From IMG/VR virus record IMGVR_UViG_3300043409_003117, positions 1 through 64,000 of that record: DNA of 64,000 bases; one strand, 5' to 3'. Of the stretch, positions 1-64,000 are shown in pieces. The notes under the pieces are model-generated. The model was not told where the DNA came from. It saw only the letters and a program-made list of their open reading frames with translations, and searched no databases. This DNA comes from a virus. The translations under genes were made by a program, and so were the position numbers. Each line of letters opens with the position of its first letter. Positions within the stretch are counted from its first letter, which is position 1.

Positions 1-192
1 AAATATTTAGCTCTTAAATTTATATTTGATAATAACTATCTAATATCTATTGAATCTGCTAATTATTCTACTGGTTTTGATTGGGATTCAATTATATGGG
101 AACCTTTATCTCAACACGAAGTAAATAAATTATATTTTATTGACAATAACACCGGAAAAGCTATGTATATACAAAAATTTATGAAATCTTAA
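1..192 (+). CDS. C-terminal end of a truncated upstream gene, unknown function
   Basis: An open frame runs from the first base to a TAA at 190-192 and gives 63 residues of a protein whose start lies before the window. The visible part contains an FDWDSIIWEP stretch and ends in KFMKS. I recognise no family. The next gene starts one base after the stop, so the two are probably cotranscribed. The frame is supported only by being open and by the tight junction. Confidence 0.6.
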   Translation, partial: KYLALKFIFDNNYLISIESANYSTGFDWDSIIWEPLSQHEVNKLYFIDNNTGKAMYIQKFMKS

Positions 193-193
193 T

Positions 194-1054
194 ATGAAAT
201 ACTTAAAAACATATCAATTATTTGAAAATATTATAAGTGAAAAATTATATCACGGTAATAGAAAAGGCGATTTTCCGCCTACTCACAAAAAATTTGGTGC
301 TATATTTTTAACCAGTAACTTAAACTTTGCAAAAACGTTTGCAGCACAAGATCAAGATGAGAGAGAAGAGTTTCCAGATGGAGGAGTTTGGGAAGTAAAA
401 TTAAAACCTAATCTAAAAATTTGTGACTGCAGCCAAATAGAAACAATGAAGGAATTGGATTTAAAATCAATATTACAAAAAATGATAGATGATGAATATG
501 TAGATCCAGTAAATGGTAAAAAATTCAAATCAGATAGAGGCAAAGGCTTCACAGGATTTGATTATGATACCGAAAAAGAATTTGACTTAGAAGATACCTC
601 ACAGACTGTTTATTATTATCTTAGGCAAATAAAGTATGGCGGTTGGCTGATAATAGAGTGCCAACCTATCATTAAGGCAATTAAGGATAGACAATACGAT
701 GGATATGAGGTTACTGAAGTAGGTTCTAAAAATGTAGCAATATTTGAAGAGTCATCAATTGAAAGTTTTGATAAAATAATTACAAATAAAGATTCTTTAA
801 TTAGTGAATCAAAAAAGCCAAAAGGCTCTCCAGCCTGGCATGATTCGGATGCGCCTGATGCAAATGGTAAATTTAAAACACTTGGAATAAAGGCACTTGC
901 CGCATGGTTAATAAGAACCAGAAATAAAGATATGCAAAAGATTACCGGTAGCATTAACCAACAGGTTGTGTTTAACCGTAAAAAGAATCCAGCTTATGCA
1001 AAAAAGATGGAAAAGGTTAGAGCTGAAGTAAAACGTCAACTTGGTAAAAAATAA
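194..1054 (+). CDS. Putative ADP-ribosyltransferase-fold protein with capsid-targeting-like N-terminus
   Basis: The 286-residue product begins MKYLKTYQLFEN, close to the T4 capsid-targeting peptide of the internal proteins (MKTYQEFIAE). The L-F-E at residues 9-11 resembles a T4 prohead protease site. Residues 19-50 hold YHGN, then GAIFLTSNLNFAKTFA, then VWEVKLKP around 65-72. This order is typical of H-Y-E type ADP-ribosyltransferases (YHGT, G-x-[YF]-[FL]-[AT], A-x-x-[YF]-A). I could not assign the catalytic acidic residue. Residues 208-286 form a separate basic domain (PAWHDSDAPDANGKF, then QQVVFNRKKNPAYAKKMEK) that may bind DNA. By analogy with T4 Alt it could be packaged and injected. The fold call is moderate and the packaging role is inferred. 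Confidence 0.6.
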   Translation: MKYLKTYQLFENIISEKLYHGNRKGDFPPTHKKFGAIFLTSNLNFAKTFAAQDQDEREEFPDGGVWEVKLKPNLKICDCSQIETMKELDLKSILQKMIDDEYVDPVNGKKFKSDRGKGFTGFDYDTEKEFDLEDTSQTVYYYLRQIKYGGWLIIECQPIIKAIKDRQYDGYEVTEVGSKNVAIFEESSIESFDKIITNKDSLISESKKPKGSPAWHDSDAPDANGKFKTLGIKALAAWLIRTRNKDMQKITGSINQQVVFNRKKNPAYAKKMEKVRAEVKRQLGKK

Positions 1055-1060
1055 TAACCT

Positions 1061-1336
1061 ATGAGTCTGCCATTTCAAGAAACCGAGCTAGACAGTACAA
1101 CCTCGATCAGGGTATTCGGTGCAGATATTGATCCGATTGAGCTTATGTGGCACAGAGACGATGAGGCCCGCACAATTGAAGCTATTAATTTTACAGATTG
1201 GCTCATACAATTAGAGAATTGTTTGCCTTTTGCAATAGATCACTCTATAAATATTAATAGACATGAATGGCACCGACTAATTAAGGGATCAGGCAGTTTA
1301 ACCCTAAAAATTATAAAACATAAATATGAAACTTAA
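1061..1336 (+). CDS. Conserved-looking small protein, unknown function
   Basis: This 91-residue protein has an LMWHRDDEART motif near residues 28-38 and EWHRLIKGSGSLTLKI near the C-terminus. It looks like a compact globular phage protein, but I cannot name a family. It lies 6 bases after the ADP-ribosyltransferase-like gene and overlaps the next start by 11 bases, so it is part of a tight plus-strand operon. No signal peptide or membrane segment is visible. Confidence 0.65.
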   Translation: MSLPFQETELDSTTSIRVFGADIDPIELMWHRDDEARTIEAINFTDWLIQLENCLPFAIDHSININRHEWHRLIKGSGSLTLKIIKHKYET

Positions 1337-1703
1337 TATTGGCGATAAGGTTATTTTTCGAGCCAGTGCCGAGGAGCAACAAAATGCACTATTTGAATTA
1401 ATAGATGGAGCATCAGCTACGGTAACTGAAGTTGACTCGCCAATTTATGCACCGCATATTAAGTTTGTTGAGATAAAATTAGATGAACCAGTTGAACTTA
1501 ACGGAGAAATGGTTAAAATGGTTAGTGGCTTAGACCCAGATAATATTGAAAAATTAGATGCAGTATCTGAATCTAAATTGGCCAGAAATAAAGATAAAAA
1601 GTCTTTAAAAATAAAGAAAAAATCGGGCCGTAGGCTAATTTCTGAATTAAATGAACTTGCTGTCTATAAATTTAGTGATTGGGAATTAACTAAACTGCTT
1701 TAA
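1326..1703 (+). CDS. Unknown protein with SH3-like N-terminus
   Basis: The 125-residue product starts MKLNIGDKVIFRASAEEQ and continues with a beta-rich segment (TVTEVD, KFVEIKLDEPVEL), a pattern common to small SH3-like barrels. A lysine-rich stretch follows at about residues 88-102 (KDKKSLKIKKKSGRR) and then a short C-terminal helix. The start overlaps the preceding stop. It may bind nucleic acid through the basic linker, but this is a guess from composition only. Confidence 0.6.
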   Translation: MKLNIGDKVIFRASAEEQQNALFELIDGASATVTEVDSPIYAPHIKFVEIKLDEPVELNGEMVKMVSGLDPDNIEKLDAVSESKLARNKDKKSLKIKKKSGRRLISELNELAVYKFSDWELTKLL

Positions 1704-1720
1704 ACTAATATAATTAGATA

Positions 1721-2284
1721 ATGATATACGCAAATTCTTTTAGTCAATTTAACGAGGCTAATTCAACCGAACCTGAAAAGCCTAGCGAATTATCATGGTA
1801 TTATGGAATAGCGGACTGTCACGGGCTTGAGTCTTTTATTAAAGAACCTAAACGTGAGGTATGGACCGAAGTTGACTTTTTTAAGTCGATTGGGGTATCT
1901 GATATAGGTTCAGCCGAGTTAGACGATAAAAAAGCATTTAATGGTGAATTAGGTAGGATGAAGTCGCGGTGTAGAGCAAATATGCAGAAGCACCCGGTTA
2001 TATACCGAGTGCTAATGGAACCTAAAGATGCTGATATGGTACAAGATCAACTAGCCAGGCGTACCGACGAAGGATATATTATGGGACTTAAGATTGTAAA
2101 AGCAAAGGCCAAAGGGATTCCCGAATTAATTAGCGGAAGCGGTGAAAATTCAAAATCACCCAATACAAGACACAGGCCCGAAGAACCTAAAGAGACTCCT
2201 GACCAACTTAAAAAGAAATGGGCTATGATTCCAAATCCTGATTTGGAATTTTCAGAGCCTGATGTGGATCCTATGCACAGGTAA
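1721..2284 (+). CDS. Unknown protein, weak capsid-targeting-like N-terminus
   Basis: This 187-residue protein begins MIYANSFSQFNEANSTE, which loosely follows the K-x-[FY]-x-x-F-x-E pattern of T4 capsid-targeting peptides. Phe replaces the usual Ile/Leu before the cleavage Glu, so the match is weaker than at other loci. The middle (residues about 75-130) is mixed alpha/beta with a RMKSRCRANMQKHP segment. The C-terminal 45 residues are Pro/Glu-rich and probably disordered. It is the last gene before the late promoter at 2311 and the baseplate genes. Function unknown. Confidence 0.6.
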   Translation: MIYANSFSQFNEANSTEPEKPSELSWYYGIADCHGLESFIKEPKREVWTEVDFFKSIGVSDIGSAELDDKKAFNGELGRMKSRCRANMQKHPVIYRVLMEPKDADMVQDQLARRTDEGYIMGLKIVKAKAKGIPELISGSGENSKSPNTRHRPEEPKETPDQLKKKWAMIPNPDLEFSEPDVDPMHR

Positions 2285-2310
2285 CGTGTGGTTATTTCTA
2301 TATTAATTTT

Positions 2311-2325
2311 TCGCTAATAAATAAT
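2311..2325 (+). promoter_or_regulatory. Predicted T4-type late promoter
   Basis: TCGCTAATAAATAA lies about 22 bases upstream of the ATG at 2347. The same 14-mer recurs exactly upstream of 24036 and 25875. It resembles the T4 late consensus TATAAATA and fits the gp55-like sigma factor encoded at 59447. Confidence 0.65.
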
Positions 2326-2346
2326 ATTAAATAGCAATTTTAATCT

Positions 2347-4407
2347 ATGTCTTTTTTAGATGCATTAGGCGATTTATTTTCTGGGTCCTATAATAAATTA
2401 GGCGGACTTACTGAGGATATTACTGATAAATCACGAGTTGATCAAATCTTTAGTGGAATTAATTATTTACAAGCACTATCTAATTTTGATAGAAAGAGCT
2501 TACGTACTCATTTAAATAGCGGAGAATTTCAGTATTTTCCGAACAATGATCCCCTTAAACAATCTAATAGTCTTGGTAATAAATCACTTCAATCTTCAAG
2601 CACTGACTCTATTTTTAATAAATTTTCAATTTTTGCATATCAAAATTTTGCGTCAGGTGGTTCATATAAACCTGAATATCATTTTATTGGAGCATATAAT
2701 TCGGATACTAAATTAAAAGCGGACACGTCTGATACAATTTCGTCTAAGGTTAATCTAATAGCGGCAGCTAGAGAAATAATGGCAATACGAGATAAGAATA
2801 AAACATATGGTGACACTATGGCCTATAAAGCCAGGACAAATAAATCTGCAGCTATTAGAAGAACCGCTACTACATTAATTAATCCAAATGTTAAAAATAT
2901 TATTGAATGGGCAAATCAAACCTCAGCAGTTTCAGTAACAGGTTTTCAGCCGTATGCAATGACAGATTTTATGTTTTGTAGAAATTATGGAAAAATTCCA
3001 AACAATCGACTGGTTACACTGAGGCGATATCCATTTCCAATGGATGATCAAATAAAAATGCTTCAGAATGGTGTCTATAAAAGCCCAATTCCAATAGCAC
3101 AAGCCGTAACTTGGTTTGGTGGAGATACGGGCAATGTATTATCATCAATTGGTGTACAGAATTGGGGTATGAGTTATAAAGAATTAATAACAACAGAGCA
3201 AAAGATTGAAGGTAATGAAGTAACGGTAGATTCACTACAAAAACTAGTTGAAGGGCTTGGTGGTGGTAAAGTTGCAGAAGGAGTGGTTAAAGGTCTTAAA
3301 AATATACTGGTTGGCTTTGGAGAATCTGATGCACAGTTGCAACAGCTGAGTGGAATGGAAGAAAAGTTCCAAGCCTACGCTAGGAATCTATATACAACAG
3401 ATGGGCCATATTGGAATAGAATTTTTGGGCCGGTTAATGTTGTTGATAGAACAATGCAGAGAACTAGAGGAATGCAGGTCGCAACTTATTCAGCCGTATT
3501 TACTTTAAATTTCCATTATCAATTTAGATCATTTAATGGACTAAGCCCAAAGATTGTTGCCCTTGATCTTATTTCAAGCTTTTTAAATTTAACATATAAT
3601 GATGCCCAATTTTTAGGTCAATTAGCTAGATATTTTCCAAAACTGGGTTTAAAATTTAACCCAACTATCACTGAGCAAATCGGTAAATTAATACAAACAG
3701 CCGGCATGTCATTTAATGCAGATGTAGCTGGGCAATTACTTGCCTTAATTAAATCAGCAAGCCAATCAATTACAGCAGCTTCATCTTTATCAAGATCTAA
3801 AGATCTGGTATCCCGTCTAAAATCAGGATTACAAAACACGGTTCAGGCAACGGTTATGTCAGTCCTTAAGCCGGCAATGCCTGAGATACTTTCATTTAGA
3901 TCAGCTCTATCTGATAGACCGGTTGGTGAATGGCACTTAGTGGTAGGAAATCCAATGAATCCAATTATGGTAATGGGGGATTTACTTTGTAGTAATTGCA
4001 AAATGGTATTTGATACAGAAATTGGGCCTGAAGATTTTCCAACTGGAGTAACTTTTACGGTAAGCTTACAACAAGGTAAACCGCGAGATAAAGTTGCAAT
4101 TGAAAGAATGTTTAATTTAGGAGAGAGCCAATTAATGAGAAATAAATTAAAGGATCCTGCAAGTGCAGCTGATACATTTGGAGAAGAAAATACTAAAAGG
4201 TTTGAAGACTTAAAATCTGGTATAGATAAAAAAGACATAGCAAAAACCGTTGAGAATAAAAGTTTTCAGCAATATCAAAATAGAGTTAGAAAATCATATG
4301 GATATAAGGCAGGTGGCGATTCATCTGGTAAAATTAATCAAAGTAACGGCGATGTTAATGATTCATTGTTATATATGTATTTTGATAAATTATTTGATAA
4401 GCAATAA
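2347..4407 (+). CDS. Large virion structural protein, probably baseplate or tail
   Basis: This is a 686-residue protein opening a late structural operon. The C-terminal third contains GEWHLVVGNPMNPIMVMGDL, GPEDFPTGVTFTVSLQQGKPRDKVAIERMF, a segment I associate with virion proteins of T4-like phages without being able to name the T4 counterpart. The middle has helical, Leu/Ser-rich stretches (about 390-490). There is no signal peptide. A late promoter lies just upstream, and gp53-like and gp27-like genes follow, so a baseplate or tail-tube-initiator role is likely. The ATG at 2347 is supported by the promoter spacing. Confidence 0.6.
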   Translation: MSFLDALGDLFSGSYNKLGGLTEDITDKSRVDQIFSGINYLQALSNFDRKSLRTHLNSGEFQYFPNNDPLKQSNSLGNKSLQSSSTDSIFNKFSIFAYQNFASGGSYKPEYHFIGAYNSDTKLKADTSDTISSKVNLIAAAREIMAIRDKNKTYGDTMAYKARTNKSAAIRRTATTLINPNVKNIIEWANQTSAVSVTGFQPYAMTDFMFCRNYGKIPNNRLVTLRRYPFPMDDQIKMLQNGVYKSPIPIAQAVTWFGGDTGNVLSSIGVQNWGMSYKELITTEQKIEGNEVTVDSLQKLVEGLGGGKVAEGVVKGLKNILVGFGESDAQLQQLSGMEEKFQAYARNLYTTDGPYWNRIFGPVNVVDRTMQRTRGMQVATYSAVFTLNFHYQFRSFNGLSPKIVALDLISSFLNLTYNDAQFLGQLARYFPKLGLKFNPTITEQIGKLIQTAGMSFNADVAGQLLALIKSASQSITAASSLSRSKDLVSRLKSGLQNTVQATVMSVLKPAMPEILSFRSALSDRPVGEWHLVVGNPMNPIMVMGDLLCSNCKMVFDTEIGPEDFPTGVTFTVSLQQGKPRDKVAIERMFNLGESQLMRNKLKDPASAADTFGEENTKRFEDLKSGIDKKDIAKTVENKSFQQYQNRVRKSYGYKAGGDSSGKINQSNGDVNDSLLYMYFDKLFDKQ

Positions 4408-4425
4408 AAATATTAATTGTTATAA

Positions 4426-5013
4426 ATGTTAAATTTAAAGACGCTATTAAATAAACAGTCATTTACTAAACTAAATGGAGACAAGGTCGTTGATTTGGTT
4501 AGGCGATCAGTTTCGTTTTTGGGAATTAGATTAAATTCTGGTATTACATATCAAGTAACTGATGAAAGCGCAATGCGAGCAGATCTTATTGCAAACTATT
4601 ACTATCAAGACTCATCAAACTGTGATTTATTATTAAAATATAATGGTTATTCCAATCCATTTGCTATAGATATTAATGATGTAATTCGAATACCTGAAAC
4701 TACAACACTAAGTTCGTATGGAGAACCTGGTTCACTATTAGAGATTGGAAAACCACGTAAAAAGAAAGCAACCACTGTATTTCAGCCAACTACTAAACAG
4801 GATAAACGTAGACTTGCTTTTTTAATTAAAAAGGCTGGAGTTGGAACTGCCCCAATTCCTCCAAATATTGCAATTACCAATGGAGTTACTATTTCAAATG
4901 GTAAAATTATATTTGGAACAGATGTTACTAATATCAAAAAAGAAGACTGCCCAGAACCAATTTCACGAACTAAATTAAAGGAATCACTGCTTAAAAATAA
5001 AATAAATAATTAA
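4426..5013 (+). CDS. 53: Baseplate wedge protein, gp53-like
   Basis: The 195-residue protein has a central segment (about residues 36-90) of the form YQVTDESAMRADLIANYYYQ, then LLLKYNGYSNPFAIDINDVIRIP. This is the LysM-like pattern of T4 gp53, in which a tyrosine-rich helix and N-G-x-x-N-P-F precede D-V-I-x-I-P. The C-terminal half is basic and low in complexity. It is 18 bases after the preceding gene, and its stop is next to the GTG start of the hub gene. It should join wedge subunits in the baseplate. The family call is good; the length is close to T4 gp53. Confidence 0.7.
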   Translation: MLNLKTLLNKQSFTKLNGDKVVDLVRRSVSFLGIRLNSGITYQVTDESAMRADLIANYYYQDSSNCDLLLKYNGYSNPFAIDINDVIRIPETTTLSSYGEPGSLLEIGKPRKKKATTVFQPTTKQDKRRLAFLIKKAGVGTAPIPPNIAITNGVTISNGKIIFGTDVTNIKKEDCPEPISRTKLKESLLKNKINN

Positions 5014-5014
5014 A

Positions 5015-6526
5015 GTGGCAATTATTTTAAAAAAGCTTGATCCAAAAATCCAGCCAAGTCAAATTGAACTTAGAGATCTTGAAAGCCCAGAATCTAAAAA
5101 TAAAATTACTTCACCTAGTACAGTTGGCTTCAAGCAAAATAGCGGACTAGGCGAACCTCTTGTACAAATAGGTAGTATTAGATTAGCTCCTGGCCAAATT
5201 AGGTCATTAAAAATTTTACAAGATGAATTTGTTCCACGAATAATAATTACGCTTATTGATAGGGATTCAGAATTTAGTGCTGGAAAATTTCCTATTTCAA
5301 ATATATTAATTAGTGTATTTATAAAATCGGCGGTTAAAAAGCTTAAAAATTTTTCTTGTGATTTTATAATAACAAATATAAACTCATTTAATATATCAGA
5401 TAGGGATATTCAATATACATTCACTGGAGATATGCATATTCCAAAATTGCATAACAATATATCAAAAGCATTTAACCAAGTTACATCACGTGATGCACTA
5501 TTACTAATTGCAAATGATTTACAACTTGGATTTTCCGACAATTTAACTGAAAATACCAATGATAAAATGACTTGGTTAATTCCAAATTATTCATATAAAT
5601 CTGCAATTACTCATATTAGTAAACTTGCATATAGTAATGAAACACAATTTTTTGAATGTTTTATTGACCGATACTATATGCTAAATTTTATTAATATAGA
5701 AAAACAGTTTGAAAAATTAGATGAGGACTTAAACATTGCATATATTTTAGGGGATTCAAGTAATATAGGCGGAGCTGAACGAGCTAATCCTGATAAAGAT
5801 TCGCTTGAACCAGCAAGTATGCCATTACAAATTACAAATTATCCAGGATTTCGTGATACTGAACTTTTTATACTGGAATATTCACTAGTTAGTAATCATG
5901 GAGAAATTTTAAAAAATAATTCATTACAGCGAAATTTATATTGGTATGATCACGGCGGAAATATTGATAATGAATTAACTAAAACCTCTGACTTAGATTC
6001 AGATAATTTTAATGAACAGTTTATTGAGCCGCTAACTGGAAAACAGGATAATAATGGAACGCTTCCTCAAACAACTAGTGTTTCTGAATTTTTAGATAAA
6101 AAAACGGTAATCGGTCAATGGGTTGGAATTGATTATGGAAATGCTCATACTCATTATAAATTTTCACAATTAATAAATGATCATAATCATAAAGATATTG
6201 AAAAAAATATGCTAAAGGTTAAATTATTTGGATTTAGCCATAATATTATTAGAGGAAGTAGGTTAAGGGTTGAAATTTATATTGATCGAGAATCATCTGA
6301 TATAGCAGAGAGTAACAGACTTGATGATGACTCAACTATTGAGCAATCTAATGAAATTTCAGATTATAAAGGAAATACTGAGCAAATATTACGTGATAGC
6401 TTTTTATCAGATTCATATTATGTTAAAACAATTAATTATAGTTATATGAATGGAATATTTGAAACTGATCTATTATTAACCAAAAGAAATTGGATACCAA
6501 GTATTAAAAATAAAATTAAAACCTAA
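5015..6526 (+). CDS. 27: Baseplate hub protein, gp27-like
   Basis: The 503-residue protein starts with GTG one base after the gp53-like stop. It has the layout of phage hub (gp27/gpD-like) proteins. A first beta domain contains the SIRLAPGQIRSLKILQDEFVPR stretch split around residues 54-76 and IIITLIDRDSEF. A second domain follows, TSRDALLLIANDLQLGF and MTWLIPNYSYKSAITHISKLA (about residues 155-210), typical of the hub's tube-like fold. The last 3 bases overlap region with the next ATG. It probably forms the trimeric hub that holds the spike encoded at 8129. Confidence 0.6.
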   Translation: MAIILKKLDPKIQPSQIELRDLESPESKNKITSPSTVGFKQNSGLGEPLVQIGSIRLAPGQIRSLKILQDEFVPRIIITLIDRDSEFSAGKFPISNILISVFIKSAVKKLKNFSCDFIITNINSFNISDRDIQYTFTGDMHIPKLHNNISKAFNQVTSRDALLLIANDLQLGFSDNLTENTNDKMTWLIPNYSYKSAITHISKLAYSNETQFFECFIDRYYMLNFINIEKQFEKLDEDLNIAYILGDSSNIGGAERANPDKDSLEPASMPLQITNYPGFRDTELFILEYSLVSNHGEILKNNSLQRNLYWYDHGGNIDNELTKTSDLDSDNFNEQFIEPLTGKQDNNGTLPQTTSVSEFLDKKTVIGQWVGIDYGNAHTHYKFSQLINDHNHKDIEKNMLKVKLFGFSHNIIRGSRLRVEIYIDRESSDIAESNRLDDDSTIEQSNEISDYKGNTEQILRDSFLSDSYYVKTINYSYMNGIFETDLLLTKRNWIPSIKNKIKT

Positions 6527-8076
6527 TGGCTACTAATTTAGCAATACCAATAAACGGAATTAACCGAAATGATACGTTTATTAAATCAGCAATGGATGAT
6601 TTACAAGATCCATTATTTTTAACATTTAAACTTGATTTTTTTCCAGAAAGAGAGTCTTTTCCAAAAGGCGATGGATTATATAGTAGCAGTTTACTTAAAC
6701 AGCCTGGAGTGTTTGATGCAGTAGATAAAGGCCGGGATCAAGGAGGTACCGTTGAATATTCTACCCAAGACTGGCTACAACAATATTACGGAACTGACTA
6801 TTTAAGTGAAAATATTAAACAAGGTCACCCTAATCCATACCTAGCACTGTATAAATTTAGAGAAGGACTGCGAGTATTACAAGATATGCCATGGTATTTC
6901 CAGTCTATTACTGGAGTTGGAGATCTTTGGAAAAGTGCACATACTGGAATAACAGATGGATATAAGAAACTGACTAGTGGTGGCTTAACTATTAACTGTT
7001 TAGAATCAGTAATGCAGCCACTGACTGACCTAGCTGAAAATTATAGATATGCAATGTATGATCAAGACCGATTATCATATAGAGTTCCAGAAAATTTAAG
7101 ATGGTTTGATTTGGTAATTGATCTGGTTGAAATTAGGGAGATTGTTGATCGCGGTGGTAATATATTTAAAACAGACCGTAAAGGTAATGTATTAGAGGGA
7201 ATAAAGGTAATTCAATTTAGGTGTAAAATGTGTGAATTTGACTTTAGTGATTTCTTAAGTCCGGTTGGGGTAAGTGATTTTTATTCATATACTTCAGATA
7301 AACCATTTTATCCAAGTTTTAAAATTAAAGTAGGTTGGGTTAATCAAGAAGAGGTTAGTTTACAAGATGCCGCTGACCTAAAAACAGTTGGAACATTTTC
7401 AGCACTATCAAATATAGTAGGTAACCGAATTAATAGATTTATTCAAGGTGCAGGCAGATTACCTGGACAATTAATTGGGTCAGTACTTAATCCATTAACC
7501 TCAGGTCTTGTAGGTAATGTATTCGGTAATGCATATGAAGGAGTTGCATCAGATCTTAAAAACATACCAACACGAATAAGACCTGGTGTTAGACCTATTG
7601 CAGATAGACCTATTCCATATGATACTGCAATATTAGCTGGATTTGCTGATGCCTATCCAGATTCTCTTGAAGAAGCTGGTATTATTAAACGTGGACCACC
7701 AAATAGATTTAATCCAAATCCGCCTCCTCAAAATATATATGATGCTGAGATATTAGCTGGAACAGCCGATGTCTATCCAAATTCAAATAGAGAGCCGGTA
7801 ATTGGGCCTCCAACTGGCAATGCGTATTCTAAACTAACTGAGCCAGCCGCTGGACCTCCAATTGGCAATGCGTATTCTAGCCTAACTGCAACAGCCGCTG
7901 GACCTCCAACTGGAACGGTTTATCCTAATCGAACTGAGCCAGCCGCTGGACCACCAACTGGAGATGTTTATCCTAATCAAACTGAGCCAGCCGCTGGACC
8001 TCCAACTGGAGATGTTTATCCTAATCGAACTGAGCCAGTCGCTGGACCGCCAACTGGAACGGTTTATTCTACGTAA
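6526..8076 (+). CDS. Baseplate-associated structural protein with Pro-rich C-terminal tandem repeats
   Basis: The 516-residue protein sits between the hub and spike genes. Residues 1-300 look globular (LTFKLDFFPE near 31-40; FDFSDFLSPVGVSDFYSYTSD around 240-260) and may correspond to a tube-initiator or hub-associated protein, but I cannot match a specific T4 protein. Residues 423-514 are six tandem 16-residue units of the form EPAAGPPTGDVYPNRT, preceded by two looser YDxxILAGxADxYPxS units. The repeats probably form an extended, flexible arm. The start overlaps the hub stop. Confidence 0.6.
   Translation: MATNLAIPINGINRNDTFIKSAMDDLQDPLFLTFKLDFFPERESFPKGDGLYSSSLLKQPGVFDAVDKGRDQGGTVEYSTQDWLQQYYGTDYLSENIKQGHPNPYLALYKFREGLRVLQDMPWYFQSITGVGDLWKSAHTGITDGYKKLTSGGLTINCLESVMQPLTDLAENYRYAMYDQDRLSYRVPENLRWFDLVIDLVEIREIVDRGGNIFKTDRKGNVLEGIKVIQFRCKMCEFDFSDFLSPVGVSDFYSYTSDKPFYPSFKIKVGWVNQEEVSLQDAADLKTVGTFSALSNIVGNRINRFIQGAGRLPGQLIGSVLNPLTSGLVGNVFGNAYEGVASDLKNIPTRIRPGVRPIADRPIPYDTAILAGFADAYPDSLEEAGIIKRGPPNRFNPNPPPQNIYDAEILAGTADVYPNSNREPVIGPPTGNAYSKLTEPAAGPPIGNAYSSLTATAAGPPTGTVYPNRTEPAAGPPTGDVYPNQTEPAAGPPTGDVYPNRTEPVAGPPTGTVYST
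7792..8073 (+). repeat. Six tandem 48-bp repeats encoding 16-residue Pro-rich units
   Basis: The units read EPVIGPPTGNAYSKLT, EPAAGPPIGNAYSSLT, ATAAGPPTGTVYPNRT, EPAAGPPTGDVYPNQT, EPAAGPPTGDVYPNRT and EPVAGPPTGTVYST. They are in register at the DNA level and run to the stop codon. The last four are nearly identical, which suggests recent slippage or recombination. Confidence 0.9.
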
Positions 8077-8128
8077 ACAAACTAGTGTTAAATAATAAAC
8101 CCATTATTAAATTATAGTATAATATTAA

Positions 8129-8947
8129 ATGAATTACCACGAAGCCCAAGCAACATCAAACACTGATCATAATTTTAATGCCTATTATATAGGAAAAGTC
8201 GAGGCAATAGACGATCCTAAATTTGAAGGGCGATGTAAAGTTAAAGTATTTTCACTATTTGATGATATGGATATTGCTGATTTACCATGGGCAACACCGG
8301 CAGCAAAGCCTACAGTTTTTGGACAAGATGCGCGGGCTGGGTCAATTTCAATTCCAAAAATAGGTGCAGTAGTTGGTGTTAAATTTAATAATGGAGATAT
8401 TTATTCTCCAGAATATTCTCAAGTTCAAGAATTAGGCGAGGATATTAAGGAAGAATTAAAAAAAGGTAATACTCCAGAAACATTTAGAAAAAAATATGAA
8501 GGTTCTCATTTTATCCTATTTGATGGTGATGAAGAAATTAAATTTTGGTTTGACCGAGAAATTGGTTTACAAATGGAACTTAAGCAGTCATTTATTAGAA
8601 TTGATAATGAAACTTCAAATATTTTAATAGAACATAAAGACAATCATTCTCAAATTGGACTAGAAAATACGGTTATTAGAATAGTTGCGGATTCTGAAGT
8701 TAGAATAACCGGAACCTCTAAAATTACTGCAACTTCAAAAACCGCTCATATAAATTCAAAAACAACAATCCTTGGCGCAAGTGGAGTACAGTATAGTGCA
8801 GTATTGGGAGAACCTCTTTTTGCAATACTTAAAGTAATGGCTGCAACAATTGATGCAAAAGTACCGTCTACGGCTGGAGCACTAAGTTCGGCAGTAGATG
8901 CAGCAAAAGTTCAAGTTCTGTCTAGAACAGTAACAATTGGAACTTAA
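8129..8947 (+). CDS. 5: Baseplate central spike, gp5-like OB-fold protein without lysozyme domain
   Basis: This 272-residue protein has an N-terminal OB-fold of the gp5/gpV type: YYIGKVEAIDDPKFEGRCKV at about 20-40, DLPWATPA at about 52-59 and IPKIGAVVGVKFNNGDIYSPEY at about 74-95. Residues 150-215 are a repetitive beta segment (IRIVADSEVRITGTSKITAT, then KTAHINSKTTILG) likely to form the triple-stranded beta-helix needle. T4 gp5 has an inserted lysozyme domain, and none is present here. The ATG at 8129 is preceded by an A/T-rich leader. The stop overlaps the convergent gene by 4 bases. Confidence 0.75.
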   Translation: MNYHEAQATSNTDHNFNAYYIGKVEAIDDPKFEGRCKVKVFSLFDDMDIADLPWATPAAKPTVFGQDARAGSISIPKIGAVVGVKFNNGDIYSPEYSQVQELGEDIKEELKKGNTPETFRKKYEGSHFILFDGDEEIKFWFDREIGLQMELKQSFIRIDNETSNILIEHKDNHSQIGLENTVIRIVADSEVRITGTSKITATSKTAHINSKTTILGASGVQYSAVLGEPLFAILKVMAATIDAKVPSTAGALSSAVDAAKVQVLSRTVTIGT

Positions 8948-9774
8948 GAAACTATCTTAAATTCATTTTCACAAGAAATTAAGGGTGTAGATTTAGTAAT
9001 TGAGTCTAGATCGCCAAGGTGAGCTCCTTTAAATTGAAGCAGCCCTGTTAATTTTGCACTGTCAATACTATCAGCCATTTCAGAAAGTTTATTTCGGTCT
9101 GGAAAATATCGACTTGATGCTAAATATTTAGATAAGAGGTCAGCCCTAACCATTTCCATATGATGCATTGAAATTTGACTGCGCTCAAATATTCTAGACT
9201 TAAAATATGAATCGTCTATCATTCCGCGAGTAGGGTCAATGCCTGAAAAAATAAATTGACTTGCATGGTGTCTGGATTGTGAGGTTATTCGATAAATAAA
9301 TGGAACTCTCCATCTGGCATGACCTCGGTGTAGAGTTGGAGTAACATAGTTTATATAGTGAACCGCTGTTGCATCTAAATTAAAAGTTTCAATTTCAGCC
9401 TTGGCCCAGCTAAACTCAGAGTCTCTATAAAACTCGTCTGCGTCCATTGAAAGGTAATGAGTTGCACCTAATTTAAAGGCAAGTTCAAGACAACCTTGGC
9501 GCTTTACTAATTCAAATGACTTTGCCTGTAAAACTTCAGCTGGCGAAATTAATGAGCTTGGCTTAAAATTTTTAAATTCAATAAGTTCATCAATTAAGCC
9601 CAGATTTTGTAGCCTAGTAAGAGTCGGGATAAGTTCAGGATTCGCTAAGGTTCCTCCCCAAGAGGTGGTTTGATATGAGACTATTATAATATCAACCTGC
9701 AATCGGATTGACCGCAGAGAGGCTTCTAGTGTTTCAAGTCCATCAAATACTACATATCCTGCTGCAAGTTTCAT
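8944..9774 (-). CDS. Glycosyltransferase-like protein (DxD)
   Basis: The 276-residue product starts MKLAAGYVVFDGLETLEASLRSI and has a DxD-type metal-binding motif, HYLSMDADEFYRD, near residue 110. A GT-A Rossmann-like pattern (DIIIVSYQ) lies near the N-terminus. This matches the GT2/GT92-like glycosyltransferases found in sugar gene clusters. It is the last gene of the minus-strand sugar island and converges on the spike gene with a 4-base overlap and no terminator. The donor and acceptor sugars cannot be inferred. Confidence 0.6.
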   Translation of the reverse strand: MKLAAGYVVFDGLETLEASLRSIRLQVDIIIVSYQTTSWGGTLANPELIPTLTRLQNLGLIDELIEFKNFKPSSLISPAEVLQAKSFELVKRQGCLELAFKLGATHYLSMDADEFYRDSEFSWAKAEIETFNLDATAVHYINYVTPTLHRGHARWRVPFIYRITSQSRHHASQFIFSGIDPTRGMIDDSYFKSRIFERSQISMHHMEMVRADLLSKYLASSRYFPDRNKLSEMADSIDSAKLTGLLQFKGAHLGDLDSITKSTPLISCENEFKIVS

Positions 9775-9788
9775 GAGTTTAATTTACT

Positions 9789-10523
9789 CTATTCAACGGT
9801 TATTGTTTCGCCACTTTGTCTAGCGCCTAATTGGTCGGCAAACACTGCTTTATATTGTACATATTCTCTAGTAGGATAACACTCTCCATAATTAGAAAAC
9901 ATTAATTGGTATATATGGAAATCTAAAGCCGCAGTCATTGGAGATGGGTACCAAATATTTTTATCTGTAAAGTTTGATCTTCTAAATGTAACTTGGGTAG
10001 AATCACATTTGCCGGCTGGTGCAGTAGGCCCATGGTCTATATTTAGACTAACCGTTAACCTAACTTTTTCTATTTTTTGAAAGTCTTCAGTGGCAGTTTC
10101 AATTGAACCAGTTGTTGGATTATAGTATTTAACAAATGAATAAGACCAGTTAATTGTAGGATTTTCAGTATAGAATTTATCTAATTTATTTAGTCCATCT
10201 GATATTAGTGCATCATCATCACACAGAATAACTATAACATCTGCATCAGAATTTCTGATTGATTCATTCATAAAATGGCCATGCCTAGATCCGCCAACTG
10301 ATTTCTTTATTTCGTCAGTATCATAGGTTGGAATATACGTTATTTTAGAATTATCTAAGCCGGCAGTTAAGAGAGTTTCTTTAAAAGAATCATCCCCAGA
10401 ATCATCAATAAAATCTACATGCCAATTTTGATATTGTAGATTTTTTATACTATTTAAAGCATTAAATACCATTACTGGCCGCTTGTAATAGGCAAGAATG
10501 ATTAAAAATTTTATATTTTCCAT
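9789..10523 (-). CDS. Family 2-like glycosyltransferase
   Basis: The 244-residue protein begins KFLIILAYYKRPVMVFNALNSI, a GT2 start. VDFIDDSGDD follows near residue 37, then the metal-binding segment DADVIVILCDDDALISDGL near 93-111. It lacks the long C-terminal region of processive GT2 enzymes, so single-sugar transfer is likely. The ATG touches the stop of the SDR gene upstream. Acceptor unknown. Confidence 0.7.
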   Translation of the reverse strand: MENIKFLIILAYYKRPVMVFNALNSIKNLQYQNWHVDFIDDSGDDSFKETLLTAGLDNSKITYIPTYDTDEIKKSVGGSRHGHFMNESIRNSDADVIVILCDDDALISDGLNKLDKFYTENPTINWSYSFVKYYNPTTGSIETATEDFQKIEKVRLTVSLNIDHGPTAPAGKCDSTQVTFRRSNFTDKNIWYPSPMTAALDFHIYQLMFSNYGECYPTREYVQYKAVFADQLGARQSGETITVE

Positions 10524-11167
10524 TATAAACCTCCAGTTATTTTTATAGTTGAGCCATTAACATACTCCGTATCAATCAAATATTTAATTGTGTTTGCTAT
10601 TTCTTCAGGTTTACCTAATCTTTTTGCAGGAATAGAGTTCACAATTGTTTCTATAAAGTCAGGGCTTAATGTATAGGTTAAACCTCCATCCATATAACCT
10701 AATTGAATGCAGTTAGCAGTTATACCGGTTGAAGCATTTTCCATAGATATGGTTTTAACTAAATTTTCCATATATGCTTTAGATGCAGCATATACCCCGG
10801 TGCCCATTACATTACGATCAACTGTTATGCTTGATGCAATTATAATTCTTCCAAATCTTTGCTCTCTCATAGATTTTAAAGCTCGAGTAATACTTTGGGT
10901 TATACCGGTTATATTGATATTGATTTGTTTTAACAATTGGTTATCCGTATCATTTGTATATTTATGCATAAACGAATTATAATTGTAATTATTAAAAATA
11001 ATTAAGACTTCAATATCTTTATTATTTTTAAAGTACGAGTCTATTGTTTCTAAATTTTCAAAATTAACAAGCTTAGAGCCGACTACATCAATAGTATGTT
11101 CAGTTAAGTAATTTTTAACTTGGGATCCAAGACCACTCGTACCACCAAAGAATGCTATTTTTCTCAT
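10523..11167 (-). CDS. Short-chain dehydrogenase/reductase (SDR)
   Basis: This is a 214-residue NAD(P)-binding SDR. It has the glycine motif FFGGTSGLGSQV at residues 6-17, the active-site serine in RIIIASSITVDRN, and the catalytic pair in YAASKAY (Y-x-x-x-K). The C-terminus GSTIKITGGL is of the FabG type. In this setting it could reduce or epimerise a sugar intermediate. Its ATG overlaps the stop of the PhyH-family gene by 4 bases, showing translational coupling. The family call is firm; the substrate is unknown. Confidence 0.85.
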   Translation of the reverse strand: MRKIAFFGGTSGLGSQVKNYLTEHTIDVVGSKLVNFENLETIDSYFKNNKDIEVLIIFNNYNYNSFMHKYTNDTDNQLLKQININITGITQSITRALKSMREQRFGRIIIASSITVDRNVMGTGVYAASKAYMENLVKTISMENASTGITANCIQLGYMDGGLTYTLSPDFIETIVNSIPAKRLGKPEEIANTIKYLIDTEYVNGSTIKITGGL

Positions 11168-12033
11168 ATTGTATGATTAAGTATATTTTTTGCCGATAAG
11201 TCTTTATCTGAAAATTCGCCTTTACTTCGGTTTGAAAATAATGGTGAATAGTAGTGGTCACAACCTTCAAAATAAAAGTGAGTGGCTTGAGCATATCTAG
11301 TAGAGTCAGGATTAGTGATCGGAGCTCCACCATGTAAAAGATTTGAAGCCCATATCAAAGTTTGCCCTTTCTTTCCTAACCAATTAACCTTTTCTTTTTT
11401 CATAGCTTTCATTAATTGAATTAAGAAGTTTTCGTACTCTTGATAATTTTCAAATTGAGAACCGAATTTTGGTTTTTCCAAATTTATTGATTGAAAATCG
11501 TAAAAAGGTAATTTGTGACTGCCTGGTACTATATTAAGAGGACCACAATCTTCAGTCATATCCTGTAAAGCGGTCCAGGTACCAACCATCCACCGTTCCG
11601 GCTGAGTGTAAAAATGAATAGCATCTTGATGTAACGGTTGATTACTACCTTTTAAGAAGTTAATAGTTTGAAACGGTATAGGCTTTCTTCCATAAAGTAA
11701 TTCCAGGGTAGATATAATTTTTGGGTGCCTTGCCAATTCTAAAATAAATGGATTGGTTTTCCAGCCTTCAAAAATTCTAGGCGAGTCTGAATAGTGATAT
11801 CTAGGATCTTGCGTTTTAATATTCTCAAGTTCTTTATTGACTAACATTAACAGATTATCAATATATTCATCAGTTAAGTCTAAGTCAACTACAGTATAAC
11901 CGTTTTTGTTATAATATCGTAGGATTTCTTCTTCCTCTTTAGTGTAGTTGGAGTTCTCCATTATTGAATCAAAAAAAGGAGACTCAATCCATGGAATATC
12001 CATGGTATTTTTATCAATTAAATAGTTTTTCAT
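11164..12033 (-). CDS. PhyH-family Fe(II)/2-oxoglutarate dioxygenase
   Basis: The 289-residue protein has the phytanoyl-CoA dioxygenase signature. The iron-binding H-x-D is in QPLHQDAIHFYT (about residues 131-142), GPLNIVPGSHKLPFYD follows, and the distal His is in LLHGGAPITN with the 2-oxoglutarate-binding Arg in DSTRYAQA. Such enzymes hydroxylate small molecules or modified sugars and lipids. It is embedded in the sugar island with overlapping neighbours. The substrate cannot be told from sequence. Confidence 0.85.
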   Translation of the reverse strand: MKNYLIDKNTMDIPWIESPFFDSIMENSNYTKEEEEILRYYNKNGYTVVDLDLTDEYIDNLLMLVNKELENIKTQDPRYHYSDSPRIFEGWKTNPFILELARHPKIISTLELLYGRKPIPFQTINFLKGSNQPLHQDAIHFYTQPERWMVGTWTALQDMTEDCGPLNIVPGSHKLPFYDFQSINLEKPKFGSQFENYQEYENFLIQLMKAMKKEKVNWLGKKGQTLIWASNLLHGGAPITNPDSTRYAQATHFYFEGCDHYYSPLFSNRSKGEFSDKDLSAKNILNHTI

Positions 12034-12039
12034 TTGCTT

Positions 12040-12798
12040 TTATTTATTTCCTACAGTATATATGAATTCTAATTCATCTACCGATTTTATTGAATATGGA
12101 AATTGACTACTATGATTAGTGTAGTTATCACATAAACAGTTAAAGTCAGGATGGTTTTTTAATACCTTCCCTTCTACGTTTAATCGACCTGTAAATTCTA
12201 TTTCTAAATTTTCAAAATAGCCATAACTATTTATTGATTCTCTGTGCGCCGGTAATATATCATTTATGATTGAGTCTTTGGTATAAACATAAGACATCCA
12301 TTGAGTTGAGGTTAATCCACAACCTCCGCCTGAATGCATTTTACTGGAACTACTATTAATCGTATAGTCAGAAATTGGAGCTAACGAAACAAAACTAACG
12401 GTATCTTTATTACTTTCAAAAAAGTCTACAAAAGACTTCATATATTGGTCCTTATGTATTAAAACATCATCTTCACAAAAGAACCAATGTGTGTAATCAT
12501 TTTTGTATCGATAAAAAGAATCAAAATAACAGCCAAAAGAAGCTCCATAATTATCTCTATTAAAGACGATTATCTTTCCATTTTTAGTTGGTAGGTTATT
12601 GTATTTAGCCAATGCACCATCTAGTTCAGGATTTCCACAATTATTAACAGATATGATAACGTCAGTTGAATATCCATTGTCTATATTAATTTCATTTTCA
12701 ATAACCAAATTAACAAATCCTAGTATATCTTTAGGATTGTTGTTGCTATCTCTTCTTTCTCCAAAATAACAAGCTATGACTTTTGCACATTTAATCAT
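12040..12798 (-). CDS. Glycosyltransferase-like protein
   Basis: The 252-residue product has a GT-A style layout: KVIACYFGERRD at the start, VIISVNNCGN near residue 48, IIVFNRDNYGASFGCYFDSFYRY at about 75-97, and an acidic metal-site candidate in WFFCEDDVLIHKD at about 105-117. This resembles GT2-like enzymes of lipopolysaccharide loci. The final ATG overlaps the stop of the acetyltransferase gene upstream. The function is inferred from fold pattern and context. Confidence 0.55.
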   Translation of the reverse strand: MIKCAKVIACYFGERRDSNNNPKDILGFVNLVIENEINIDNGYSTDVIISVNNCGNPELDGALAKYNNLPTKNGKIIVFNRDNYGASFGCYFDSFYRYKNDYTHWFFCEDDVLIHKDQYMKSFVDFFESNKDTVSFVSLAPISDYTINSSSSKMHSGGGCGLTSTQWMSYVYTKDSIINDILPAHRESINSYGYFENLEIEFTGRLNVEGKVLKNHPDFNCLCDNYTNHSSQFPYSIKSVDELEFIYTVGNK

Positions 12799-13364
12799 TT
12801 TGGAAATTTACAAAAATTTGGATCGTTAGCTAGATTAATAACGTTTTCTTTGTTTCTTGGTTTATGTAGAGCTAGAGGATTTCCTAAATACACATTCCAA
12901 GGTTCAAGAATATTTTTTGTATAGATAAAACTCTTAGCACCAACTGTGCAGCCTTCAGGAATTTTAACGCTTGGCATAACCATAACATCAGATGCAATAC
13001 CTGAGTAATTTTCAAATGTTATATCGCCTCTGAATATTTTGTTTTTACCCCAATACTCATTAACTGGTCCAAATTCTCCTGAATAATCTTCAGATGCACA
13101 AAATAATTTAGAACCATATCCAATAAATACCCAATCTCCTAATGTGATTTTGTGGTTACTTCCACCACCTAATACTGCATGTGAACATATTTGAATATTG
13201 TCACCAGTTTCTAGTGCAGTTGTTATCAAGGTAAAAGGATCAATCCTTACATTATTACCTAAGTGTACGTTTTTAGGATTTGTGAATATAACATAGTGTC
13301 CGATAAACACATTTTCTCCACAAGAGCCCAATTCTTTTTTTATTTCTTCATTCCATCCTATCAT
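12795..13364 (-). CDS. Left-handed beta-helix acyltransferase (hexapeptide repeat)
   Basis: The 189-residue protein shows hexapeptide-repeat periodicity: NVFIGHYVIFTNPKNVHLGNNVRI, then ICSHAVLGGGSNHKITLGDWVFIGYGSKLF, then IASDVMVMPSVKIPEGCTVGAKSFI, each broken here by variable loops. The C-terminal VYLGNPL matches the WbbJ/maa type O- or N-acetyltransferases. Beside a DegT-type aminotransferase it could acetylate an amino sugar. The family is confident and the substrate inferred. Confidence 0.85.
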   Translation of the reverse strand: MIGWNEEIKKELGSCGENVFIGHYVIFTNPKNVHLGNNVRIDPFTLITTALETGDNIQICSHAVLGGGSNHKITLGDWVFIGYGSKLFCASEDYSGEFGPVNEYWGKNKIFRGDITFENYSGIASDVMVMPSVKIPEGCTVGAKSFIYTKNILEPWNVYLGNPLALHKPRNKENVINLANDPNFCKFPK

Positions 13365-13367
13365 AAT

Positions 13368-14060
13368 TTATTTAGTTATTTTAAAAATTTCGTGAACATG
13401 TTCTCCCTGTGCGGTAAATGATATATGTTTATGTATTTTAAGATTATTATTTTTACAATAGTCATTTAATTCTGATTCTTGTATATAACTTTTACCATAA
13501 AATCGTTCCCATATATGTGGTTCAGGACTTTCAGTTTTACTAAAGTCAGATGTAAAACAAGAAAAAATTATGTCACAGTTTGGGTTTTTATCAAAAACTT
13601 TAATTAATGTGTCTAATATCTGAGTAATATCACTAATAAGTAGATGAGTAAACACCGATATTAAAATAATTGAATCTATTTGTTTTGAAAGACAAAAATC
13701 TAAATCATCGTTAATTAATCCTAAAAAAACCCTTTCATCTTTAAACAAATTTTTACCTAAAGCTATTCTTTCTTTTCCATGAGGTGTATTAGGTTCTAAT
13801 CCATAGTAGTTAAAGTCGGATAATCTCTCACTTATAAAGTTACTTAAAATTCCGGCACCACACCCATAATCTAACACTGAAAAACCATTTGTAAATTTAT
13901 CTTTAGCCGCATCTAAAAAACAACACATTCCAATTGACGCTAATGGTTCAATATTAGTACCACCATATGAAATTGCTGGTGGATTTGTTACAATCGGATT
14001 AGCGTTTTTAACTGACCAAAATAAATCCCATATTTCCATTACCATCCTTTTTTTATACAT
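13368..14060 (-). CDS. SAM-dependent methyltransferase, class I
   Basis: The 230-residue protein has the SAM-binding glycine motif VLDYGCGAGILSNF near residues 60-73 and the acidic residue after strand 2 in NYYGLEPN. DSIILISVFTHLL at about 122-134 matches the motif IV region. It resembles small-molecule methyltransferases of sugar and natural-product clusters. The start overlaps the aminotransferase stop by about 22 bases; the internal ATG at residue 6 (MVMEIWD) is an alternative start with less overlap. Confidence 0.8.
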   Translation of the reverse strand: MYKKRMVMEIWDLFWSVKNANPIVTNPPAISYGGTNIEPLASIGMCCFLDAAKDKFTNGFSVLDYGCGAGILSNFISERLSDFNYYGLEPNTPHGKERIALGKNLFKDERVFLGLINDDLDFCLSKQIDSIILISVFTHLLISDITQILDTLIKVFDKNPNCDIIFSCFTSDFSKTESPEPHIWERFYGKSYIQESELNDYCKNNNLKIHKHISFTAQGEHVHEIFKITK

Positions 14061-15205
14061 TCAACAATATATTGTCTCTCTTCTTCGGTTATCCACCAGC
14101 CAACTGGAATTGAAACAACTTTACCAATTGTTTTATCCAATGCAGGCAAACCGGTTTTAAATTCTCTTACGCATGAGTGCTTATCATTTCTTTCATGAAC
14201 TTGAGAAACTACAATTCCACATTCTTGCATATGCTTCATAAATTTTTCACGATCATCAACTAAAAGGCTGTATATCCAAAATGCTGATTCATGACCTTCA
14301 TGTCTTTTAAGTAGAGTTACTTTGCTAACGTCTTTTAAATTATCATCGTAATATTTTGCATTACTTTGGTGTTTAGCAATAATTTCTTTTGCCGATTTAA
14401 GATTTTCAATACCTACAGTTGCACATACGTCATTCATATGGAATTTAAAACCCCATTCTTCAATATCAGATTCGCATCTAAAATCTTTTCGGTTTCCTTC
14501 TCTATCAATACCGTACCATCTAATTAATTTAGACCTATTGTAAAGTTCTCTATGAGGCAGAACTAAAACTCCACCGTCAATTGCGGTTATGTGTTTGATT
14601 GCCTGTAGCGAATACATAACAATATTATTATGATTTCCTAGATATTTACCTTTATACTTTGTTCCTAGTGAATGTGCGCCATCTTCAATTACAGCAGGTT
14701 TAAATCCATGTAAGTTTTTAGCCTTTTCTTGAATTTCTTTAATTCGATCTAAGTCGCTAGGATATCCGCCCCAATGAACTAACACAATAGCTTTGGTTTT
14801 TGACGTAATTTTTCTTTCTAAATCATCCAAGTCCATATTTAAAGTAGTTGGATCTATATCAACCCATTTTATGTTTAAGTTGTTAGCTAGGATTGGGAAG
14901 TTTGAAGCCGTACAAGTTAAGGCTGTTGCTAAAACCTCGTCGCCTTCTTCAATACCTGGCCAATAATTTTCTGAATTTTGATTTCCTACCGGTTTCTTAA
15001 GTAGGTGTAAGGCTAAATGTAGTCCAGACGTACCAGAATTTAAAGTAACAACATAGTCTCTATCTAAAAAAGTTTTTAGATTAGATTCGAATTCATCTAC
15101 TTTAGGACCTTGTCCTATGAATCCACTGTTTAAAACTTTTCCAACTTCTTCAGCAGCGGTTGGTGCCATAAACACTTTAAATAATGAAATTTGCTTTTTT
15201 TCCAT
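14039..15205 (-). CDS. DegT/DnrJ/EryC1-family sugar aminotransferase
   Basis: This is a 388-residue PLP-dependent aminotransferase of nucleotide-sugar pathways. It has the FIGQGPKVDEFE start motif (29-40), LNSGTSGLHLAL (55-66), the PLP ring-binding Asp175 in AVIEDGAHSLG, and the Schiff-base lysine K204 in YSLQAIKHITAIDGG. Length and motifs match functional members. Together with the downstream acetyltransferase it suggests synthesis of an N-acylated amino sugar. An A/T-rich 28-base gap separates it from the upstream gene. Confidence 0.9.
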   Translation of the reverse strand: MEKKQISLFKVFMAPTAAEEVGKVLNSGFIGQGPKVDEFESNLKTFLDRDYVVTLNSGTSGLHLALHLLKKPVGNQNSENYWPGIEEGDEVLATALTCTASNFPILANNLNIKWVDIDPTTLNMDLDDLERKITSKTKAIVLVHWGGYPSDLDRIKEIQEKAKNLHGFKPAVIEDGAHSLGTKYKGKYLGNHNNIVMYSLQAIKHITAIDGGVLVLPHRELYNRSKLIRWYGIDREGNRKDFRCESDIEEWGFKFHMNDVCATVGIENLKSAKEIIAKHQSNAKYYDDNLKDVSKVTLLKRHEGHESAFWIYSLLVDDREKFMKHMQECGIVVSQVHERNDKHSCVREFKTGLPALDKTIGKVVSIPVGWWITEEERQYIVECIKKGW

Positions 15206-15233
15206 AAATTTATTTTTTTTTAGTTATATGTTT

Positions 15234-15878
15234 TTATTTATTGTTAATTATTTTAAATGCCTCTTCAGCTAAGTTTTTGGCATGAAATCCAAATGTATCG
15301 GTTGGAACATGAGTACTATCCATTGGTATTTCTACTGCAAATCTAGTGGCAAGTTCAACTGGGGCAATAGTCAAACCGGCATCTGCAATTTCAGTTTTAT
15401 ATACAACGGCAATAAGAACATCTTCATTTAACGTGCAGTTTAAGTTTTTTGTAAATTCTAATAATTTTTTACTACGTAAAGAGAATCCTCCATTTCCAAC
15501 TTGCGAGCCAACAGTTGGCCAACCTATATACAGGGGCCATGGTGCACCAATATAGTCATATTTTAAAAAGTCAGCTGACCATAACTCTGGATTAAGAATA
15601 AAGCCGTCATCTTGAAAAACTAAACAAAATTCAGTATCTACATAACTATGTAATTTATTAATACAAAATTGTGAATATTCTTGAATTGTCAGCGGTTCAA
15701 TCTGGATAAATTCAACTCCATCTACCATTGGATCCTCTAAACTTATCATTTTTATTTTACCAAAAGTTACACAAGATAACATATACTTTAAAATAGTTTG
15801 ATAATTGGCTTGCCTGGCCGGGTCAACAGGTCGCCCGTCTATACAAATTGCAGTTACATTAGATAGGTCAAGTTTCAT
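15234..15878 (-). CDS. DUF5672-like glycosyltransferase
   Basis: The 214-residue product carries FCLVFQDDGFILNPELW and KYDYIGAPWPLYIGWP, followed by VGNGGFSLRSKKLLEF. This arrangement is typical of DUF5672 proteins, putative GT-A glycosyltransferases in surface polysaccharide clusters. The QDDG motif is the likely metal and nucleotide-sugar site. It is the fourth glycosyltransferase-like gene from the promoter-proximal end of the island. Confidence 0.75.
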   Translation of the reverse strand: MKLDLSNVTAICIDGRPVDPARQANYQTILKYMLSCVTFGKIKMISLEDPMVDGVEFIQIEPLTIQEYSQFCINKLHSYVDTEFCLVFQDDGFILNPELWSADFLKYDYIGAPWPLYIGWPTVGSQVGNGGFSLRSKKLLEFTKNLNCTLNEDVLIAVVYKTEIADAGLTIAPVELATRFAVEIPMDSTHVPTDTFGFHAKNLAEEAFKIINNK

Positions 15879-15881
15879 AAT

Positions 15882-16604
15882 TTAGTTATATAATTTTATG
15901 TAATCTAAAATTTCGTTAGGTATATTTCCAATTTGGTTATCTTTACTGATACCAAAATTTTCTTCTAGCCTTTTTTTAAATATTTCCATTCCAGAATAAA
16001 ATGTATTTTGATTTTTATTATCTATGTGATCTTTATCACGATGACCTTGTGTATAGTGTAAGTGATTAAAAATAATATTATGTGCGTGTATTAAGTATCC
16101 TTCTAAATGAGCAACGCACGTTAAATCAGTATCACAAAACATATGTTCATATTCTGGATAATATATCCAGGATTTTCTTTTTAAATATTCAGAAGAAAAA
16201 ATTGGCATGGTGATTAGGTCAGTTCCAATACAGTCGCTAGTTTTAATTATAAATACCGTATTACCTTCTCCAATACAGCTAATAATTTTTTTATCCCAGC
16301 CAGTAAAACAGTCAGTATCATCTGATATAATAAAAATTAAATCGCCGTCTATGTGCGGTTTACATCTATTTATAGCCTGAACGGTATTTGTATTGTCATT
16401 AATAATTAATTTTATTACTACATCAGTATATAAGGTAAGATCATTTAATACTTTTGTATACTGATCCTTTGTTGGATCAGTTTCATCAATTGATATTATA
16501 ATAGAAAGATTTTTTGGATTACTAGATTCTTTTATAAATTTAGTAAGGACTTCTACTAGATTAGTAGGTCTTTCTCTAGAAGCAGCGACTAAATTTATTT
16601 TCAT
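15882..16604 (-). CDS. Family 2-like glycosyltransferase
   Basis: The 240-residue protein begins KINLVAASRERPTNLVEVLTKF, a GT2-type start. It has IIISIDETDPTKD near residue 35 and a D-x-D-like segment DLIFIISDDTDCFTGWD near 90-106. A histidine-rich stretch (HLHYTQGHRDKDHID) lies near residues 185-200. Its start overlaps the GT10-like gene upstream by 4 bases. Function assigned by fold pattern only. Confidence 0.65.
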   Translation of the reverse strand: MKINLVAASRERPTNLVEVLTKFIKESSNPKNLSIIISIDETDPTKDQYTKVLNDLTLYTDVVIKLIINDNTNTVQAINRCKPHIDGDLIFIISDDTDCFTGWDKKIISCIGEGNTVFIIKTSDCIGTDLITMPIFSSEYLKRKSWIYYPEYEHMFCDTDLTCVAHLEGYLIHAHNIIFNHLHYTQGHRDKDHIDNKNQNTFYSGMEIFKKRLEENFGISKDNQIGNIPNEILDYIKLYN

Positions 16605-17440
16605 TTTTTTATCATATTATATATTATATCATCAGCTGAGTCTAAAGATTTAACTCTTTCTAAATTTTCAATAATATATGGCATCATTGATTCATAAAGG
16701 TCTGGAGTTAATGAGTCTACTCCTTTAAAATCTTCCCAAAAAATTATTCCATTTGGATTAAAATCTTCACTAACCTTTTTGGTACCCCAATAAATTGGAA
16801 TAGTCCCAGTTGCAAAACAGTCAGTTATTTTTTCAGTGTAATACTTATCGTATACTGCATTTTCAAAAGTAACTGAAAAACGATAGTCTTTTAGGGCAGG
16901 TAATTTAGATCTCCACCAGTCTCCACTAGGGCCAATACCTTGACCTATTCTTTGAGAACCATGTGCTCCACCAAATAGATCAATTTTATCTTTTAACTGG
17001 TCAGCAATTTCTAACCTAAATTGATGGCCTTTGGTTCTTGACTTTGGTGAACAAATCATTGAACAAGATTTTGTTTTTTGATAAATCTTCATTTCATCTA
17101 ATTTTGTCCATGGTAAATTTGAACCCGGTGGAGCATATATGAAAAATGGATCGGTTAATAAGGTTTCATCACATGTAAAAATTCCACTAAAATATTTTTT
17201 ATAATGTTCAATATTTGATTTTATTTTTCGGTATTGATCATCACAAATATCTCTAGATTCACATAGCCAGCCAAATTTAGTTGGAGTAGCTCTATCGAAT
17301 AAGCCTTGATCAATTGCTCCATCTATATAAATTTTAATAGTTGAAGGCCCAGAGGTCCACTTAAATAATTTAGGTGATAAATTTGAACACGAAGAGTATT
17401 CCTGCGGAAATGGTAAGCCTATTCCTGTTATTTGTTCCAT
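16601..17440 (-). CDS. Fucosyltransferase family 10-like glycosyltransferase
   Basis: The 279-residue protein shows the GT10 (alpha-1,3-fucosyltransferase) C-terminal signature. FSVTFENAVYDKYYTEKITD is followed by CFATGTIPIYWGTKKVSEDFNPNG, corresponding to the family's FENS, DYVTEK and G-x-x-P-V-Y-x-G blocks. The ICSPKS region near 130 and the GAHG near 157 are compatible with the N-terminal Rossmann domain. It may transfer fucose or a related deoxysugar from a GDP donor. The start overlaps the next gene by 13 bases. Confidence 0.75.
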   Translation of the reverse strand: MEQITGIGLPFPQEYSSCSNLSPKLFKWTSGPSTIKIYIDGAIDQGLFDRATPTKFGWLCESRDICDDQYRKIKSNIEHYKKYFSGIFTCDETLLTDPFFIYAPPGSNLPWTKLDEMKIYQKTKSCSMICSPKSRTKGHQFRLEIADQLKDKIDLFGGAHGSQRIGQGIGPSGDWWRSKLPALKDYRFSVTFENAVYDKYYTEKITDCFATGTIPIYWGTKKVSEDFNPNGIIFWEDFKGVDSLTPDLYESMMPYIIENLERVKSLDSADDIIYNMIKK

Positions 17441-19152
17441 ATTTTATCCCAGTTTTTTTCCCAATTATAATCTTCAGTTATTTCAATATCAGTAGAGTTA
17501 AGCTCTTTAGTTAAAAAATCATAAAAAAATATTTGATTACCGGATTCAACTATTAACTGTTTTAAATATTTTGATTTAGAGGCTTTTAATGATTCATCAA
17601 AACAAAATCTAATTCTACTGGTATTTGAAAAATTTAATAGACATGAATATGCATTAATAAAAGCTGAGTCCTTTATCTCGGTAAACTTGATATTAAAAGT
17701 TTTAGTACCGGCACTGATATTCCAACGTTGATTATCGGTTAGTGAATTTACTTTTCTAAAAACTTCACCTTTTTCTGGCATATTACTATTTCCATTATCA
17801 ATATATCGACCATGAACAAAATCCATCCAATTATTGGATAATAATTTAACTGAAAATTCACTTTCTAATTTAGGAATAACATAGTGTTTAATTGCATCAT
17901 GGTCTAATTCAACAATGCCTTTTGCTAGTGCACAGCTACTATGAATTACCCATTCTCTAATTACCTTAAATGCCCCAATTGTGTAATTAAAAAATATAGG
18001 TGAAGCCTTTATTCCAGTCATATCTCCGCTATGGGTTGCCATGGCCAAGTCTTCACCTATATCATTAAATTCAGCAAATGGCTCCTTAAATGTAGTATCG
18101 CAGTCCATCCAAATTAATGACTTTTTATATTCAATTAACTTTTCTAAAATAAATTGAGGTTTCATTAAACAGTTTGAAGAATAGTCTCCAATTGGCTCTT
18201 TTTTTACAATATCGTGCTTTACTGAAAATTCAGCACACTGTCTTTTTAATTTTTCTGCAAAATTTAGATAATAGTTTCGGTTATTTGAGTCTGAATGAAA
18301 ACTAACGATTAATGGGGTCATTTTTGCTAAGTTTGTTAACTTGCGTGATGATTTAATTAATGTAATTTCTTTAGTAATTGACGGGTCAGTGATTGATGGT
18401 TCATTGATTGATTGAATTGAATTAACAATAGATTTAGCAATTGATCCAGTTTTTTTAATAATTTTAGTTAATGAAGTAGATTTATTTTTATTAATATGAA
18501 GATCTCGTATTTGAAATAACTCTTTGAAATAAGGTTTTCCAACTGAATCAAAAAGATCAATTGCAATAAGTTTATCAATATTAGGAGAGGCAGTAGTAAC
18601 CGGTTCCCTAAATATAAAATAGTGACTAATTGACTTGTCTGAAAAGGACGGTGAATTTGCAATAAAATATGAAAACATTCCAATAATTGACTGTACTCCA
18701 AAATCGGCAATCGAAAATGCAGCAGTTGCGGCATTCGCAACAGTACTATTTAAATTAACAGTAAATAGGCTAGATGAAATTGTTCCTGTATGGTTTTTAT
18801 AAAAGGTATTTGCCGTATTGCTAATTGGAACTCTATTAACAATAAAAATATTTGGGTCAATTACTGTTAATCTATCAGCACCAGTATAAGAAAAGGCTGA
18901 AATAATTGATGGATTAATTATAAATTTACCAGTTGATCGTTTTTTTGCAAGTTTAGAGTTATAATCTGGATATAATTTAACTATATTAACTGATTGAGAT
19001 AGGGCGGTTAATATTTTAGATGGAATTTCTGATTCTGAGCAAATTACTAAATGGTCAGGTTCTTCATCTAAATTATAAATAAGTGATTCTATATTTTTAA
19101 CAAAAATATCAACTACATTTTCTGAATAATAGGTAAAAATTGCAAATTTCAA
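17428..19152 (-). CDS. Two-part glycosyltransferase-like protein, first gene of the sugar island
   Basis: This 574-residue protein starts with TTG (rc 19150-19152). The N-terminal part (1-200) looks GT-like (MKFAIFTYYSENVVDIFVKN, then DHLVICSESEIP, RLTVIDPNIFIVN). After a Ser/Thr/Ile-rich linker (about 235-290) a second domain contains LIVSFHSDSNNRNYY and SLIWMDCDTTFKEPF, a DxD-type site typical of nucleotide-diphospho-sugar transferases. It is the promoter-proximal gene; the upstream intergenic region separates it from the divergent DnaJ-like gene. Confidence 0.6.
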   Translation of the reverse strand: MKFAIFTYYSENVVDIFVKNIESLIYNLDEEPDHLVICSESEIPSKILTALSQSVNIVKLYPDYNSKLAKKRSTGKFIINPSIISAFSYTGADRLTVIDPNIFIVNRVPISNTANTFYKNHTGTISSSLFTVNLNSTVANAATAAFSIADFGVQSIIGMFSYFIANSPSFSDKSISHYFIFREPVTTASPNIDKLIAIDLFDSVGKPYFKELFQIRDLHINKNKSTSLTKIIKKTGSIAKSIVNSIQSINEPSITDPSITKEITLIKSSRKLTNLAKMTPLIVSFHSDSNNRNYYLNFAEKLKRQCAEFSVKHDIVKKEPIGDYSSNCLMKPQFILEKLIEYKKSLIWMDCDTTFKEPFAEFNDIGEDLAMATHSGDMTGIKASPIFFNYTIGAFKVIREWVIHSSCALAKGIVELDHDAIKHYVIPKLESEFSVKLLSNNWMDFVHGRYIDNGNSNMPEKGEVFRKVNSLTDNQRWNISAGTKTFNIKFTEIKDSAFINAYSCLLNFSNTSRIRFCFDESLKASKSKYLKQLIVESGNQIFFYDFLTKELNSTDIEITEDYNWEKNWDKIWNK

Positions 19153-19234
19153 ATCTAATATTATTTTTTTGATTAAATAAACTTAATTTATATACTTAGT
19201 AATATACTTTAAAAATAATATTAGATTTACGGTT

Positions 19235-20116
19235 TTGAAAAATTATTATGATATATTAGAAGTATCTAAATCAGCTGATCAGGATACAATTAAACAGGCT
19301 TATCGAACTCTATCAAAAAAGTTTCATCCAGATAAAAATCCAGATGGAGAGGCTAAATTTAAGGAGGTATCTGAAGCATATGATACACTAGGTGATGTTA
19401 CAAAAAGAGCAACTTATGATAATCCACCGCGACAAAGCTATTCAAATTTTTCAGGTTTTAATACAACCTTTACTGATTTCTCTTTTGCTCATACTAATTT
19501 AGCAAATCTTAATATACAAATAGATCGTAATTTTAAAATTGCTGAATTAATGGCAGGAGTTGAGTTTACGGTTAATTATAAAATTTCAAAATCTAATTCC
19601 GCAGGGTCAACTGTTGAAGATAAGTCAATTAGAATAAAATTAAATTTATCAAATCAAGCCTATCCATTTACTCAGGTTGGTGCAGATAATGCAATTATTC
19701 TTAAAGTTAGAGGTGGAGGTTCTAGTCAAGTAACAAATAGTTCTGATTTTTTCGGAAGACCGATACAGTCTCATGTTAATGGAGACCTAATTATTAGAGT
19801 AATAATAGATCTACAGGGTTTATCAATAGATGAAAGCGACTTGGTACAACCGGTTGAAATTAGTTTATATGAATCACTATTTAATGATGAACTTGTATTG
19901 GAAAATCCATTAGGTAAAAAATACAGAATAAAATCATTTAATTCAAATAATTTATCAGATTTAAAGGTTACAATACCCGGCCATGGATTATTTGCACCAA
20001 GCGGAGCTACTGGGTCATACGTATTTGATATTAAAATAAAAAAAATAGACCTTTCTAAACTTAGCGAATCAGCTTTAGCCAATTTTAAAGAATTACTTAG
20101 TGAGTTTGATAAATAA
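19235..20116 (+). CDS. DnaJ-like co-chaperone lacking the zinc domain
   Basis: The 293-residue protein starts with TTG. Residues 1-66 form a J domain ([20 protein letters not shown], the HPDKN motif near 32-36, [15 protein letters not shown]). A short GF-like linker follows, then a C-terminal substrate-binding region with KVRGGGSSQ near 163-171 and [10 protein letters not shown] near 246-255, as in class B DnaJ. No CxxCxGxG zinc repeats are present. It should stimulate a DnaK ATPase, presumably the host's. Its position directly before the head genes suggests help in capsid or scaffold folding. Confidence 0.85.
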
Positions 20117-20149
20117 TGTTAGTATAGTTTATCTTTTTTAAGATAGTGC

Positions 20150-20161
20150 TATATAAATAAT
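20150..20161 (+). promoter_or_regulatory. Predicted late promoter
   Basis: TATATAAATAAT lies about 18 bases before the TTG start of the protease-scaffold gene and contains the T4 late core TATAAATA. Confidence 0.6.
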
Positions 20162-20178
20162 TAAAAAGTCTCACTAAA

Positions 20179-22167
20179 TTGGCTAATACTACTATAACAA
20201 ATTTAAATACAAAAAGCTTAGGTAAAGATCAAGTTTTTATTATTGAGAAAAGCAATCAGGCATTAGAAGCAACAACAAATGCAGATGGATCAATTATACT
20301 TGAGGGAATATGTGCAGTTTTTGGACAAAAAAATGAAAATAATCGCGTTTACGAAAAACAGGAGTATTTACCTCACTTAAGTTATCTAAATGAAAAAATA
20401 AGTAAAGGTCAACTGTTTGGAGAATTAGATCATCCTCAAAGTTTTGATGTTTCTCTTAAAAATGTATCGCATGTAGTTATAGGACTAGCACATGACGAAC
20501 CTAGCAATAGTATAAAAATTCGGCTTAAAGTATTAGATACACCATGTGGTCGTATTGCAAAAACTCTAGTTCAGTCAGGCTGTACAATTTCAAGTTCGTC
20601 AAGAGCAGCTGGTCAAGTTGGAGATGGTGGAAAGGTTAAGTTGCAAAAAATATTTACATATGACCTAGTTGCTGAACCAGGTTTTTCACAAGCTTCACTA
20701 AGTCAAGTATCTGAAAGTTTAAAGGGTAATTATTCATCACTATTTGAATCATTAGATACTTTAAAAATGACTTCTATCACAAATAATTTAAAAGATATAT
20801 CAGAAAGCTTTAGTTTTGAAGATTCTGTTAAAATATACCAAATAAATAACTCTGATATTATAAAAACACAACAAAATAACAAAAAGCACATGGCTACTGA
20901 CTTTGTAACAAAAAATGAAATGAATCAATATTCTCAATTGGTTAAGAATAAATTTCAAAAACTTCAAGAGAATATTTCAAAGAATAATACTAAATTAAGT
21001 TCATTAAATGAAAATTCTGAAGATCCTCAAGTAACTGGTAAGTTAGTTGAATACGTTAATTATTTAGCAGGCGAAATGGAGAAAATGGTTGGATATACTA
21101 ACTATTTGTCAACTATGTTAAATAAAGGAATTGACTATACTGAACATGTTGCTGAAAAGGTTAATAATGTAATTGACTATAGCGACTATTTAGCTGAAAA
21201 AGTAGAAAAGAATATTGGATATTCTGACTATTTAGGCGAAAAAGTTAATCAGTCTATTAATTATGGTGAGTATATTGCAGAGAATGTTGAAAAGACAATT
21301 GCCTATACTAATTATCTTGCTGAGAACGTAGATAAAGGAATTCAATACTCTGAATACGTTGCTGAAAGTGCAGAAAAAGGAATTAAATATTCTAACTACC
21401 TTGCAGAAAACTTAGATGCAGCAATTAACTACTCTAATTATTTAGGAGAAAATTTACAGAAAGGAATAATGTATTCTGAATATATTGCTGAAACTATGAA
21501 TGAAAAAATCACATCTAATGTTGATGTTAAAGCTCGTAGATTATTATCAGACGTTAAAAAATTAAATGAAGGAGCAAATTATCAAGTTGATGAAACTTCT
21601 GGAGTTGATGATTTAACCAGTGCAGTTGATGGAATATTAACTCATATTAAATCTAATTCAGCAAATACAGTTTTAGAGAATAAGTATCCATTTCTTAAAT
21701 TGTTAAGCGAATCTAATAAACAAAAATTCTATGGTTTAGATCAACCAACTAAGGCTTCAATTGTTGAAACTATGAGAGGCGCTATCTTCTTTACTGAAGG
21801 AGAAGTTATTAATATCATGGAAGCAGTATTAAATAAGCAAACTGAAAATACTCCAAGCTATATTAAATTTATGCCTGAAAAATATAAATCTATAGTTGAA
21901 AGTATGAATGAGGCTGAATTAAATTGGATTTCGGCACAGGCTTCAAGCCTAGTAGTAAATACTCAATATCAAGCAAAAGCATTCTGGGATTCTCGCGATC
22001 TTCGCCCGATTACAGAAAGAATTGCTCAAGAATCAATTAATACATCAAACAATATTAACGAAAGCCACGGTAAAGAAGGTTTTGTTTCGTTAAAACAAGT
22101 AAATCAAAGTCTAAGAGGTTACTCAGATAACTACTTAGCTGCTCTACAAAGAAGAGCACAAAATTAA
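20179..22167 (+). CDS. 21: Prohead protease (gp21-like) fused to a repetitive scaffold (gp22-like)
   Basis: The 662-residue protein begins with TTG. Residues 1-215 match the T4 prohead protease (peptidase family S77): GQLFGELDHPQSF puts the catalytic His at residue 85 and CTISSSSRA puts the nucleophile serine cluster at 138-141, close to the T4 positions His85 and Ser140. Residues 238-289 are a helical linker starting at an internal Met. Residues 290-443 are eleven 14-residue repeats, and 444-662 is a helical C-terminal domain with GANYQVDETSGVDDL and FWDSRDLRPITERIAQESI. T4 encodes protease and scaffold separately. The fused form would bring protease to scaffold at 1:1 unless the scaffold is also made from the internal start. 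Confidence 0.8.
   Translation: MANTTITNLNTKSLGKDQVFIIEKSNQALEATTNADGSIILEGICAVFGQKNENNRVYEKQEYLPHLSYLNEKISKGQLFGELDHPQSFDVSLKNVSHVVIGLAHDEPSNSIKIRLKVLDTPCGRIAKTLVQSGCTISSSSRAAGQVGDGGKVKLQKIFTYDLVAEPGFSQASLSQVSESLKGNYSSLFESLDTLKMTSITNNLKDISESFSFEDSVKIYQINNSDIIKTQQNNKKHMATDFVTKNEMNQYSQLVKNKFQKLQENISKNNTKLSSLNENSEDPQVTGKLVEYVNYLAGEMEKMVGYTNYLSTMLNKGIDYTEHVAEKVNNVIDYSDYLAEKVEKNIGYSDYLGEKVNQSINYGEYIAENVEKTIAYTNYLAENVDKGIQYSEYVAESAEKGIKYSNYLAENLDAAINYSNYLGENLQKGIMYSEYIAETMNEKITSNVDVKARRLLSDVKKLNEGANYQVDETSGVDDLTSAVDGILTHIKSNSANTVLENKYPFLKLLSESNKQKFYGLDQPTKASIVETMRGAIFFTEGEVINIMEAVLNKQTENTPSYIKFMPEKYKSIVESMNEAELNWISAQASSLVVNTQYQAKAFWDSRDLRPITERIAQESINTSNNINESHGKEGFVSLKQVNQSLRGYSDNYLAALQRRAQN
20890..22167 (+). 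CDS. Possible internal in-frame start producing scaffold alone
   Basis: Met238 of the protease-scaffold frame (ATG at 20890) is preceded by an unusually A-rich stretch (20868-20886, mostly A with scattered C/T). That resembles the leaders of other genes here, such as the capsid gene. Translation from it would give a 425-residue scaffold (MATDFVTKNEMNQYSQL) without the protease. The start opens with MAT, like the baseplate gene at 6526 and the capsid gene. This is an inference analogous to lambda C/Nu3. Confidence 0.4.
   Translation: MATDFVTKNEMNQYSQLVKNKFQKLQENISKNNTKLSSLNENSEDPQVTGKLVEYVNYLAGEMEKMVGYTNYLSTMLNKGIDYTEHVAEKVNNVIDYSDYLAEKVEKNIGYSDYLGEKVNQSINYGEYIAENVEKTIAYTNYLAENVDKGIQYSEYVAESAEKGIKYSNYLAENLDAAINYSNYLGENLQKGIMYSEYIAETMNEKITSNVDVKARRLLSDVKKLNEGANYQVDETSGVDDLTSAVDGILTHIKSNSANTVLENKYPFLKLLSESNKQKFYGLDQPTKASIVETMRGAIFFTEGEVINIMEAVLNKQTENTPSYIKFMPEKYKSIVESMNEAELNWISAQASSLVVNTQYQAKAFWDSRDLRPITERIAQESINTSNNINESHGKEGFVSLKQVNQSLRGYSDNYLAALQRRAQN
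21046..21507 (+). repeat. Eleven 14-residue scaffold repeats with protease-like sites
   Basis: Units at residues 290-443 follow the form I-x-Y-[ST]-x-Y-[LIV]-[AG]-E-x-[VL]-x-x-[GN], for example IDYSDYLAEKVEKN and IAYTNYLAENVDKG. Two heptads per unit predict a continuous coiled coil. Ten of the eleven units contain [LIV]-[AG]-[EG]; nine have Glu in the third position. Confidence 0.9.
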
Positions 22168-22188
22168 AAAAAAAAATAATTTATAAAA

Positions 22189-23913
22189 ATGGCAACAAAA
22201 ATTTTCAAAAGATTGAACGATGCTTCAATCAAAGAAACTTGGACCCCAGTATTAGAAGGTTATGGTGCAAACGTTTCAGCTCGCCCTTGGTTAGTTGACT
22301 ACGCTCACAACCATGCAATTTTCGAAAATGCAGGTTCATTAAACGAAGCTTTAAACACAACAGGCTCAGCTCCAGGTTTGTTTTTACAACAACCAGGTTC
22401 TATCTCTTCAATCGGTGCAATTAGTTCTCCAACAAGTTCTATGACTCCTTTTACTGCAGGTTCTAAAAATGGTTACGGTGCTTCTGTATCTGGTTCTGGT
22501 GATAAATTCCCAAGCCTTTTACCAGTAGCAATTCAAGTAGCTGCTAAAACTGTTGGTTTCGACCTAGTTGGTGTAGTTCCGATGGATTCTCCAGTAGGTT
22601 TCTTACCTTATTTGGATTATGTATACCAAGGTGGTAATACTGATACTCAGTACGAACCATTCTTAGTTAAGTTATCAAGTGCTCTTAATACAGCAATTGT
22701 AGCTGGAGAATATATCCAAGCAGAAACAGACGCTGCAAGTGGCGTTGGTGCATTTAAATTTCAATTCGTTGGAAAATCTCGTATAGACGGTTTACCAATA
22801 CTTAAAGTAGTAACTGGAGCAACTGATTCAGTTAATACAACTACTGTAGCTACTGCGGTAACTGCATTAGATGACGCAACTCATAGTGGTAACCGTACGG
22901 ATACTAGTAATAGTGCATTAGGTACAACTGCTCGTCCATGGTTAGGTTTTGGTGGAGCTGCAGGTATGACTGTTAGTTTAGTATCTGCATTAGAAAATCA
23001 TATTACTGGTTTTACTTCAGTAAGTGATACTGACTATGCTGCTACTTCATTCCAAGGTCCTTTCTTAAACTCAAGTGAAAATCTTGAAATGGAAGGTATG
23101 ACTCGTGCAACTGCTGAAAGTTCTAAATTCCGTCAAATGGGTCTTCGTATGTTTACGAAATTCATTGAGGCAAAAGGAGATCAAGTTTCTATTTCTGCAA
23201 CAGTTGAGCAAATCCAAGATCTTAACCGAGTTTGGAATTTCGACGTAATGTCAATGTTAGAAAACGTTGCTGTTAACGAATTAGCTCAATCTATTAACAA
23301 AAAATTAACTGATAGAGTTTTATCGTTAGGTCAAACTCATGCTACTGCAGTTAATTCAGTTGAAGGTTCTGGAATTACCACTTTAAACTTAACAGTTGGA
23401 ACTGGTTTTGAGAATATCTCAACTTTACAACGTCGTGTTGTTACTAAAATCCTTGAAATGGCTAACTTGATTTATCATAGAGGTCGTTTCGGTGCAGGTA
23501 CATACATCGTAACAAATGGCCGTGTTGCTTCTGCTTTAGCAGATGTTGCTGGTTATACTTTCGCTCCGTTCAATAACGATTTACCTTCTGGTGCTGGTCA
23601 ATTATACCCTGCTGGAAAAGTTCACGGTTTAACTGTGTATGTAGATCCAAACTTGAAATTTAGCGATAACCGTATCCATATCGGCCGTAAAGGTGCAGAT
23701 GAGGAGCCAGGTGTTAAATTCTTACCTTATATCATGGCAGAGAGTCTTCAAACAATTGCAGAGGGAACTTTCTCTCCAAAAATTGGTATGAAATCTCGTT
23801 ATGCAATCACAGAAGCTGGATGGCATCCAGAAACTCAGTATATCACTATGAACGTAACAGGTCTTGGTGTATTAACTGGTTCAGTTGCTCCATCTACTGG
23901 TTACTCTGCATAA
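22189..23913 (+). CDS. 23: Major capsid protein, gp23-like, with inserted domain
   Basis: The 574-residue protein aligns by pattern with T4 gp23. It has a short N-terminal propeptide with a candidate protease site L51-N52-E53/A54. SLLPVAIQVAAKTVGFDLVGVVPM at about 110-133 matches the gp23 entry region, and RQMGLRMFTKFIEAKGDQVSISATVEQIQDL matches the E-loop and backbone helix region. Residues about 169-268 interrupt the HK97-type core at the place where gp23 carries its insertion domain. Codon use is richer in CGT, GGT and AAC than in the neighbours, as expected for a highly expressed gene. The leader is almost pure A/T, and a terminator follows. Confidence 0.92.
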   Translation: MATKIFKRLNDASIKETWTPVLEGYGANVSARPWLVDYAHNHAIFENAGSLNEALNTTGSAPGLFLQQPGSISSIGAISSPTSSMTPFTAGSKNGYGASVSGSGDKFPSLLPVAIQVAAKTVGFDLVGVVPMDSPVGFLPYLDYVYQGGNTDTQYEPFLVKLSSALNTAIVAGEYIQAETDAASGVGAFKFQFVGKSRIDGLPILKVVTGATDSVNTTTVATAVTALDDATHSGNRTDTSNSALGTTARPWLGFGGAAGMTVSLVSALENHITGFTSVSDTDYAATSFQGPFLNSSENLEMEGMTRATAESSKFRQMGLRMFTKFIEAKGDQVSISATVEQIQDLNRVWNFDVMSMLENVAVNELAQSINKKLTDRVLSLGQTHATAVNSVEGSGITTLNLTVGTGFENISTLQRRVVTKILEMANLIYHRGRFGAGTYIVTNGRVASALADVAGYTFAPFNNDLPSGAGQLYPAGKVHGLTVYVDPNLKFSDNRIHIGRKGADEEPGVKFLPYIMAESLQTIAEGTFSPKIGMKSRYAITEAGWHPETQYITMNVTGLGVLTGSVAPSTGYSA

Positions 23914-23941
23914 TCTTAATTGATTAACTAATAACTAAAGT

Positions 23942-23974
23942 AAGAGGCTTTCCAAAAGAGAGCCTCTTCTTTTT
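23942..23974 (+). terminator. Rho-independent terminator after the capsid gene
   Basis: AAGAGGCT (23942-23949) pairs perfectly with AGCCTCTT (23961-23968) and is followed by CTTTTT. It lies 29 bases after the capsid stop codon. Confidence 0.85.
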
Positions 23975-23984
23975 GTGAAAAGAC

Positions 23985-24000
23985 TCGCTAATAAATAACT
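23985..24000 (+). promoter_or_regulatory. Predicted late promoter
   Basis: TCGCTAATAAATAACT is identical over 16 bases to the site before the tail tube gene and sits about 36 bases before the ATG at 24036, just after the capsid terminator. Confidence 0.7.
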
Positions 24001-24035
24001 TTAGTAAATAATAACTTAAAAATAATAAATTACAT

Positions 24036-24395
24036 ATGAAATCAGTACTAAGCTATGAGCAATACCTGTTTGAAAAAAAATCAAATAGCGATCTTGCAAC
24101 CGGTACGCCTACAAAAGGTAAATCTGTTACTAAACAGGTAAATAACAATTTAACTGCAGGTACACCAAAAGGAAAATCTGTTAAAAAATCAGTTAATTCA
24201 AGTACTTCAAGTTTACCAAAAGGTAAAGGATCTGTTCCAGGTAAATCAGTTAAGACCAATACTTCAAGTTTACCAAAAGGTAAAGGATCTGTTCCTGGTA
24301 AAAACGTTGACTCTAAATTTGCAAAGATAACAGTTAAAGGAAGTTCAGTTAATAGGAAAGTTGATTCAGCAATGGCAAAGTTGCCAAGAAAATAA
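24036..24395 (+). CDS. Small basic protein with capsid-targeting-like N-terminus, probable internal capsid protein
   Basis: The 119-residue product is rich in Lys, Ser, Gly and Pro and has almost no acidic residues after the N-terminus. It opens MKSVLSYEQYLFEKK, which follows the T4 capsid-targeting pattern with L-F-E as a candidate prohead protease site. Residues 57-95 contain two 19-residue repeats (TSSLPKGKGSVPGKSVKTN). It has its own late promoter, directly downstream of the capsid gene. These features fit a DNA-associated internal protein similar in role to T4 IPI-III. No sequence homology beyond the N-terminus is claimed. Confidence 0.65.
   Translation: MKSVLSYEQYLFEKKSNSDLATGTPTKGKSVTKQVNNNLTAGTPKGKSVKKSVNSSTSSLPKGKGSVPGKSVKTNTSSLPKGKGSVPGKNVDSKFAKITVKGSSVNRKVDSAMAKLPRK
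24204..24302 (+). repeat. Two direct 42-bp repeats in the basic internal protein gene
   Basis: Copies at 24204-24245 and 24261-24302 differ at one base and have a 57-base period. They encode TSSLPKGKGSVPGK twice. Confidence 0.85.
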
Positions 24396-24405
24396 TTAAT
24401 ATTAT

Positions 24406-24900
24406 ATGAAATTTAGTGACGGTATGGAGTTTGATTTATCAGGCCCAATGCGAATTGAAGAGCGTAGTGATGGGTTATATGTAGTTGGCAATAATATGTT
24501 AATTCCAGTTAAGACAGTTGAAGATGGGTTATCAATAATAAAAAAAGAAGACCCAAATTATGAAATTGATGAAGATGATAATGATGATTCTATGCATAGT
24601 TATGCTGAACCGACCTTTGAATCATATACTTATCGTATAATAGCTGAAGGTAATTCAATAAAAGACCTGGTTGGAAAAGACGAAGGAGATGAATTAGATC
24701 TAGATGATGCCCGAGCAATTGGTCGTAAAATTTCTAAAATGAAAGGTGATGACCGTAAAAAATACGTAGGTATTGTTAATTTCATGGGAGCATCTTGTAG
24801 AATTTATAATGAAATTTGGGCAAACTATAAACCAGTTGATCCATCTACTAAAAAGTCAAATCGCGGAAAAGAATTCCAAGGCGATAAAAACATCGGTTAA
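24406..24900 (+). CDS. Unknown protein of the head gene cluster
   Basis: The 164-residue protein has a beta-rich start (MKFSDGMEFDLSGPMRI, LYVVGNNMLIPVKT), an acidic centre (EIDEDDNDDS, residues 53-62) and a C-terminal helical part (ARAIGRKISKMKGDDRKKYVGIV). Residues 70-82 read TFESYTYRIIAEG. The I-A-E at 79-81 resembles a prohead protease site, so residues 1-81 may be a propeptide. It lies 10 bases after the basic internal protein and 9 bases before the next gene. Function unknown; a head-associated role is inferred from position. Confidence 0.6.
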   Translation: MKFSDGMEFDLSGPMRIEERSDGLYVVGNNMLIPVKTVEDGLSIIKKEDPNYEIDEDDNDDSMHSYAEPTFESYTYRIIAEGNSIKDLVGKDEGDELDLDDARAIGRKISKMKGDDRKKYVGIVNFMGASCRIYNEIWANYKPVDPSTKKSNRGKEFQGDKNIG

Positions 24901-24909
24901 CCTTATAAA

Positions 24910-25818
24910 ATGATTGGAGAAGGAATAATTGTTGAGTCAATTGCCAGCTTTAAAATTACATGGAAAAATCCAGGTAATGGAATGCAGGCAGTATGGGATC
25001 AAGAAAATCAGGTTATTGAACTTCACGGAAGCGATGTTTATCCAGACTTAGAGTTTGTTAGTGCAACTGGTCTCTCTACCTATTTTACATATTCAACAGC
25101 TGACAAAATTATAGGTTTGTTAAAAGGAATTAACGAAGTTATTAATATTGAATTAACTGAATTATATAAGTCAAAGGATCAAGTCAATGAAGCTGATGTA
25201 GTAAGTCCTACACCAATTGATGCTGCTAATACAATCCCTGAAATTAAACCTGAGGAGGTTGATAAAAAAGATGAAGTTACTAATACTCAAGAACCTAAGG
25301 TTGAGCCTGAGGTACCCGAGTCGCCCAGTGAAGGATTTGCATATACAGTAACTGTACACGGAGATAAATTAAGATTTATTGATGCCAGTGCAGAAAATTT
25401 CAGTTTAATAGTTAAGCATAAATTATCTAATAATATGGGAGTTAAAAAAGAAACTGGAGAAACATTAGATAATAGTTTAAGAATTTGGGCAACGGTACAG
25501 TTAAGTGGTTTATTTAGTGAGACTCATAGATTTAATTTTGAAAAATTTAATAAACAAACTGACTCAACTTCTGAAAATTTATTGGTGCAAATAATTCCAT
25601 CAATTCAGTTAACATTTAAGGCTGGAGAAACAATGACCGCTCCAAATGCTGAGAAAGAAACATATGTTAGTAAAATTGAGCTTTCTAATAGTCAAGTTAA
25701 AAATAAAGACCTACAGAAACAAATTAATATATATAAAAAGCGGTTGGAAACGAACGGTACTCCCATGACAGATGCAGACCTTGCAGCAGAAATGGAAATT
25801 GAAAGAACCAAAAGCTGA
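24910..25818 (+). CDS. Unknown protein of the head/tail gene cluster
   Basis: This is a 302-residue protein with an N-terminal mixed domain (SIASFKITWKNPGNGMQAVWD, residues about 10-30), an acidic Pro/Glu-rich linker at about 95-142 (KPEEVDKKDEVTNTQEPKVE) and a second beta-rich domain (FAYTVTVHGDKLRFID, LRIWATVQLSGLF). The start MIGEGIIVESIAS contains I-V-E, a loose match to a protease site. I recognise no family. It precedes the late promoter of the tail tube gene. Confidence 0.6.
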   Translation: MIGEGIIVESIASFKITWKNPGNGMQAVWDQENQVIELHGSDVYPDLEFVSATGLSTYFTYSTADKIIGLLKGINEVINIELTELYKSKDQVNEADVVSPTPIDAANTIPEIKPEEVDKKDEVTNTQEPKVEPEVPESPSEGFAYTVTVHGDKLRFIDASAENFSLIVKHKLSNNMGVKKETGETLDNSLRIWATVQLSGLFSETHRFNFEKFNKQTDSTSENLLVQIIPSIQLTFKAGETMTAPNAEKETYVSKIELSNSQVKNKDLQKQINIYKKRLETNGTPMTDADLAAEMEIERTKS

Positions 25819-25841
25819 CTCTAATTAATAATTAGCAAAGT

Positions 25842-25857
25842 TCGCTAATAAATAACT
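25842..25857 (+). promoter_or_regulatory. Predicted late promoter of the tail tube gene
   Basis: TCGCTAATAAATAACT lies about 17 bases before the ATG at 25875 and is identical to the site at 23985. Confidence 0.7.
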
Positions 25858-25874
25858 ATAAAAAATAAGACAAG

Positions 25875-26486
25875 ATGGCAGGTCTACCTCATTTTAAAAA
25901 TTCAACCGCTGGCCCCGCAAGGTATGAGCCAGTTTACCTTAATCAATTTGAGGTAATTATAACCCCTCCACCCGCAATTAAGAGTAAAGCAGGATGGGCA
26001 TCTAATTTAACATTAGAACACGTTAAAAGTGTTAAGTCTCTTCCTGAACTTGCAGGTAACGCAGGTGGTCAACTTGTTGTACAAAAATATAAATTTGCAG
26101 AAAGAGCCTATGCTGCGCCTAAACCGAGTACAACTCTTCATAAATTTACAATTGAATTTGAACTAAACTTAAATGCTACAAATGATAATTATATCTATAA
26201 TGCATTTAGGGCATGGGCAGATTTAATCTATAATCCAATGACAGGTCAACAAGGTTTAAAAGTAGACTATGCAGGAACATCAGCAGATGCTGCTTCTGTA
26301 CAGATTACAATGTTTAACCGAACTGGTGCAATATTTAGAGAATTTGTATTTAGTCCAGTATTTTTAGATATGACTAAATTTAATGAAACAACACTCGACT
26401 ATTCATTAGATGGTTCAGCGGGTATTGCATCATTAACGGTACCGTTTGTTGCAGACCGATATGTTGAAACCCGAGTAGGTCAATAA
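25875..26486 (+). CDS. 19: Tail tube protein, gp19-like
   Basis: The 203-residue protein has the size and layout of T4-type tube subunits. It starts with MAGLPHFKNSTAGPARYEPVYLNQFEVI split by a Pro-rich loop (TPPPAIKS). A long beta region includes LHKFTIEFELNLNATNDNY near residues 91-109 and IYNAFRAWADLIYNPMTG, and the C-terminus ends LDYSLDGSAGIASLTVPFVADRYVE. It polymerises into the inner tail tube inside the sheath encoded at 39387, which in T4 is the neighbouring gene but here is 13 kb away. Confidence 0.85.
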   Translation: MAGLPHFKNSTAGPARYEPVYLNQFEVIITPPPAIKSKAGWASNLTLEHVKSVKSLPELAGNAGGQLVVQKYKFAERAYAAPKPSTTLHKFTIEFELNLNATNDNYIYNAFRAWADLIYNPMTGQQGLKVDYAGTSADAASVQITMFNRTGAIFREFVFSPVFLDMTKFNETTLDYSLDGSAGIASLTVPFVADRYVETRVGQ

Positions 26487-26504
26487 AAAACATTTATATA
26501 AAAA

Positions 26505-27203
26505 ATGGAAATGTTTAATGTAAAGCGCCGAGATAATCCATCTATGGATAATTGGTCAGATATAAAGAAACCTGCCTTTGGTGGACCCAAAGAAAAGGCT
26601 GATTTTGATAAAGCAAAGAAAACTAAATTAAAAGAATACCAACGAATTGTTGAGCGTAATCCTGATGCTGAAGGCGGGCGTTTCAATCCAAATTATGACT
26701 CTGCCTGGAAAGGATTTACGAGTGATATTATATATAGAACAGCAAAGAAAAAATCATATGAACCCATGTATGCAAAAACAACAATTGCAGTAATAGATGC
26801 AATAGAAGAAGGAAATATTATTAGATTCGAAGAATTTATTAATGAAAATTATATGTCAACAGAAGAAGAAGAAGAAAAATTTAATCCAAAGGGCGGTATG
26901 GCAGACGACAACTATTTAGAAGAATCTGAAGATGAAGATGAAGTTGATACATTCAATGAATTCGAAGAAGAAGAAGAAAAAGTAGACTTAGGATATGAAG
27001 TAGATGAAGAGCAATTAGATAAATTATTAGAAGAGTTCGGAGATGAGCTTCAAACTATGATTACTAATATTTGTGAAACTATGGAAATGGAAAAATCTGA
27101 AGTTTGTGACTTATTATGTGCAGCAATTGAAAAGAAATGTAATGAAGAAGATTCAGAAGAAGATTCAGAAGATACTGCCAACAATAATGAAGATGATGTA
27201 TAA
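26505..27203 (+). CDS. Unknown protein with basic N-terminal and very acidic C-terminal half
   Basis: The 232-residue product has a basic first part (KKTKLKEYQRIVERNPDAEGGRF at about 39-60, split here by helix breaks) and a Glu/Asp-rich second part with several poly-Glu runs and a Cys-containing helix (NICETMEMEKSEVCDLLCAAIEKK around 188-211, shown in two parts). Residues 108-114 read FEEFINE, a capsid-targeting-like motif at an internal position with I-N-E. A cleaved N-terminal propeptide or a core protein is possible. It ends the plus-strand head/tube operon at a terminator. Confidence 0.6.
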   Translation: MEMFNVKRRDNPSMDNWSDIKKPAFGGPKEKADFDKAKKTKLKEYQRIVERNPDAEGGRFNPNYDSAWKGFTSDIIYRTAKKKSYEPMYAKTTIAVIDAIEEGNIIRFEEFINENYMSTEEEEEKFNPKGGMADDNYLEESEDEDEVDTFNEFEEEEEKVDLGYEVDEEQLDKLLEEFGDELQTMITNICETMEMEKSEVCDLLCAAIEKKCNEEDSEEDSEDTANNNEDDV

Positions 27204-27230
27204 ATTTAACTAAAAAATAGTTTTATATTA

Positions 27231-27260
27231 AAGCAGAGATATTATATTTCTGCTTTTTTT
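27231..27260 (+). terminator. Terminator between convergent operons
   Basis: AAGCAGA (27231-27237) pairs with TCTGCTT (27249-27255), and a run of T follows on the plus strand. It separates the head/tube operon from the minus-strand replication block. Confidence 0.8.
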
Positions 27261-27268
27261 ATTTAAAA

Positions 27269-27670
27269 TCATTGCCGTTTTTTTATAGTTTTAAGATTTG
27301 GAATATTCTCTAAATCTCCATCTAAATCAATTAAACTTGGATCAAATACAACTGCTGGATAGGCGGCTATTAAAAAATCTAGAGTATTTAATATTGTATT
27401 TGGAGAAATATTTGAGTTAATATAAATTATCCTGCTATATTTACGGTTTCTAACATTTACTGCTTTGTCTATTAATTTCTTAATTTCATAATTTATTAAA
27501 AAAGATTGAATTTTATTTGGAACAACAATATCCTGCTCAAACTTTTCACGTATTATTTTAGTTACATTAAGAAGATAATCTGATTTTCCTTTTTTGTTTA
27601 GTGCATGTACAAACTGTTTTAAATCCCTTACGAAAACTATTTCGAGTGATCTATCTGTGTTATCGATCAT
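27269..27670 (-). CDS. Unknown protein
   Basis: This 133-residue protein overlaps the start of the dCMP deaminase frame's end by 11 bases, so it is the distal gene of the same operon. It has a mixed alpha/beta pattern (LEIVFVRDLKQFVHAL; KYSRIIYINSNISPNTILNTLDFLIAAYPAVVFD split by turns). No nucleotide-binding or metal motif is clear. I do not recognise the family. Confidence 0.6.
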   Translation of the reverse strand: MIDNTDRSLEIVFVRDLKQFVHALNKKGKSDYLLNVTKIIREKFEQDIVVPNKIQSFLINYEIKKLIDKAVNVRNRKYSRIIYINSNISPNTILNTLDFLIAAYPAVVFDPSLIDLDGDLENIPNLKTIKKRQ

Positions 27671-28133
27671 TTATGTCGATTTTTTTAACTTCAACTCCTG
27701 CTCTCCGCAAAAAGTCTAATCCGTTGGTATCACGGTATTCTTCTAAATATACAACTCTGGTAATTCCAGCTTGCATAATTAATTTACTACAGTCAGTACA
27801 CGGAGAGTATGTTACATAGAGAGTAGAGCCATTACAACTTTGAGTTGACTTCGCAACCTTTAAAATTGCATTGGCCTCGGCATGTAAAACATACCATTTT
27901 GTTTTATATTCTTTAAATGAGCCATCTTCATTATTAATAGCCTCTTCACATTCATTTTCAAAACCAGCAGGGGTACCATTATATCCATCTGAAATAATTG
28001 AATTATCTTTAACGATTAAGGCTCCAACTTTTTTACGGTTAGCATGTGATAATTGTGACCATGACTCTGCCATAGAGATATAAGTTTGGTCAAACCTGTG
28101 CTGTCTACTTGAGTACTTACGAGCAAGTATCAT
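27660..28133 (-). CDS. cd: Deoxycytidylate deaminase
   Basis: The 157-residue protein has the zinc-binding deaminase motifs HAEANAIL (near residue 76) and SPCTDCSKLIMQAGI (near 105-119). The N-terminal RFDQTYISMAESWSQLSHANRKKVGALIV is typical of dCMP deaminases and is given here in part. It converts dCMP to dUMP for thymidylate supply. The gene overlaps the thymidylate-synthase-family gene by 4 bases. Confidence 0.92.
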   Translation of the reverse strand: MILARKYSSRQHRFDQTYISMAESWSQLSHANRKKVGALIVKDNSIISDGYNGTPAGFENECEEAINNEDGSFKEYKTKWYVLHAEANAILKVAKSTQSCNGSTLYVTYSPCTDCSKLIMQAGITRVVYLEEYRDTNGLDFLRRAGVEVKKIDINDR

Positions 28134-29017
28134 TTTTTAATTTTTGAAATATTTTTATAAATCCATTTAATTAGACTATTACCGTCTTGGAAAATCAGGT
28201 ATTGTTTATCTTCACTACTTATTGACTCAAATAGGGTTATTAAATTTGAACTTGGAGTTCCATCTATCTCTATTAAATTAGTAATAGGTAACGGTAATGA
28301 TTCTGGTTTAAATTCAAAATCTAACATTTTAGAAGAAATATCATAGTGCTTATCGTAGATATGGTATGAATTAGAGACATGGGTATATGAACCAAGTTTT
28401 AATTTTGGATAAAATTCTTTTAAGTGAATATACATCTGTAATTGTAATGAACAGAAAAAGGCAACATCAGTTGGAGTACCCCAAATTGCATCATTACTTC
28501 TCATAAATACTGACATATAAAATTTATTGTTTCGTATATGACAATTTGCATACATTGTACATACAAAATCTTTATTATCAGAATACTGATGGATTGGCAT
28601 GTTAAAGTGCATTACTGCCTGTCTAGTATTTGGGTCTTTTATTAAACTTTGAATTGCCCATTGATATTGTGAATAATTATCAGAATTTTTAAGTGTAAAA
28701 ATTAAATTACCATATGCTGAGTTAACTGTTCCATCTGAATTTTGAATAGATTCCCAAAACTTGGCCCATTGTGAAATAAATTTAACATCATTACGACCTA
28801 AATAATACCATAACAGTTCAGCCGCAATATAGCCAGTTTGTGATCCTCGTGTTTCATTTGTATATAAACAACTCGTTGGATCCTCAATAACTAGAGCAAC
28901 ATCTAATAATTCTTTACTTGTAGTTCCACGAGCACCATTTGTTTCACCATTAGCTAATAGGTAAGAAATTGAGTCTTTATAACAAGCGGCAAATGATTGA
29001 CCATTAAATACTAACAT
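28130..29017 (-). CDS. Thymidylate-synthase-family enzyme, probable dCMP hydroxymethylase
   Basis: The 295-residue protein has the thymidylate synthase fold signature. The catalytic Cys153 (FVCTMY) and the phosphate-binding RS at 173-174 (FMRSND) are at the family spacing, and the HIY of SNSYHIYDKHYD follows. Where thymidylate synthase has Asn (E. coli Asn177, G-L-P-F-N-I-A), this protein has Asp184 (G-T-P-T-D-V-A). Asp at this site is the hallmark of T4 dCMP hydroxymethylase (Asp179). The substrate is therefore more likely dCMP than dUMP, giving hydroxymethyl-dCMP. A divergent thymidylate synthase cannot be excluded. Confidence 0.75.
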   Translation of the reverse strand: MLVFNGQSFAACYKDSISYLLANGETNGARGTTSKELLDVALVIEDPTSCLYTNETRGSQTGYIAAELLWYYLGRNDVKFISQWAKFWESIQNSDGTVNSAYGNLIFTLKNSDNYSQYQWAIQSLIKDPNTRQAVMHFNMPIHQYSDNKDFVCTMYANCHIRNNKFYMSVFMRSNDAIWGTPTDVAFFCSLQLQMYIHLKEFYPKLKLGSYTHVSNSYHIYDKHYDISSKMLDFEFKPESLPLPITNLIEIDGTPSSNLITLFESISSEDKQYLIFQDGNSLIKWIYKNISKIKK

Positions 29018-29019
29018 AT

Positions 29020-29034
29020 TTAAATTATACTAAA
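29020..29034 (-). promoter_or_regulatory. Candidate early/middle promoter
   Basis: The reverse strand reads TTTAGTATAATTTAA, ending 3 bases before the ATG at 29017. It matches the motif seen before the ribonucleotide reductase, polymerase and exonuclease genes. If TATAAT is a -10 element, the transcript would be leaderless or start inside the gene. Confidence 0.4.
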
Positions 29035-29049
29035 AAAATAGATAATGGT

Positions 29050-30714
29050 TTAGGCTGATTTGATATCAGAGAAATGATCAGAATTTTCAATTAATAACTT
29101 AATATCAAAAAACTCTTCAGGTAAAGGATCATGTGAAATTACAAAAATAGTCATATTATATTTTTTAGAAAAGGTTTTTAATAGGTCTACGACTCTATAG
29201 ATTGAATCTACATCTAACGATGAAAATACTTCATCTAAAAATAATAAATTAACTTTATGGTGTTTTAATTTTAGTAATTCTAAAATACATAATAGAACAA
29301 TTAGATTCATTTTCTTTTGTTCACCAGCAGATAATGAATCTGGTGATATTTGAATTCCTAAATGTGTAATAATTGGATTAAATTCCAAATCAAATTCAAA
29401 TGCAAATTTAAATTCTAATAATTTAGAGGTTTTTAAAATTTTACGGTTTAACATTGGAATTATTTGACTCATTAATAGTCTCTTCATTCCATTATCTGAT
29501 AGAATATCTTCCATTTCTTGAGAAATAGCCAATTTAGCAGAATAACCAGCCTTATCGGTTGTTAAATTAGTAATTTCTGACTCAATTGTTGAAATTACTC
29601 CATTAATATATTCGGTACCAGTCCTTTTAGAGTCAATTTGGTTTAACTCAGATAACTCACGATTAAGTGGGGATAATAGTCCATCAATTTTATAGAATGA
29701 GTCCCTAGATTCAACTTGTTCTGCCTTTTTTGTATTTAATTCAGAATTAATTAAGTTAATATTTTCAACCAACCCAGGCAATAAGTCAGATTGAGTTTTC
29801 TTTTTATTTAATAACTTGTCTTTTATTGTAATATGGGTTTCATCAGTTAGGTCAGAAAGACAGTGTGGACACTTATTTTTAGAATATAGATCTAATTTTT
29901 TCTGAATCTCAGTAATTGTATATTGAGTTGAGGCTTTTAAATCACGAGCAACAGTAATACTCTTTTCAATAATTCCAACTTGTGAATTTAAGCTGGTATA
30001 AACAAGTCGCTTTTCTTCTTTTTGATTAGATAATTTAGTAATTTCAGCAGTAAGTTCAGAAATTCTAACTGCTTTAGCTGAATTTAAATCTAATTTTAAA
30101 TTATCAAGTTGAGAAATTGAATTTTGTAAAATTGAATTATTATTTACTAAAGTAGAATCAATTGAATGGATTGAAGTTCTTAAGTCTTTAACCTCTTCTT
30201 TAACTACTTTAGACATATCATTAACTATATCTAATCCAAATATTTTATCAATGATTTGACGTTTATCGTGTGGACTTAATTTAACAAAGCTTTTAAAATC
30301 GTTAACTGATAGGCTAATTGTATTTGAAAATACGTTAAATGGAATCTTAGTTAATTCTTCTTCAATAAATTCATCAACTCTACGCTTATCAGGTAAATTA
30401 TGTTCTGAATTATTAATTAATAACTTTGAAAAATTAGGCTCTAAGCCTCTTTCTATTTCAATTTTATCACCATTTGCTGCAATAAATTCAATATGAGTAT
30501 AGGCATTTTTATTTATGCGGTTTGGAATCTCTTTGGTTTTACGAATAGATGATTTACCATATAGTGCAACAGTTAATGCATCAGAAATTGATGATTTACC
30601 ACTTCCATTTTTACCTTGAACTAAAATAAGTTGAGGATCTTCTGAAAATTTAAATGTTTGTAATTTGTTTCCATATGAACAAATATTTTTAAAAGAGAAT
30701 TGAGTTATCTTCAT
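29050..30714 (-). CDS. 46: Recombination nuclease subunit gp46 (SbcC/Rad50-like)
   Basis: The 554-residue protein has Walker A GKNGSGKSS at 34-42, coiled-coil arms with the zinc hook NKCPHCLSDL near residue 278-287, the ABC signature LSAGEQKKMNL and Walker B LLFLDEVFSSLD near 485-496. Rad50-type ATPase with Mre11-type gp47 resects DNA ends for recombination-dependent replication. It forms an overlapping run with the SET-like gene and gp47. Confidence 0.93.
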   Translation of the reverse strand: MKITQFSFKNICSYGNKLQTFKFSEDPQLILVQGKNGSGKSSISDALTVALYGKSSIRKTKEIPNRINKNAYTHIEFIAANGDKIEIERGLEPNFSKLLINNSEHNLPDKRRVDEFIEEELTKIPFNVFSNTISLSVNDFKSFVKLSPHDKRQIIDKIFGLDIVNDMSKVVKEEVKDLRTSIHSIDSTLVNNNSILQNSISQLDNLKLDLNSAKAVRISELTAEITKLSNQKEEKRLVYTSLNSQVGIIEKSITVARDLKASTQYTITEIQKKLDLYSKNKCPHCLSDLTDETHITIKDKLLNKKKTQSDLLPGLVENINLINSELNTKKAEQVESRDSFYKIDGLLSPLNRELSELNQIDSKRTGTEYINGVISTIESEITNLTTDKAGYSAKLAISQEMEDILSDNGMKRLLMSQIIPMLNRKILKTSKLLEFKFAFEFDLEFNPIITHLGIQISPDSLSAGEQKKMNLIVLLCILELLKLKHHKVNLLFLDEVFSSLDVDSIYRVVDLLKTFSKKYNMTIFVISHDPLPEEFFDIKLLIENSDHFSDIKSA

Positions 30715-31205
30715 TAGTTAACAAAATAAGTTAAGGTTTGACCTTCGGGTATATCTATTACTGATTTAAATATACAAAGTTTAGTAGTTGTATTAAATTC
30801 CCTAATCATATTTGGATAATCGCTAATTCCATATATAAGCCCATAACCTAATGGAATATTATGTGATTTTAAATTACTTAATGAATTTATATTGATTTTT
30901 GATCTTAATATTTCTAAATAGTCAGCATTTGATAATTCACCTGAATCTAATCTTTTTATTAACTCCATTTCACCAAGTTGGGTAAATACATTTAGTTCAT
31001 TATCGATAACCGCTTGATTAAGTATTAATTTTTTACCAAATTCTGGATTTGAGTTAGTTAATGTTATTGAATCTTTATTTTTTATGGTAAATACTGGACA
31101 TACTTCAATTATTGTATTTTGCGGTATATATTGAGTAGCAACTGCTCGGATTGAGGTATCGGTTTTTATAATTCTAACATAACTACTAATAAATGGATTA
31201 AGCAT
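30714..31205 (-). CDS. SET-domain-like protein
   Basis: The 163-residue product resembles a minimal SET domain. IRAVATQYIPQNTIIEVCPV at 19-38 matches the G-x-x-[VA]-x-A-x-x-I-x-x-x-T-x-I-E-x-x-P-V opening, SHNIPLGYGLIYGISDYPNM matches the L-G-x-G-x-x-Y-N-H-S-x-x-P-N block, and IPEGQTLTYFVN matches the final G-E-E-L-x-x-x-Y. The canonical N-H-S is replaced by G-I-S, so methyltransferase activity is uncertain. It is wedged between gp46 and gp47 with its stop touching gp46 and its start overlapping gp47 by 8 bases. Confidence 0.65.
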   Translation of the reverse strand: MLNPFISSYVRIIKTDTSIRAVATQYIPQNTIIEVCPVFTIKNKDSITLTNSNPEFGKKLILNQAVIDNELNVFTQLGEMELIKRLDSGELSNADYLEILRSKININSLSNLKSHNIPLGYGLIYGISDYPNMIREFNTTTKLCIFKSVIDIPEGQTLTYFVN

Positions 31206-32313
31206 AGGTATTTTGGCTTTTTACAAATTGATGAATTTCTATAAATTTTTTAGCTAAATTCATTTTAACATCTTGAGAATATTCTTTTGATTTTAAATAC
31301 ATTTTAAAAATATCAGAAATATTAAATCCATCTTCTGGATTAAAGTCAGACTTCATTTCAGCATCAGCTTCAGTTTGATCAGTATATGTAAAAAATTCTA
31401 TTTTACGGTGAGGTATATTGGAAATTTCTTCTAGAAATCGGGTAACTGATAATTTATTTGCAAAATTAATATTAATCATTATATCTATAAAATTATTATT
31501 AAATTTTTTATAGATTTCAGAAATTGGTAACTCTAATATATTCATTATATCAAATTTAACAAAGGTTGGAGACTGTGTATTTTCAATAAATGTTTCAACT
31601 AAAACTGGTGAATCTACCTCCAATTGATAAAATCCTTTGATATTACCAATATCTCCTCTATCCATTTGGTATGGAGTTCCAGTATATAAAATGTTATCAC
31701 GCTCTTGTCTATGATGAATATGGCCTCCATATACCCGTTTATAGGTATTTAGTGCATCAATTTCAATACCGTGCTCAACATGAGTCCATTTATTAAATTT
31801 TAAACCTTTAATATCAGCATGACATATTATATATTGACATAAATTTCTATAGTCATTAACCTTATTTGATAAAACCGACATGTCTTCTATCCATGGTAAC
31901 ATTAAGAAATTATGAGAATTGTTAATGGTTAATATCTCTGGGCTCTCAAATACATGAATATTATCGGCTAAATAACTTAATGATTTTAGTGAATGAATTT
32001 CATTTTTATCTTTATAATAAACATCATGATTACCTATAATGATATAAATTCCTCTTTTAAATTTTTTAGATAGTTTTTTAAAAATATCAAAGGCCTCATT
32101 TTGTATTCTGACATTAATAGATTCTCTAGAATGAAAAATATCTCCTTCTAAGATAAGTATATCACGGTTTTCATCAAAATCTTCGTCTACTTTTGTTAGT
32201 AAAAAATCTAATAAAAAGTCTCGTTGAATATTCATCCATTCAACTGAATTATTTCGAATTCCTAAATGAAGATCTCCAACTAGTGTTATTTTTCTAATAT
32301 TGGTTAAATTCAT
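31198..32313 (-). CDS. 47: Recombination nuclease subunit gp47 (SbcD/Mre11-like)
   Basis: The 371-residue protein carries the calcineurin-type metallophosphoesterase motifs in order: VGDLHLG near residue 12, LEGDIFHSRE near 54, IGNHDVYY near 93, ICHADIKG near 153 and YGGHIHHRQ near 193. With gp46 it processes DNA ends. It overlaps the SET-like gene and lies two bases after an acidic protein gene in the recombination operon. Confidence 0.93.
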   Translation of the reverse strand: MNLTNIRKITLVGDLHLGIRNNSVEWMNIQRDFLLDFLLTKVDEDFDENRDILILEGDIFHSRESINVRIQNEAFDIFKKLSKKFKRGIYIIIGNHDVYYKDKNEIHSLKSLSYLADNIHVFESPEILTINNSHNFLMLPWIEDMSVLSNKVNDYRNLCQYIICHADIKGLKFNKWTHVEHGIEIDALNTYKRVYGGHIHHRQERDNILYTGTPYQMDRGDIGNIKGFYQLEVDSPVLVETFIENTQSPTFVKFDIMNILELPISEIYKKFNNNFIDIMININFANKLSVTRFLEEISNIPHRKIEFFTYTDQTEADAEMKSDFNPEDGFNISDIFKMYLKSKEYSQDVKMNLAKKFIEIHQFVKSQNTYA

Positions 32314-32315
32314 TA

Positions 32316-32972
32316 TTAAAACATTTTTAAGTTTTTAGATGATTTATCTAGAAATGAATATTTTTTGTTTAATTCGATTAATAGAATTTCTTTATTATCA
32401 TAAATCAACATATCAAATAGCTTTTTATATTCCATGCAGGTTAATGCGGATATTGTATCTAATACATGAATTGAACTTACAAATACACTAGCAGATTCGC
32501 CTACACTAACACCATTTAATATTATTTTAAATAAATCATTAATTTCAGATTTTATAAATTTCTTCTTAGCCGGTTCAGGTCCCAATATTAAATTAACTTC
32601 TTCTGATGTAGAAATAAATTTGTTTATATCAACTTGAGTTATTTTAAAATCAATACCATCAATATATTTTTCTTTATCATATAGATGATAGTCTGGAGAA
32701 CTTGAATCTAATTTAATTTCATTATACGAATGGATTTCGTCTTCATCTTCAACGAGAGTAGAACCTGCATTATATGAATTATTAAATATTTTATCTGTTT
32801 TTTTAAGTTTAGCATAGTCAGCTTTACGTCTATCTAATTCAACTTGGTCTTCTGACTCTAAATCATCTTCAACTTGGTCAGATTCATCAGAATCTAATAA
32901 CTCTAGAGTAGAATCATCCTGGTCTTCAAATCCTAAATCTTCAAATAGGTCATCATTTTTCTTTTTTGCCAT
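32316..32972 (-). CDS. Unknown acidic protein of the replication operon
   Basis: The 218-residue protein has a highly acidic N-terminal third (LFEDLGFEDQDDSTLELL, DESDQVEDDLESEDQVE) and a more ordered C-terminal part (FKITQVDINKF, INDLFKIILNGVSVGESASVFV, LDTISALTCMEYKKLFDML). It lies between the helicase and gp47 genes, so a role as a loader or replisome adaptor is possible. I see no family motif. Confidence 0.6.
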   Translation of the reverse strand: MAKKKNDDLFEDLGFEDQDDSTLELLDSDESDQVEDDLESEDQVELDRRKADYAKLKKTDKIFNNSYNAGSTLVEDEDEIHSYNEIKLDSSSPDYHLYDKEKYIDGIDFKITQVDINKFISTSEEVNLILGPEPAKKKFIKSEINDLFKIILNGVSVGESASVFVSSIHVLDTISALTCMEYKKLFDMLIYDNKEILLIELNKKYSFLDKSSKNLKMF

Positions 32973-32987
32973 TATTTTAGTATTTTT

Positions 32988-34505
32988 TTAATTAATTAAA
33001 CTTAATATATCATCATGTGAAGTATTAAACGGTCGGGCTAGAGCCTCTGCCATTGGAATTAAATTAGGAGGCAGGGTTGTTTGAGTTGTTTGGGCACTAT
33101 GATATTGATTTCTCATTTGATTTTCTAAGGATTGAGTATCATCATCATCTGAATAAAATTCTGAGGCTGGATCAGTCTCTTCAATTAATTTAGCAAATTC
33201 ATAACTCATACGATACATTTTAAAACTTTCGTTATATCCACCATCTCTATTTGCAATCAATTTAATCTTCATACGTTTTTCCATAGGGCCTCTCATTAAA
33301 CCAAATAGCGAATCTACTGTATGTACTAAACCAAATGACTCGGCAATATCTGACATACTTAAGTCTTGATCATCTACTGCATCTCTTTTAATTTGAGTTG
33401 CTGTAATAATACACCATTCATTTCTAATTGCAATTGCTCTTAACTCTTCAGATATAACTTTAATTTTTTCATATGTACTACCCTGCTCTCGCATAGGTCT
33501 CATTAAGTTAATATAGTCAACTACAATAATTGTAAATTTCTTTCCAGTATTTTGTTGAACTTTTAAAAAATAATTCTCTATATCAATTGCAGTAGCGGTA
33601 CCAGTCGGAAATTCTTTAACTTGTAACTCGCCAAGAGTTGAAACATTTTCTTTTAATGATTTCATCTTATGAGTAACTTCATTTACTTGACTTGGGTCTA
33701 ACATTGCATCATATTCTTTAAATGGAATACTTAACACCATTGAGCCTAATCTCTTCATGTATTTACGATCAGATAATTCAAGAGTAGCAATTCCTACTTG
33801 ACAACCGGCAACAAAGGCTCGGCCTGCAATATTAGAAAGAACCATTGATTTTCCAACCTTTGGTCGGCCTTGAAAAACAACAAGAGTTTTTGGGTTCCAA
33901 CCGCCGCCTAGCGTTTTATCAAAAAACTTAAAACCGGTAGGATTTCCTATTTTTGATAACTGAACGTGATCTACTGGATTAAAAAAATCTAAGCCCGATT
34001 CGGCATTAGTAAATGAAACATTTAATTTATCATTAAATTTAGAACGAACTTCATTTGTAATAAGTTCAACATTCTCAGGATTAATATCGGTTGTTTTTAA
34101 ATAGGATAAGACATCAATAACTGATTCATTTAAATTTTTATAAAAAATAAAGGCCTTTGTGTATTTAAATAAAAAGTCATAATTATAACTGGTTAAATCA
34201 ACTGCAAATACCTTATTAAATTTATCCTCCGGTAAATCTAAATTTGCTAAATTTGCAAGTTCCCTAAGTTCGTTTTTAGTTGGGACTTTTTTGTATTCTA
34301 AAAAAAATTTCTTGGATTCTCTGTATAACCTTTGTAGGGTATCATCATTAAAATAATTAGCCTTTATCATTGGTATGATTTCTCTTTTATCTAGAGAATC
34401 ATAATTTTTTGGTTTAATTACAGTATCATTATCATCTTCCGTTAAGACAAAATTGAAAATTATTCTTTCAAGTAATTCAATATTCTCTTTAAAATCAATC
34501 ATCAT
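32988..34505 (-). CDS. 41: Replicative DNA helicase, gp41/DnaB-like
   Basis: The 505-residue RecA-type helicase has Walker A GRPKVGKS at 213-220, Walker B with IIVVDYINLMRP near 326-337, and the arginine-finger and DnaB H4-like region near 385-405 (DSLFGLMRGPMEKRMKIKLIANRDG, in part). An N-terminal helical domain spans 1-150. It unwinds DNA at the fork. It is flanked by an acidic unknown and a small protein next to UvsX. Confidence 0.92.
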   Translation of the reverse strand: MMIDFKENIELLERIIFNFVLTEDDNDTVIKPKNYDSLDKREIIPMIKANYFNDDTLQRLYRESKKFFLEYKKVPTKNELRELANLANLDLPEDKFNKVFAVDLTSYNYDFLFKYTKAFIFYKNLNESVIDVLSYLKTTDINPENVELITNEVRSKFNDKLNVSFTNAESGLDFFNPVDHVQLSKIGNPTGFKFFDKTLGGGWNPKTLVVFQGRPKVGKSMVLSNIAGRAFVAGCQVGIATLELSDRKYMKRLGSMVLSIPFKEYDAMLDPSQVNEVTHKMKSLKENVSTLGELQVKEFPTGTATAIDIENYFLKVQQNTGKKFTIIVVDYINLMRPMREQGSTYEKIKVISEELRAIAIRNEWCIITATQIKRDAVDDQDLSMSDIAESFGLVHTVDSLFGLMRGPMEKRMKIKLIANRDGGYNESFKMYRMSYEFAKLIEETDPASEFYSDDDDTQSLENQMRNQYHSAQTTQTTLPPNLIPMAEALARPFNTSHDDILSLIN

Positions 34506-34518
34506 AGGTTAAGTCGTA

Positions 34519-34857
34519 TTATGCTATTAAATAGTACTTTAAAAATTCAGATTCTGGCATAAATATAAATTCTCCTTTTTTAATTAATAATCCAGTATCT
34601 AATAGGTCTTTAATTAAAATTTTTAATTTTGCTTTAAACGACTCATTTTTCATATGATCGCCAAATACATATTTTAAAGTTTTGGTTGAAAACTTAATAT
34701 CATTTGAGTCCCAGTCTTTCTCTTTTAATTCAGTTACTCTAACAATATGTGCAGCAACATCAAACATAAAATCTTGAGCGGATGGATAATTAGGCATTGC
34801 TGAATGAACACTTAATTTATATTTTATAGGTAACTCATCTTTTATCTTAAATATCAT
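34519..34857 (-). CDS. Small unknown replication-operon protein
   Basis: The 112-residue protein overlaps the UvsX stop by 11 bases and precedes the helicase by 13. A predicted helical region (ILIKDLLDTGLLIKKGEFIFMPE) ends like a winged-helix wing (G-L-L-x-x-G-x-F-x-x-x-P). It may bind DNA or act as a helicase accessory. No named family. Confidence 0.6.
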   Translation of the reverse strand: MIFKIKDELPIKYKLSVHSAMPNYPSAQDFMFDVAAHIVRVTELKEKDWDSNDIKFSTKTLKYVFGDHMKNESFKAKLKILIKDLLDTGLLIKKGEFIFMPESEFLKYYLIA

Positions 34858-36037
34858 CTGAGTCTTCAGTTAAGTCTTCTAATTCCGCAGTTTCTAATGT
34901 ATCAATTCCATCTTGAGTTTCTGGAAATTTAAAAGTCGGTTTAATAACTTTTTCGTCTAATTCAGTTAATACTTCATGTGTAAACAGTCTAGCTGAGAAA
35001 AATTCTTTAACTGGAACCGCATCGCCATTATGACGAATAATATAAGTTTTACCTAATTTTTTCGGTAAAAAATAAAAAGTTTCACCAGCAACTTCAAATT
35101 TTGAACACAGTTCAGATTCATCAGACTTAAGTTTAGAAAATTCTTTTTCAGTAAGTTTATTACCTCTACCGACTCCACATGATTCCCAATTAACATATTG
35201 TTCAAGGCCAACATACTGATTCATGCCTTTATGAAAAGAAATATGAAATTCAATATCAATTGGTCTGGATAATCTGTTCTTTTTTGTTTTAGAACGAACA
35301 ATAATTCCAGTTGTAGTTTTAGCCTCATCGCGAAGAGTTCCTTTACTTAACATCAAGATAATTGATGCAGAGAATTCTGGACCTCCACCGCCAGACATAC
35401 CCTTTGGTGTATATTGATCCATTGAGGCATATGTATGATTTGTAAAAATAAAAGGAACTTTATAATTTGAAAGATCCAAGGTTAATGATTTAAATAGTGA
35501 TCTCATTTCCTTTGCACGAAGTCCCATATCTGCAGCATTTTTACCTGCCTCCATATCACGTTGACTCTTATCAGTATCTAACATTCCTACTGAATCTACA
35601 AATAGTGCAAGCTTAAGTCCTGGATTCTCCTTGAGTGTTTCAATTAGATCATGCACATAGAATTTAACCTCACTAATAAGCCCCATACGTAAATATTTTA
35701 ATTTAGTTAGGTCTACTCCAAATTTAACATAGTCACCTGAGTCAATTGCACCTTCGGTATCAATGTAAATTACCATATAATCTTTTTTCTGCAATTCACG
35801 AACTGCATTTAGACATAAAAATGTTTTACCTGAACCAGAGTCTCCAGCAATTCCAATACTACGAGTATTAGGATATCCGCCAAATAGTGAGCCTGACATT
35901 TGTGCACTTAATAAATAATTTCCAGTTGGAATGTATTCTTCAATATCAGAAAAACCTCTGATTTCGATTTTAGATTTTACCTTTTTCTCGAGCAAGTCGT
36001 TAAACTTTGCGAAAGCATCCATTGTTGATTTTGCCAT
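34847..36037 (-). CDS. uvsX: UvsX/RecA-like recombinase
   Basis: The 396-residue protein has Walker A GDSGSGKT at 65-72, Walker B LKLALFVDSVGML near 136-148, and the L2-flanking block PFIFTNHTYASMDQYTPKGMSGG. The C-terminal tail (about 380-396) is acidic (LETAELEDLTEDSDDI). It pairs homologous DNA for recombination-dependent replication together with gp46/47 and the SSB encoded in this window. Confidence 0.93.
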   Translation of the reverse strand: MAKSTMDAFAKFNDLLEKKVKSKIEIRGFSDIEEYIPTGNYLLSAQMSGSLFGGYPNTRSIGIAGDSGSGKTFLCLNAVRELQKKDYMVIYIDTEGAIDSGDYVKFGVDLTKLKYLRMGLISEVKFYVHDLIETLKENPGLKLALFVDSVGMLDTDKSQRDMEAGKNAADMGLRAKEMRSLFKSLTLDLSNYKVPFIFTNHTYASMDQYTPKGMSGGGGPEFSASIILMLSKGTLRDEAKTTTGIIVRSKTKKNRLSRPIDIEFHISFHKGMNQYVGLEQYVNWESCGVGRGNKLTEKEFSKLKSDESELCSKFEVAGETFYFLPKKLGKTYIIRHNGDAVPVKEFFSARLFTHEVLTELDEKVIKPTFKFPETQDGIDTLETAELEDLTEDSDDI

Positions 36038-36070
36038 AGTGTTTTAGAGTTTAATTCAATATCTTGTACA

Positions 36071-36086
36071 ATAAGATATATGCTAG
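36071..36086 (-). promoter_or_regulatory. Candidate promoter of uvsX
   Basis: The reverse strand reads CTAGCATATATCTTAT, about 34 bases before the UvsX ATG. It is a degenerate match to the TTAGTATAwTTwA motif. Confidence 0.3.
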
Positions 36087-36088
36087 TT

Positions 36089-36676
36089 TCAATTAAAATA
36101 AGAAACTAATAAAAAAGCACCAGATAGAATAGTTGAGTCAGAAAAGTCTCCATTTACAACTTGGTGAAAGCCAAGTTTTACAATTTCAGAAGAGTCTTTA
36201 TTAAATGGAGACTTTGCTAAAGTTCTAGTAAAATTAAATTGACTATCGGGTTTACTAATATTAGTTAAGTCAATTGCATAACACTTAAATTTAGAAGAAA
36301 TTGGCGTACTGGTTGAAATATTACCTAGATAAAAAATATCGTCTTCAGTAATTCCAAGCTCTTCAATATTTAAACCGGCTTCTTCTAATAATGAGCGGTA
36401 TATTGTATCAATTGGAGTTTGATCCTTAGATGGATCAACTGAATCTATAAGTAAAGTTGTATCAGTTTGGCCAGTTGCATGATTTTCAAATTTTAATCCA
36501 TAAATAGATTTTATTGTATCATTTGCAGTTTTTTCAAATGGTAAAATTACAATATAATTGGTTTTACATGAAAGTACATTAGTCTTATCAGTGTCTCTAG
36601 TAAGAGAGATTATTTCAATTTCACCATTTATATTTGGTAAATTCGATTTAGATATTTTAACTAATGGCTGTTGCAT
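36089..36676 (-). CDS. Degenerate Nudix-like protein
   Basis: The 195-residue protein has YRSLLEEAGL near residues 113-122, which corresponds to the R-E-U-x-E-E-x-G-U core of the Nudix box with Ser replacing the first Glu. The later segment IFYLGNISTSTPISSKFKCYAIDL follows Nudix topology. A full G-x5-E before the box is not clear, so activity may be lost or altered. The start overlaps the next gene by 20 bases. Confidence 0.5.
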   Translation of the reverse strand: MQQPLVKISKSNLPNINGEIEIISLTRDTDKTNVLSCKTNYIVILPFEKTANDTIKSIYGLKFENHATGQTDTTLLIDSVDPSKDQTPIDTIYRSLLEEAGLNIEELGITEDDIFYLGNISTSTPISSKFKCYAIDLTNISKPDSQFNFTRTLAKSPFNKDSSEIVKLGFHQVVNGDFSDSTILSGAFLLVSYFN

Positions 36677-37337
36677 TTATTTTCTTCTTTTTATCTTGAC
36701 CAAATGACTTTACTAAAGAGTCTTTGATTGAATTTGTTGTTACACTATTATTTATATACATAGATAACCGGTTTAAAAATTGTTCTTTATCCTGAGAATT
36801 TGTATACATCATCTTAAGTAGATTTTTACTGGGTAATTTAATTGAAATGGTTAATGCTAATTCGGTATCTTCAAGTGCAAACATTCCAAATAAATCACCG
36901 GCATCAACCTGAGTAGTTGGAATAGGTGCTGGAATAGTCGCTGGAACGGGTGGTTTCTCTTTAGCTGCATTAATTAAGTCATTTTTAAATTCGTCTGGAA
37001 TTCCTGGAGCAATGCCATTAGCGTCACTTAGACTTGGAATATAATTAATTGATTGTATTTCAGCCATACTTAGTGCAGGTTGATCATCCATTAACATCAT
37101 TAAGTCACTACTTAATCGGTCAGTATCAATTCGACTACCGTCTGATAATTGGGCAATATATTTTCCACGATTGCCTGGTTCAATCTCTACTACACTTACA
37201 ATTTTACCCATTTTTGAACGGTCTTGAGTCTTAATCCATTGAAGTTTATTTCCTTGGAAAGTATTTTTAATTGCCATCAATTCTTCTATATCCATACCAG
37301 TTATTATTTTTTTAAGTTTTTTTAGTAGATTTTTCAC
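36657..37337 (-). CDS. Unknown replication-region protein
   Basis: The 226-residue protein opens with a basic helix (MKNLLKKLKKIITGMDIEEL), has a small beta domain (MGKIVSVVEIEPGNRGKYIAQLSDG, in part), a Pro-rich linker (KEKPPVPATIPAPIPTT, about 130-146) and a C-terminal helical part. An internal Met15 (ATG at 37295) would avoid the 26-base overlap with the polymerase gene. The C-terminus GQDKKKKINATAIS is basic. It lies where the second half of the DNA polymerase might have been expected, but contains no polymerase motif. Confidence 0.6.
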   Translation of the reverse strand: MKNLLKKLKKIITGMDIEELMAIKNTFQGNKLQWIKTQDRSKMGKIVSVVEIEPGNRGKYIAQLSDGSRIDTDRLSSDLMMLMDDQPALSMAEIQSINYIPSLSDANGIAPGIPDEFKNDLINAAKEKPPVPATIPAPIPTTQVDAGDLFGMFALEDTELALTISIKLPSKNLLKMMYTNSQDKEQFLNRLSMYINNSVTTNSIKDSLVKSFGQDKKKKINATAIS

Positions 37338-38703
37338 TGTCTAATTGCTCTTCTAATTTTTTCATTTCATTTTTTGTATCAACTCTACCGTTATACAGTT
37401 TGGTTAAAATAGTTCGAGCAGCTGAGTCAAATTTATTTGTAAATATCGTACAATTCTTTGTTAAAATAGTTTCAGGATTTATTACAGTATCTGATTTAGA
37501 TTTACCAACATATGAGTCTGGTGAAATATTAAACTGTATTTGAATGTTTGGATACATTGATGCAAAGTCAAAACATGAAACATATTTATAGAATCCTGGT
37601 TCTGGTTTTGCAACATAGGCACCATCATAAGTTGCTTCATTTTCAACATCACGTTTATCATTTGCCATATAGCGGCCACGTGCTAAAAATTCACGACACA
37701 TTAAGGTTTCAGTAATGAATACTGCACTAAATACTTTTGATACGTCAACTTTTGCAAATTTAGATATTGCAAAAGCTACATCAAGTAATCCTAATTTATC
37801 TTCAATTAATTTAACTAGGATTGTATCAATTATATTGTATTTTACGAAATTTTCAATATCTTGTTGAGCTTCCATCATTGTTGCATAGGCACTATGTAAT
37901 TTAGTAGTTCCCAATACAAGATTTGCAATATAGTCTAATTTATAATTCTCAACCACTTTATATGGTTTAGTATTCATAAATACCTCCATGTAATCTAATA
38001 AGCCTAAATGGATTGGCATTTTATTTTTACCTATTAATTTAGCACATGGCATTTTTTCCATAGGGTCAATACCTAATCGCTTACACCGGTTAATTAAATA
38101 CAACCAGTCAAAACCAATAACATTCCAGCCAGTTAAAAATGGAATTTTAGGAAGAGCTTTATGAAAAAACATATTTAACATATCTTCTTCTTTTTCAAAA
38201 TAGACATATTTAATTGAAAAGATTTGACTGTGGGCTTTAAAATAGTCATTTACTTCATCTTGCATGGTAGAAACCGTTTTATTTGATAAGTCTTTCATGG
38301 TTGAAAGTACAAAACAAACGTTATCTTCATTTACAAATGTAATTAAATTAACTGGCATTAGCGCCTTTGCTGGATCAGGAAAATCTTGAGAGGTTAATTG
38401 AATCTCAATATCTAAATAATATTTTTTAGGACTAAGATCTGAATATACTTTAGCTAATTCATCTGGTGTTAATCTGGTTTGGGTTAATTCTTCTAATCTA
38501 AATCGATTAAGCCACTTATTTTGGGCTTTTTTTAAATATCGGTTATCCCAATTACGAAATTCAGTTGGGTTAGGCGTAAGCATCCAATTAAATAAGTCAG
38601 CTGACTGAATTGGCTTTTTGATAAAAGCAATATTACCAGTTTCATCATAATATGAAATCATTAAGGTCGAGTCATCACTATTAAATTCAGTACTAATTAT
38701 CAT
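37312..38703 (-). CDS. 43A: DNA polymerase, N-terminal part only (gp43A-like)
   Basis: The 463-residue frame covers the family B exonuclease domain and the beginning of the palm. Exo I is in YYLDIEIQL near residue 93, Exo II in LTGWNVIGFDWLYL near 195-208, Exo III in YNIIDTILVKL near 289-299, and polymerase motif A in FDFASMYPNIQ near 384-394. It ends in a charged helix (NEMKKLEEQLDSEKSTKKT) at the start of the fingers. Motifs B and C (Y-x-D-T-D) are absent here and elsewhere in the window. T4-like Aeromonas phages such as 44RR carry 43A/43B splits, so a separate C-terminal subunit probably lies outside the window. Confidence 0.85.
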   Translation of the reverse strand: MIISTEFNSDDSTLMISYYDETGNIAFIKKPIQSADLFNWMLTPNPTEFRNWDNRYLKKAQNKWLNRFRLEELTQTRLTPDELAKVYSDLSPKKYYLDIEIQLTSQDFPDPAKALMPVNLITFVNEDNVCFVLSTMKDLSNKTVSTMQDEVNDYFKAHSQIFSIKYVYFEKEEDMLNMFFHKALPKIPFLTGWNVIGFDWLYLINRCKRLGIDPMEKMPCAKLIGKNKMPIHLGLLDYMEVFMNTKPYKVVENYKLDYIANLVLGTTKLHSAYATMMEAQQDIENFVKYNIIDTILVKLIEDKLGLLDVAFAISKFAKVDVSKVFSAVFITETLMCREFLARGRYMANDKRDVENEATYDGAYVAKPEPGFYKYVSCFDFASMYPNIQIQFNISPDSYVGKSKSDTVINPETILTKNCTIFTNKFDSAARTILTKLYNGRVDTKNEMKKLEEQLDSEKSTKKT

Positions 38704-38731
38704 TTATTAAAAATTAAGTGAATATTATATA

Positions 38732-38746
38732 GTTAATATACTAAAC
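38732..38746 (-). promoter_or_regulatory. Candidate early/middle promoter of the polymerase gene
   Basis: The reverse strand reads GTTTAGTATATTAAC, ending 28 bases before the polymerase ATG, in the gap after the dUTPase gene. Confidence 0.5.
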
Positions 38747-39198
38747 TATGAACCGGTTGAGCCAAATCCACCAGCTCCACGAGCAGTTGCCTCTGAATAA
38801 ACTTCAGATTCAGTTAAGCACTCAAGTATAGTAGGTTTTATAATTGGAGTTAATATAAACTGTACAAGTTTATCACCTGGGTTAATAGTAGCTGGAATCC
38901 ACGGTGATGTATTATATACATGTAGATGAATTTCACCTTGATAATCACAATCTACTACACATGCTCCAACTTGAAGTCGCTTTTTTGTAGCAATTCCACT
39001 TTTATTATAGGCAATAAGAGCTGTGTCTATTGGAATATTAACTCTAATACCACTTGGAATAAGGGTTGATTCCCCAGGTGCTAAAACAATTTGAGTTTCA
39101 CTGTTTGGTACAAAAAAATCTAGCCCAGCTGAGCCAACTGATCCATACTCTGGAGTTTTTACGTCTTTTGTTTTAATAAATTTAATAATAGATTGCAT
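38746..39198 (-). CDS. dut: dUTPase
   Basis: The 150-residue protein has the five trimeric dUTPase motifs: GSAGLDFFVPN (I), IPSGIRVNI, NKSGIATKKRL (III), GACVVDCDYQGEIHLHVYN (II/III region) and the glycine-rich C-terminal arm TARGAGGFGSTGS (V). It hydrolyses dUTP to dUMP, keeping uracil out of DNA. It is the first gene of the minus-strand replication block. Confidence 0.95.
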   Translation of the reverse strand: MQSIIKFIKTKDVKTPEYGSVGSAGLDFFVPNSETQIVLAPGESTLIPSGIRVNIPIDTALIAYNKSGIATKKRLQVGACVVDCDYQGEIHLHVYNTSPWIPATINPGDKLVQFILTPIIKPTILECLTESEVYSEATARGAGGFGSTGS

Positions 39199-39290
39199 AC
39201 ATGTATATATGATTTTGTTAAAATATAGTATTATATTGACTCTTTTATCATAAAAGTGAAAAAGGTTTAACTTTTATTGAGTAAATCTTT

Positions 39291-39300
39291 TATAAATAAC
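39291..39300 (+). promoter_or_regulatory. Predicted late promoter, distal copy
   Basis: TATAAATAAC lies 86 bases before the sheath ATG and contains the exact T4 late core. A second copy follows at 39348. Confidence 0.55.
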
Positions 39301-39347
39301 TTTAATAGCAAAGTCCAAACATTAAAATCATTAAAATTGGGAGTTGA

Positions 39348-39364
39348 CTGATAAATAAATAACT
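39348..39364 (+). promoter_or_regulatory. Predicted late promoter of the tail sheath gene
   Basis: CTGATAAATAAATAACT ends 22 bases before the ATG at 39387, the same spacing as other late sites here. Confidence 0.65.
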
Positions 39365-39386
39365 TTAAAAATAATAATAGATCGCG

Positions 39387-42300
39387 ATGGCACAGAAATT
39401 AAATTTGAATAATTATAAAGCTAGTGGTGTTTACACAGTTGAGATTGATGAAAGCTCAAATCTTAGCTTACCTTTATCTACTGGTAAATTAGTAATAGGT
39501 TCAAGTAAAAAAGGACCAATTAACTCAGTTGTATTGGTTAATGATACTCGTACGTTAACTGCAGTATATGGAGAAATTGATAATAAATTAGAAAAAAACG
39601 GTAGTTTCTTTCATAGAACAATTGATGTTGCTCTAAGACAAGGACCGGTATATGCATTAAATGTATTACCAGTTAGTGCAACAGATAAAGCCTTTTTTAG
39701 AACATTTAATACTGAATCTGCTTCAAATAACTCAACTTTTAGTGAAAGTTCAAATGACAGTTCAATGTCAAATTTTTATAATAGTCAAAAATTATGGTTT
39801 GCAGACACAGATGCTGTTAATAAGTATAAAAATATTGAGTTAGGTGATGATTATATTGCTAGTCCAACTACATATGGTGTAGCTGATCGCGATGCAAATA
39901 AAATTTTAACAATGGTAAATCTTTCAAAGAAAGATATTACAACATGGATTAGAATTGCAGACACTACAGGTTATGATATATCAGTTAAAGATTATTATAA
40001 ATTATTAGGAGATACTGCTGAAGTTCCAGAATTTTTAAGCCCTGACGATATTATTGCTGACTTTTTCGTTGAAATAATTGTAGTTGAAGGAGACTGGACT
40101 GATAATTTAAAATTAGCAAATGACCCAGTTTATAGTCAATATTTTACAACAACTGGTATAATTGATGCTAAAATTGGAGATTTTGTTTCAATTAAAGAGG
40201 TTACACTGGTTGCAAAAGTTCAAGGAAGTATAATTCCTGAATTTAAAGACCTAACCGGCACAACGGTTTCTATTGATGCACTATTTAATCGTAGATTTGC
40301 TCAAAGTGGAATATATTGTGCAATTGACTATAAGAAAATTGATTTAATGGATTTAACCAATGGTAGTTTTTCAAGCGGTTCAAGCACTGAGCCAATTGCA
40401 GAACAGCGCCTTGACTTAATTGGAGCTGGTGTTGATGAATTAAATTCAGGTACAACTGATTTAGATACAATTAATGAAACTAATTTATATACAGTAGATG
40501 ACGATACTAATGTTCATCAAGCTGTAAATTTAATTGATGTCTTAAGTTATAAAAAACCAGTATCATCAGAGTTTTATTTTGAATTAGAGAGTATTACTGC
40601 AACTGCAGCAACTACCTATGCACAAGGTGACATTTATATTTTTGTAACTGATACAGATACAATTATTGCAACTGAAGGAAGTAAGTTGTATAATGCATGG
40701 GCAAATGGTTTTGTTAAAAATGGAGACTATTTAAAATATAGTTCAACTATTCTATATTTAGCAACTACTGGAGAAATTAAAACTAAAAATTCAGTTAACT
40801 ATATTGTATTTGAAACATACAGTGATTTAACTAGAACAGTTCAGGTTAATGCAGAAGAAACCATGGTAAATGGAGTTAATTTCTTATGGATTCAACAAGC
40901 AGCGGACGAAGATTTTTTAATGGATTTTGACCTAACTGACACTGACTATTTCGTTTCATATTCGTATTTAGCTCCAAATAAATTAATTTTTACAGTTGAT
41001 CCTACCCTTTATGGTAACACAGCAAAAGGTGAATCTGCTACAGCAAATCAAGCACTAGGAATACAATATAATGCAACTAAAAGAGTACTAGTTGATTCAT
41101 ATATGAAAGTTGGTCAATATATCAAAGCTAAAATTAAAACTGATGCAAATGGAGATCCTCTTTCTAGAAATAGAATGTTACAGATTAAATCAGTATACGC
41201 GCAAAAGGTATTAGATATAACTGGCGGACCATCAAATGTACCAGGTTTAATAAGTTTAAAGTATACAATTACTTTATCTTCACCAAGTGATCCAAATATA
41301 TTAGGTATTAATTTTGAAAGTGATACAACAATTAGAGCATACAAAGGAATAAAGAAATATATTACAAGTTTAGCAGGTGCAAAAATACCTGCAATGAATT
41401 TATCAGAAGTTGATCTTTATCCAAATGGAACAGCTGCTCGTCAAAATGATATTTTAGATTTCTTATTTGATAGTAGTAATTTAGCAACTACTCTTGCTGA
41501 TAATGAGACTGTTGATTTTCGCTATATTATTGACTCTTTTGAAGGTCAAATCCAGTCTGGTTCAAAACAGCAATTGGCACAGTTAGCTGCCGATCATGGA
41601 AAAGCACTAGCAATTTGTAATGCACCTTCATTTGCACAATATGAAAGATCAGTAGATCCTAGCTTTATTGATTTTACAACTAGACTAGTTTCAACTGAAG
41701 CAATTTCAACCGGCGGAGACCTAACATCAAATCCGTCATTTACATTTGGATTTGCCACTGGAGATAAAGGCGGTATTGCAGTTTCTACCTATTCTGCCTA
41801 TTTTATGCCAAATGTAGTTATTTTTGAAAATGGTAAGAATAAATCTATTCCACCAGCAATGTATGTTGCAAATACCTTTATGAGAAAATATACAAGCGGT
41901 AATACATTCTCAATTGTAGCAGGTAAAAATGGTATTTTAGCTGAACCAGAAATTAGTGGATTAGAATATGACTTAACTAATGATGATCGTGCCTATTTAG
42001 AGCCAGCCGGATTTAACTTAATTGTTAGACGTAGAGGTTTTGGAATAATGATATTCTCTAATAATACAGGTTTTCAAAGAGTAAGAAGTGCCTTAAATAA
42101 TATACATGTTAGAGAAGCCTTAGTTACAATTGAAAGAGACGTTGAGAGAATTTTACTTAATTTCTTATTTGAATTTAATGATGCAACTACCAGAATGAGA
42201 GTTAAAACCTTAGTTAAAAACTACCTATCTGCCGTTCAAGAAGCTAGAGGTATTGCATCTGCTGAAGTTATATTTGATGATTCAAATAATGGAGTTGAAG

Positions 42301-42440
42301 TTCTTGAAAATAATGCTGGAATAATTGATATTATTGTAGATTTCCCAAGAGGAATACACAAATTTATCAACCGTATTACAATCACAAGAGCTGGAGGTCA
42401 ATTAGCTTCAAGTTCTTCAGGATTTACACCTTCATTCTAA
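39387..42440 (+). CDS. 18: Tail sheath protein, gp18-like, enlarged
   Basis: The 1017-residue protein is longer than T4 gp18 (659). The N-terminal part matches sheath topology (GVYTVEIDESSNL; LVIGSSKKGPIN; RTLTAVYG). The conserved C-terminal domain is clear: GFQRVRSALNNIHVREALVT, ERDVERILLNFLFEFNDATT, GVEVLENNAGIIDIIVDFPRG. Extra length lies in the central surface domains (about 230-690). One module there, VGQYIKAKIKTDANGDPLSRN, resembles modules in the tail protein at 59991. It contracts around the tube during injection and has tandem late promoters. Confidence 0.92.
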   Translation: MAQKLNLNNYKASGVYTVEIDESSNLSLPLSTGKLVIGSSKKGPINSVVLVNDTRTLTAVYGEIDNKLEKNGSFFHRTIDVALRQGPVYALNVLPVSATDKAFFRTFNTESASNNSTFSESSNDSSMSNFYNSQKLWFADTDAVNKYKNIELGDDYIASPTTYGVADRDANKILTMVNLSKKDITTWIRIADTTGYDISVKDYYKLLGDTAEVPEFLSPDDIIADFFVEIIVVEGDWTDNLKLANDPVYSQYFTTTGIIDAKIGDFVSIKEVTLVAKVQGSIIPEFKDLTGTTVSIDALFNRRFAQSGIYCAIDYKKIDLMDLTNGSFSSGSSTEPIAEQRLDLIGAGVDELNSGTTDLDTINETNLYTVDDDTNVHQAVNLIDVLSYKKPVSSEFYFELESITATAATTYAQGDIYIFVTDTDTIIATEGSKLYNAWANGFVKNGDYLKYSSTILYLATTGEIKTKNSVNYIVFETYSDLTRTVQVNAEETMVNGVNFLWIQQAADEDFLMDFDLTDTDYFVSYSYLAPNKLIFTVDPTLYGNTAKGESATANQALGIQYNATKRVLVDSYMKVGQYIKAKIKTDANGDPLSRNRMLQIKSVYAQKVLDITGGPSNVPGLISLKYTITLSSPSDPNILGINFESDTTIRAYKGIKKYITSLAGAKIPAMNLSEVDLYPNGTAARQNDILDFLFDSSNLATTLADNETVDFRYIIDSFEGQIQSGSKQQLAQLAADHGKALAICNAPSFAQYERSVDPSFIDFTTRLVSTEAISTGGDLTSNPSFTFGFATGDKGGIAVSTYSAYFMPNVVIFENGKNKSIPPAMYVANTFMRKYTSGNTFSIVAGKNGILAEPEISGLEYDLTNDDRAYLEPAGFNLIVRRRGFGIMIFSNNTGFQRVRSALNNIHVREALVTIERDVERILLNFLFEFNDATTRMRVKTLVKNYLSAVQEARGIASAEVIFDDSNNGVEVLENNAGIIDIIVDFPRGIHKFINRITITRAGGQLASSSSGFTPSF

Positions 42441-42461
42441 TTAATAAAGTTTAATACAAAT

Positions 42462-42493
42462 AAAAAAGGACCTCAATTTGAAGTCCTTTTTTT
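42462..42493 (+). terminator. Bidirectional terminator after the sheath gene
   Basis: AAAAAAGGAC (42462-42471) pairs with GTCCTTTTTTT (42483-42493). The A and T runs on both sides make it usable from both strands between convergent genes. Confidence 0.85.
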
Positions 42494-42583
42494 GTTTAGG
42501 TCAAGCCAGTTAAGCCGTATCCACCAATCGGTTTAGAGGTCCGATAACCTTATTTAAAATAATAACCAAGCCGGCAGGTTAAT

Positions 42584-42871
42584 TTAATCTTTAATTAATT
42601 GTTTTTTTGCTTCGCACTTATCAATACGTGAATCAACGTAAGAGTGAAGCTGATCTATTCTTTGACCTGTTTGCTTATGCAAGTCATCGACTAAACAATG
42701 TGTATCTTGGAAGTTTTTATCCAATCTATTTTCTGCATGGTGCATGTGATCTTTTATACTTTGTATTTGGTTTTGCTGTTTTAATACCTTCACAATACCC
42801 ATAACAATAACTGTTAACATAATAACAGCTACTACAGAGAGTACTCCAAAAGTAAACGATAGTGTTTCCAT
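42584..42871 (-). CDS. Small membrane-anchored coiled-coil protein
   Basis: The 95-residue product has one hydrophobic membrane segment at about residues 6-30 (FTFGVLSVVAVIMLTVIVMG) followed by a charged helix with heptad character (QNQIQSIKDHMHHAENRLDK, RIDQLHSYVDSRIDKCEAKK). This N-in membrane anchor plus periplasmic or cytoplasmic coiled coil could serve in lysis, spanin or superinfection functions. No family is recognised, and orientation in the membrane is not determined. Confidence 0.65.
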   Translation of the reverse strand: METLSFTFGVLSVVAVIMLTVIVMGIVKVLKQQNQIQSIKDHMHHAENRLDKNFQDTHCLVDDLHKQTGQRIDQLHSYVDSRIDKCEAKKQLIKD

Positions 42872-42911
42872 ATGTTTATTTTGTTTTTTTAGTTGCCGGC
42901 AAGGCTACTAT

Positions 42912-43502
42912 TTAATCTTTTAAATTGGTAAAGATCTCTTCCAATACTCTAATTGTATCAGTTGAGTCATTATGAAAAACCGAGGTTCCACCAGCTGCGG
43001 CCCAATCCTCTAATTTTTTATGATTATCATCAATTAATATATCATTAGCTGACTTTGCAAATAGATATTTGTCTTTTGCAATAATAAGATGAGATTCATC
43101 AGTTAACCCGTCAGGTTTTAATACGGGCTTTTCGTTAATATTTAAATTACGTTTTACCCATTCAGTTTTACCAGAGACTGAATGTTCTCCACGGCTTGGT
43201 GAAGTTAAAATAGTTGGATTATATCGGCTAAGATAGTCCCATAATTCGCGGCCGTCTTTTGTCCATGGCAGTTTTTCCCAAAATGCGGATCCACGATCAT
43301 CAATTAGTTTCCAAATTGAGTTTTTTCCGTGTTTTTTATCGTATTCGTTAGGAGTCAAATGATCTGGATTTGACTTAAGTCGCTTAAAACCCCGTTTAAA
43401 GTCTACTAAAACTCCATCAAGGTCACAAAATATGCGCTTAGTGGCTATTTTTTCCTCGGTTATGAACTGTTTAAATTTTTTAAGCATGGTCGCTGATTTC
43501 AA
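42912..43502 (-). CDS. HAD-type 5'-nucleotidase-like protein with capsid-targeting-like N-terminus
   Basis: The 196-residue protein contains the HAD motif I RIFCDLDGVLVDFKRGF near residues 23-39, a motif II-like TILTSPSRG near 95-103 and DILIDDNHKKL near 151-161. This matches 5'(3')-deoxyribonucleotidases. It opens with MLKKFKQFITEEK from Met6 (ATG at 43487), matching the T4 capsid-targeting pattern with I-T-E as a candidate cleavage site. Starting at Met6 also reduces the overlap with groES to about 8 bases. Packaging is inferred. Confidence 0.75.
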   Translation of the reverse strand: MKSATMLKKFKQFITEEKIATKRIFCDLDGVLVDFKRGFKRLKSNPDHLTPNEYDKKHGKNSIWKLIDDRGSAFWEKLPWTKDGRELWDYLSRYNPTILTSPSRGEHSVSGKTEWVKRNLNINEKPVLKPDGLTDESHLIIAKDKYLFAKSANDILIDDNHKKLEDWAAAGGTSVFHNDSTDTIRVLEEIFTNLKD

Positions 43503-43812
43503 ATGTTGTGTCTATATCTTTATTTAACACCGCAACTAGATCATTTGCCATAACTACATGAAAATCTTCACCGGCCCATTTAACATTTAGGCCAGAGTAT
43601 CTTTGGTATAGGACATAATCACCTTCTTGTATCGGACACTCAGAATTTTTTGAAACCATATGGCCTACTGCAATAACAGTACCGGTATTTGGACGTTTTC
43701 GAGCCTCAACTGGTAAAATAATACCAGTCTCTGTCTTTTTTTCAACTGAATCTGGCTTAATTAGAATTCTTTCAAACAATGGCTTAAAGCCGGTTTTTGC
43801 ATCTGTACTCAT
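43480..43812 (-). CDS. groES: GroES-like co-chaperonin (gp31 role)
   Basis: The 110-residue protein has the GroES layout: FKPLFERILIKPDSVEKKTE at 9-28, TGIILPVEARKRPNTGTVIAVG including the mobile-loop position, and EGDYVLYQRYSGLNVKWAGEDF. It should cap a chaperonin ring, plausibly the GroEL encoded at 56187. In T4 the equivalent gp31 is needed to fold gp23. It abuts the RNase H gene and overlaps the HAD gene. Confidence 0.9.
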   Translation of the reverse strand: MSTDAKTGFKPLFERILIKPDSVEKKTETGIILPVEARKRPNTGTVIAVGHMVSKNSECPIQEGDYVLYQRYSGLNVKWAGEDFHVVMANDLVAVLNKDIDTTFEISDHA

Positions 43813-44921
43813 TAGTTTTTATAATTTTTTTTAAATTTAAAATAGTTAAATCGCTTTCTATCATTTAATTTAACTGAATTTGCAATAGCCTCGGTTATCT
43901 CGGTTGGAAACATTGCAGTATTTAATCTGATAATAGATCGATTACGTAATAGGTTATTCTGGATCGCTAGAGTTTCGCTAGGCTCATCTATTTTTAAGAC
44001 TTCACATGTAATATTATTAAGAGTAGGCATAAACGCTGAGTCACCCGAATCAATTAGACTCTTAATTGTAGTCCAGTCAAATGATTCCTTAACCAGTTCA
44101 ATTACTCTAGCTGTTTTGGCTGGAGTTAATTTTGGATGAACTCTTGGAATATTATCAGATTTGTCACCAGATAAAACTTTTGTTAAAATATCAAGAGCTG
44201 GATCAATTATAAAGTGTTTATAGTCTTTTTTAGTAAGATTCTCTAATACATTTACCACAGTTGAATTATCTAATGAATCTATTTCAAAATTAAATAGGTC
44301 TACATCAGTATTTACAGAATCATTTATATCTGCAGTTGTATAGATTTTCTTAAATTTAGTCATCATTTTTGGCATTATCATAATTACTTTACGAGATCCA
44401 CCTTCTAATAATTGAGTTAAGTCCGTATCAACTGACCAAATACAGATATCTTCATTTAAATTTTCGCAAATGTATGCAATTAGGTCATCACCTTCAGCTC
44501 CAGTAACCCGATTAGATAGTATTCCATACTCTTCAGTTAGAGTAGGTAAAACTTCAGTTTGAAAATAGTCAAAAAATAGATAAATTTTGTCATCATATTT
44601 GCGGTTACCTTTATATGAAAAGTCTCCAGCTCCATGATCTTCAAACTGCTCTTTTATAAATTTCTTTCTCCAGCTCTTTGAGTCAAATACAAAAAATACT
44701 GAAGAGATATTTTCTTTAAAAGGAGCAAAGATACTACCTAAATAATTTAATGAAAATGATTTAAATGCATCTTTGCTAGCCTGTTTTAACATAAATTTAT
44801 CAGTTGACCATAAATCTGAAACATAATATTTTTCGCCAATGCTTTTATTTGTAGATAGAATATTTTTTACAATACTTACTGCCACATTCAAAAATGCATT
44901 ACCGTCTATTACTATGTTCAT
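43812..44921 (-). CDS. rnh: Ribonuclease H / 5'-3' exonuclease (T4 Rnh-like)
   Basis: The 369-residue protein is a FEN-type nuclease. The N-terminal acidic site is in MNIVIDGNAFLN, the second cluster in VTGAEGDDLIAYICENL near 138-154, IWSVDTDLTQLLEGG near 162-176, and the helix-hairpin-helix region in LSGDKSDNIPRVHPKLTPAK. It removes RNA primers from Okazaki fragments. It is adjacent to the SSB operon. Confidence 0.9.
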   Translation of the reverse strand: MNIVIDGNAFLNVAVSIVKNILSTNKSIGEKYYVSDLWSTDKFMLKQASKDAFKSFSLNYLGSIFAPFKENISSVFFVFDSKSWRKKFIKEQFEDHGAGDFSYKGNRKYDDKIYLFFDYFQTEVLPTLTEEYGILSNRVTGAEGDDLIAYICENLNEDICIWSVDTDLTQLLEGGSRKVIMIMPKMMTKFKKIYTTADINDSVNTDVDLFNFEIDSLDNSTVVNVLENLTKKDYKHFIIDPALDILTKVLSGDKSDNIPRVHPKLTPAKTARVIELVKESFDWTTIKSLIDSGDSAFMPTLNNITCEVLKIDEPSETLAIQNNLLRNRSIIRLNTAMFPTEITEAIANSVKLNDRKRFNYFKFKKNYKN

Positions 44922-44924
44922 AAT

Positions 44925-45245
44925 TTAGTTTTTATCAATTGAATTAACTTCTGGTTTTACACTTAATTTAGTAATTGATTTAGCAATTAATTCAGCTTCA
45001 TCAATTGTATATGCTCCTTTTCCTTGAGCATGAGTTGCGGCTGCAATTAAAACAATTACAGCGTGTTCAAGAGTTAAATTGTTTAAAAACTTATTGTAAT
45101 CTTCTAGATTTTCATAGCTAATGCTTGATAGCAAAGTAGCTAATGGCTTCTTAGGATTATCTTCAGAATTTTCAGTTTCAGTCGTGATTTCTTCAACTTC
45201 AGGTTTAGCTGGAGCAGCGGTTGTCATGTATGTAGAGTCTTTCAT
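44925..45245 (-). CDS. Unknown small acidic protein sharing a peptide with the SSB tail
   Basis: The 106-residue protein has an acidic disordered first part (APAKPEVEEITTETENSEDN) and a helical second part (LTLEHAVIVLIAAATHAQ, YTIDEAELIAKSITKL). The APAKPEV peptide also occurs at the C-terminus of the SSB encoded just upstream. At the DNA level the two copies share 23 identical bases. A second Met at residue 7 (TTAAPAKPEV) is an alternative start. The role may be linked to the SSB or late transcription, but this is only inferred. Confidence 0.6.
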   Translation of the reverse strand: MKDSTYMTTAAPAKPEVEEITTETENSEDNPKKPLATLLSSISYENLEDYNKFLNNLTLEHAVIVLIAAATHAQGKGAYTIDEAELIAKSITKLSVKPEVNSIDKN

Positions 45246-45259
45246 TTTAATATAATTTT

Positions 45260-46303
45260 TTAAAGATCATTAAATATTGAATCTAATTCATCAACTTCAG
45301 GTTTAGCTGGAGCCGAGGTTGGTTTAGATGAGGTAGAGCCTAACATATTAGAGTCAATATCAATTGAGATAGAGGTACCCTTTGTTTGAGGAGCTGCTGG
45401 TGTAAATTCTAATGATTCTCCAGCTGGAGCAACCGTTCTTGAAATTGATTTTGTATTTGTAAAATGTTTCTTCATACGTTCATCCTTTAATCCACCTACT
45501 AAATTATCAATAATTTGTTTATATGGAACAATTGCTTTGATATATTCTGCAACTTTTTCATATTCATAATCAGTCCAATCTTTATAGAAATATTGAGTTA
45601 AGTCAGGCGAATTTTCTTTAAAGTATTTAGAGACAAATTGCATTACCTTTGGATCATTAGAGGTTGGAATTTCCTTGCCTTGAGTTGTAATAATTAATGG
45701 GCTAACTTCGCTCATAAATTTACTTGAACTAAAATCTCTCCATGCTTTGGTTTTACGTTTAATAACTAGCACAAAATCTTTTCCAGCAGTTAATGAAAAT
45801 GGATTAACTTTTTGAATAGTCATTAACTCAGATTCTGGATTAATTTCTTGTTGAATTAAATTATCAATAGTATATCCATATGAATATATTTTAATTTTAC
45901 CTTCCATGTTTGGATATTGTGGATCCTTTTTAATGTAAATGCATGAATAGAAATTATAGTATCGGTTATAATACTTTTTAATTTCTTCTACGATTGAAGG
46001 CTCATCTGTTGCTAATTTCTTTAATTCCATATCAAGAGACCATAAGATTGATGGACTTCCATTCGTAGAAGGACAATCAACAAGTAGGCGCTCATTGGTT
46101 AAAGGGTTAATTAATTTAGCAGCATACTTTTTGTATTTGCTCTTTGATGGATCTCCAACCCAAGGAATAAATCGAATAATCGATTTGTAAATTCCATTCT
46201 GTCCTTGATCTGGACCTGGATTGTAAATGTTGTCATCGGTTTTGCGTTGACTTGCGGCCTTGCCGGTAAAGTCGTCTGTGTTTAGATTGAATAGATCTTC
46301 CAT
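45260..46303 (-). CDS. 32: Single-stranded DNA-binding protein, gp32-like
   Basis: The 347-residue protein follows T4 gp32: IYKSIIRFIPWVGDPSKSKY and KLINPLTNERLLVDCPST near 40-80, aromatic-rich IKKYYNRYYNFYSCIYIKKD, and KIKIYSYGYTIDNLI. The C-terminus is acidic and hydrophobic (KPEVDELDSIFNDL), as needed for partner binding. It coats single-stranded DNA at the fork and in recombination. A promoter candidate lies about 33 bases upstream. Confidence 0.9.
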   Translation of the reverse strand: MEDLFNLNTDDFTGKAASQRKTDDNIYNPGPDQGQNGIYKSIIRFIPWVGDPSKSKYKKYAAKLINPLTNERLLVDCPSTNGSPSILWSLDMELKKLATDEPSIVEEIKKYYNRYYNFYSCIYIKKDPQYPNMEGKIKIYSYGYTIDNLIQQEINPESELMTIQKVNPFSLTAGKDFVLVIKRKTKAWRDFSSSKFMSEVSPLIITTQGKEIPTSNDPKVMQFVSKYFKENSPDLTQYFYKDWTDYEYEKVAEYIKAIVPYKQIIDNLVGGLKDERMKKHFTNTKSISRTVAPAGESLEFTPAAPQTKGTSISIDIDSNMLGSTSSKPTSAPAKPEVDELDSIFNDL

Positions 46304-46335
46304 TTTTCTTTTTATTGATTTTTATATTACTTATA

Positions 46336-46348
46336 TAAATTATACTAT
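46336..46348 (-). promoter_or_regulatory. Candidate early/middle promoter of the SSB gene
   Basis: The reverse strand reads ATAGTATAATTTA, 33 bases before the SSB ATG, matching the TTAGTATAwTTwA motif in 11-12 positions. Confidence 0.5.
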
Positions 46349-46370
46349 ATAATTTAATTCTGGTTTCAAT

Positions 46371-46400
46371 AAAAAAGGGCATAGTGATTAGCTTGCCCTT
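46371..46400 (-). terminator. Terminator of the Hc1-like gene
   Basis: On the reverse strand AAGGGCA (46400-46394) pairs with TGCCCTT (46380-46374 region), followed by a T run. It lies directly after the stop of the 63-residue gene. Confidence 0.8.
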
Positions 46401-46422
46401 AATTTAATAATAAGTAATTAGA

Positions 46423-46614
46423 TTATGCCTTAGGAGCAGTAGTCTTTGTTGCTTGAATGTGGGTACGACCTTCTTGACATGAAGCTTTAATTTCTTGTAA
46501 AAGGGCACGAGAACGAGTTCCAGCTGTTTTATTACCTTTTTCGTAAAATTTAGTAGTTTCAGTTTCTAATTGACTGATTGAGTTTTTAAGGGTTTCTAAC
46601 CATGTTGGTGTCAT
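46423..46614 (-). CDS. Hc1 (histone H1-like) small DNA-associated protein
   Basis: The 63-residue protein has the pattern of Bacteroidota histone H1-like proteins: ETETTKFYEKGNKTAGTRSR, then ALLQEIKASCQEGR. The K-F-Y-x-K-G-N-K-x-A-G-T-R block is the family core. It has its own leader and terminator, so it is a single-gene unit. It may compact phage or host DNA. The Ala/Thr/Lys tail (QATKTTAPKA) is short compared with chlamydial Hc1. Confidence 0.7.
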   Translation of the reverse strand: MTPTWLETLKNSISQLETETTKFYEKGNKTAGTRSRALLQEIKASCQEGRTHIQATKTTAPKA

Positions 46615-46708
46615 ATTAATATAGTATTTTTAGAGTATTATATTAAGAAATATCACCCGGTTTTAAGTATATTAAAAAACATCACTAATTTTAACCTTTA
46701 GCTAGTGA

Positions 46709-47260
46709 TTACTTTGATCTTAAAAATACTACTTCTAAATTGTCACTAGTTGGATTATTAAAATTGTCATCTGAATCAAATGTAACATCAACGGTACCTT
46801 TATCTACTCCAAGTAAACCATCCTTTACTTCTTCTTTAAACTCCGAGTAAATATTTGCAGGAAAGTCTCTTCTTCCAGCAAGGGCAGCCATTACTAAATC
46901 TTTATCTGATTCCATTTTATGAACCTCTAACCATTTAGTAAGAGCCTCTGGCTCTATTTCATATTGAGTAAATCGCTTAACTCCACCTTGGCCATCATGT
47001 GAACCAAACCATTTTTTATTCTCTGCATCCTGAATAAAAATAATTTTTGGAGAAGTAGTAGCCGCTGGCGTAACCGGCGCAGCATTTGGATCAGGCGGAA
47101 GACCAGCTCCCATATCTGGAGCAGGAGGCATTCCCATATCTGGTGCAGGAGGAGGTGGCGGTATTTCAGCTTCTGGTGCAGGAGGTGGTATTGCAGCAGC
47201 AGCAGCAGGTTCATCCTCTAATAATAAATTCTTAAATTCTTTAAATTCTAATATTCTCAT
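46709..47260 (-). CDS. Late protein with capsid-targeting-like N-terminus and Pro-rich linker
   Basis: The 183-residue product begins MRILEFKEFKNLLLEDE, which follows the [FY]-x-x-F plus L-L-E cleavage-site pattern. Residues 20-67 are Pro/Ala-rich (EAEIPPPPPAPDMGMPPAPD). The C-terminal domain (68-183) is compact: KIIFIQDAENKKWFGSHDGQ, then LVMAALAGRRDFP, then TVDVTFDSDDNF. A late-type promoter on the minus strand lies 20-34 bases before its ATG, the only such site seen within the replication-side block. A virion-internal role is inferred. Confidence 0.65.
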   Translation of the reverse strand: MRILEFKEFKNLLLEDEPAAAAAIPPPAPEAEIPPPPPAPDMGMPPAPDMGAGLPPDPNAAPVTPAATTSPKIIFIQDAENKKWFGSHDGQGGVKRFTQYEIEPEALTKWLEVHKMESDKDLVMAALAGRRDFPANIYSEFKEEVKDGLLGVDKGTVDVTFDSDDNFNNPTSDNLEVVFLRSK

Positions 47261-47280
47261 AGGTATTAATTATATTTTAC

Positions 47281-47294
47281 TAGTTTATTTATAC
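47281..47294 (-). promoter_or_regulatory. Predicted late promoter on the minus strand
   Basis: The reverse strand reads GTATAAATAAACTA, about 21 bases before the ATG at 47260, and contains the exact core TATAAATA. Confidence 0.6.
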
Positions 47295-47321
47295 AAAAAA
47301 AGCGGGAAATTAATTTCCCGC
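47295..47321 (-). terminator. Terminator after the DUF5522 gene
   Basis: GCGGGAAATTAATTTCCCGC (47302-47321) is a perfect palindrome followed on the reverse strand by seven T. Confidence 0.85.
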
Positions 47322-47341
47322 CTAAATTAAGTTATAGATTA

Positions 47342-47548
47342 TTAAAGTCGTACAGTTGAACCGGCTTGATGGATTGGATCATATGGGCAGTGTTTACAAC
47401 CATTTCCACAACATGAACCTCGCTTTGTATGATAGTGTTTAGTCATTATTAGATTACCGCTTTTGTAATAATAGTCGGCATTTTTATAACTACTAATATA
47501 TTCAACATATAACTGATAAATCCAGTCATATTTAGCTGGAATTATCAT
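47342..47548 (-). CDS. DUF5522-like cysteine-motif protein
   Basis: The 68-residue protein has HTKRGSCCGNGCKHCPYDP near residues 41-59. The motif R-G-x-C-C-x-x-x-C-x-H-C-P-Y is characteristic of the DUF5522 family and suggests metal binding. Function unknown. It follows the ribonucleotide reductase gene with a 4-base overlap and may support it, for example in redox or metal handling. That link rests on position only. Confidence 0.7.
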   Translation of the reverse strand: MIIPAKYDWIYQLYVEYISSYKNADYYYKSGNLIMTKHYHTKRGSCCGNGCKHCPYDPIHQAGSTVRL

Positions 47549-49401
47549 TGTATTTCACAAGCTCCTCCAGCACAGGCTAATTCACCAGATAGGTCAGTAT
47601 TATCAACCATTTCAATAACTTTAGATAAGTCAATTCCGGTTAAGGATTTTAACATTTCTTCGTATTTTTCTTCTGAACAGTCCTCAAACGGAGCTTGAAT
47701 ATAGGTTCCGCCATTATATGGTAAAACCGATAAGCCATTATAGAATGATTTATTATCCCACATCCATTCACCAACAGTTTCCCATTCGTCTGGTTTAATT
47801 GAAACTGTTGCAGAAATATTATGAGTATTTTGACCAGTACGATGACCAGTTTTAACCCAATTTGAATAAAAAGATTTTACTCTTTCTAATAATTCAATTG
47901 CAGATTCATTTCTAAATATTGAACCGGCTGGTGCTTTTTGCGGAACTGAAATTACAGCAGTATCATGTGGACGAAAGTACTCATCTTCAAGTAGTTCAGG
48001 ATGATAAATTGCAAGATAAGAATAAATTGCCTCATTTTTTCCAACTCTAATTCTACGAATATAGTGGTCATTATGCCATGCATGAATTCCAGAAGAAGTT
48101 CCCAATACCAATGATGAAGTTCCTGATGGTTTAATTGTAGTACATCGGGCTGATGCATTTATCTTAATTTGTTTTGCAACTATTACATTGGTTTCTTTTA
48201 CTAGGTCAGCAGCCTGCTTAAGATCAAATTTTTGGGCTGATCCTGATCCTATACCAGTCATACCAACACCAATTAAAGCATCCTTTTCAGTAGTACGTTG
48301 CCAGATTGGACGTAAATAATGAAAATTAGTATAGCCAGCTTGCAGAGTTCCAATAAATGAAGCAGCTTTAACTCTTTCATTTAAGTCTTCTTGTGTAGTA
48401 ATATCAGAGACATTAACTTCACATAAGTTACAAAACTGAAATGGTCTAAGTGCAATTTCACAACATGGATTAGTACCCCAATCTTTATCATTTGACAAAT
48501 AAATTCCAGGTTCGCCAGTTCCACTTGCTTCAATTTTTTTCCATAAGTCCATAAAGAAGCTCTTAGTTATCTTATTTCTTAATAGGACAGCTGAGTTATT
48601 TGCTCGGCCCCTTTGTGGATTAAGTTCCCACCATGATCCACTCTTTGAAGAAATCATGTTTTCATCATCTGCACTAAATAAAGAAATTAATGCCGCTCGA
48701 CGAATACCTCCGGCCAATACAGCATCTGCAATATGACAAACAATATCGTGTACTTCAATACAAGATAATTTATCATTGTCAACTTTAGAGTCAAGAATTC
48801 CCTGTATTTTAATTAAACACTCTTTTAGAGGTTGAGGTCCTGGTGCTTTACCACCTGATGTAACTAATAGTGCACCTTTTTGGCGAATATCAGAAAAGTC
48901 AAAATTAATAGTAGAACCGCCTTCAAAATAAGACTTCATTAATAATTTAACTGCATCTGCCCAGCCTTCAATTGAGTCTCCAATTAAATATCTACGAGAT
49001 TTAGTGGTATTAGGTTTTCTAATTTCTGGAAGTTCGTCAACATGGTGTTTCTGTACTGAATAGCCTACACCAGTTCCGCCTAATAATAAAAACATAATTT
49101 CGCCAAATGCACGCCAATCATCGATTGGTAAATATGCACAATTGTAGATACGATTTGGAGAAATTTCAATTGGTTTACCGCCAAACTGTAAACTACGCAT
49201 TGACGGTAGAATTTTTTTATCATACACAAATTTATAAGTCTCATTAATCTCAGCAGTTAACTGTGGATATTTCTTTATGTGCATTTCTTTATTTCGAGTT
49301 ACAAGTTCTTCCCATGTTTCTCTTCTCTGTACATCATTACGAAACCTGGCGTATTTCATATAAACCGTTACGTCTGATAAAATTTCACTTGCTAAATTCA
49401 T
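47545..49401 (-). CDS. nrdJ: Class II (adenosylcobalamin-dependent) ribonucleotide reductase
   Basis: The 618-residue protein has the monomeric class II layout. LPSMRSLQFGG near residue 60 is followed by IYNCAYLPIDD with the first active cysteine, LLLGGTGVGYSVQ, and the catalytic block NPCCEIALRPFQFCNLCEVN near 318-337 (Asn, Cys and Glu present). IKPSGTSSLVLG and the C-terminal redox pair ACAGGACEIQ complete it. It needs cobalamin from the host. No small radical subunit is nearby, consistent with class II. Confidence 0.85.
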   Translation of the reverse strand: MNLASEILSDVTVYMKYARFRNDVQRRETWEELVTRNKEMHIKKYPQLTAEINETYKFVYDKKILPSMRSLQFGGKPIEISPNRIYNCAYLPIDDWRAFGEIMFLLLGGTGVGYSVQKHHVDELPEIRKPNTTKSRRYLIGDSIEGWADAVKLLMKSYFEGGSTINFDFSDIRQKGALLVTSGGKAPGPQPLKECLIKIQGILDSKVDNDKLSCIEVHDIVCHIADAVLAGGIRRAALISLFSADDENMISSKSGSWWELNPQRGRANNSAVLLRNKITKSFFMDLWKKIEASGTGEPGIYLSNDKDWGTNPCCEIALRPFQFCNLCEVNVSDITTQEDLNERVKAASFIGTLQAGYTNFHYLRPIWQRTTEKDALIGVGMTGIGSGSAQKFDLKQAADLVKETNVIVAKQIKINASARCTTIKPSGTSSLVLGTSSGIHAWHNDHYIRRIRVGKNEAIYSYLAIYHPELLEDEYFRPHDTAVISVPQKAPAGSIFRNESAIELLERVKSFYSNWVKTGHRTGQNTHNISATVSIKPDEWETVGEWMWDNKSFYNGLSVLPYNGGTYIQAPFEDCSEEKYEEMLKSLTGIDLSKVIEMVDNTDLSGELACAGGACEIQ

Positions 49402-49430
49402 TTTCTTTTTTATTTTTTTAATGTTTCTAA

Positions 49431-49444
49431 TTAAATATACTAAA
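49431..49444 (-). promoter_or_regulatory. Candidate early/middle promoter of the ribonucleotide reductase gene
   Basis: The reverse strand reads TTTAGTATATTTAA, 29 bases before the ATG at 49401. It differs little from the sites at 29020, 38732 and 58551. Confidence 0.5.
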
Positions 49445-49490
49445 TTACCTGGCCTGTAGAGATAACTTTTTAATTATGACCTACGGGTAA
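49445..49490. other. Intergenic inverted-repeat element of unknown role
   Basis: Within the 267-base gap between nrdJ and the S1-like gene, CCTGTAG (49453-49459) can pair with CTACGGG (49481-49487) with one G-U, and flanking TTACC (49445-49449) can pair with GGTAA (49486-49490). It sits just upstream of the nrdJ promoter. The remainder of the gap (49491-49668) is AT-rich with nothing I recognise. Confidence 0.35.
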
Positions 49491-49668
49491 GTTCATTACT
49501 TAATTTAATTAATGTTTTGTTAATTTACGTGATGCATTTTGAGTACTTAGCCGAATTTTATAATTAGTTTGTTTGTTAATAATTTGACTAATTTTATAAA
49601 AATTCAACTTCTTAATTAAACTTGACTCTTGCATCTAGGTTATTTATTATACCAATAACTGCTAAATA

Positions 49669-50853
49669 TTACGCGTTTATAAAATCTAATTTTAAAGTTT
49701 TACGGATAGTATCAACTTTAAGAATTTTAACTTCTCCATCATTAGGTATTCGGAATTTACCCTTAAGGTGATTTACATCATTTTTGAAAATTTCATTAGT
49801 TTCCGGAATAGTGATTTCTATGAAAAAATTATCTTTATTTAGGACAAAATTTAAGGTACGTCCTTCTATTTCTGTTTTTAGTTTTTGCCAAGTAATTTTT
49901 TCTTGATCTACTTTAGCTAAATCATTTGTTAAAATAATTCTAGGTTCACCTTTTTTAACAATAATATCCTTGATATAGAAATCTAATACATCGCCTGATT
50001 TAAAAGTACTGGTGTCTTCGATATAATTGGCAAATTCAGATTTATGAAGTAATCCAGTATAATAATTTTGAAATTCAATAAATATTCCAAATTCATATGG
50101 TTTATTTGTTAAAATTCCAGTATATTTTTTACCGAATTCTAAATCATATACTTTTTGAGGAAGTGTATGTTTGATATATTTCTTGTATGAAATAATATAT
50201 AAATCGTTAATTGAATCGTAATTTTCTATCATTACTGGAATCTCAGTATTTAAATAGTCATTAAAATCACGAATTACATTGGCTGCAGCATGAGAGCCAG
50301 GTAAGAAACATTTAACTGTTCCTTTGTATAGAGCTAAATACCCACCTTTTACCAAGCTAATAACTTTAACATAAAACCATTTATCAGTTTTTAAGAAGTC
50401 ATTTAAGGTATCTCTATATGAAATTGCAGCACACTGTTTTTCAGATGCATAAAATTCTCCACTATCAACTTTTGTAATAATGGCTTTAAATTCTCTAGGA
50501 TAGTCTCCATTAACTAATAACGAAGGCTCTTCTGAAAAGTCTCTAAATGGAATAAAGATTGAAGACTTTGAGTGTTTTTCATAAGTAACAATTAACTTAT
50601 TATCAAAGTCAATACTCTTTGCAATCACTGTACATAATTGGCCTTCACTAAAGTCTTTTATACTTATCATTGAATGAGAGCTATGACTTGAATACATTTC
50701 GTATAGGTCTTGAGCATAGTTTTCTTTACAATAAATTTTCATACCAGCTGCTGAGTCAGACTCAGTTAATTTTATTGAGGTATTAAATTTTGAATTTGTT
50801 TGACCGTATACTAGATCAAAATCTGGAGAATTTGGAATATGTGTAGTTTGCAT
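49669..50853 (-). CDS. Protein with S1-like RNA-binding domains
   Basis: The 394-residue product shows repeated S1-type segments. One is around 70-110 (SEGQLCTVIAKSIDFDNKLIV), one around 160-210 (KWFYVKVISLVKGGYLALYKGTVKCFLPGSHAA) and the clearest at about 255-300 (FGKKYTGILTNKPYEFGIFI, YYTGLLHKSEF). The G-x-L-P/F-S-x and G-L-L-H-x-S-E patterns are those of ribosomal protein S1. It may alter mRNA selection on host ribosomes. A promoter candidate lies immediately upstream. Family call moderate to good. Confidence 0.7.
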   Translation of the reverse strand: MQTTHIPNSPDFDLVYGQTNSKFNTSIKLTESDSAAGMKIYCKENYAQDLYEMYSSHSSHSMISIKDFSEGQLCTVIAKSIDFDNKLIVTYEKHSKSSIFIPFRDFSEEPSLLVNGDYPREFKAIITKVDSGEFYASEKQCAAISYRDTLNDFLKTDKWFYVKVISLVKGGYLALYKGTVKCFLPGSHAAANVIRDFNDYLNTEIPVMIENYDSINDLYIISYKKYIKHTLPQKVYDLEFGKKYTGILTNKPYEFGIFIEFQNYYTGLLHKSEFANYIEDTSTFKSGDVLDFYIKDIIVKKGEPRIILTNDLAKVDQEKITWQKLKTEIEGRTLNFVLNKDNFFIEITIPETNEIFKNDVNHLKGKFRIPNDGEVKILKVDTIRKTLKLDFINA

Positions 50854-50867
50854 AGATTATTTGTATA

Positions 50868-50881
50868 TAAAATTATACAGC
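50868..50881 (-). promoter_or_regulatory. Candidate promoter of the S1-like gene
   Basis: The reverse strand reads GCTGTATAATTTTA, 15 bases before the ATG, a looser copy of the TTAGTATAwTTwA motif with a perfect TATAAT. Confidence 0.4.
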
Positions 50882-50917
50882 AAATTAACTATTGGTTTTA
50901 ATTAAACCATATATAAA

Positions 50918-53900
50918 TTAAAGAATATGAGGATATACAGCCGGATTAATTGGTGGAATTCCTGGAAATATACCTGGAGACTTTGAACCAAATATTAAAG
51001 ATCCAGTAGCATTCATTGAAAATTTCCAAGCCAATTCATCGAGAAAAATAGTAAATAATGGATTTTTATGAGTAAGCCTTTCCCATGGAGGAAGATCATC
51101 ACTATTAAGTATTGGGTGAAATAGTCTAGCTGCCGTAACTGAAGAAAATGTAATAGGTGGAGCAAACACACATAGGCTAAGTGATGCAATCCAGGCAACC
51201 GGCGATAGGAAAGGCTCTGCCTGTTCGAGTGCAAATAGAGCACCAAGTTTAATAATATTGGTTAAAAGCGGATTTGGAATCATCATTTTATATCCAGGTG
51301 GAATTTCAGAGTCAATTTTCATTATTGCAAGTTTGATCAAGTTAATTTGAAGAATACCTGCCTCTACTATATTATACGAAAATGTTTTTAAGGCCTTTGC
51401 AATATTAGCAATTACATCAACAATTGTTGCAATTGGAATAAGAATATCTTCAAATACCAAAGTAATAAGTTCCCTAACTACTTCAATTAGATCGGCCGCG
51501 GTTAACAAATATAAGTATTCAGAAATATCTATTGGAAATAATGGTAATTTAGGTAAACTAAACCTCTTACCTGTTTTTGAAATTACAGTTAGAACTACCC
51601 TTTTAAGTATTGGATTTCCATTTGTATCTACCGCAATTGTAGAATTTGAACCGGCTACTCCAACTATTTCAAGAGAAACGGTTGAGTCTTTTCCGCAAGC
51701 GGTAGTAAGAATTTGAGTTATTAAGTTTTTATCTACACTAGTGGTTGCCGTAATGGTTTGGGTTGAATTTGAACCTCCACCTACCGTAAATGTATCAGAG
51801 GTTATGGTAAGCGAGCCTAATTTATTAGCCCGTAATAATAATCTTAAAATTGCTTCAATTAGAGCGGCTAAGCCTAGTCCAACTAGTGCTTTGATTAATG
51901 GGTCTAATGGAATAACAATTGGAACAAGTGGGGGATGTAATGGATTTACTGATTTTAAAACAGATAATGATGTTACCATTGGTACTACTGACTGTATAAT
52001 ATATTGTAAAAAACCTGCAATATTAGGTAATGGAATTGGTGGAATCATTAATATTAATTGCTCAATTATAATTGGAATAATTGCACTGGCTAAATCATTT
52101 GGGATTTGAGAAAGTCCCAATAGGTCCATAATACTTTCAGCAGTTAATGAATTTATTAATGCATTAAACAGTTCGTAAATAAGAGCAAGAGCAATTGCTA
52201 AGTCTGGAGAAACACCTGGAAATAATTCAGTTGGTTTAACTTCACAGCACTTTTTATTTAGGTCAAATATATTTATTGCAGGTATACTAAGTAGAGCAAC
52301 GGCAGTTGCTGATAATATTTTTTTAATTGTTTCTTGCCTAGCGGCTTTAGCCCTAAGTATTTCAGCTTTTTCAGCTTCACTAACGTCCTCATCGGTGTCA
52401 TGGCCAACATCTTCTCCCTTTATATAGTCTAATATGCTTTTAAAAAAATCCTTTAATAAATCTTTAAATTCTTTAATGCCTTGCGCAGTATTAAGGTTAA
52501 ATGATTGGTATTTTTGTAATAGATCTTTTACTTTTTTAGTTTCTAGAATTATTGCAATTAGTGTAATAATTTGTTCCTGTAGTGTTGATATCAGCGGTAT
52601 AGCTGATCCCAGTGCAATTAACTCAATAATATCTTCAATACACTTAAGTACCTCAGGCAAACCTGGATTATGTTTAGATGCATCTTTTGGAAATTGTAAA
52701 ATTCCAAATTTCATTTTTTTATCGTAAAAGTTAGTAAAATCTGCAATTGTTGCATCAATTTGTTGTGGAATAGTTAGCGGATTTGCATTACGTGCAGCCT
52801 TTCTATCCTTTCTCTTTTTTTCTAAATTAGTTTCATTAGAGGCATCGGCTTCCTGTTCTCCTCTATTTTGTCTAACTCGGTCTTTAAGTGCAGAAATTGC
52901 ATTAATTGGTATATCACCAATTTTATTAAGTTGTTTATTAATATTACTTTGAAGCTTAACAATATCTCTAGTAAATTCACCTCCGCCATCTGCAATTAGC
53001 ATGGCTAACATCATTTCAGCTTCACTTAATTTATCTAAAAATGGAATTCTACCGGCGGCTATATCCTCAGCAATTTGAGCTAGTCTAGCTGCTTTGGCTG
53101 CAGCCGCAACCAGAGCTAAAGGAGAACTTAATGCACCTTTTATTACCTGACCTTTATATGGATTCAATATATTTATTCCTAATGGGTTTCTGGAGTCTGG
53201 ACCATTATCTAATTCATATCCAAGAACAAGCGGTTTATTAGTAGCTGGGTCACTATATAACCAAGTTGGATTGGTTGATGCTGCTAAATATTTATTTCCA
53301 TCTGGTCCAAAATACAAAACATATATAGAAGGTATAGGTATAGGAAATGGAACTATTTTAATTTCATCATTGTTTATATCAATTGTTTTTAGTTGGCTTA
53401 CAGCTCCGGTAATACCTGCAAGTGATATAGGTTGTATAGGTTGTAAAGGAGTTCCCAATAACAATGATTGAGCAATTGAATTAGCAGTTGATAGAGCATC
53501 AATTTCAACTTGTTTGGTTGCGGATACTACGGCAGCAATTGGCTCTATTACTGATTTTTTGCAAGTAATTGGTAATCCTAGTATTATTACAATTGTACCT
53601 AATGGTGTAGGTATTGAAATTAATGGTTTATAGAATTGAGGTAACGGTAGTGTAAGTATACCTCCAGGAATAGGTATAAATGTATTAATTGGATAATATC
53701 TAAATCCTAAATTTGCTGGAGGAGGTCCACTTAGGTCTGGGAATGGAAGTATTGCTACTTTATTTAAACTTTTTGTAAATTCTTTCCAATAACACTGTGA
53801 TGTAATATCTGGAAGGCCTGAATCATTTCCATCAAGCGTTCTAATAATAAATGGGTCCTTTCCTAATTGAAGTCTAGCCGTTACTTCACAATTTTCAGCG

Positions 53901-56074
53901 GGTTTTTTAATAGAAGCAGCTGCCGCTTTAAAACACGGAATAGCTAAAATTTTATCAGTTAAAATGGTTGGGTCTAGTGAATTTTCTTTAATTATTACCT
54001 CTAAATTTGCTAATTCAGTTTTGCAATCGGCTAGATTATTAGTAATTAATAAATTTGATTGTAAATAATACCCGTATACAGTAGATAGAGTAGGGGATTC
54101 ATTAAACTCTTTAATTCCTTGTGAATATTGAATATTAGAGGTTTGTGAATAGGTAACTGGTCTATAAAATTTTAAATATGAACTGTTAACTTTTTGTCTA
54201 AATATTGTTGCAACTTCTTTTTTTGCAAATTCTTTAATTATATTAGTAAATTCTAAAATTACAGATGGATAGGTTTGTTCACGCTCTATTTTAATTCTAG
54301 CGGCTGACTCTGCACCAAAGTCTTCATAAAATTTAGAATACGTTTCAATATTTGAAATATATAAAGTTCGTGTATTTGATGGGCTGTCATCATCTATCTT
54401 ATTATTAATTTTTTCTTTAATAGTACCAGCCTCTAGCGAATCTTTAAATGAAGCGTCAATATTGATAGGACTAAGAGAAAGCCCGCGTTCTACTAGCGTA
54501 AATAAGTTATTAATTGGATCGGCTAATCGATTATATAGACCATTATAGTATTCACCAGCAGCGCCATTATATAGTAAACCAGGTATACTTGCATAGTCGG
54601 CTCTTGGTTTTAAAAAAGGTAAATCATCTGGATCATAATATGAACCTGAGTCTTCAGTATCAGTAATTCTATCATTGGGGTCATCAGTGTCACTAAATTT
54701 TCTAATTACATAAACATTATCAAATATATTAGTAGTTAAATACGGGCTGTTTTTAATAGGAATAATAGTGTCAGGCGTTATATCTACTACTGGCTCTATT
54801 AACTTACCGTCTGATCCTTTAGCATTTATATAGCCAATTGATCCATCTTCTAACTCAACTGGCAGTTTAATTTTTACAAAGTTACCATCAATAATTCTAG
54901 GAACTAATTTTAAATTAAATATTTCAATATTGTTAGGGATAATTTGAGTGGTTAATCCTAATGAGATTTGACCAGATATTTTTAAAAATGCTTCGGATAG
55001 TTCTGCATAAATAGTTCGGTCGGTTATGTCAATAATATCAATTTCACTTAATATATTAGATTGAGCAACCAGTGCCTCATTTTCAAAATTTAGTTTTTCA
55101 CGATATGCATATGCTAATTTTTTAAGTAATGTGATCCATGTATTTAGCTCAGGCAACTCAGTATTAAAATATTGTATATATTTAGTAGGTTCACTAATTA
55201 TATAGTATTTGAGGTCTGAGTAATCAGGGTCGTCTGCTGTTACATTAATATTTAATAGAGTAAAGTTTTTATTGGTAGCATCGGCAGTATTAAATAGATT
55301 AAGAGTTGGACTAATTATTACTTCTAAATTGTCTGAAACTAAATTATTTGAAATTAGATTATTAATTGCCTCATCAACAATAGTGTCATTTGGGTTTTTT
55401 AAAATTTCATAAGTAGAAATAGCAGTACCAGAGTCAATGATGGTTGAAGTTGGATATAGATTAGATAAACGGGCAATTCTAAAAATAATAGTTTTAATAA
55501 GAGATTCCTGTCTGTCTTTTTGGCTGTCATTTGGGGCTTGAGAAAATTGATTGCCAAAATTAGTAGGTTTATATTTTACAAACGCATCTCTGGTATTTGA
55601 AATTTTAGCTGCAATGCTTTTAGTAATTTGATCAATTTCAATTTCAATAGTATCAACTTCATCTTCCCAATACCTATATTGCGAGGCAAGAGGTTCAGTT
55701 ATATCAACTATTGAATTAAAAAAATCAACCCTTTCCTGATTGTATATTTTAATAATATCAAGGTTATCAATAAGCTCTTCAACTTTGGACTTAACAATTG
55801 CAGCTTTTATACTGGTTGGAATTTTTTTAGTTTCCTCTGCAATTATCTCTTTAACTTTTTCAGTCGCGGCTGGAATACAACCTGTTTTAGAAAGTGTATC
55901 CTTTTCAATTTGTTCAAGAATTTTAGCGGTTGGGTCAGTAATTAAAATATCAGGCTCAGCAACAGTCTGAATACAGGTTTTTGCCCTAACTAAATCAGCC
56001 TCAGTAAACATAATACTTGAGACCGCCTCACATTTAATCTGATTAATTATAGCCTTAAATGTTAATTCTGCCAT
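50918..56074 (-). CDS. Very large structural protein, probably baseplate or tail; tape measure not excluded
   Basis: This 1718-residue protein is one of the longest in the window. N-terminal 1-700 is rich in Ile, Asn, Asp and Thr. The middle (about 780-980) has Pro-rich loops (PFPIPIPSIYVLYFGPDGNK) and an Ala-rich helix (SPLALVAAAAKAARLAQIAE). Several long hydrophobic helices follow (around 1240-1480, for example IPIIIEQLILMIPPIPLPN and VGLGLAALIEAILRLLLRA). Such stretches occur in tape-measure proteins and in large wedge proteins. I cannot assign a T4 homologue. A weak AAATAAATAC late-type site lies just upstream (56081-56093, reverse strand). Confidence 0.6.
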   Translation of the reverse strand: MAELTFKAIINQIKCEAVSSIMFTEADLVRAKTCIQTVAEPDILITDPTAKILEQIEKDTLSKTGCIPAATEKVKEIIAEETKKIPTSIKAAIVKSKVEELIDNLDIIKIYNQERVDFFNSIVDITEPLASQYRYWEDEVDTIEIEIDQITKSIAAKISNTRDAFVKYKPTNFGNQFSQAPNDSQKDRQESLIKTIIFRIARLSNLYPTSTIIDSGTAISTYEILKNPNDTIVDEAINNLISNNLVSDNLEVIISPTLNLFNTADATNKNFTLLNINVTADDPDYSDLKYYIISEPTKYIQYFNTELPELNTWITLLKKLAYAYREKLNFENEALVAQSNILSEIDIIDITDRTIYAELSEAFLKISGQISLGLTTQIIPNNIEIFNLKLVPRIIDGNFVKIKLPVELEDGSIGYINAKGSDGKLIEPVVDITPDTIIPIKNSPYLTTNIFDNVYVIRKFSDTDDPNDRITDTEDSGSYYDPDDLPFLKPRADYASIPGLLYNGAAGEYYNGLYNRLADPINNLFTLVERGLSLSPINIDASFKDSLEAGTIKEKINNKIDDDSPSNTRTLYISNIETYSKFYEDFGAESAARIKIEREQTYPSVILEFTNIIKEFAKKEVATIFRQKVNSSYLKFYRPVTYSQTSNIQYSQGIKEFNESPTLSTVYGYYLQSNLLITNNLADCKTELANLEVIIKENSLDPTILTDKILAIPCFKAAAASIKKPAENCEVTARLQLGKDPFIIRTLDGNDSGLPDITSQCYWKEFTKSLNKVAILPFPDLSGPPPANLGFRYYPINTFIPIPGGILTLPLPQFYKPLISIPTPLGTIVIILGLPITCKKSVIEPIAAVVSATKQVEIDALSTANSIAQSLLLGTPLQPIQPISLAGITGAVSQLKTIDINNDEIKIVPFPIPIPSIYVLYFGPDGNKYLAASTNPTWLYSDPATNKPLVLGYELDNGPDSRNPLGINILNPYKGQVIKGALSSPLALVAAAAKAARLAQIAEDIAAGRIPFLDKLSEAEMMLAMLIADGGGEFTRDIVKLQSNINKQLNKIGDIPINAISALKDRVRQNRGEQEADASNETNLEKKRKDRKAARNANPLTIPQQIDATIADFTNFYDKKMKFGILQFPKDASKHNPGLPEVLKCIEDIIELIALGSAIPLISTLQEQIITLIAIILETKKVKDLLQKYQSFNLNTAQGIKEFKDLLKDFFKSILDYIKGEDVGHDTDEDVSEAEKAEILRAKAARQETIKKILSATAVALLSIPAINIFDLNKKCCEVKPTELFPGVSPDLAIALALIYELFNALINSLTAESIMDLLGLSQIPNDLASAIIPIIIEQLILMIPPIPLPNIAGFLQYIIQSVVPMVTSLSVLKSVNPLHPPLVPIVIPLDPLIKALVGLGLAALIEAILRLLLRANKLGSLTITSDTFTVGGGSNSTQTITATTSVDKNLITQILTTACGKDSTVSLEIVGVAGSNSTIAVDTNGNPILKRVVLTVISKTGKRFSLPKLPLFPIDISEYLYLLTAADLIEVVRELITLVFEDILIPIATIVDVIANIAKALKTFSYNIVEAGILQINLIKLAIMKIDSEIPPGYKMMIPNPLLTNIIKLGALFALEQAEPFLSPVAWIASLSLCVFAPPITFSSVTAARLFHPILNSDDLPPWERLTHKNPLFTIFLDELAWKFSMNATGSLIFGSKSPGIFPGIPPINPAVYPHIL

Positions 56075-56126
56075 TAACTATGAGTATTTATTTTATTTTA
56101 TCTATAGTCGTTTATTAAAAAGTAAA

Positions 56127-56154
56127 TGCCTGAACAGATTACTCCGGTCAGGCA
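56127..56154 (-). terminator. Terminator after groEL
   Basis: TGCCTGA (56127-56133) pairs with TCAGGCA (56148-56154). On the reverse strand the stem is followed by a T-rich stretch. It lies about 33 bases after the GroEL stop. Confidence 0.65.
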
Positions 56155-56186
56155 AGACTCGTCGATGGCTATGGACTATTATATAA

Positions 56187-58521
<2,335 letters not shown>

Positions 58522-58550
58522 ATTTTTAATTTAAAATTAGATTAATTAAT

Positions 58551-58564
58551 AAAAATATACTAAG
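58551..58564 (-). promoter_or_regulatory. Candidate early/middle promoter of the exonuclease-groEL unit
   Basis: The reverse strand reads CTTAGTATATTTTT, 30 bases before the ATG at 58521, with the same core as the polymerase and reductase sites. Confidence 0.5.
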
Positions 58565-58660
58565 ATTTTCAGAAATAGGCCTCTAAGGTATCTAAGGTAA
58601 CTAAGAAACTAATTATCTTTATAATTTAATTAAAAAGAATAAGTAGACTAAGAATCTAAG
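58560..58660. repeat. Cluster of six CTAAG repeats in a divergent intergenic region
   Basis: CTAAG occurs at 58560, 58583, 58592, 58601, 58648 and 58656, all in the same orientation. Three copies are at a 9-base period. The region lies between the minus-strand exonuclease and the plus-strand RuvC gene. The rest of the 255-base gap is AT-rich apart from a C-rich stretch at 58669-58682. Confidence 0.6.
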
Positions 58661-58776
58661 TCTCTATACCCACCCAACACCCTTTTTTTACAGTAACTAT
58701 TTAAATAGTTTTAATTATTTTTCTGAAAACTCTATTTTTTTTACTAGTAGAATATGTAAAATGACTCGTATGAATC

Positions 58777-59445
58777 TTGTTAGTAATAGGAATAGATTTT
58801 TCAATACAATTTCCAGCAGTTTGCATCAGTAGAGACTTCAAAAGTTTCAACTGGATTGCCTGTGTCAATACTAAAACCACTAAAGTTCATAAAAAGTTTC
58901 TAGACGATATTGAGTTAGAGTATAAATCTATTAAATTTATTCATTTGCCTAGTAGAGAAAAGAACCATGCTACATATTCTGCAATTGAAAGGTCAAAGCT
59001 ATCAAATTATTCAACCCTAGTAGACAGCCTTGTGACAGAAATACTAGCCCAAGTGAAAACTGACGATAGAGTAATAGTTTCTATTGAAGGCATTGCATAT
59101 GGGGCGCAAGGCAATGCCCTTATTGATATTGCCCAGTCTACTGGTATGTTAAGAAAGTCAATTTTAGATAGATTATTAACTGGTCATGCTGAAAAACTGT
59201 TTATATTTTCACCTGGCGAACTTAAAAATGCAATTGGTGCAAAGGGTAATGCCTGTAAATTTGATATTTATGAAATTTTTAAAAATTATCCTAAATTAGC
59301 AATAGGCAGCGATCTACATAATTCAATAAATAAATATAATGACCAAATACTTAAAGGCCAAGACGTTAAATCTCCATTTATGGATATGATTGACTCGTAT
59401 TTAGCTGTACTTAAAATATACGAATCACTAAAAGAACCCAACTAA
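58777..59445 (+). CDS. RuvC-like Holliday junction resolvase
   Basis: The 222-residue protein starts with TTG. The catalytic residues of the RuvC RNase H-fold are visible: Asp7 in VIGIDFS, Glu in VSIEGIAYGAQG near residue 103, and the C-terminal pair in MDMIDSYLAV near 208-217. T4 uses endonuclease VII (gp49) for this task, so a RuvC-type enzyme is a functional replacement. The TTG is the only in-frame start close to the motif; nearby ATGs are out of frame. It is 1 base before the sigma factor gene. Confidence 0.8.
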   Translation: MLVIGIDFSIQFPAVCISRDFKSFNWIACVNTKTTKVHKKFLDDIELEYKSIKFIHLPSREKNHATYSAIERSKLSNYSTLVDSLVTEILAQVKTDDRVIVSIEGIAYGAQGNALIDIAQSTGMLRKSILDRLLTGHAEKLFIFSPGELKNAIGAKGNACKFDIYEIFKNYPKLAIGSDLHNSINKYNDQILKGQDVKSPFMDMIDSYLAVLKIYESLKEPN

Positions 59446-59446
59446 T

Positions 59447-59890
59447 ATGGCTGAAGAACCTATTAAACCCAAGAGTAAAGCAAAACAGAGTAAATACTAT
59501 ATTAATAATAGAGACTTTACCAATGAAATTATTAGGTGCAAACACGGCAGACTAAATGCAGAAACTGGTTATCAGCACACAGCTGGCGAACTTTCACCAA
59601 TTGCAATTAACTATTTTATACTACTTGCAAACCGGGCTATTTTAAAATTAACATTTTCAAATCCATTAGATCGCGAGGACTGTATTCAGTCGGCTCTACT
59701 TGACCTATTAAGATATTGGAGAAATTTTAATGAAGAAAAGTCAAATAATGCATTTGCCTATTTTACACAAATTGCAAAAAATGGATATGCTAAAGAATAC
59801 AAAAAGATTCATAAACATATTGGTAAAGGCGAAAAGGTTGAATTTGTATCTTTAAGTTTTAGCGGAGACTCTGAAATTTATACAATTTAA
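59447..59890 (+). CDS. 55: Late-transcription sigma factor, gp55-like
   Basis: The 147-residue protein contains a sigma region 2-like segment: LDREDCIQSALLDLLRYWRN, then FAYFTQIAKNGYAKEYKKIHKH near residues 74-125. This is the pattern of T4-like gp55, which directs host RNA polymerase to late promoters of TATAAATA type. Such motifs occur before several structural genes here. The N-terminus is Lys-rich and unstructured. It follows the RuvC gene without a gap, as expected for a middle operon. Confidence 0.85.
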   Translation: MAEEPIKPKSKAKQSKYYINNRDFTNEIIRCKHGRLNAETGYQHTAGELSPIAINYFILLANRAILKLTFSNPLDREDCIQSALLDLLRYWRNFNEEKSNNAFAYFTQIAKNGYAKEYKKIHKHIGKGEKVEFVSLSFSGDSEIYTI

Positions 59891-59956
59891 CCATTTATTA
59901 CATGCGATCAATAAAACCTATTACTGGCGCTTTTAAATCTAATCGGCATAAATGTT

Positions 59957-59969
59957 TTGATAAATAACC
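59957..59969 (+). promoter_or_regulatory. Predicted late promoter of the giant tail gene
   Basis: TTGATAAATAACC lies 21 bases before the ATG at 59991, with the same spacing and core as other late sites. Confidence 0.6.
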
Positions 59970-59990
59970 CAAAGTACTCTAATAATAAAA

Positions 59991-62900
59991 ATGAATATTG
60001 ATAATCTAGTATTTTTTGATAAAAATGGTGAATCTTATAACTTCGGCCGATCCAGTTCTGGTAATTGGGAAGGCGCCGACTATTTTTTACCAATATCACT
60101 AGAACTATATGATTGCTCCAATATTTTTATTTTAGAAAATACAAATGGAGTATATACCTTTCCTAAAATGGAATCAGGTTCAAGCTTTGAAGTAAAGTGG
60201 AAAACTGCAAATAATAAAACTAATTTATTTTTATTTAATGTATTGGTTGAAGGAACTGGTACTGCTGCCTATAACTATCTTGAAAAACAGGAGTATATTA
60301 CAATTAACCATAGTGATTTTGGACAGGCTGGAACCCTTGCTTTAACCTATCCATTGCAGTTAAATATTGCATTTACTCCATCTGACGAAATTGCATACGC
60401 TAGAGTTTTACAAATTTATTATAAAACAACAACAGACTCAACCCTAGTATTAGAGCTTACAGTTTATGGAGAAGGCGAGGGCGAAGACGAGAGACTTCGG
60501 ATATGGTTAGCTAACTTTGGCATTAAGTTTAATCGACAAGATGCTCTTTTATTAAAAGACTATGATTTAAAAGAAGCACTGGCAGATTATAAAGAGCTTA
60601 ATGCGGTTAGAAAATTAATACTGGTAAACCGTGATCAAATCTATCCATATATTGGAACCTATAAAGGTTTATTAAATATACTTAGCTTAATGGGTTATCG
60701 TGACGTATTAAGAGTAAAGGAGTATTGGCGAGATATTGATCCAAACTCTTCGTATTATAATAAATTTGCAATGGTTGACTTTACTGATTTATTAGATAGC
60801 ACCGAAGACACTACCTTTGATTTAGTTGATCAAAATAATCAAATAAAAACCGGCGGTAAATTTGAAAAAACTGAATTTCTTGCGTTAACCTATCAATTTT
60901 CAAAAGCTGGAGATACATATGACGATGATGGCTTACCTAATGTTATTACAACTACTGATTTTACAGTAAATGAAATATTTTTTAAATTACATGGAGTTGT
61001 TGTAAAATTAAAAGATGAAATCATACCAATTAATGTAGTAATCAAGGATATTATAGGGGAATTTATCTATTTTGAAAAATTTAATATTAGATATTGGATA
61101 GATGAAACAACAATTGAATCCTTTAGCCTTAGTGATGAATATCAAATTAATATAGTTGAACCGGCTGACTATGTTTCAAGCTATAACTATACACTTGACA
61201 CTCCTGTAATTTCTAAAAAAATTAAATTATCAAGTCCACTTAATCCAGCAATTTTAGTAGGTCAATATATTCTACCGGAAGCGAGTAGTCAATATGGGCT
61301 ACTTAAATTTCAATTTGTTAGAAAATCAAAAATAGACGGTTTACCAATACTTAAAGTATTAACTAGTAATACAAATACAACTGGTTTATTTAACGATTAT
61401 CAAGATCTACAAACGATAGCTGGTGCCGTAGCTGCATTAGATAATGTACAACATGACGGTACTCGTATTGATACTGGTTCTGATGCAACAGGTTCGATTA
61501 CGCAGCCGTGGTTAGGTTTTGGTGGAATTAACGGTATGACTGCTACTTTAATAGCTGATTCAGAACAAAATATTGTAGATACCATTCAAAATGCAAATTC
61601 TAACTATTTAAAAATTAGGGATCTTAAACCTCTTTATCGTAAAGCAAATGGAGTTTCAATATTTCCAGAAACATCATTTAATTTAGGACTAATTGACCCA
61701 TATGACGATAGTCAATTTTATTCTGTTGATAAAAAGGATACCTTAATCCAAACAATATCAGACTACTATTCAACGCTTAAATCATTTATCTTTGAATATC
61801 CAAATAGCGTAAGTCCGTTAGATCAAGGCGATGATACTTCAGATAAAATAGGGTGTCCAATTGTACTAGAGGCATATGTTCCAGATTTAACGCTACAACA
61901 GTTAGATGGAATACAATTTATTGATTTTATAACGGTTGCTGCAACCACTTCATCGAGTACGAATACAATTGGTACCGGCCTTAAATATTTTAGTTGTGCA
62001 ACCATACAGCCATTTGCAGTAGGTGACTATATTAAAGTATATCAATCAGCTAATTATACTAATTATATGATAGGCCGAATTACTGAAATAAACCCGCCTA
62101 GTATGTCGGGTAATACAATATTAATAGATGTATATTCTTATAATGGAGAAGGTACACTCACCGGCTGGACCGTGCAGTTAATTGACAGACACTTTACAAT
62201 TAACAATCTTAAATATAAAAATGTTTATGAAATTGAATGGATAATAACCGGTCCTCAAGAGTATAGATTTGAATGGAGAACTAGTACTCTTGGTACTAGT
62301 AAAATTCCTCACATATTACCACATACTGGAGAATATACAATTGAGGTTAGAGCATATGATATGTCAGGGGCAGTCTCTAACCAATTTAGAAAAATTACAG
62401 TTTCTCCAGACCAACCTATTATTCAAGTGTTTACTAAAATATCTGATAAATTTAGATATGATTTTAAGAACCTAGATAATGTAACAATTGGAGACTTAGC
62501 AGATAGCCCATTATATTATCCATATCTAAATGTAATAAATTCAGAAATATCTTCAATTTCAAATCACTATTTAGATTGGAATACATACTCTAATTATTAT
62601 GGAGTAGGTGCAAACCATAATGATATTAAACTTTCAACTACTGGAAATTCATTAATTCCCTATTCTCAATCAACTGAAACCATTAAGAATAGCTGGGGAA
62701 CAGGTTCAGCCAATGGGCAGGCCACCATTTCTAATTATTTAACTGCAAGTCTTGGTGATCTATACTATGTTAACTTTAGTAATTTTGGATTGACCGCTGA
62801 CCAATTAGATGGATTCTATATTACACTAAGAGGCGAAGATTATCAATATAATTTAAACTCAAATTTAGTAGCAATTAAATTTGGTGGATTTGATGAAATT

Positions 62901-64000
62901 GACTTAACTGCACTCGCTAATCCAACAATTGAAGAGGTATTAAATTATTTACAAAATACTTCTGCACCAGGATTATCTAACTATTCATATCAAATAATTG
63001 AAACAACGTTTGGGCCTAGTGCACTTCCTCTTAGTCGAATAAAAGCAACTGCTACCTATCAGGATCCACAAAATCATTCAATTATTAAATTAATATCTAT
63101 TGTAACCGGATTAGATTCAAGCCTGAATAAATGGACTCCAAGTTCTGCTAATTTAACAATATCATCAACTGATCCATTAATATATGGCCCATCTAGTTTA
63201 CCTCAAACTGTATATGGCCCATCTAGTGTACCAGTACCTGCAATAACTGATGGAGAATATACATTAACTGACTTTGGCGGTTCTGAAACTCTATATGGTA
63301 ATACATATTTAGCAGTAGGCGACCGATTAAGAATTCAAAATGATAATGGCGACTATATAGAAGGAACTATTACTCAAATGACAGTTGGCCAAACTGTTAT
63401 TATAATTGATGAAGCTCACGGAGCAGGTATCCTATCTGATTTTAACCTATTTTTAATTGATACAGTATATACGTTTAATAAACCAGTATCAGTATTTAAT
63501 CAAACTGAAATTGATAAAATTCAACAGAATTTATTACAAACAAATTTAAGAATTGATGAAGATCTATTATTTTTAGACTGTCCATTTGATGATTGCCTAC
63601 AGACCTTAAACCCATATACTCCAGCTGCTGCCTCTAATATTAATTATTGGATTGATAAAGGCTTTGTTAAATATGATAATTCAGAAACCAGCCCATCGTC
63701 TATTCCAGCAAGTCAAACTGGTTATTTACCATCAAATTATGATGAAAATTCATTTAATTTAAGTAATATTAAATTAACATATGGTTCATTAATTGTTCCT
63801 TTACATCATCCTATTTTTATTACTATTGCAAACTTAGTTTCAAATATTGAAACTGTATGGACTTTAAAATTAAATAATGAACTTATTGTAAAAGTTATTT
63901 CAACATCTTATTTTATATGGAGATTTACTAAACCTGGTACTTATACACTTGACATTGACTCAGTTGATACTAGAGGAAATCACTCAATTTCAAATTCTAG
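59991..64000 (+). CDS. Giant baseplate/tail protein (gp7-like position), 3' end outside the window
   Basis: An open frame from the ATG at 59991 continues past the window end and gives at least 1336 residues. Residues 1-165 are beta-rich. Residues 170-260 contain ALLLKDYDLKEALADYKELN and GLLNILSLMGYRDVLRVKEYW, which I associate with baseplate wedge proteins. Residues about 420-520 form a domain homologous to the major capsid insertion. Two small modules start VGDYIKV and VGDRLRI, and PKD-like Ig domains occur near 750-800 (HTGEYTIEVRAYDMSGAVSN) and at the end (PGTYTLDIDSVDTRGNH). A 30-base tandem duplication at 63181-63240 encodes YGPSS twice. Role as a wedge or fibre-connecting protein is inferred. 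Confidence 0.7.
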   Translation, partial: MNIDNLVFFDKNGESYNFGRSSSGNWEGADYFLPISLELYDCSNIFILENTNGVYTFPKMESGSSFEVKWKTANNKTNLFLFNVLVEGTGTAAYNYLEKQEYITINHSDFGQAGTLALTYPLQLNIAFTPSDEIAYARVLQIYYKTTTDSTLVLELTVYGEGEGEDERLRIWLANFGIKFNRQDALLLKDYDLKEALADYKELNAVRKLILVNRDQIYPYIGTYKGLLNILSLMGYRDVLRVKEYWRDIDPNSSYYNKFAMVDFTDLLDSTEDTTFDLVDQNNQIKTGGKFEKTEFLALTYQFSKAGDTYDDDGLPNVITTTDFTVNEIFFKLHGVVVKLKDEIIPINVVIKDIIGEFIYFEKFNIRYWIDETTIESFSLSDEYQINIVEPADYVSSYNYTLDTPVISKKIKLSSPLNPAILVGQYILPEASSQYGLLKFQFVRKSKIDGLPILKVLTSNTNTTGLFNDYQDLQTIAGAVAALDNVQHDGTRIDTGSDATGSITQPWLGFGGINGMTATLIADSEQNIVDTIQNANSNYLKIRDLKPLYRKANGVSIFPETSFNLGLIDPYDDSQFYSVDKKDTLIQTISDYYSTLKSFIFEYPNSVSPLDQGDDTSDKIGCPIVLEAYVPDLTLQQLDGIQFIDFITVAATTSSSTNTIGTGLKYFSCATIQPFAVGDYIKVYQSANYTNYMIGRITEINPPSMSGNTILIDVYSYNGEGTLTGWTVQLIDRHFTINNLKYKNVYEIEWIITGPQEYRFEWRTSTLGTSKIPHILPHTGEYTIEVRAYDMSGAVSNQFRKITVSPDQPIIQVFTKISDKFRYDFKNLDNVTIGDLADSPLYYPYLNVINSEISSISNHYLDWNTYSNYYGVGANHNDIKLSTTGNSLIPYSQSTETIKNSWGTGSANGQATISNYLTASLGDLYYVNFSNFGLTADQLDGFYITLRGEDYQYNLNSNLVAIKFGGFDEIDLTALANPTIEEVLNYLQNTSAPGLSNYSYQIIETTFGPSALPLSRIKATATYQDPQNHSIIKLISIVTGLDSSLNKWTPSSANLTISSTDPLIYGPSSLPQTVYGPSSVPVPAITDGEYTLTDFGGSETLYGNTYLAVGDRLRIQNDNGDYIEGTITQMTVGQTVIIIDEAHGAGILSDFNLFLIDTVYTFNKPVSVFNQTEIDKIQQNLLQTNLRIDEDLLFLDCPFDDCLQTLNPYTPAAASNINYWIDKGFVKYDNSETSPSSIPASQTGYLPSNYDENSFNLSNIKLTYGSLIVPLHHPIFITIANLVSNIETVWTLKLNNELIVKVISTSYFIWRFTKPGTYTLDIDSVDTRGNHSISNS
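61248..61550 (+). repeat. Segment homologous to the major capsid insertion domain (22693-22992)
   Basis: Residues 420-520 of the giant tail protein match capsid residues 169-268. Examples are KFQFVRKSKIDGLPILKVLT against KFQFVGKSRIDGLPILKVVT (17 of 20 identical) and the PWLGFGG and GMT blocks. The DNA shares an exact 27-base run (22783-22809 and 61332-61358). Confidence 0.9.

Follow-up and report, generated by a model that had tools for sequence, protein, structure and literature searches.

What do the sugar genes in the virion module of a giant phage build, to what is the product attached, and did the genes arrive late? Variable islands of aquatic huge phages stand as an open question in the available text of PMC12619734, and one of them, carried on the minus strand of the 64,000 nt window analysed here (positions 1 to 64,000 of IMG/VR record IMGVR_UViG_3300043409_003117), is now resolved as a fixed site with constant ends, an exchanged centre and natural empty-site relatives. 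Our preferred reading, to which we give a probability of roughly 0.55, is that this fixed-site, swappable locus directs a glycan to be built and attached in the host cytoplasm, most likely on one or more virion proteins.

Gene organization of the island

Positions 8944-19152 of the minus strand are filled by twelve co-oriented ORFs (189-574 aa), six of the eleven junctions overlapping and the remaining gaps measuring 3-28 nt. This bears out the sequence-only reading of a twelve-gene, minus-strand sugar island between the spike gene and the head operon (dnaJ, protease, capsid). The features are:

8129-8947, plus strand: spike/baseplate OB-domain protein, gp5/VgrG-like, left border
8944-9774, minus strand: g1, constant end gene, predicted GT-A glycosyltransferase with intact DxD (D111, D113)
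9789-10523, minus strand: g2, GT2-family glycosyltransferase, variable middle (PF00535, E 2e-5)
10523-11167, minus strand: g3, short-chain dehydrogenase/reductase (PF13561, E 4e-26)
11164-12033, minus strand: g4, PhyH-type 2-oxoglutarate dioxygenase (PF05721, E 2e-19)
12040-12798, minus strand: g5, no family match above cut-off
12795-13364, minus strand: g6, left-handed beta-helix (hexapeptide) acyltransferase (PF00132, E 1e-12)
13368-14060, minus strand: g7, SAM methyltransferase (PF13489, E 1e-8)
14039-15205, minus strand: g8, DegT sugar aminotransferase, CalS13 type (PF01041, E 7e-73)
15234-15878, minus strand: g9, DUF5672, glycosyltransferase-like (PF18922, E 1e-20)
15882-16604, minus strand: g10, GT2-like, Pfam below cut-off (phrog_14945, E 5e-11)
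16601-17440, minus strand: g11, GT10 fucosyltransferase-like (PF00852, E 2e-11)
17428-18342, minus strand: g12, C-terminal exchangeable domain with a 'WMDCDT' DxD-like motif
18373-19152, minus strand: g12, N-terminal constant domain, GT8-like predicted fold, degraded DxD, probable pseudo-glycosyltransferase
19153-19234, no strand: divergent intergenic region between the island and dnaJ operons, 82 bp, with a conserved AGTAWTATACT-like dyad
19235-20116, plus strand: DnaJ homologue, right border
20179-22167, plus strand: prohead protease, S80/S77
22189-23913, plus strand: major capsid protein, gp23 family
28130-29017, minus strand: dCMP-hydroxymethylase-like TS-family gene, outside the island

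Pfam backs the aminotransferase (g8), acetyltransferase (g6), methyltransferase (g7), SDR (g3) and PhyH (g4) members proposed earlier. Six of the seven proposed glycosyltransferase-like genes also hold up (g1, g2, g9, g10, g11, g12); the seventh, g5, found no family above cut-off in profile searches and its call is unsupported. Island genes have GC contents of 0.27-0.37, on either side of the window mean of 0.315, and their composition therefore carries no sign of recent import. As had been noted, there is no terminator-like site at the spike junction, which we attribute not to a recent insertion but to a conserved overlap of convergent 3' ends: the 3' end of g1 overlaps the spike gene (by 4 nt here) in 23 of 23 loci. 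None of eight proteins tested matched anti-phage-defence models.

A fixed site with constant ends and an exchanged middle

Among 29 ingroup loci that have both the spike gene and a full-length dnaJ, 16 carry g1 together with the g12 N-terminal domain, 13 are empty, and none holds anything else; wherever the site is occupied, the island lies at exactly the same position. The gene g1 is the constant end on the spike side and the g12 N-terminal domain the constant end on the dnaJ side, while the middle genes of 18 complete islands fall into 35 families (GT2, WbsX, RgpF and GT11 are among the families seen across loci). DNA comparison with the nearest relative gives 83% identity up to position 9782 and 95.3% again from 16617; between these, only g9 is matched (85% DNA identity), flanked by two replaced stretches. 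The middle is thus exchanged gene by gene between phages around constant end genes, an O-antigen-like organisation of constant flanks and exchanged centre. Exchange extends into g12, where the N-domains (n=21) form one BLAST cluster and their C-domains five unrelated ones. In other phages the g12 N-domain occurs as a fusion with the g10 family, and in two loci (L017, L018) both g12 halves share a single 701-aa ORF with an insertion.

No direct or inverted repeats of at least 9 nt, as might mark mobile-element ends, are shared between the two island borders. The AGTAWTATACT dyad, considered as an island-specific promoter motif, was rejected. Counting copies with at most one mismatch, the window has 11 where 7.6 would be expected; the dyad is conserved beside dnaJ, but sites without an island still show similar sequences, and dnaJ is more likely what it serves.

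The sequence-only reading saw a fit with a later insertion and proposed comparing gene order in relatives lacking it. That comparison points the other way. Empty sites are nested, the site is shared as far as a deep outgroup, where g1 orthologues lie in glycosyltransferase clusters at the same locus with other genes beside them, and on a 34-tip tree three losses fit better than six gains, a count that is not firm given support of 54, 73, 81 and 93 at the deciding nodes. We therefore reject later insertion and favour an old locus that some lineages have lost; those with empty sites mark it as dispensable.

The two constant end genes

Neither g1 nor g12 has a Pfam match, and no sequence-level link of g1 or the g12 N-domain to solved glycosyltransferases or Pfam was found; the closest approach was one g1 row of 15 that touched Glycos_transf_2 at E 0.17. 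Structure predictions were made from shallow alignments (15 rows, pLDDT 77 for g1; 20 rows, pLDDT 74 for g12). The g1 model has a GT-A fold resembling SunS/ThuS (peptide glycosyltransferases), TarP/TarS and WrtF, and the gene is expected to encode an intact GT-A transferase. The g12 N-domain model resembles Skp1 galactosyltransferase, glycogenin, GlyE and LgtC (Z 14.8-15.6; for 6mw5 Z 15.6, rmsd 3.4, 202 aligned; for glycogenin Z 15.4), a GT8-type GT-A fold. The metal-binding motif of GT8 enzymes is incomplete, however: the second Asp of DxD is missing in 21 of 21 g12 N-domains, which makes the constant half of g12 a probable dead enzyme, with exchangeable glycosyltransferase domains fused to it. 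For both g1 and g12 the resemblance is one of fold, and fold shows no function.

T4 AGT/BGT-type folds are missing from the structure matches of g1 and g12, which excludes nothing. Homology between the g12 N-domain and the constant N-domain of the outgroup is not supported (hhalign probability 0.2%). A bacterial origin of g1 was considered and set aside, no relative having appeared in genome contigs in a scan that depends on short conserved peptides; in the phage collection its matches are to Lak phages only (15 of 15 records).

Predicted sugar chemistry and assembly

Among the middle genes, g8 scores 359-390 bits against CalS13 and two related sugar aminotransferases (4zwv, 390 bits; CalS13 4zas, 359 bits), and from this we infer a TDP-4-keto-6-deoxyglucose 4-aminotransferase. 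The GT10 domain of g11 scores above cut-off and covers PF00852 profile positions 7-120 of 182. No genes for donor-sugar synthesis appeared within the 65-kb fragment. Both GT10-bearing records of at least 180 kb that were searched (G005, G007) contain GDP-mannose dehydratase and GDP-fucose-synthase-like genes, the latter label being our own reading of the sequences; three GT10-less records (G001, G002, G023) gave no such strong match.

In the proposed pathway the sugar made by the middle genes would be a 4-amino-4,6-dideoxy sugar that is N-acylated and probably O-methylated and oxidised, formed through aminotransfer by g8, acylation by g6, methylation by g7 and modification by g3 and g4. Transfer of the amino sugar would fall to g2, g9, g10 and others, and g11 would add fucose, giving here a product of N-acylated 4-amino-4,6-dideoxyglucose plus fucose; g1 may start or cap the glycan. 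The earlier claim of a gene set sufficient to make and attach an N-acylated, methylated amino sugar survives in part, as a glycan operon embedded in structural genes, in which g8 indicates an amino-sugar branch. The g12 N-domain could serve to dock the acceptor, keeping it in place while the fused C-terminal glycosyltransferase does the chemistry. Gene-by-gene exchange of the middle would generate 'serotypes', and the locus would have been lost in some lineages. More tentatively, and we regard this version as rather doubtful, the dead GT8-like domain docks on one particular virion protein, coat sugars change by swapping of catalytic domains and middle genes, and the coat as a whole can be dropped.

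Possible acceptors of the glycan

A virion acceptor is favoured by an island that encodes its own glycosyltransferases and lies in the virion module, and by its soluble products: the 147 island proteins examined (109 ingroup, 38 outgroup) include no multi-pass membrane protein (the positive control worked), and 5 of them have at most a borderline single membrane segment. The main rival, on account of a dCMP-hydroxymethylase-like gene nearby, is DNA: g1 would add the first sugar to 5-hydroxymethylcytosine and the others would extend the glycan against restriction enzymes. Phage DNA can carry glycans of one to three sugars, sugar diversity would also be useful against nucleases, and the product of 28130-29017, a candidate base-precursor enzyme, is closer to CMP/dCMP hydroxymethylases than to thymidylate synthases (E 1e-17 versus 1e-11) with Asp at the T4 dCMP hydroxymethylase Asp position. 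Yet this gene is retained, at 68-70% identity and with the Asp, in five of five island-less records checked, so that linkage or co-occurrence of the glycosyltransferases with this base-modifying gene was not found; its place is in the replication module, at a distance of 9 kb, and most island glycosyltransferases are acidic (pI 4.7-6.7; the g12 N-domain, 8.8). The nonulosonic-acid enzymes NeuB and a CMP-sialate-synthetase-like protein are encoded by an outgroup island at this site; nonulosonic acids occur on proteins and surface glycans and are not known from DNA. We consider a DNA acceptor unlikely.

Less probable still is a superinfection block achieved by altering O-antigen, capsule or S-layer glycan on the host surface. 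The GT2, WbsX, RgpF and GT11 families of the islands are typical of surface polysaccharide loci. Comparable pelagimyophage and cyanophage clusters are interpreted as surface-altering in the accessible parts of PMC7029224 and PMC7824862. Against this, the 147 island proteins, lacking any multi-pass membrane member, include none of the usual flippases, polymerases or ligases and no Wzx/Wzy/GtrAB-type export or lipid-carrier machinery, placement is in the virion module and not beside takeover genes, and a late surface change would gain a lytic phage little. Soluble enzymes do leave room for another target, such as a free or exported sugar signal or a modified host protein (a translation or defence factor), but nothing speaks positively for one, and location and transferase number fit a bulk structural acceptor better; we hold this, too, to be improbable. 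The virion proteins, host surface and modified DNA proposed as targets from sequence alone are thus narrowed, with virion protein preferred, DNA weakened and the host surface unlikely. Constant ends around a swapped middle, the probably dead GT8-like domain and the neighbouring hydroxymethylase did not figure in that earlier reading.

The baseplate protein with N-x-T repeats (6526-8076), a candidate acceptor, was set aside, since its length does not follow island occupancy: some occupied phages have an expanded form, while others, like the empty ones, have a short one. The comparability of island-bearing and island-less phages makes the target of the sugar genes directly testable.

Relation to known systems

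These results suggest that freshwater-type giant phages like this one produce a sugar coat of their own that can change. Should the virion be the acceptor, such phages would diversify their surface chemistry as bacteria do with O-antigens, and a dead transferase domain acting as constant adaptor for exchangeable transferases would, if true, be a new design. There is precedent in mycobacteriophages, where phage glycosyltransferases glycosylate capsid and tail-tube proteins (as cited in PMC12619734). That account describes moraphages, aquatic, Lak-related jumbo phages of mostly Bacteroidota hosts, as having dnaJ, four core glycosyltransferase groups and variable islands; this locus, its ends, swapping and empty sites do not figure in the sections available.

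Megavirinae (Mimivirus and relatives) likewise have virus-encoded rare-sugar gene clusters, with 6-33 genes for fibril glycosylation at the virion surface and clade-dependent, bacterial-type rare sugars including 2-O-methyl-4-N-acetyl-viosamine (PMC10117803, in part). Those are eukaryotic giant viruses with glycan on virion fibrils, whereas a virion acceptor here is putative; the portion of PMC10117803 consulted mentions neither fixed constant ends with a swapped middle nor a pseudo-glycosyltransferase fusion. The host recognition cluster of pelagimyophages and cyanomyophages, per the available text of PMC7029224, is hypervariable, contains glycosyltransferases and has a fixed place in the structural region, but it averages 44.6 kb in pelagimyophages and includes tail fibres; the present islands span 4-10 kb, with no fibre genes recognised, two constant glycosyltransferase ends and empty sites.

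The cytoplasmic flagellin O-glycosyltransferase FlmG of Caulobacter has an N-terminal substrate-binding domain that sets specificity, and works with NeuB (PMC7591256, in part); its target is flagellin, its catalytic domain is not exchanged, and that part of the paper does not call the binding domain GT8-like. The cultured Flavobacterium phage immuto has a g8 homologue (59%) beside glycosyltransferases, a second transaminase, an epimerase and a methyltransferase, in a sugar cluster flanked by small hypothetical and nuclease genes, in contrast to the spike gene and dnaJ here.

Island content and exchange of its middle genes

ORF calling fills 8944-19152 of the virus fragment (64,946 bp in IMG/VR) with twelve minus-strand genes, g1 to g12, between a gp5/VgrG-like spike gene on the g1 side and a dnaJ-protease-capsid operon on the other; these ORFs and the flank matches bear out the island that the sequence-only reading had placed between spike and head genes. 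Its Pfam families are GT2, SDR, PhyH, hexapeptide, methyltransferase, DegT, DUF5672 and GT10; for g1, g5 and g12 no Pfam match exceeds the family cut-off. Lak megaphages and uncultured huge phages have the closest capsid proteins (30-37%), and some related records measure 253-271 kb, so the window is a piece of a huge phage. Features discussed here are:

6526-8076 (+), baseplate-like protein whose C-terminus bears tandem repeats of the GPPTG-x-VYPN-x-TEP type with N-x-T sites; this region varies strongly between close relatives (L003, L004) and is missing from others
8944-19152 (-), twelve-gene island
28130-29017 (-), thymidylate synthase (TS) family gene
56187-57758 (-), phage-encoded Cpn60 chaperonin (Pfam E 6e-66), besides DnaJ at 19235

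Compared with its nearest relative, the window shows 83% nucleotide identity over 2250-9782, no match over 9783-15233, 85% over 15234-15895 (g9 alone), no match after g9 up to 16616, and 95% from there to at least 32000. Identities for single genes are 97.1% for g1, 92.9% for the spike and 98.0% for the protease, and the breakpoints of the alignment lie no more than about 17 nt from gene ends. Because breaks fall at gene ends and both island ends match, the alignment indicates that the centre has been exchanged one gene at a time while the two ends stayed.

Five scans of viral contigs (queries: spike, protease, GT10, and alignments of g1 and of the protease) yielded 153 loci, 114 of which were merged into 70 segments plus the window, leaving aside 39 distant g1-like matches (L060-L098, 26-37% identity). 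Among ingroup segments carrying both spike and full-length dnaJ, to which the site count was restricted, 16 are occupied, with g1 adjoining the spike and the g12 N-domain adjoining dnaJ, 13 are empty, with the spike followed directly by dnaJ, and none shows a third arrangement; several segments come from near-identical phages, so these 29 loci are not independent events. Complete islands (n = 18, counting L054 and L058, each with one border cut off) span 4.0-10.2 kb, are wholly co-oriented, and carry middle genes of 35 families by BLAST clustering.

We found no earlier description of this fixed-site locus in the open-licence papers searched. The authors describing moraphages report four core GT groups and defer the variable islands to later study (PMC12619734). 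In pelagimyophages, GTs belong to a host recognition cluster that is hypervariable (PMC7029224), and jumbo-phage sugar clusters are interpreted as capsule modification (PMC7824862).

Constant ends

The predicted g1 structure (AlphaFold2, 15 sequences, mean pLDDT 76.7, pTM 0.81) best matches ThuS (Z 14.1, rmsd 3.1, 162 aligned), WrtF (13.3) and TarP (13.1), three hits tied within 1 Z; D111 and D113 are invariant in 15/15 sequences.

The constant N-domain of g12 (residues 1-222, pLDDT mostly 83-93) resembles, as a predicted model, Skp1 galactosyltransferase (Z 15.6, rmsd 3.4, 202 aligned), glycogenin (15.4), GlyE (15.4) and LgtC (14.9). At its DxD position, which we placed on the predicted fold rather than by residue-level structural alignment, the first Asp is retained, while the third residue varies among N, S, H, Q, R and L and is Asp in 0/21 sequences. 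All 21 N-domains form a single BLAST cluster, whereas the C-domains of the same proteins form five unrelated ones, among which profiles further distinguish g12C, g10 and g1-like types and which include Pfam matches to GT4-like and RgpF. The N-domain is probably a dead GT8-like enzyme and would hold the acceptor for the fused active GT. GtfA/GtfB offers a precedent for a degenerate GT binding the acceptor on behalf of an active partner. FlmG provides one for a separate N-terminal binding domain (PMC7591256). In the outgroup, the third gene counted from dnaJ also combines a conserved N-terminus with a variable C-terminus; comparison did not establish homology of this N-terminus to that of g12. 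At 8073-10008 of segments L015/L016, g12 C-domain homologues carry an N-terminal LNPDV-type repeat motif in place of the GT8-like domain.

Age and probable loss

On a DnaJ plus protease tree (34 distinct tips, midpoint root), empty sites fall at three positions, two of them within the ingroup and one in the deep outgroup (L126/L133). An island-bearing ancestor requires three losses against six gains for an island-less one, with seven outgroup tips scored as occupied and both borders observed only in G017 and G019. Three outgroup records have full-length g1 orthologues (E 1e-68 to 1e-75) inside GT clusters, and at L126 8628-8954 a lone 108-aa gene lies between spike and dnaJ; it shares 63% identity with a gene found in intact outgroup islands and is read as a leftover of island loss. 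No g1 orthologue was found in the island-less records, which are fragments of 40-116 kb, and the locus may have moved elsewhere in those genomes rather than been lost. The proposal of a later insertion gives way to a glycan locus that is old, swappable and in some lineages lost. The sign behind that proposal, the missing terminator at the spike junction, is real and is explained by the 3' ends of g1 and the spike gene, which overlap by 4-30 nt in 23/23 segments showing both.

Predicted sugars

Structure matches of g8 are led by two 'putative aminotransferase' entries (390 bits) and CalS13 (359 bits), others scoring far below. The substrate of CalS13 is TDP-4-keto-6-deoxyglucose, from which g8 would make a 4-amino-4,6-dideoxyglucose that could be acylated by g6 and methylated by g7. 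A suggestive parallel to this predicted product is the 2-O-methyl-4-N-acetyl-viosamine of Mimivirus fibrils (PMC10117803). Flavobacterium phage immuto, which is in culture, offers a practical experimental model: its sugar cluster (L166, NC_055915.1 49172-59988) includes a g8 homologue (59%).

The GT10 family is represented by g11. In related record G005 a GDP-mannose 4,6-dehydratase (E 2e-91 to 1n7g) adjoins a GDP-fucose-synthase-like gene, so labelled by sequence inspection, and the island neighbourhood of G007 has a similar pair; GT10-bearing G010, a 95-kb fragment, has none, and the only dehydratase-family matches in GT10-less G001, G002 and G023 (253-271 kb) are weaker. Outgroup islands at the same site measure 13-14 kb (L163 3737-17944 in G017; L165 3256-16591 in G019). 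That of G017 encodes a NeuB-family nonulosonate synthase (Pfam E 1e-51; best PDB match, pseudaminic acid synthase) and a CMP-sialate-synthetase-like protein, and that of G019 has ORFs whose start sequences resemble both genes.

Target of the glycan

Glycosylation of virion protein(s) is the reading we favour, at a probability of roughly 0.55, because the island lies in the virion module and has a divergent promoter region in common with the dnaJ and capsid genes; our search found no virion acceptor protein. That the island instead glycosylates phage DNA is unlikely, though a nearby gene speaks for it: the 28130-29017 product is closer to CMP/dCMP hydroxymethylases than to thymidylate synthases and has Asp where T4 dCMP hydroxymethylase has Asp and two PDB variants have Asn. 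Orthologues occur in 19/20 related records and the cytosine-specifying Asp in 15/16 checked (G004 did not fit the search pattern), making 5-hydroxymethylcytosine in phage DNA probable. All five island-less records keep the gene; modified cytosine thus probably belongs to the core traits of these phages whether or not they carry the island, which weakens the case for DNA.

Modification of the host surface is more doubtful still: across 109 ingroup and 38 outgroup island proteins, five have a single hydrophobic segment and the rest have none, where a transporter-like control scored 11, and this lack of multi-segment membrane proteins speaks against surface polysaccharide export. Some other target is about as improbable, if not slightly more so. 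Outside the island, a GT2 gene and a gene for a calcineurin-type phosphoesterase (LpxH-like by inspection) form a conserved pair in segments L157-L160; common to occupied G001, G002 and G023 and island-less G012, the pair could act on another substrate.

Follow-up and report, generated by a model that had tools for sequence, protein, structure and literature searches.

Can an insertion domain of a phage capsid protein be copied into a tail protein of the same genome, and be kept there? The question is raised by two genes of the IMG/VR virus record IMGVR_UViG_3300043409_003117, of which positions 1 to 64,000 (hereafter the window) were analysed; the parent viral record has 64,946 bp, and the window covers nearly all of it. 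The source is a large phage of T4 type that has Lak and other huge phages among its relatives. A GroEL-type chaperonin ORF (56187-57758, minus strand; family read from the sequence only) and several related contigs of 252-271 kb recall, by description only, the moraphages, which are large freshwater phages of 200-307 kb with a heat-shock gene and T4-type core genes (PMC12619734). The window also encodes a very large tail sheath protein of 1017 aa (39387-42440; PHROG tail sheath families).

The first of the two genes (22189-23913, plus strand) encodes the major capsid protein of gp23 type, 574 aa long. As a whole, the ORF belongs to Pfam family PF07068, Gp23 (139.4 bits against a cutoff of 24.4, E = 2.7e-40; this concerns the ORF and not the module described below), matches the major head protein family phrog_138, and is 30-37% identical to the capsid proteins of Lak and huge phages. 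Three huge-phage records (LR756500, LR756501 and LR756503) each hold two places that match the capsid protein, possibly owing to a gp24-like second capsid gene.

The second gene, also on the plus strand, starts at 59991 and runs to the end of the window at 64000; its stop lies beyond and was taken from the parent record, giving an ORF of 59991-64094 and a large tail or baseplate-type protein of 1367 aa, recognised by its ORF, its PHROG match and its orthologues. Residues 139-379 correspond to phrog_28177, a family without assigned function, a weak PKD-like Pfam match falls below the cutoff, and homologues occur in Bacteroidota phages. In a PDB search with the profile of the protein no match fell below E = 0.05 and none was to a baseplate protein, so that no sequence match to a solved baseplate wedge protein of T4 gp7 type was obtained. 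In Tenacibaculum phage PTm1 the homologue is encoded a few genes after a gp6-like baseplate wedge gene, and no baseplate wedge annotation was found beside it in the MaF61, MA9V-2 and PAU records. The label 'baseplate protein' may thus reasonably be applied, from gene neighbourhood in distant relatives only.

A variable capsid cassette and its homologue in the tail protein

The first-pass annotation of the window had claimed that parts of the two proteins are homologous, and they are. In a BLOSUM62 local alignment, capsid residues 143-283 (22615-23037, plus strand) pair with tail residues 393-539 at a score of 283, compared with a maximum of 68 in 200 shuffles, and the two segments are 47% identical over about 131 residues. 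When the capsid segment was searched against the virus's own record, only two places matched, the tail one with E = 1.2e-25. The tail copy is therefore a significant sequence homologue of the capsid insertion domain. The tail interval first proposed, 61248-61550, is homologous but too small: the core of the tail copy (IKLSS to SEQNI) occupies 61221-61574 and is 46-58% identical to the capsids of the L001/L008-L015 subclade, and the probable full insert, delimited by a turn in the orthologues, occupies 61167-61607 (both plus strand). On the capsid side, local alignment, hypervariability and the position relative to gp23 place the core, or insertion-domain cassette, at about residues 160-270, and the shared module measures about 110-120 aa. 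The motifs IDGLPILKV, PWLGFGG and GMT are common to both copies. A run of 27 identical bases, coding for IDGLPILKV, lies exactly where it had been reported, at 22783-22809 in the capsid gene and at 61332-61358 in the tail gene (plus strand in both). The same 27-mer is also present in the capsid genes of L008, L009 and L015; it is not special to the capsid/tail pair and reads as a conserved stretch of local capsid alleles.

The capsid segment had been assigned to the place where gp23-like proteins carry their insertion domain, and the flanking sequences agree. In the capsid profile, positions 12-143 correspond to gp23 7-132 and positions 295-525 to gp23 244-479; the module makes up the stretch in between, at the E-loop location that separates the N-terminal from the long-helix block. 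Since similarity to T4 gp23 is present to either side of the module and undetectable within it, the module takes the position that the insertion domain has in gp23.

Comparison of related capsids showed that the module is a hypervariable, sharply bounded cassette, the capsids L008-L087 included. Capsids that are 95-99% identical elsewhere share 54-80% within it: the window and L010 are 98.7% identical outside the module and 79.5% inside, and for L012 and L034 the values are 95% and 54%, the latter pair looking like a whole-module swap. Along the protein, sliding identity falls sharply around residue 150 and recovers by about residue 300, and between the window and a collinear contig the module is the local identity minimum, the rest of the capsid being 99% identical. 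Divergence confined in this way would point to diversifying pressure and to transfer of the module among phages, and the earlier proposal of a mobile module is supported on the capsid side, where the cassette is apparently exchangeable. A literature search on hypervariable capsid insertion domains brought up no paper whose title and abstract identified it as describing this case.

A search of viral_contigs, phages and genome_contigs gave no match outside capsid genes and this tail gene; the module was not found in bacterial genomes and phage records, and its eight matches in viral_contigs all lie on contigs with already known capsid genes. The first-pass annotation had suggested looking for it in both the gp23 and the tail proteins of related phages: it is present in gp23-type capsids, and none of the 31 related records has a second copy or carries it in another tail protein. 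Within these collections, a wider family of the module in tail proteins was accordingly rejected.

Structure prediction was of limited resolving power. The AlphaFold model of the capsid protein reached a pLDDT of 52, and the tail fragment, folded from an 8-row alignment that includes capsid rows, reached 40 overall and 54-79 over parts of the module, values too low for superposition. Strands, a helix and a strand are predicted in the same order in both copies, although the two predictions are not independent given the capsid rows in the tail alignment. When the low-confidence capsid model was compared with the PDB, the core of the T4 capsid was the sole match, and it superposed poorly (TM-score about 0.2, normalised by query length). 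No Pfam or PHROG family, and hence no Ig-like one, matched the module segment.

Insertion site, direction and age of the tail copy

Tail orthologues were gathered from viral contigs; three distant homologues (L113, L117 and L118) are not alignable at the insertion site. In all close orthologues other than the window and L003, a short turn lies between a conserved proline (P391) and a KIRD block. At this one exact site, and in frame, the window has 147 residues. The tail copy is thus an inserted module, as had been supposed, and is absent from the tail orthologues; the full insert is carried by one phage only, that of this record.

The contig of the nearest relative, L003, is 95 kb long and collinear with the window, with 96% DNA identity over 36.8 kb and 89-92% in the stretches that include the tail gene; the L003 tail protein is 93% identical to that of the window. 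At the insertion site it has a filler of about 40 aa (ISANNLISFNGAFVPSNN), which begins and ends like the insert (shared edges DYVSS and VDTIQNANSNY) and has no recognisable capsid similarity. From these shared edges only, the filler looks like a cut-back insert. The edges of the insert resemble those of the capsid segment weakly, with p of about 0.08 (protein) and 0.01 (DNA) at the 5' edge and about 0.013 (protein) and 0.002 (DNA) at the 3' edge. Common edges are what a single event would leave, and the simplest reading is one in-frame insertion, corresponding to about capsid residues 143-283, in the common ancestor, with later removal of the core from the L003 lineage. Separate insertions into a shared hotspot are possible.

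Every capsid relative that is intact over the region has a domain at the module position, and a version matching the tail copy along its full length occurs only in the subclade that comprises the window and L008-L015. In a tree, the tail copy sits on a long branch next to the subclade to which the capsid of the window belongs. From the presence of the domain in all intact capsids, the closeness to one subclade, the tree and the absence of the module from other tail proteins, we infer that the copy probably moved from head to tail. Synonymous divergence (dS) between the tail copy and the window's own capsid is 0.40, compared with 0.42-0.52 for L008, L009, L015 and L010 and 0.8-1.3 for L011-L014. 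A source in the own genome is likely, although the value for the own capsid is not significantly below those of its neighbours.

The identical 27-base run had been taken as a sign of a recent copy or of ongoing gene conversion. This reading was rejected as the main one: at DNA level the two copies are only 70% identical, with dS 0.40 and dN 0.38, and the run recurs in three other capsids. An insertion before the window phage and L003 split fits the edges that the two share, and also the dS values, which are 0.40 for the duplication and 0.29 when their tail genes are compared with each other. The GC content of the insert (33%) lies between that of the capsid module (38%) and that of the tail flanks (31%), so that its base composition has partly adjusted to the tail gene.

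Other parts of the window also vary. Between 53900 and 55900 most 200-bp windows are 61-81% identical to the relative, as against about 96% around them; this stretch lies within a 1718-aa ORF (50918-56074, minus strand) that had no Pfam or PHROG match. Divergence peaks between window and relative are also seen at 25617-25817 and 26817-27217, near a putative tail tube gene (weak tail tube match). Repeats of about 48 bp lie at 7836-8070, in the 3' part of ORF 6526-8076, with several matching registers in the relative, and directly after the capsid gene a small basic repeat protein with SSLPKGKGSVPGKS motifs is encoded (24036-24395), with an exact repeat at a spacing of 57 bp.

Maintenance of the tail copy and alternative explanations

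On balance we favour a genuine head-to-tail duplication of the capsid insertion domain, with the copy kept in the tail, as the probable explanation of the whole. The capsid would hold a beta-rich insertion domain of about 110-120 aa at the gp23 insertion-domain position, and in an ancestor of the window phage and L003 the DNA coding for it, with short linkers, would have been copied in frame into a turn of the tail protein. In the window phage the copy would have persisted as a domain that folds on its own and is probably exposed at the surface, constrained in its core and free of contacts with the HK97 core; in L003 it would have been cut down to about 40 aa. The tail copy would then most likely be a displayed contact domain with the same role as the variable insertion domain has on the head, a putative role that may be weak host-surface adhesion or variation that evades recognition.

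How far selection maintains the copy can be read from its substitutions, which also bear on the idea that the insert is tolerated, largely functionless, has drifted since the duplication and is being lost, as the L003 filler would show. Between the tail copy and the own capsid dN/dS is 0.95 (95% CI 0.57-1.64), compared with about 0.3 between most capsid alleles; this value, like the near-complete loss in L003, is what drift would give, and selection may have been relaxed over part of the module. Against drift, the frame has stayed open over 147 codons at dS 0.4, the indels are of whole codons only, and the core is constrained: the tail copy has the residue of its own capsid at 41 of the 52 positions invariant in the other capsids of the subclade, whereas among the 46 positions that vary it does so at 14 (p = 2e-6, Fisher test), some of the differing columns reflecting change on the capsid side. 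The capsid-invariant SALEN return or exit strand, which in the capsid leads back to the HK97 core, is lost in the tail copy, where ADSEQ stands in its place. A kept core with a lost exit strand would be expected of a fold retained outside its old context, and we regard functionless drift as improbable.

Another course of events, which we consider rather unlikely, is that the module was acquired horizontally from another phage of the same subclade after the split from L003, the filler of L003 being an unrelated insert at the same hotspot. The apparent movement of the capsid module between phages, seen in L012 and L034, would provide the means, the dS to the own capsid is not clearly below that to L008, L009, L015 and L010, and the filler bears no visible likeness to a capsid. 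The edges common to insert and filler are nevertheless those of one event, and viral_contigs and phages yielded no foreign sequence nearer to the insert than the own capsid subclade. That the insert is an assembly chimera, a capsid fragment misjoined into the tail gene, would agree with its presence in one record only, but we judge this very unlikely. Both joins are in frame and fall exactly at the turn site of the orthologues, the insert fits no known capsid allele (at most 58% amino acid identity), it has changed residues that are invariant in capsids, as in SALEN, and the sole identity with the capsid gene of at least 20 bases lies inside the insert, with none at the joins. With a genuine duplication as the preferred reading, we put forward only tentatively, as somewhat doubtful, the broader idea that this group of large aquatic phages has a pool of diversifying, horizontally exchanged capsid surface cassettes which can also be placed on the tail. 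If this were true, head and tail would display related variable domains, as an evolving surface coat or adhesion system.

Relation to known domains of phage heads and tails

Insertions of comparable size are known from other capsids. The I-domain in the E-loop of crassvirus capsid proteins is an exposed beta-barrel insertion of about 100 residues that forms part of the capsid surface (PMC10172136). The module resembles it as a beta-rich insertion of about 100 residues at the E-loop position, and differs in belonging to another phage group and in having a tail copy, none being described for crassviruses in the portion of that source consulted. The crAss-like phages also have repeats of the BACON domain, of carbohydrate-binding type (PMC6949934). 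The parallel with BACON is that, among Bacteroidota phages, a phage protein has gained an extra domain; the module, however, matches no Pfam family. We know of no BACON domain in a capsid protein.

The insertion domain of T4 gp23 and gp24 is chitin-binding-like (PMC3185693, PMC10229621) and has an exposed loop (PMC10229621). The module is similarly situated, following the N-terminal block of the capsid and preceding its MGFRIDKQVIEAK block, and differs in having no detectable sequence match to gp23. The T4 insertion domain is not known from any tail protein.

The closest parallel lies in the Ig-like domains, which tailed phages carry in coat insertion domains, in tail components and decoration proteins, and in the initiators of the baseplate wedge (Fraser et al. 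2007, as given in PMC7602432). These add-ons are, like the module, small optional beta-domains of head and tail, apparently moved from gene to gene and presumed to mediate weak adhesion. The module differs from them in having no recognisable Ig-like match and in its predicted helix; furthermore, its copies are clear sequence relatives that share a genome, and they can be traced to one capsid subclade and to one site of insertion. The capsid/tail pair thus joins the known sharing of surface domains between heads and tails, with an unusually clear evolutionary record. Such sharing is usually inferred from resemblance of fold alone, whereas here a single directed event can be followed in the sequence: a domain of one capsid subclade entered one turn of one tail protein, and relatives without the insert, as well as one that was probably cut back, are available for comparison. 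The natural alleles of the capsid cassette, moreover, make the role of a variable head domain, be it in adhesion, in evasion of capsid-sensing defence or in stability, directly testable.
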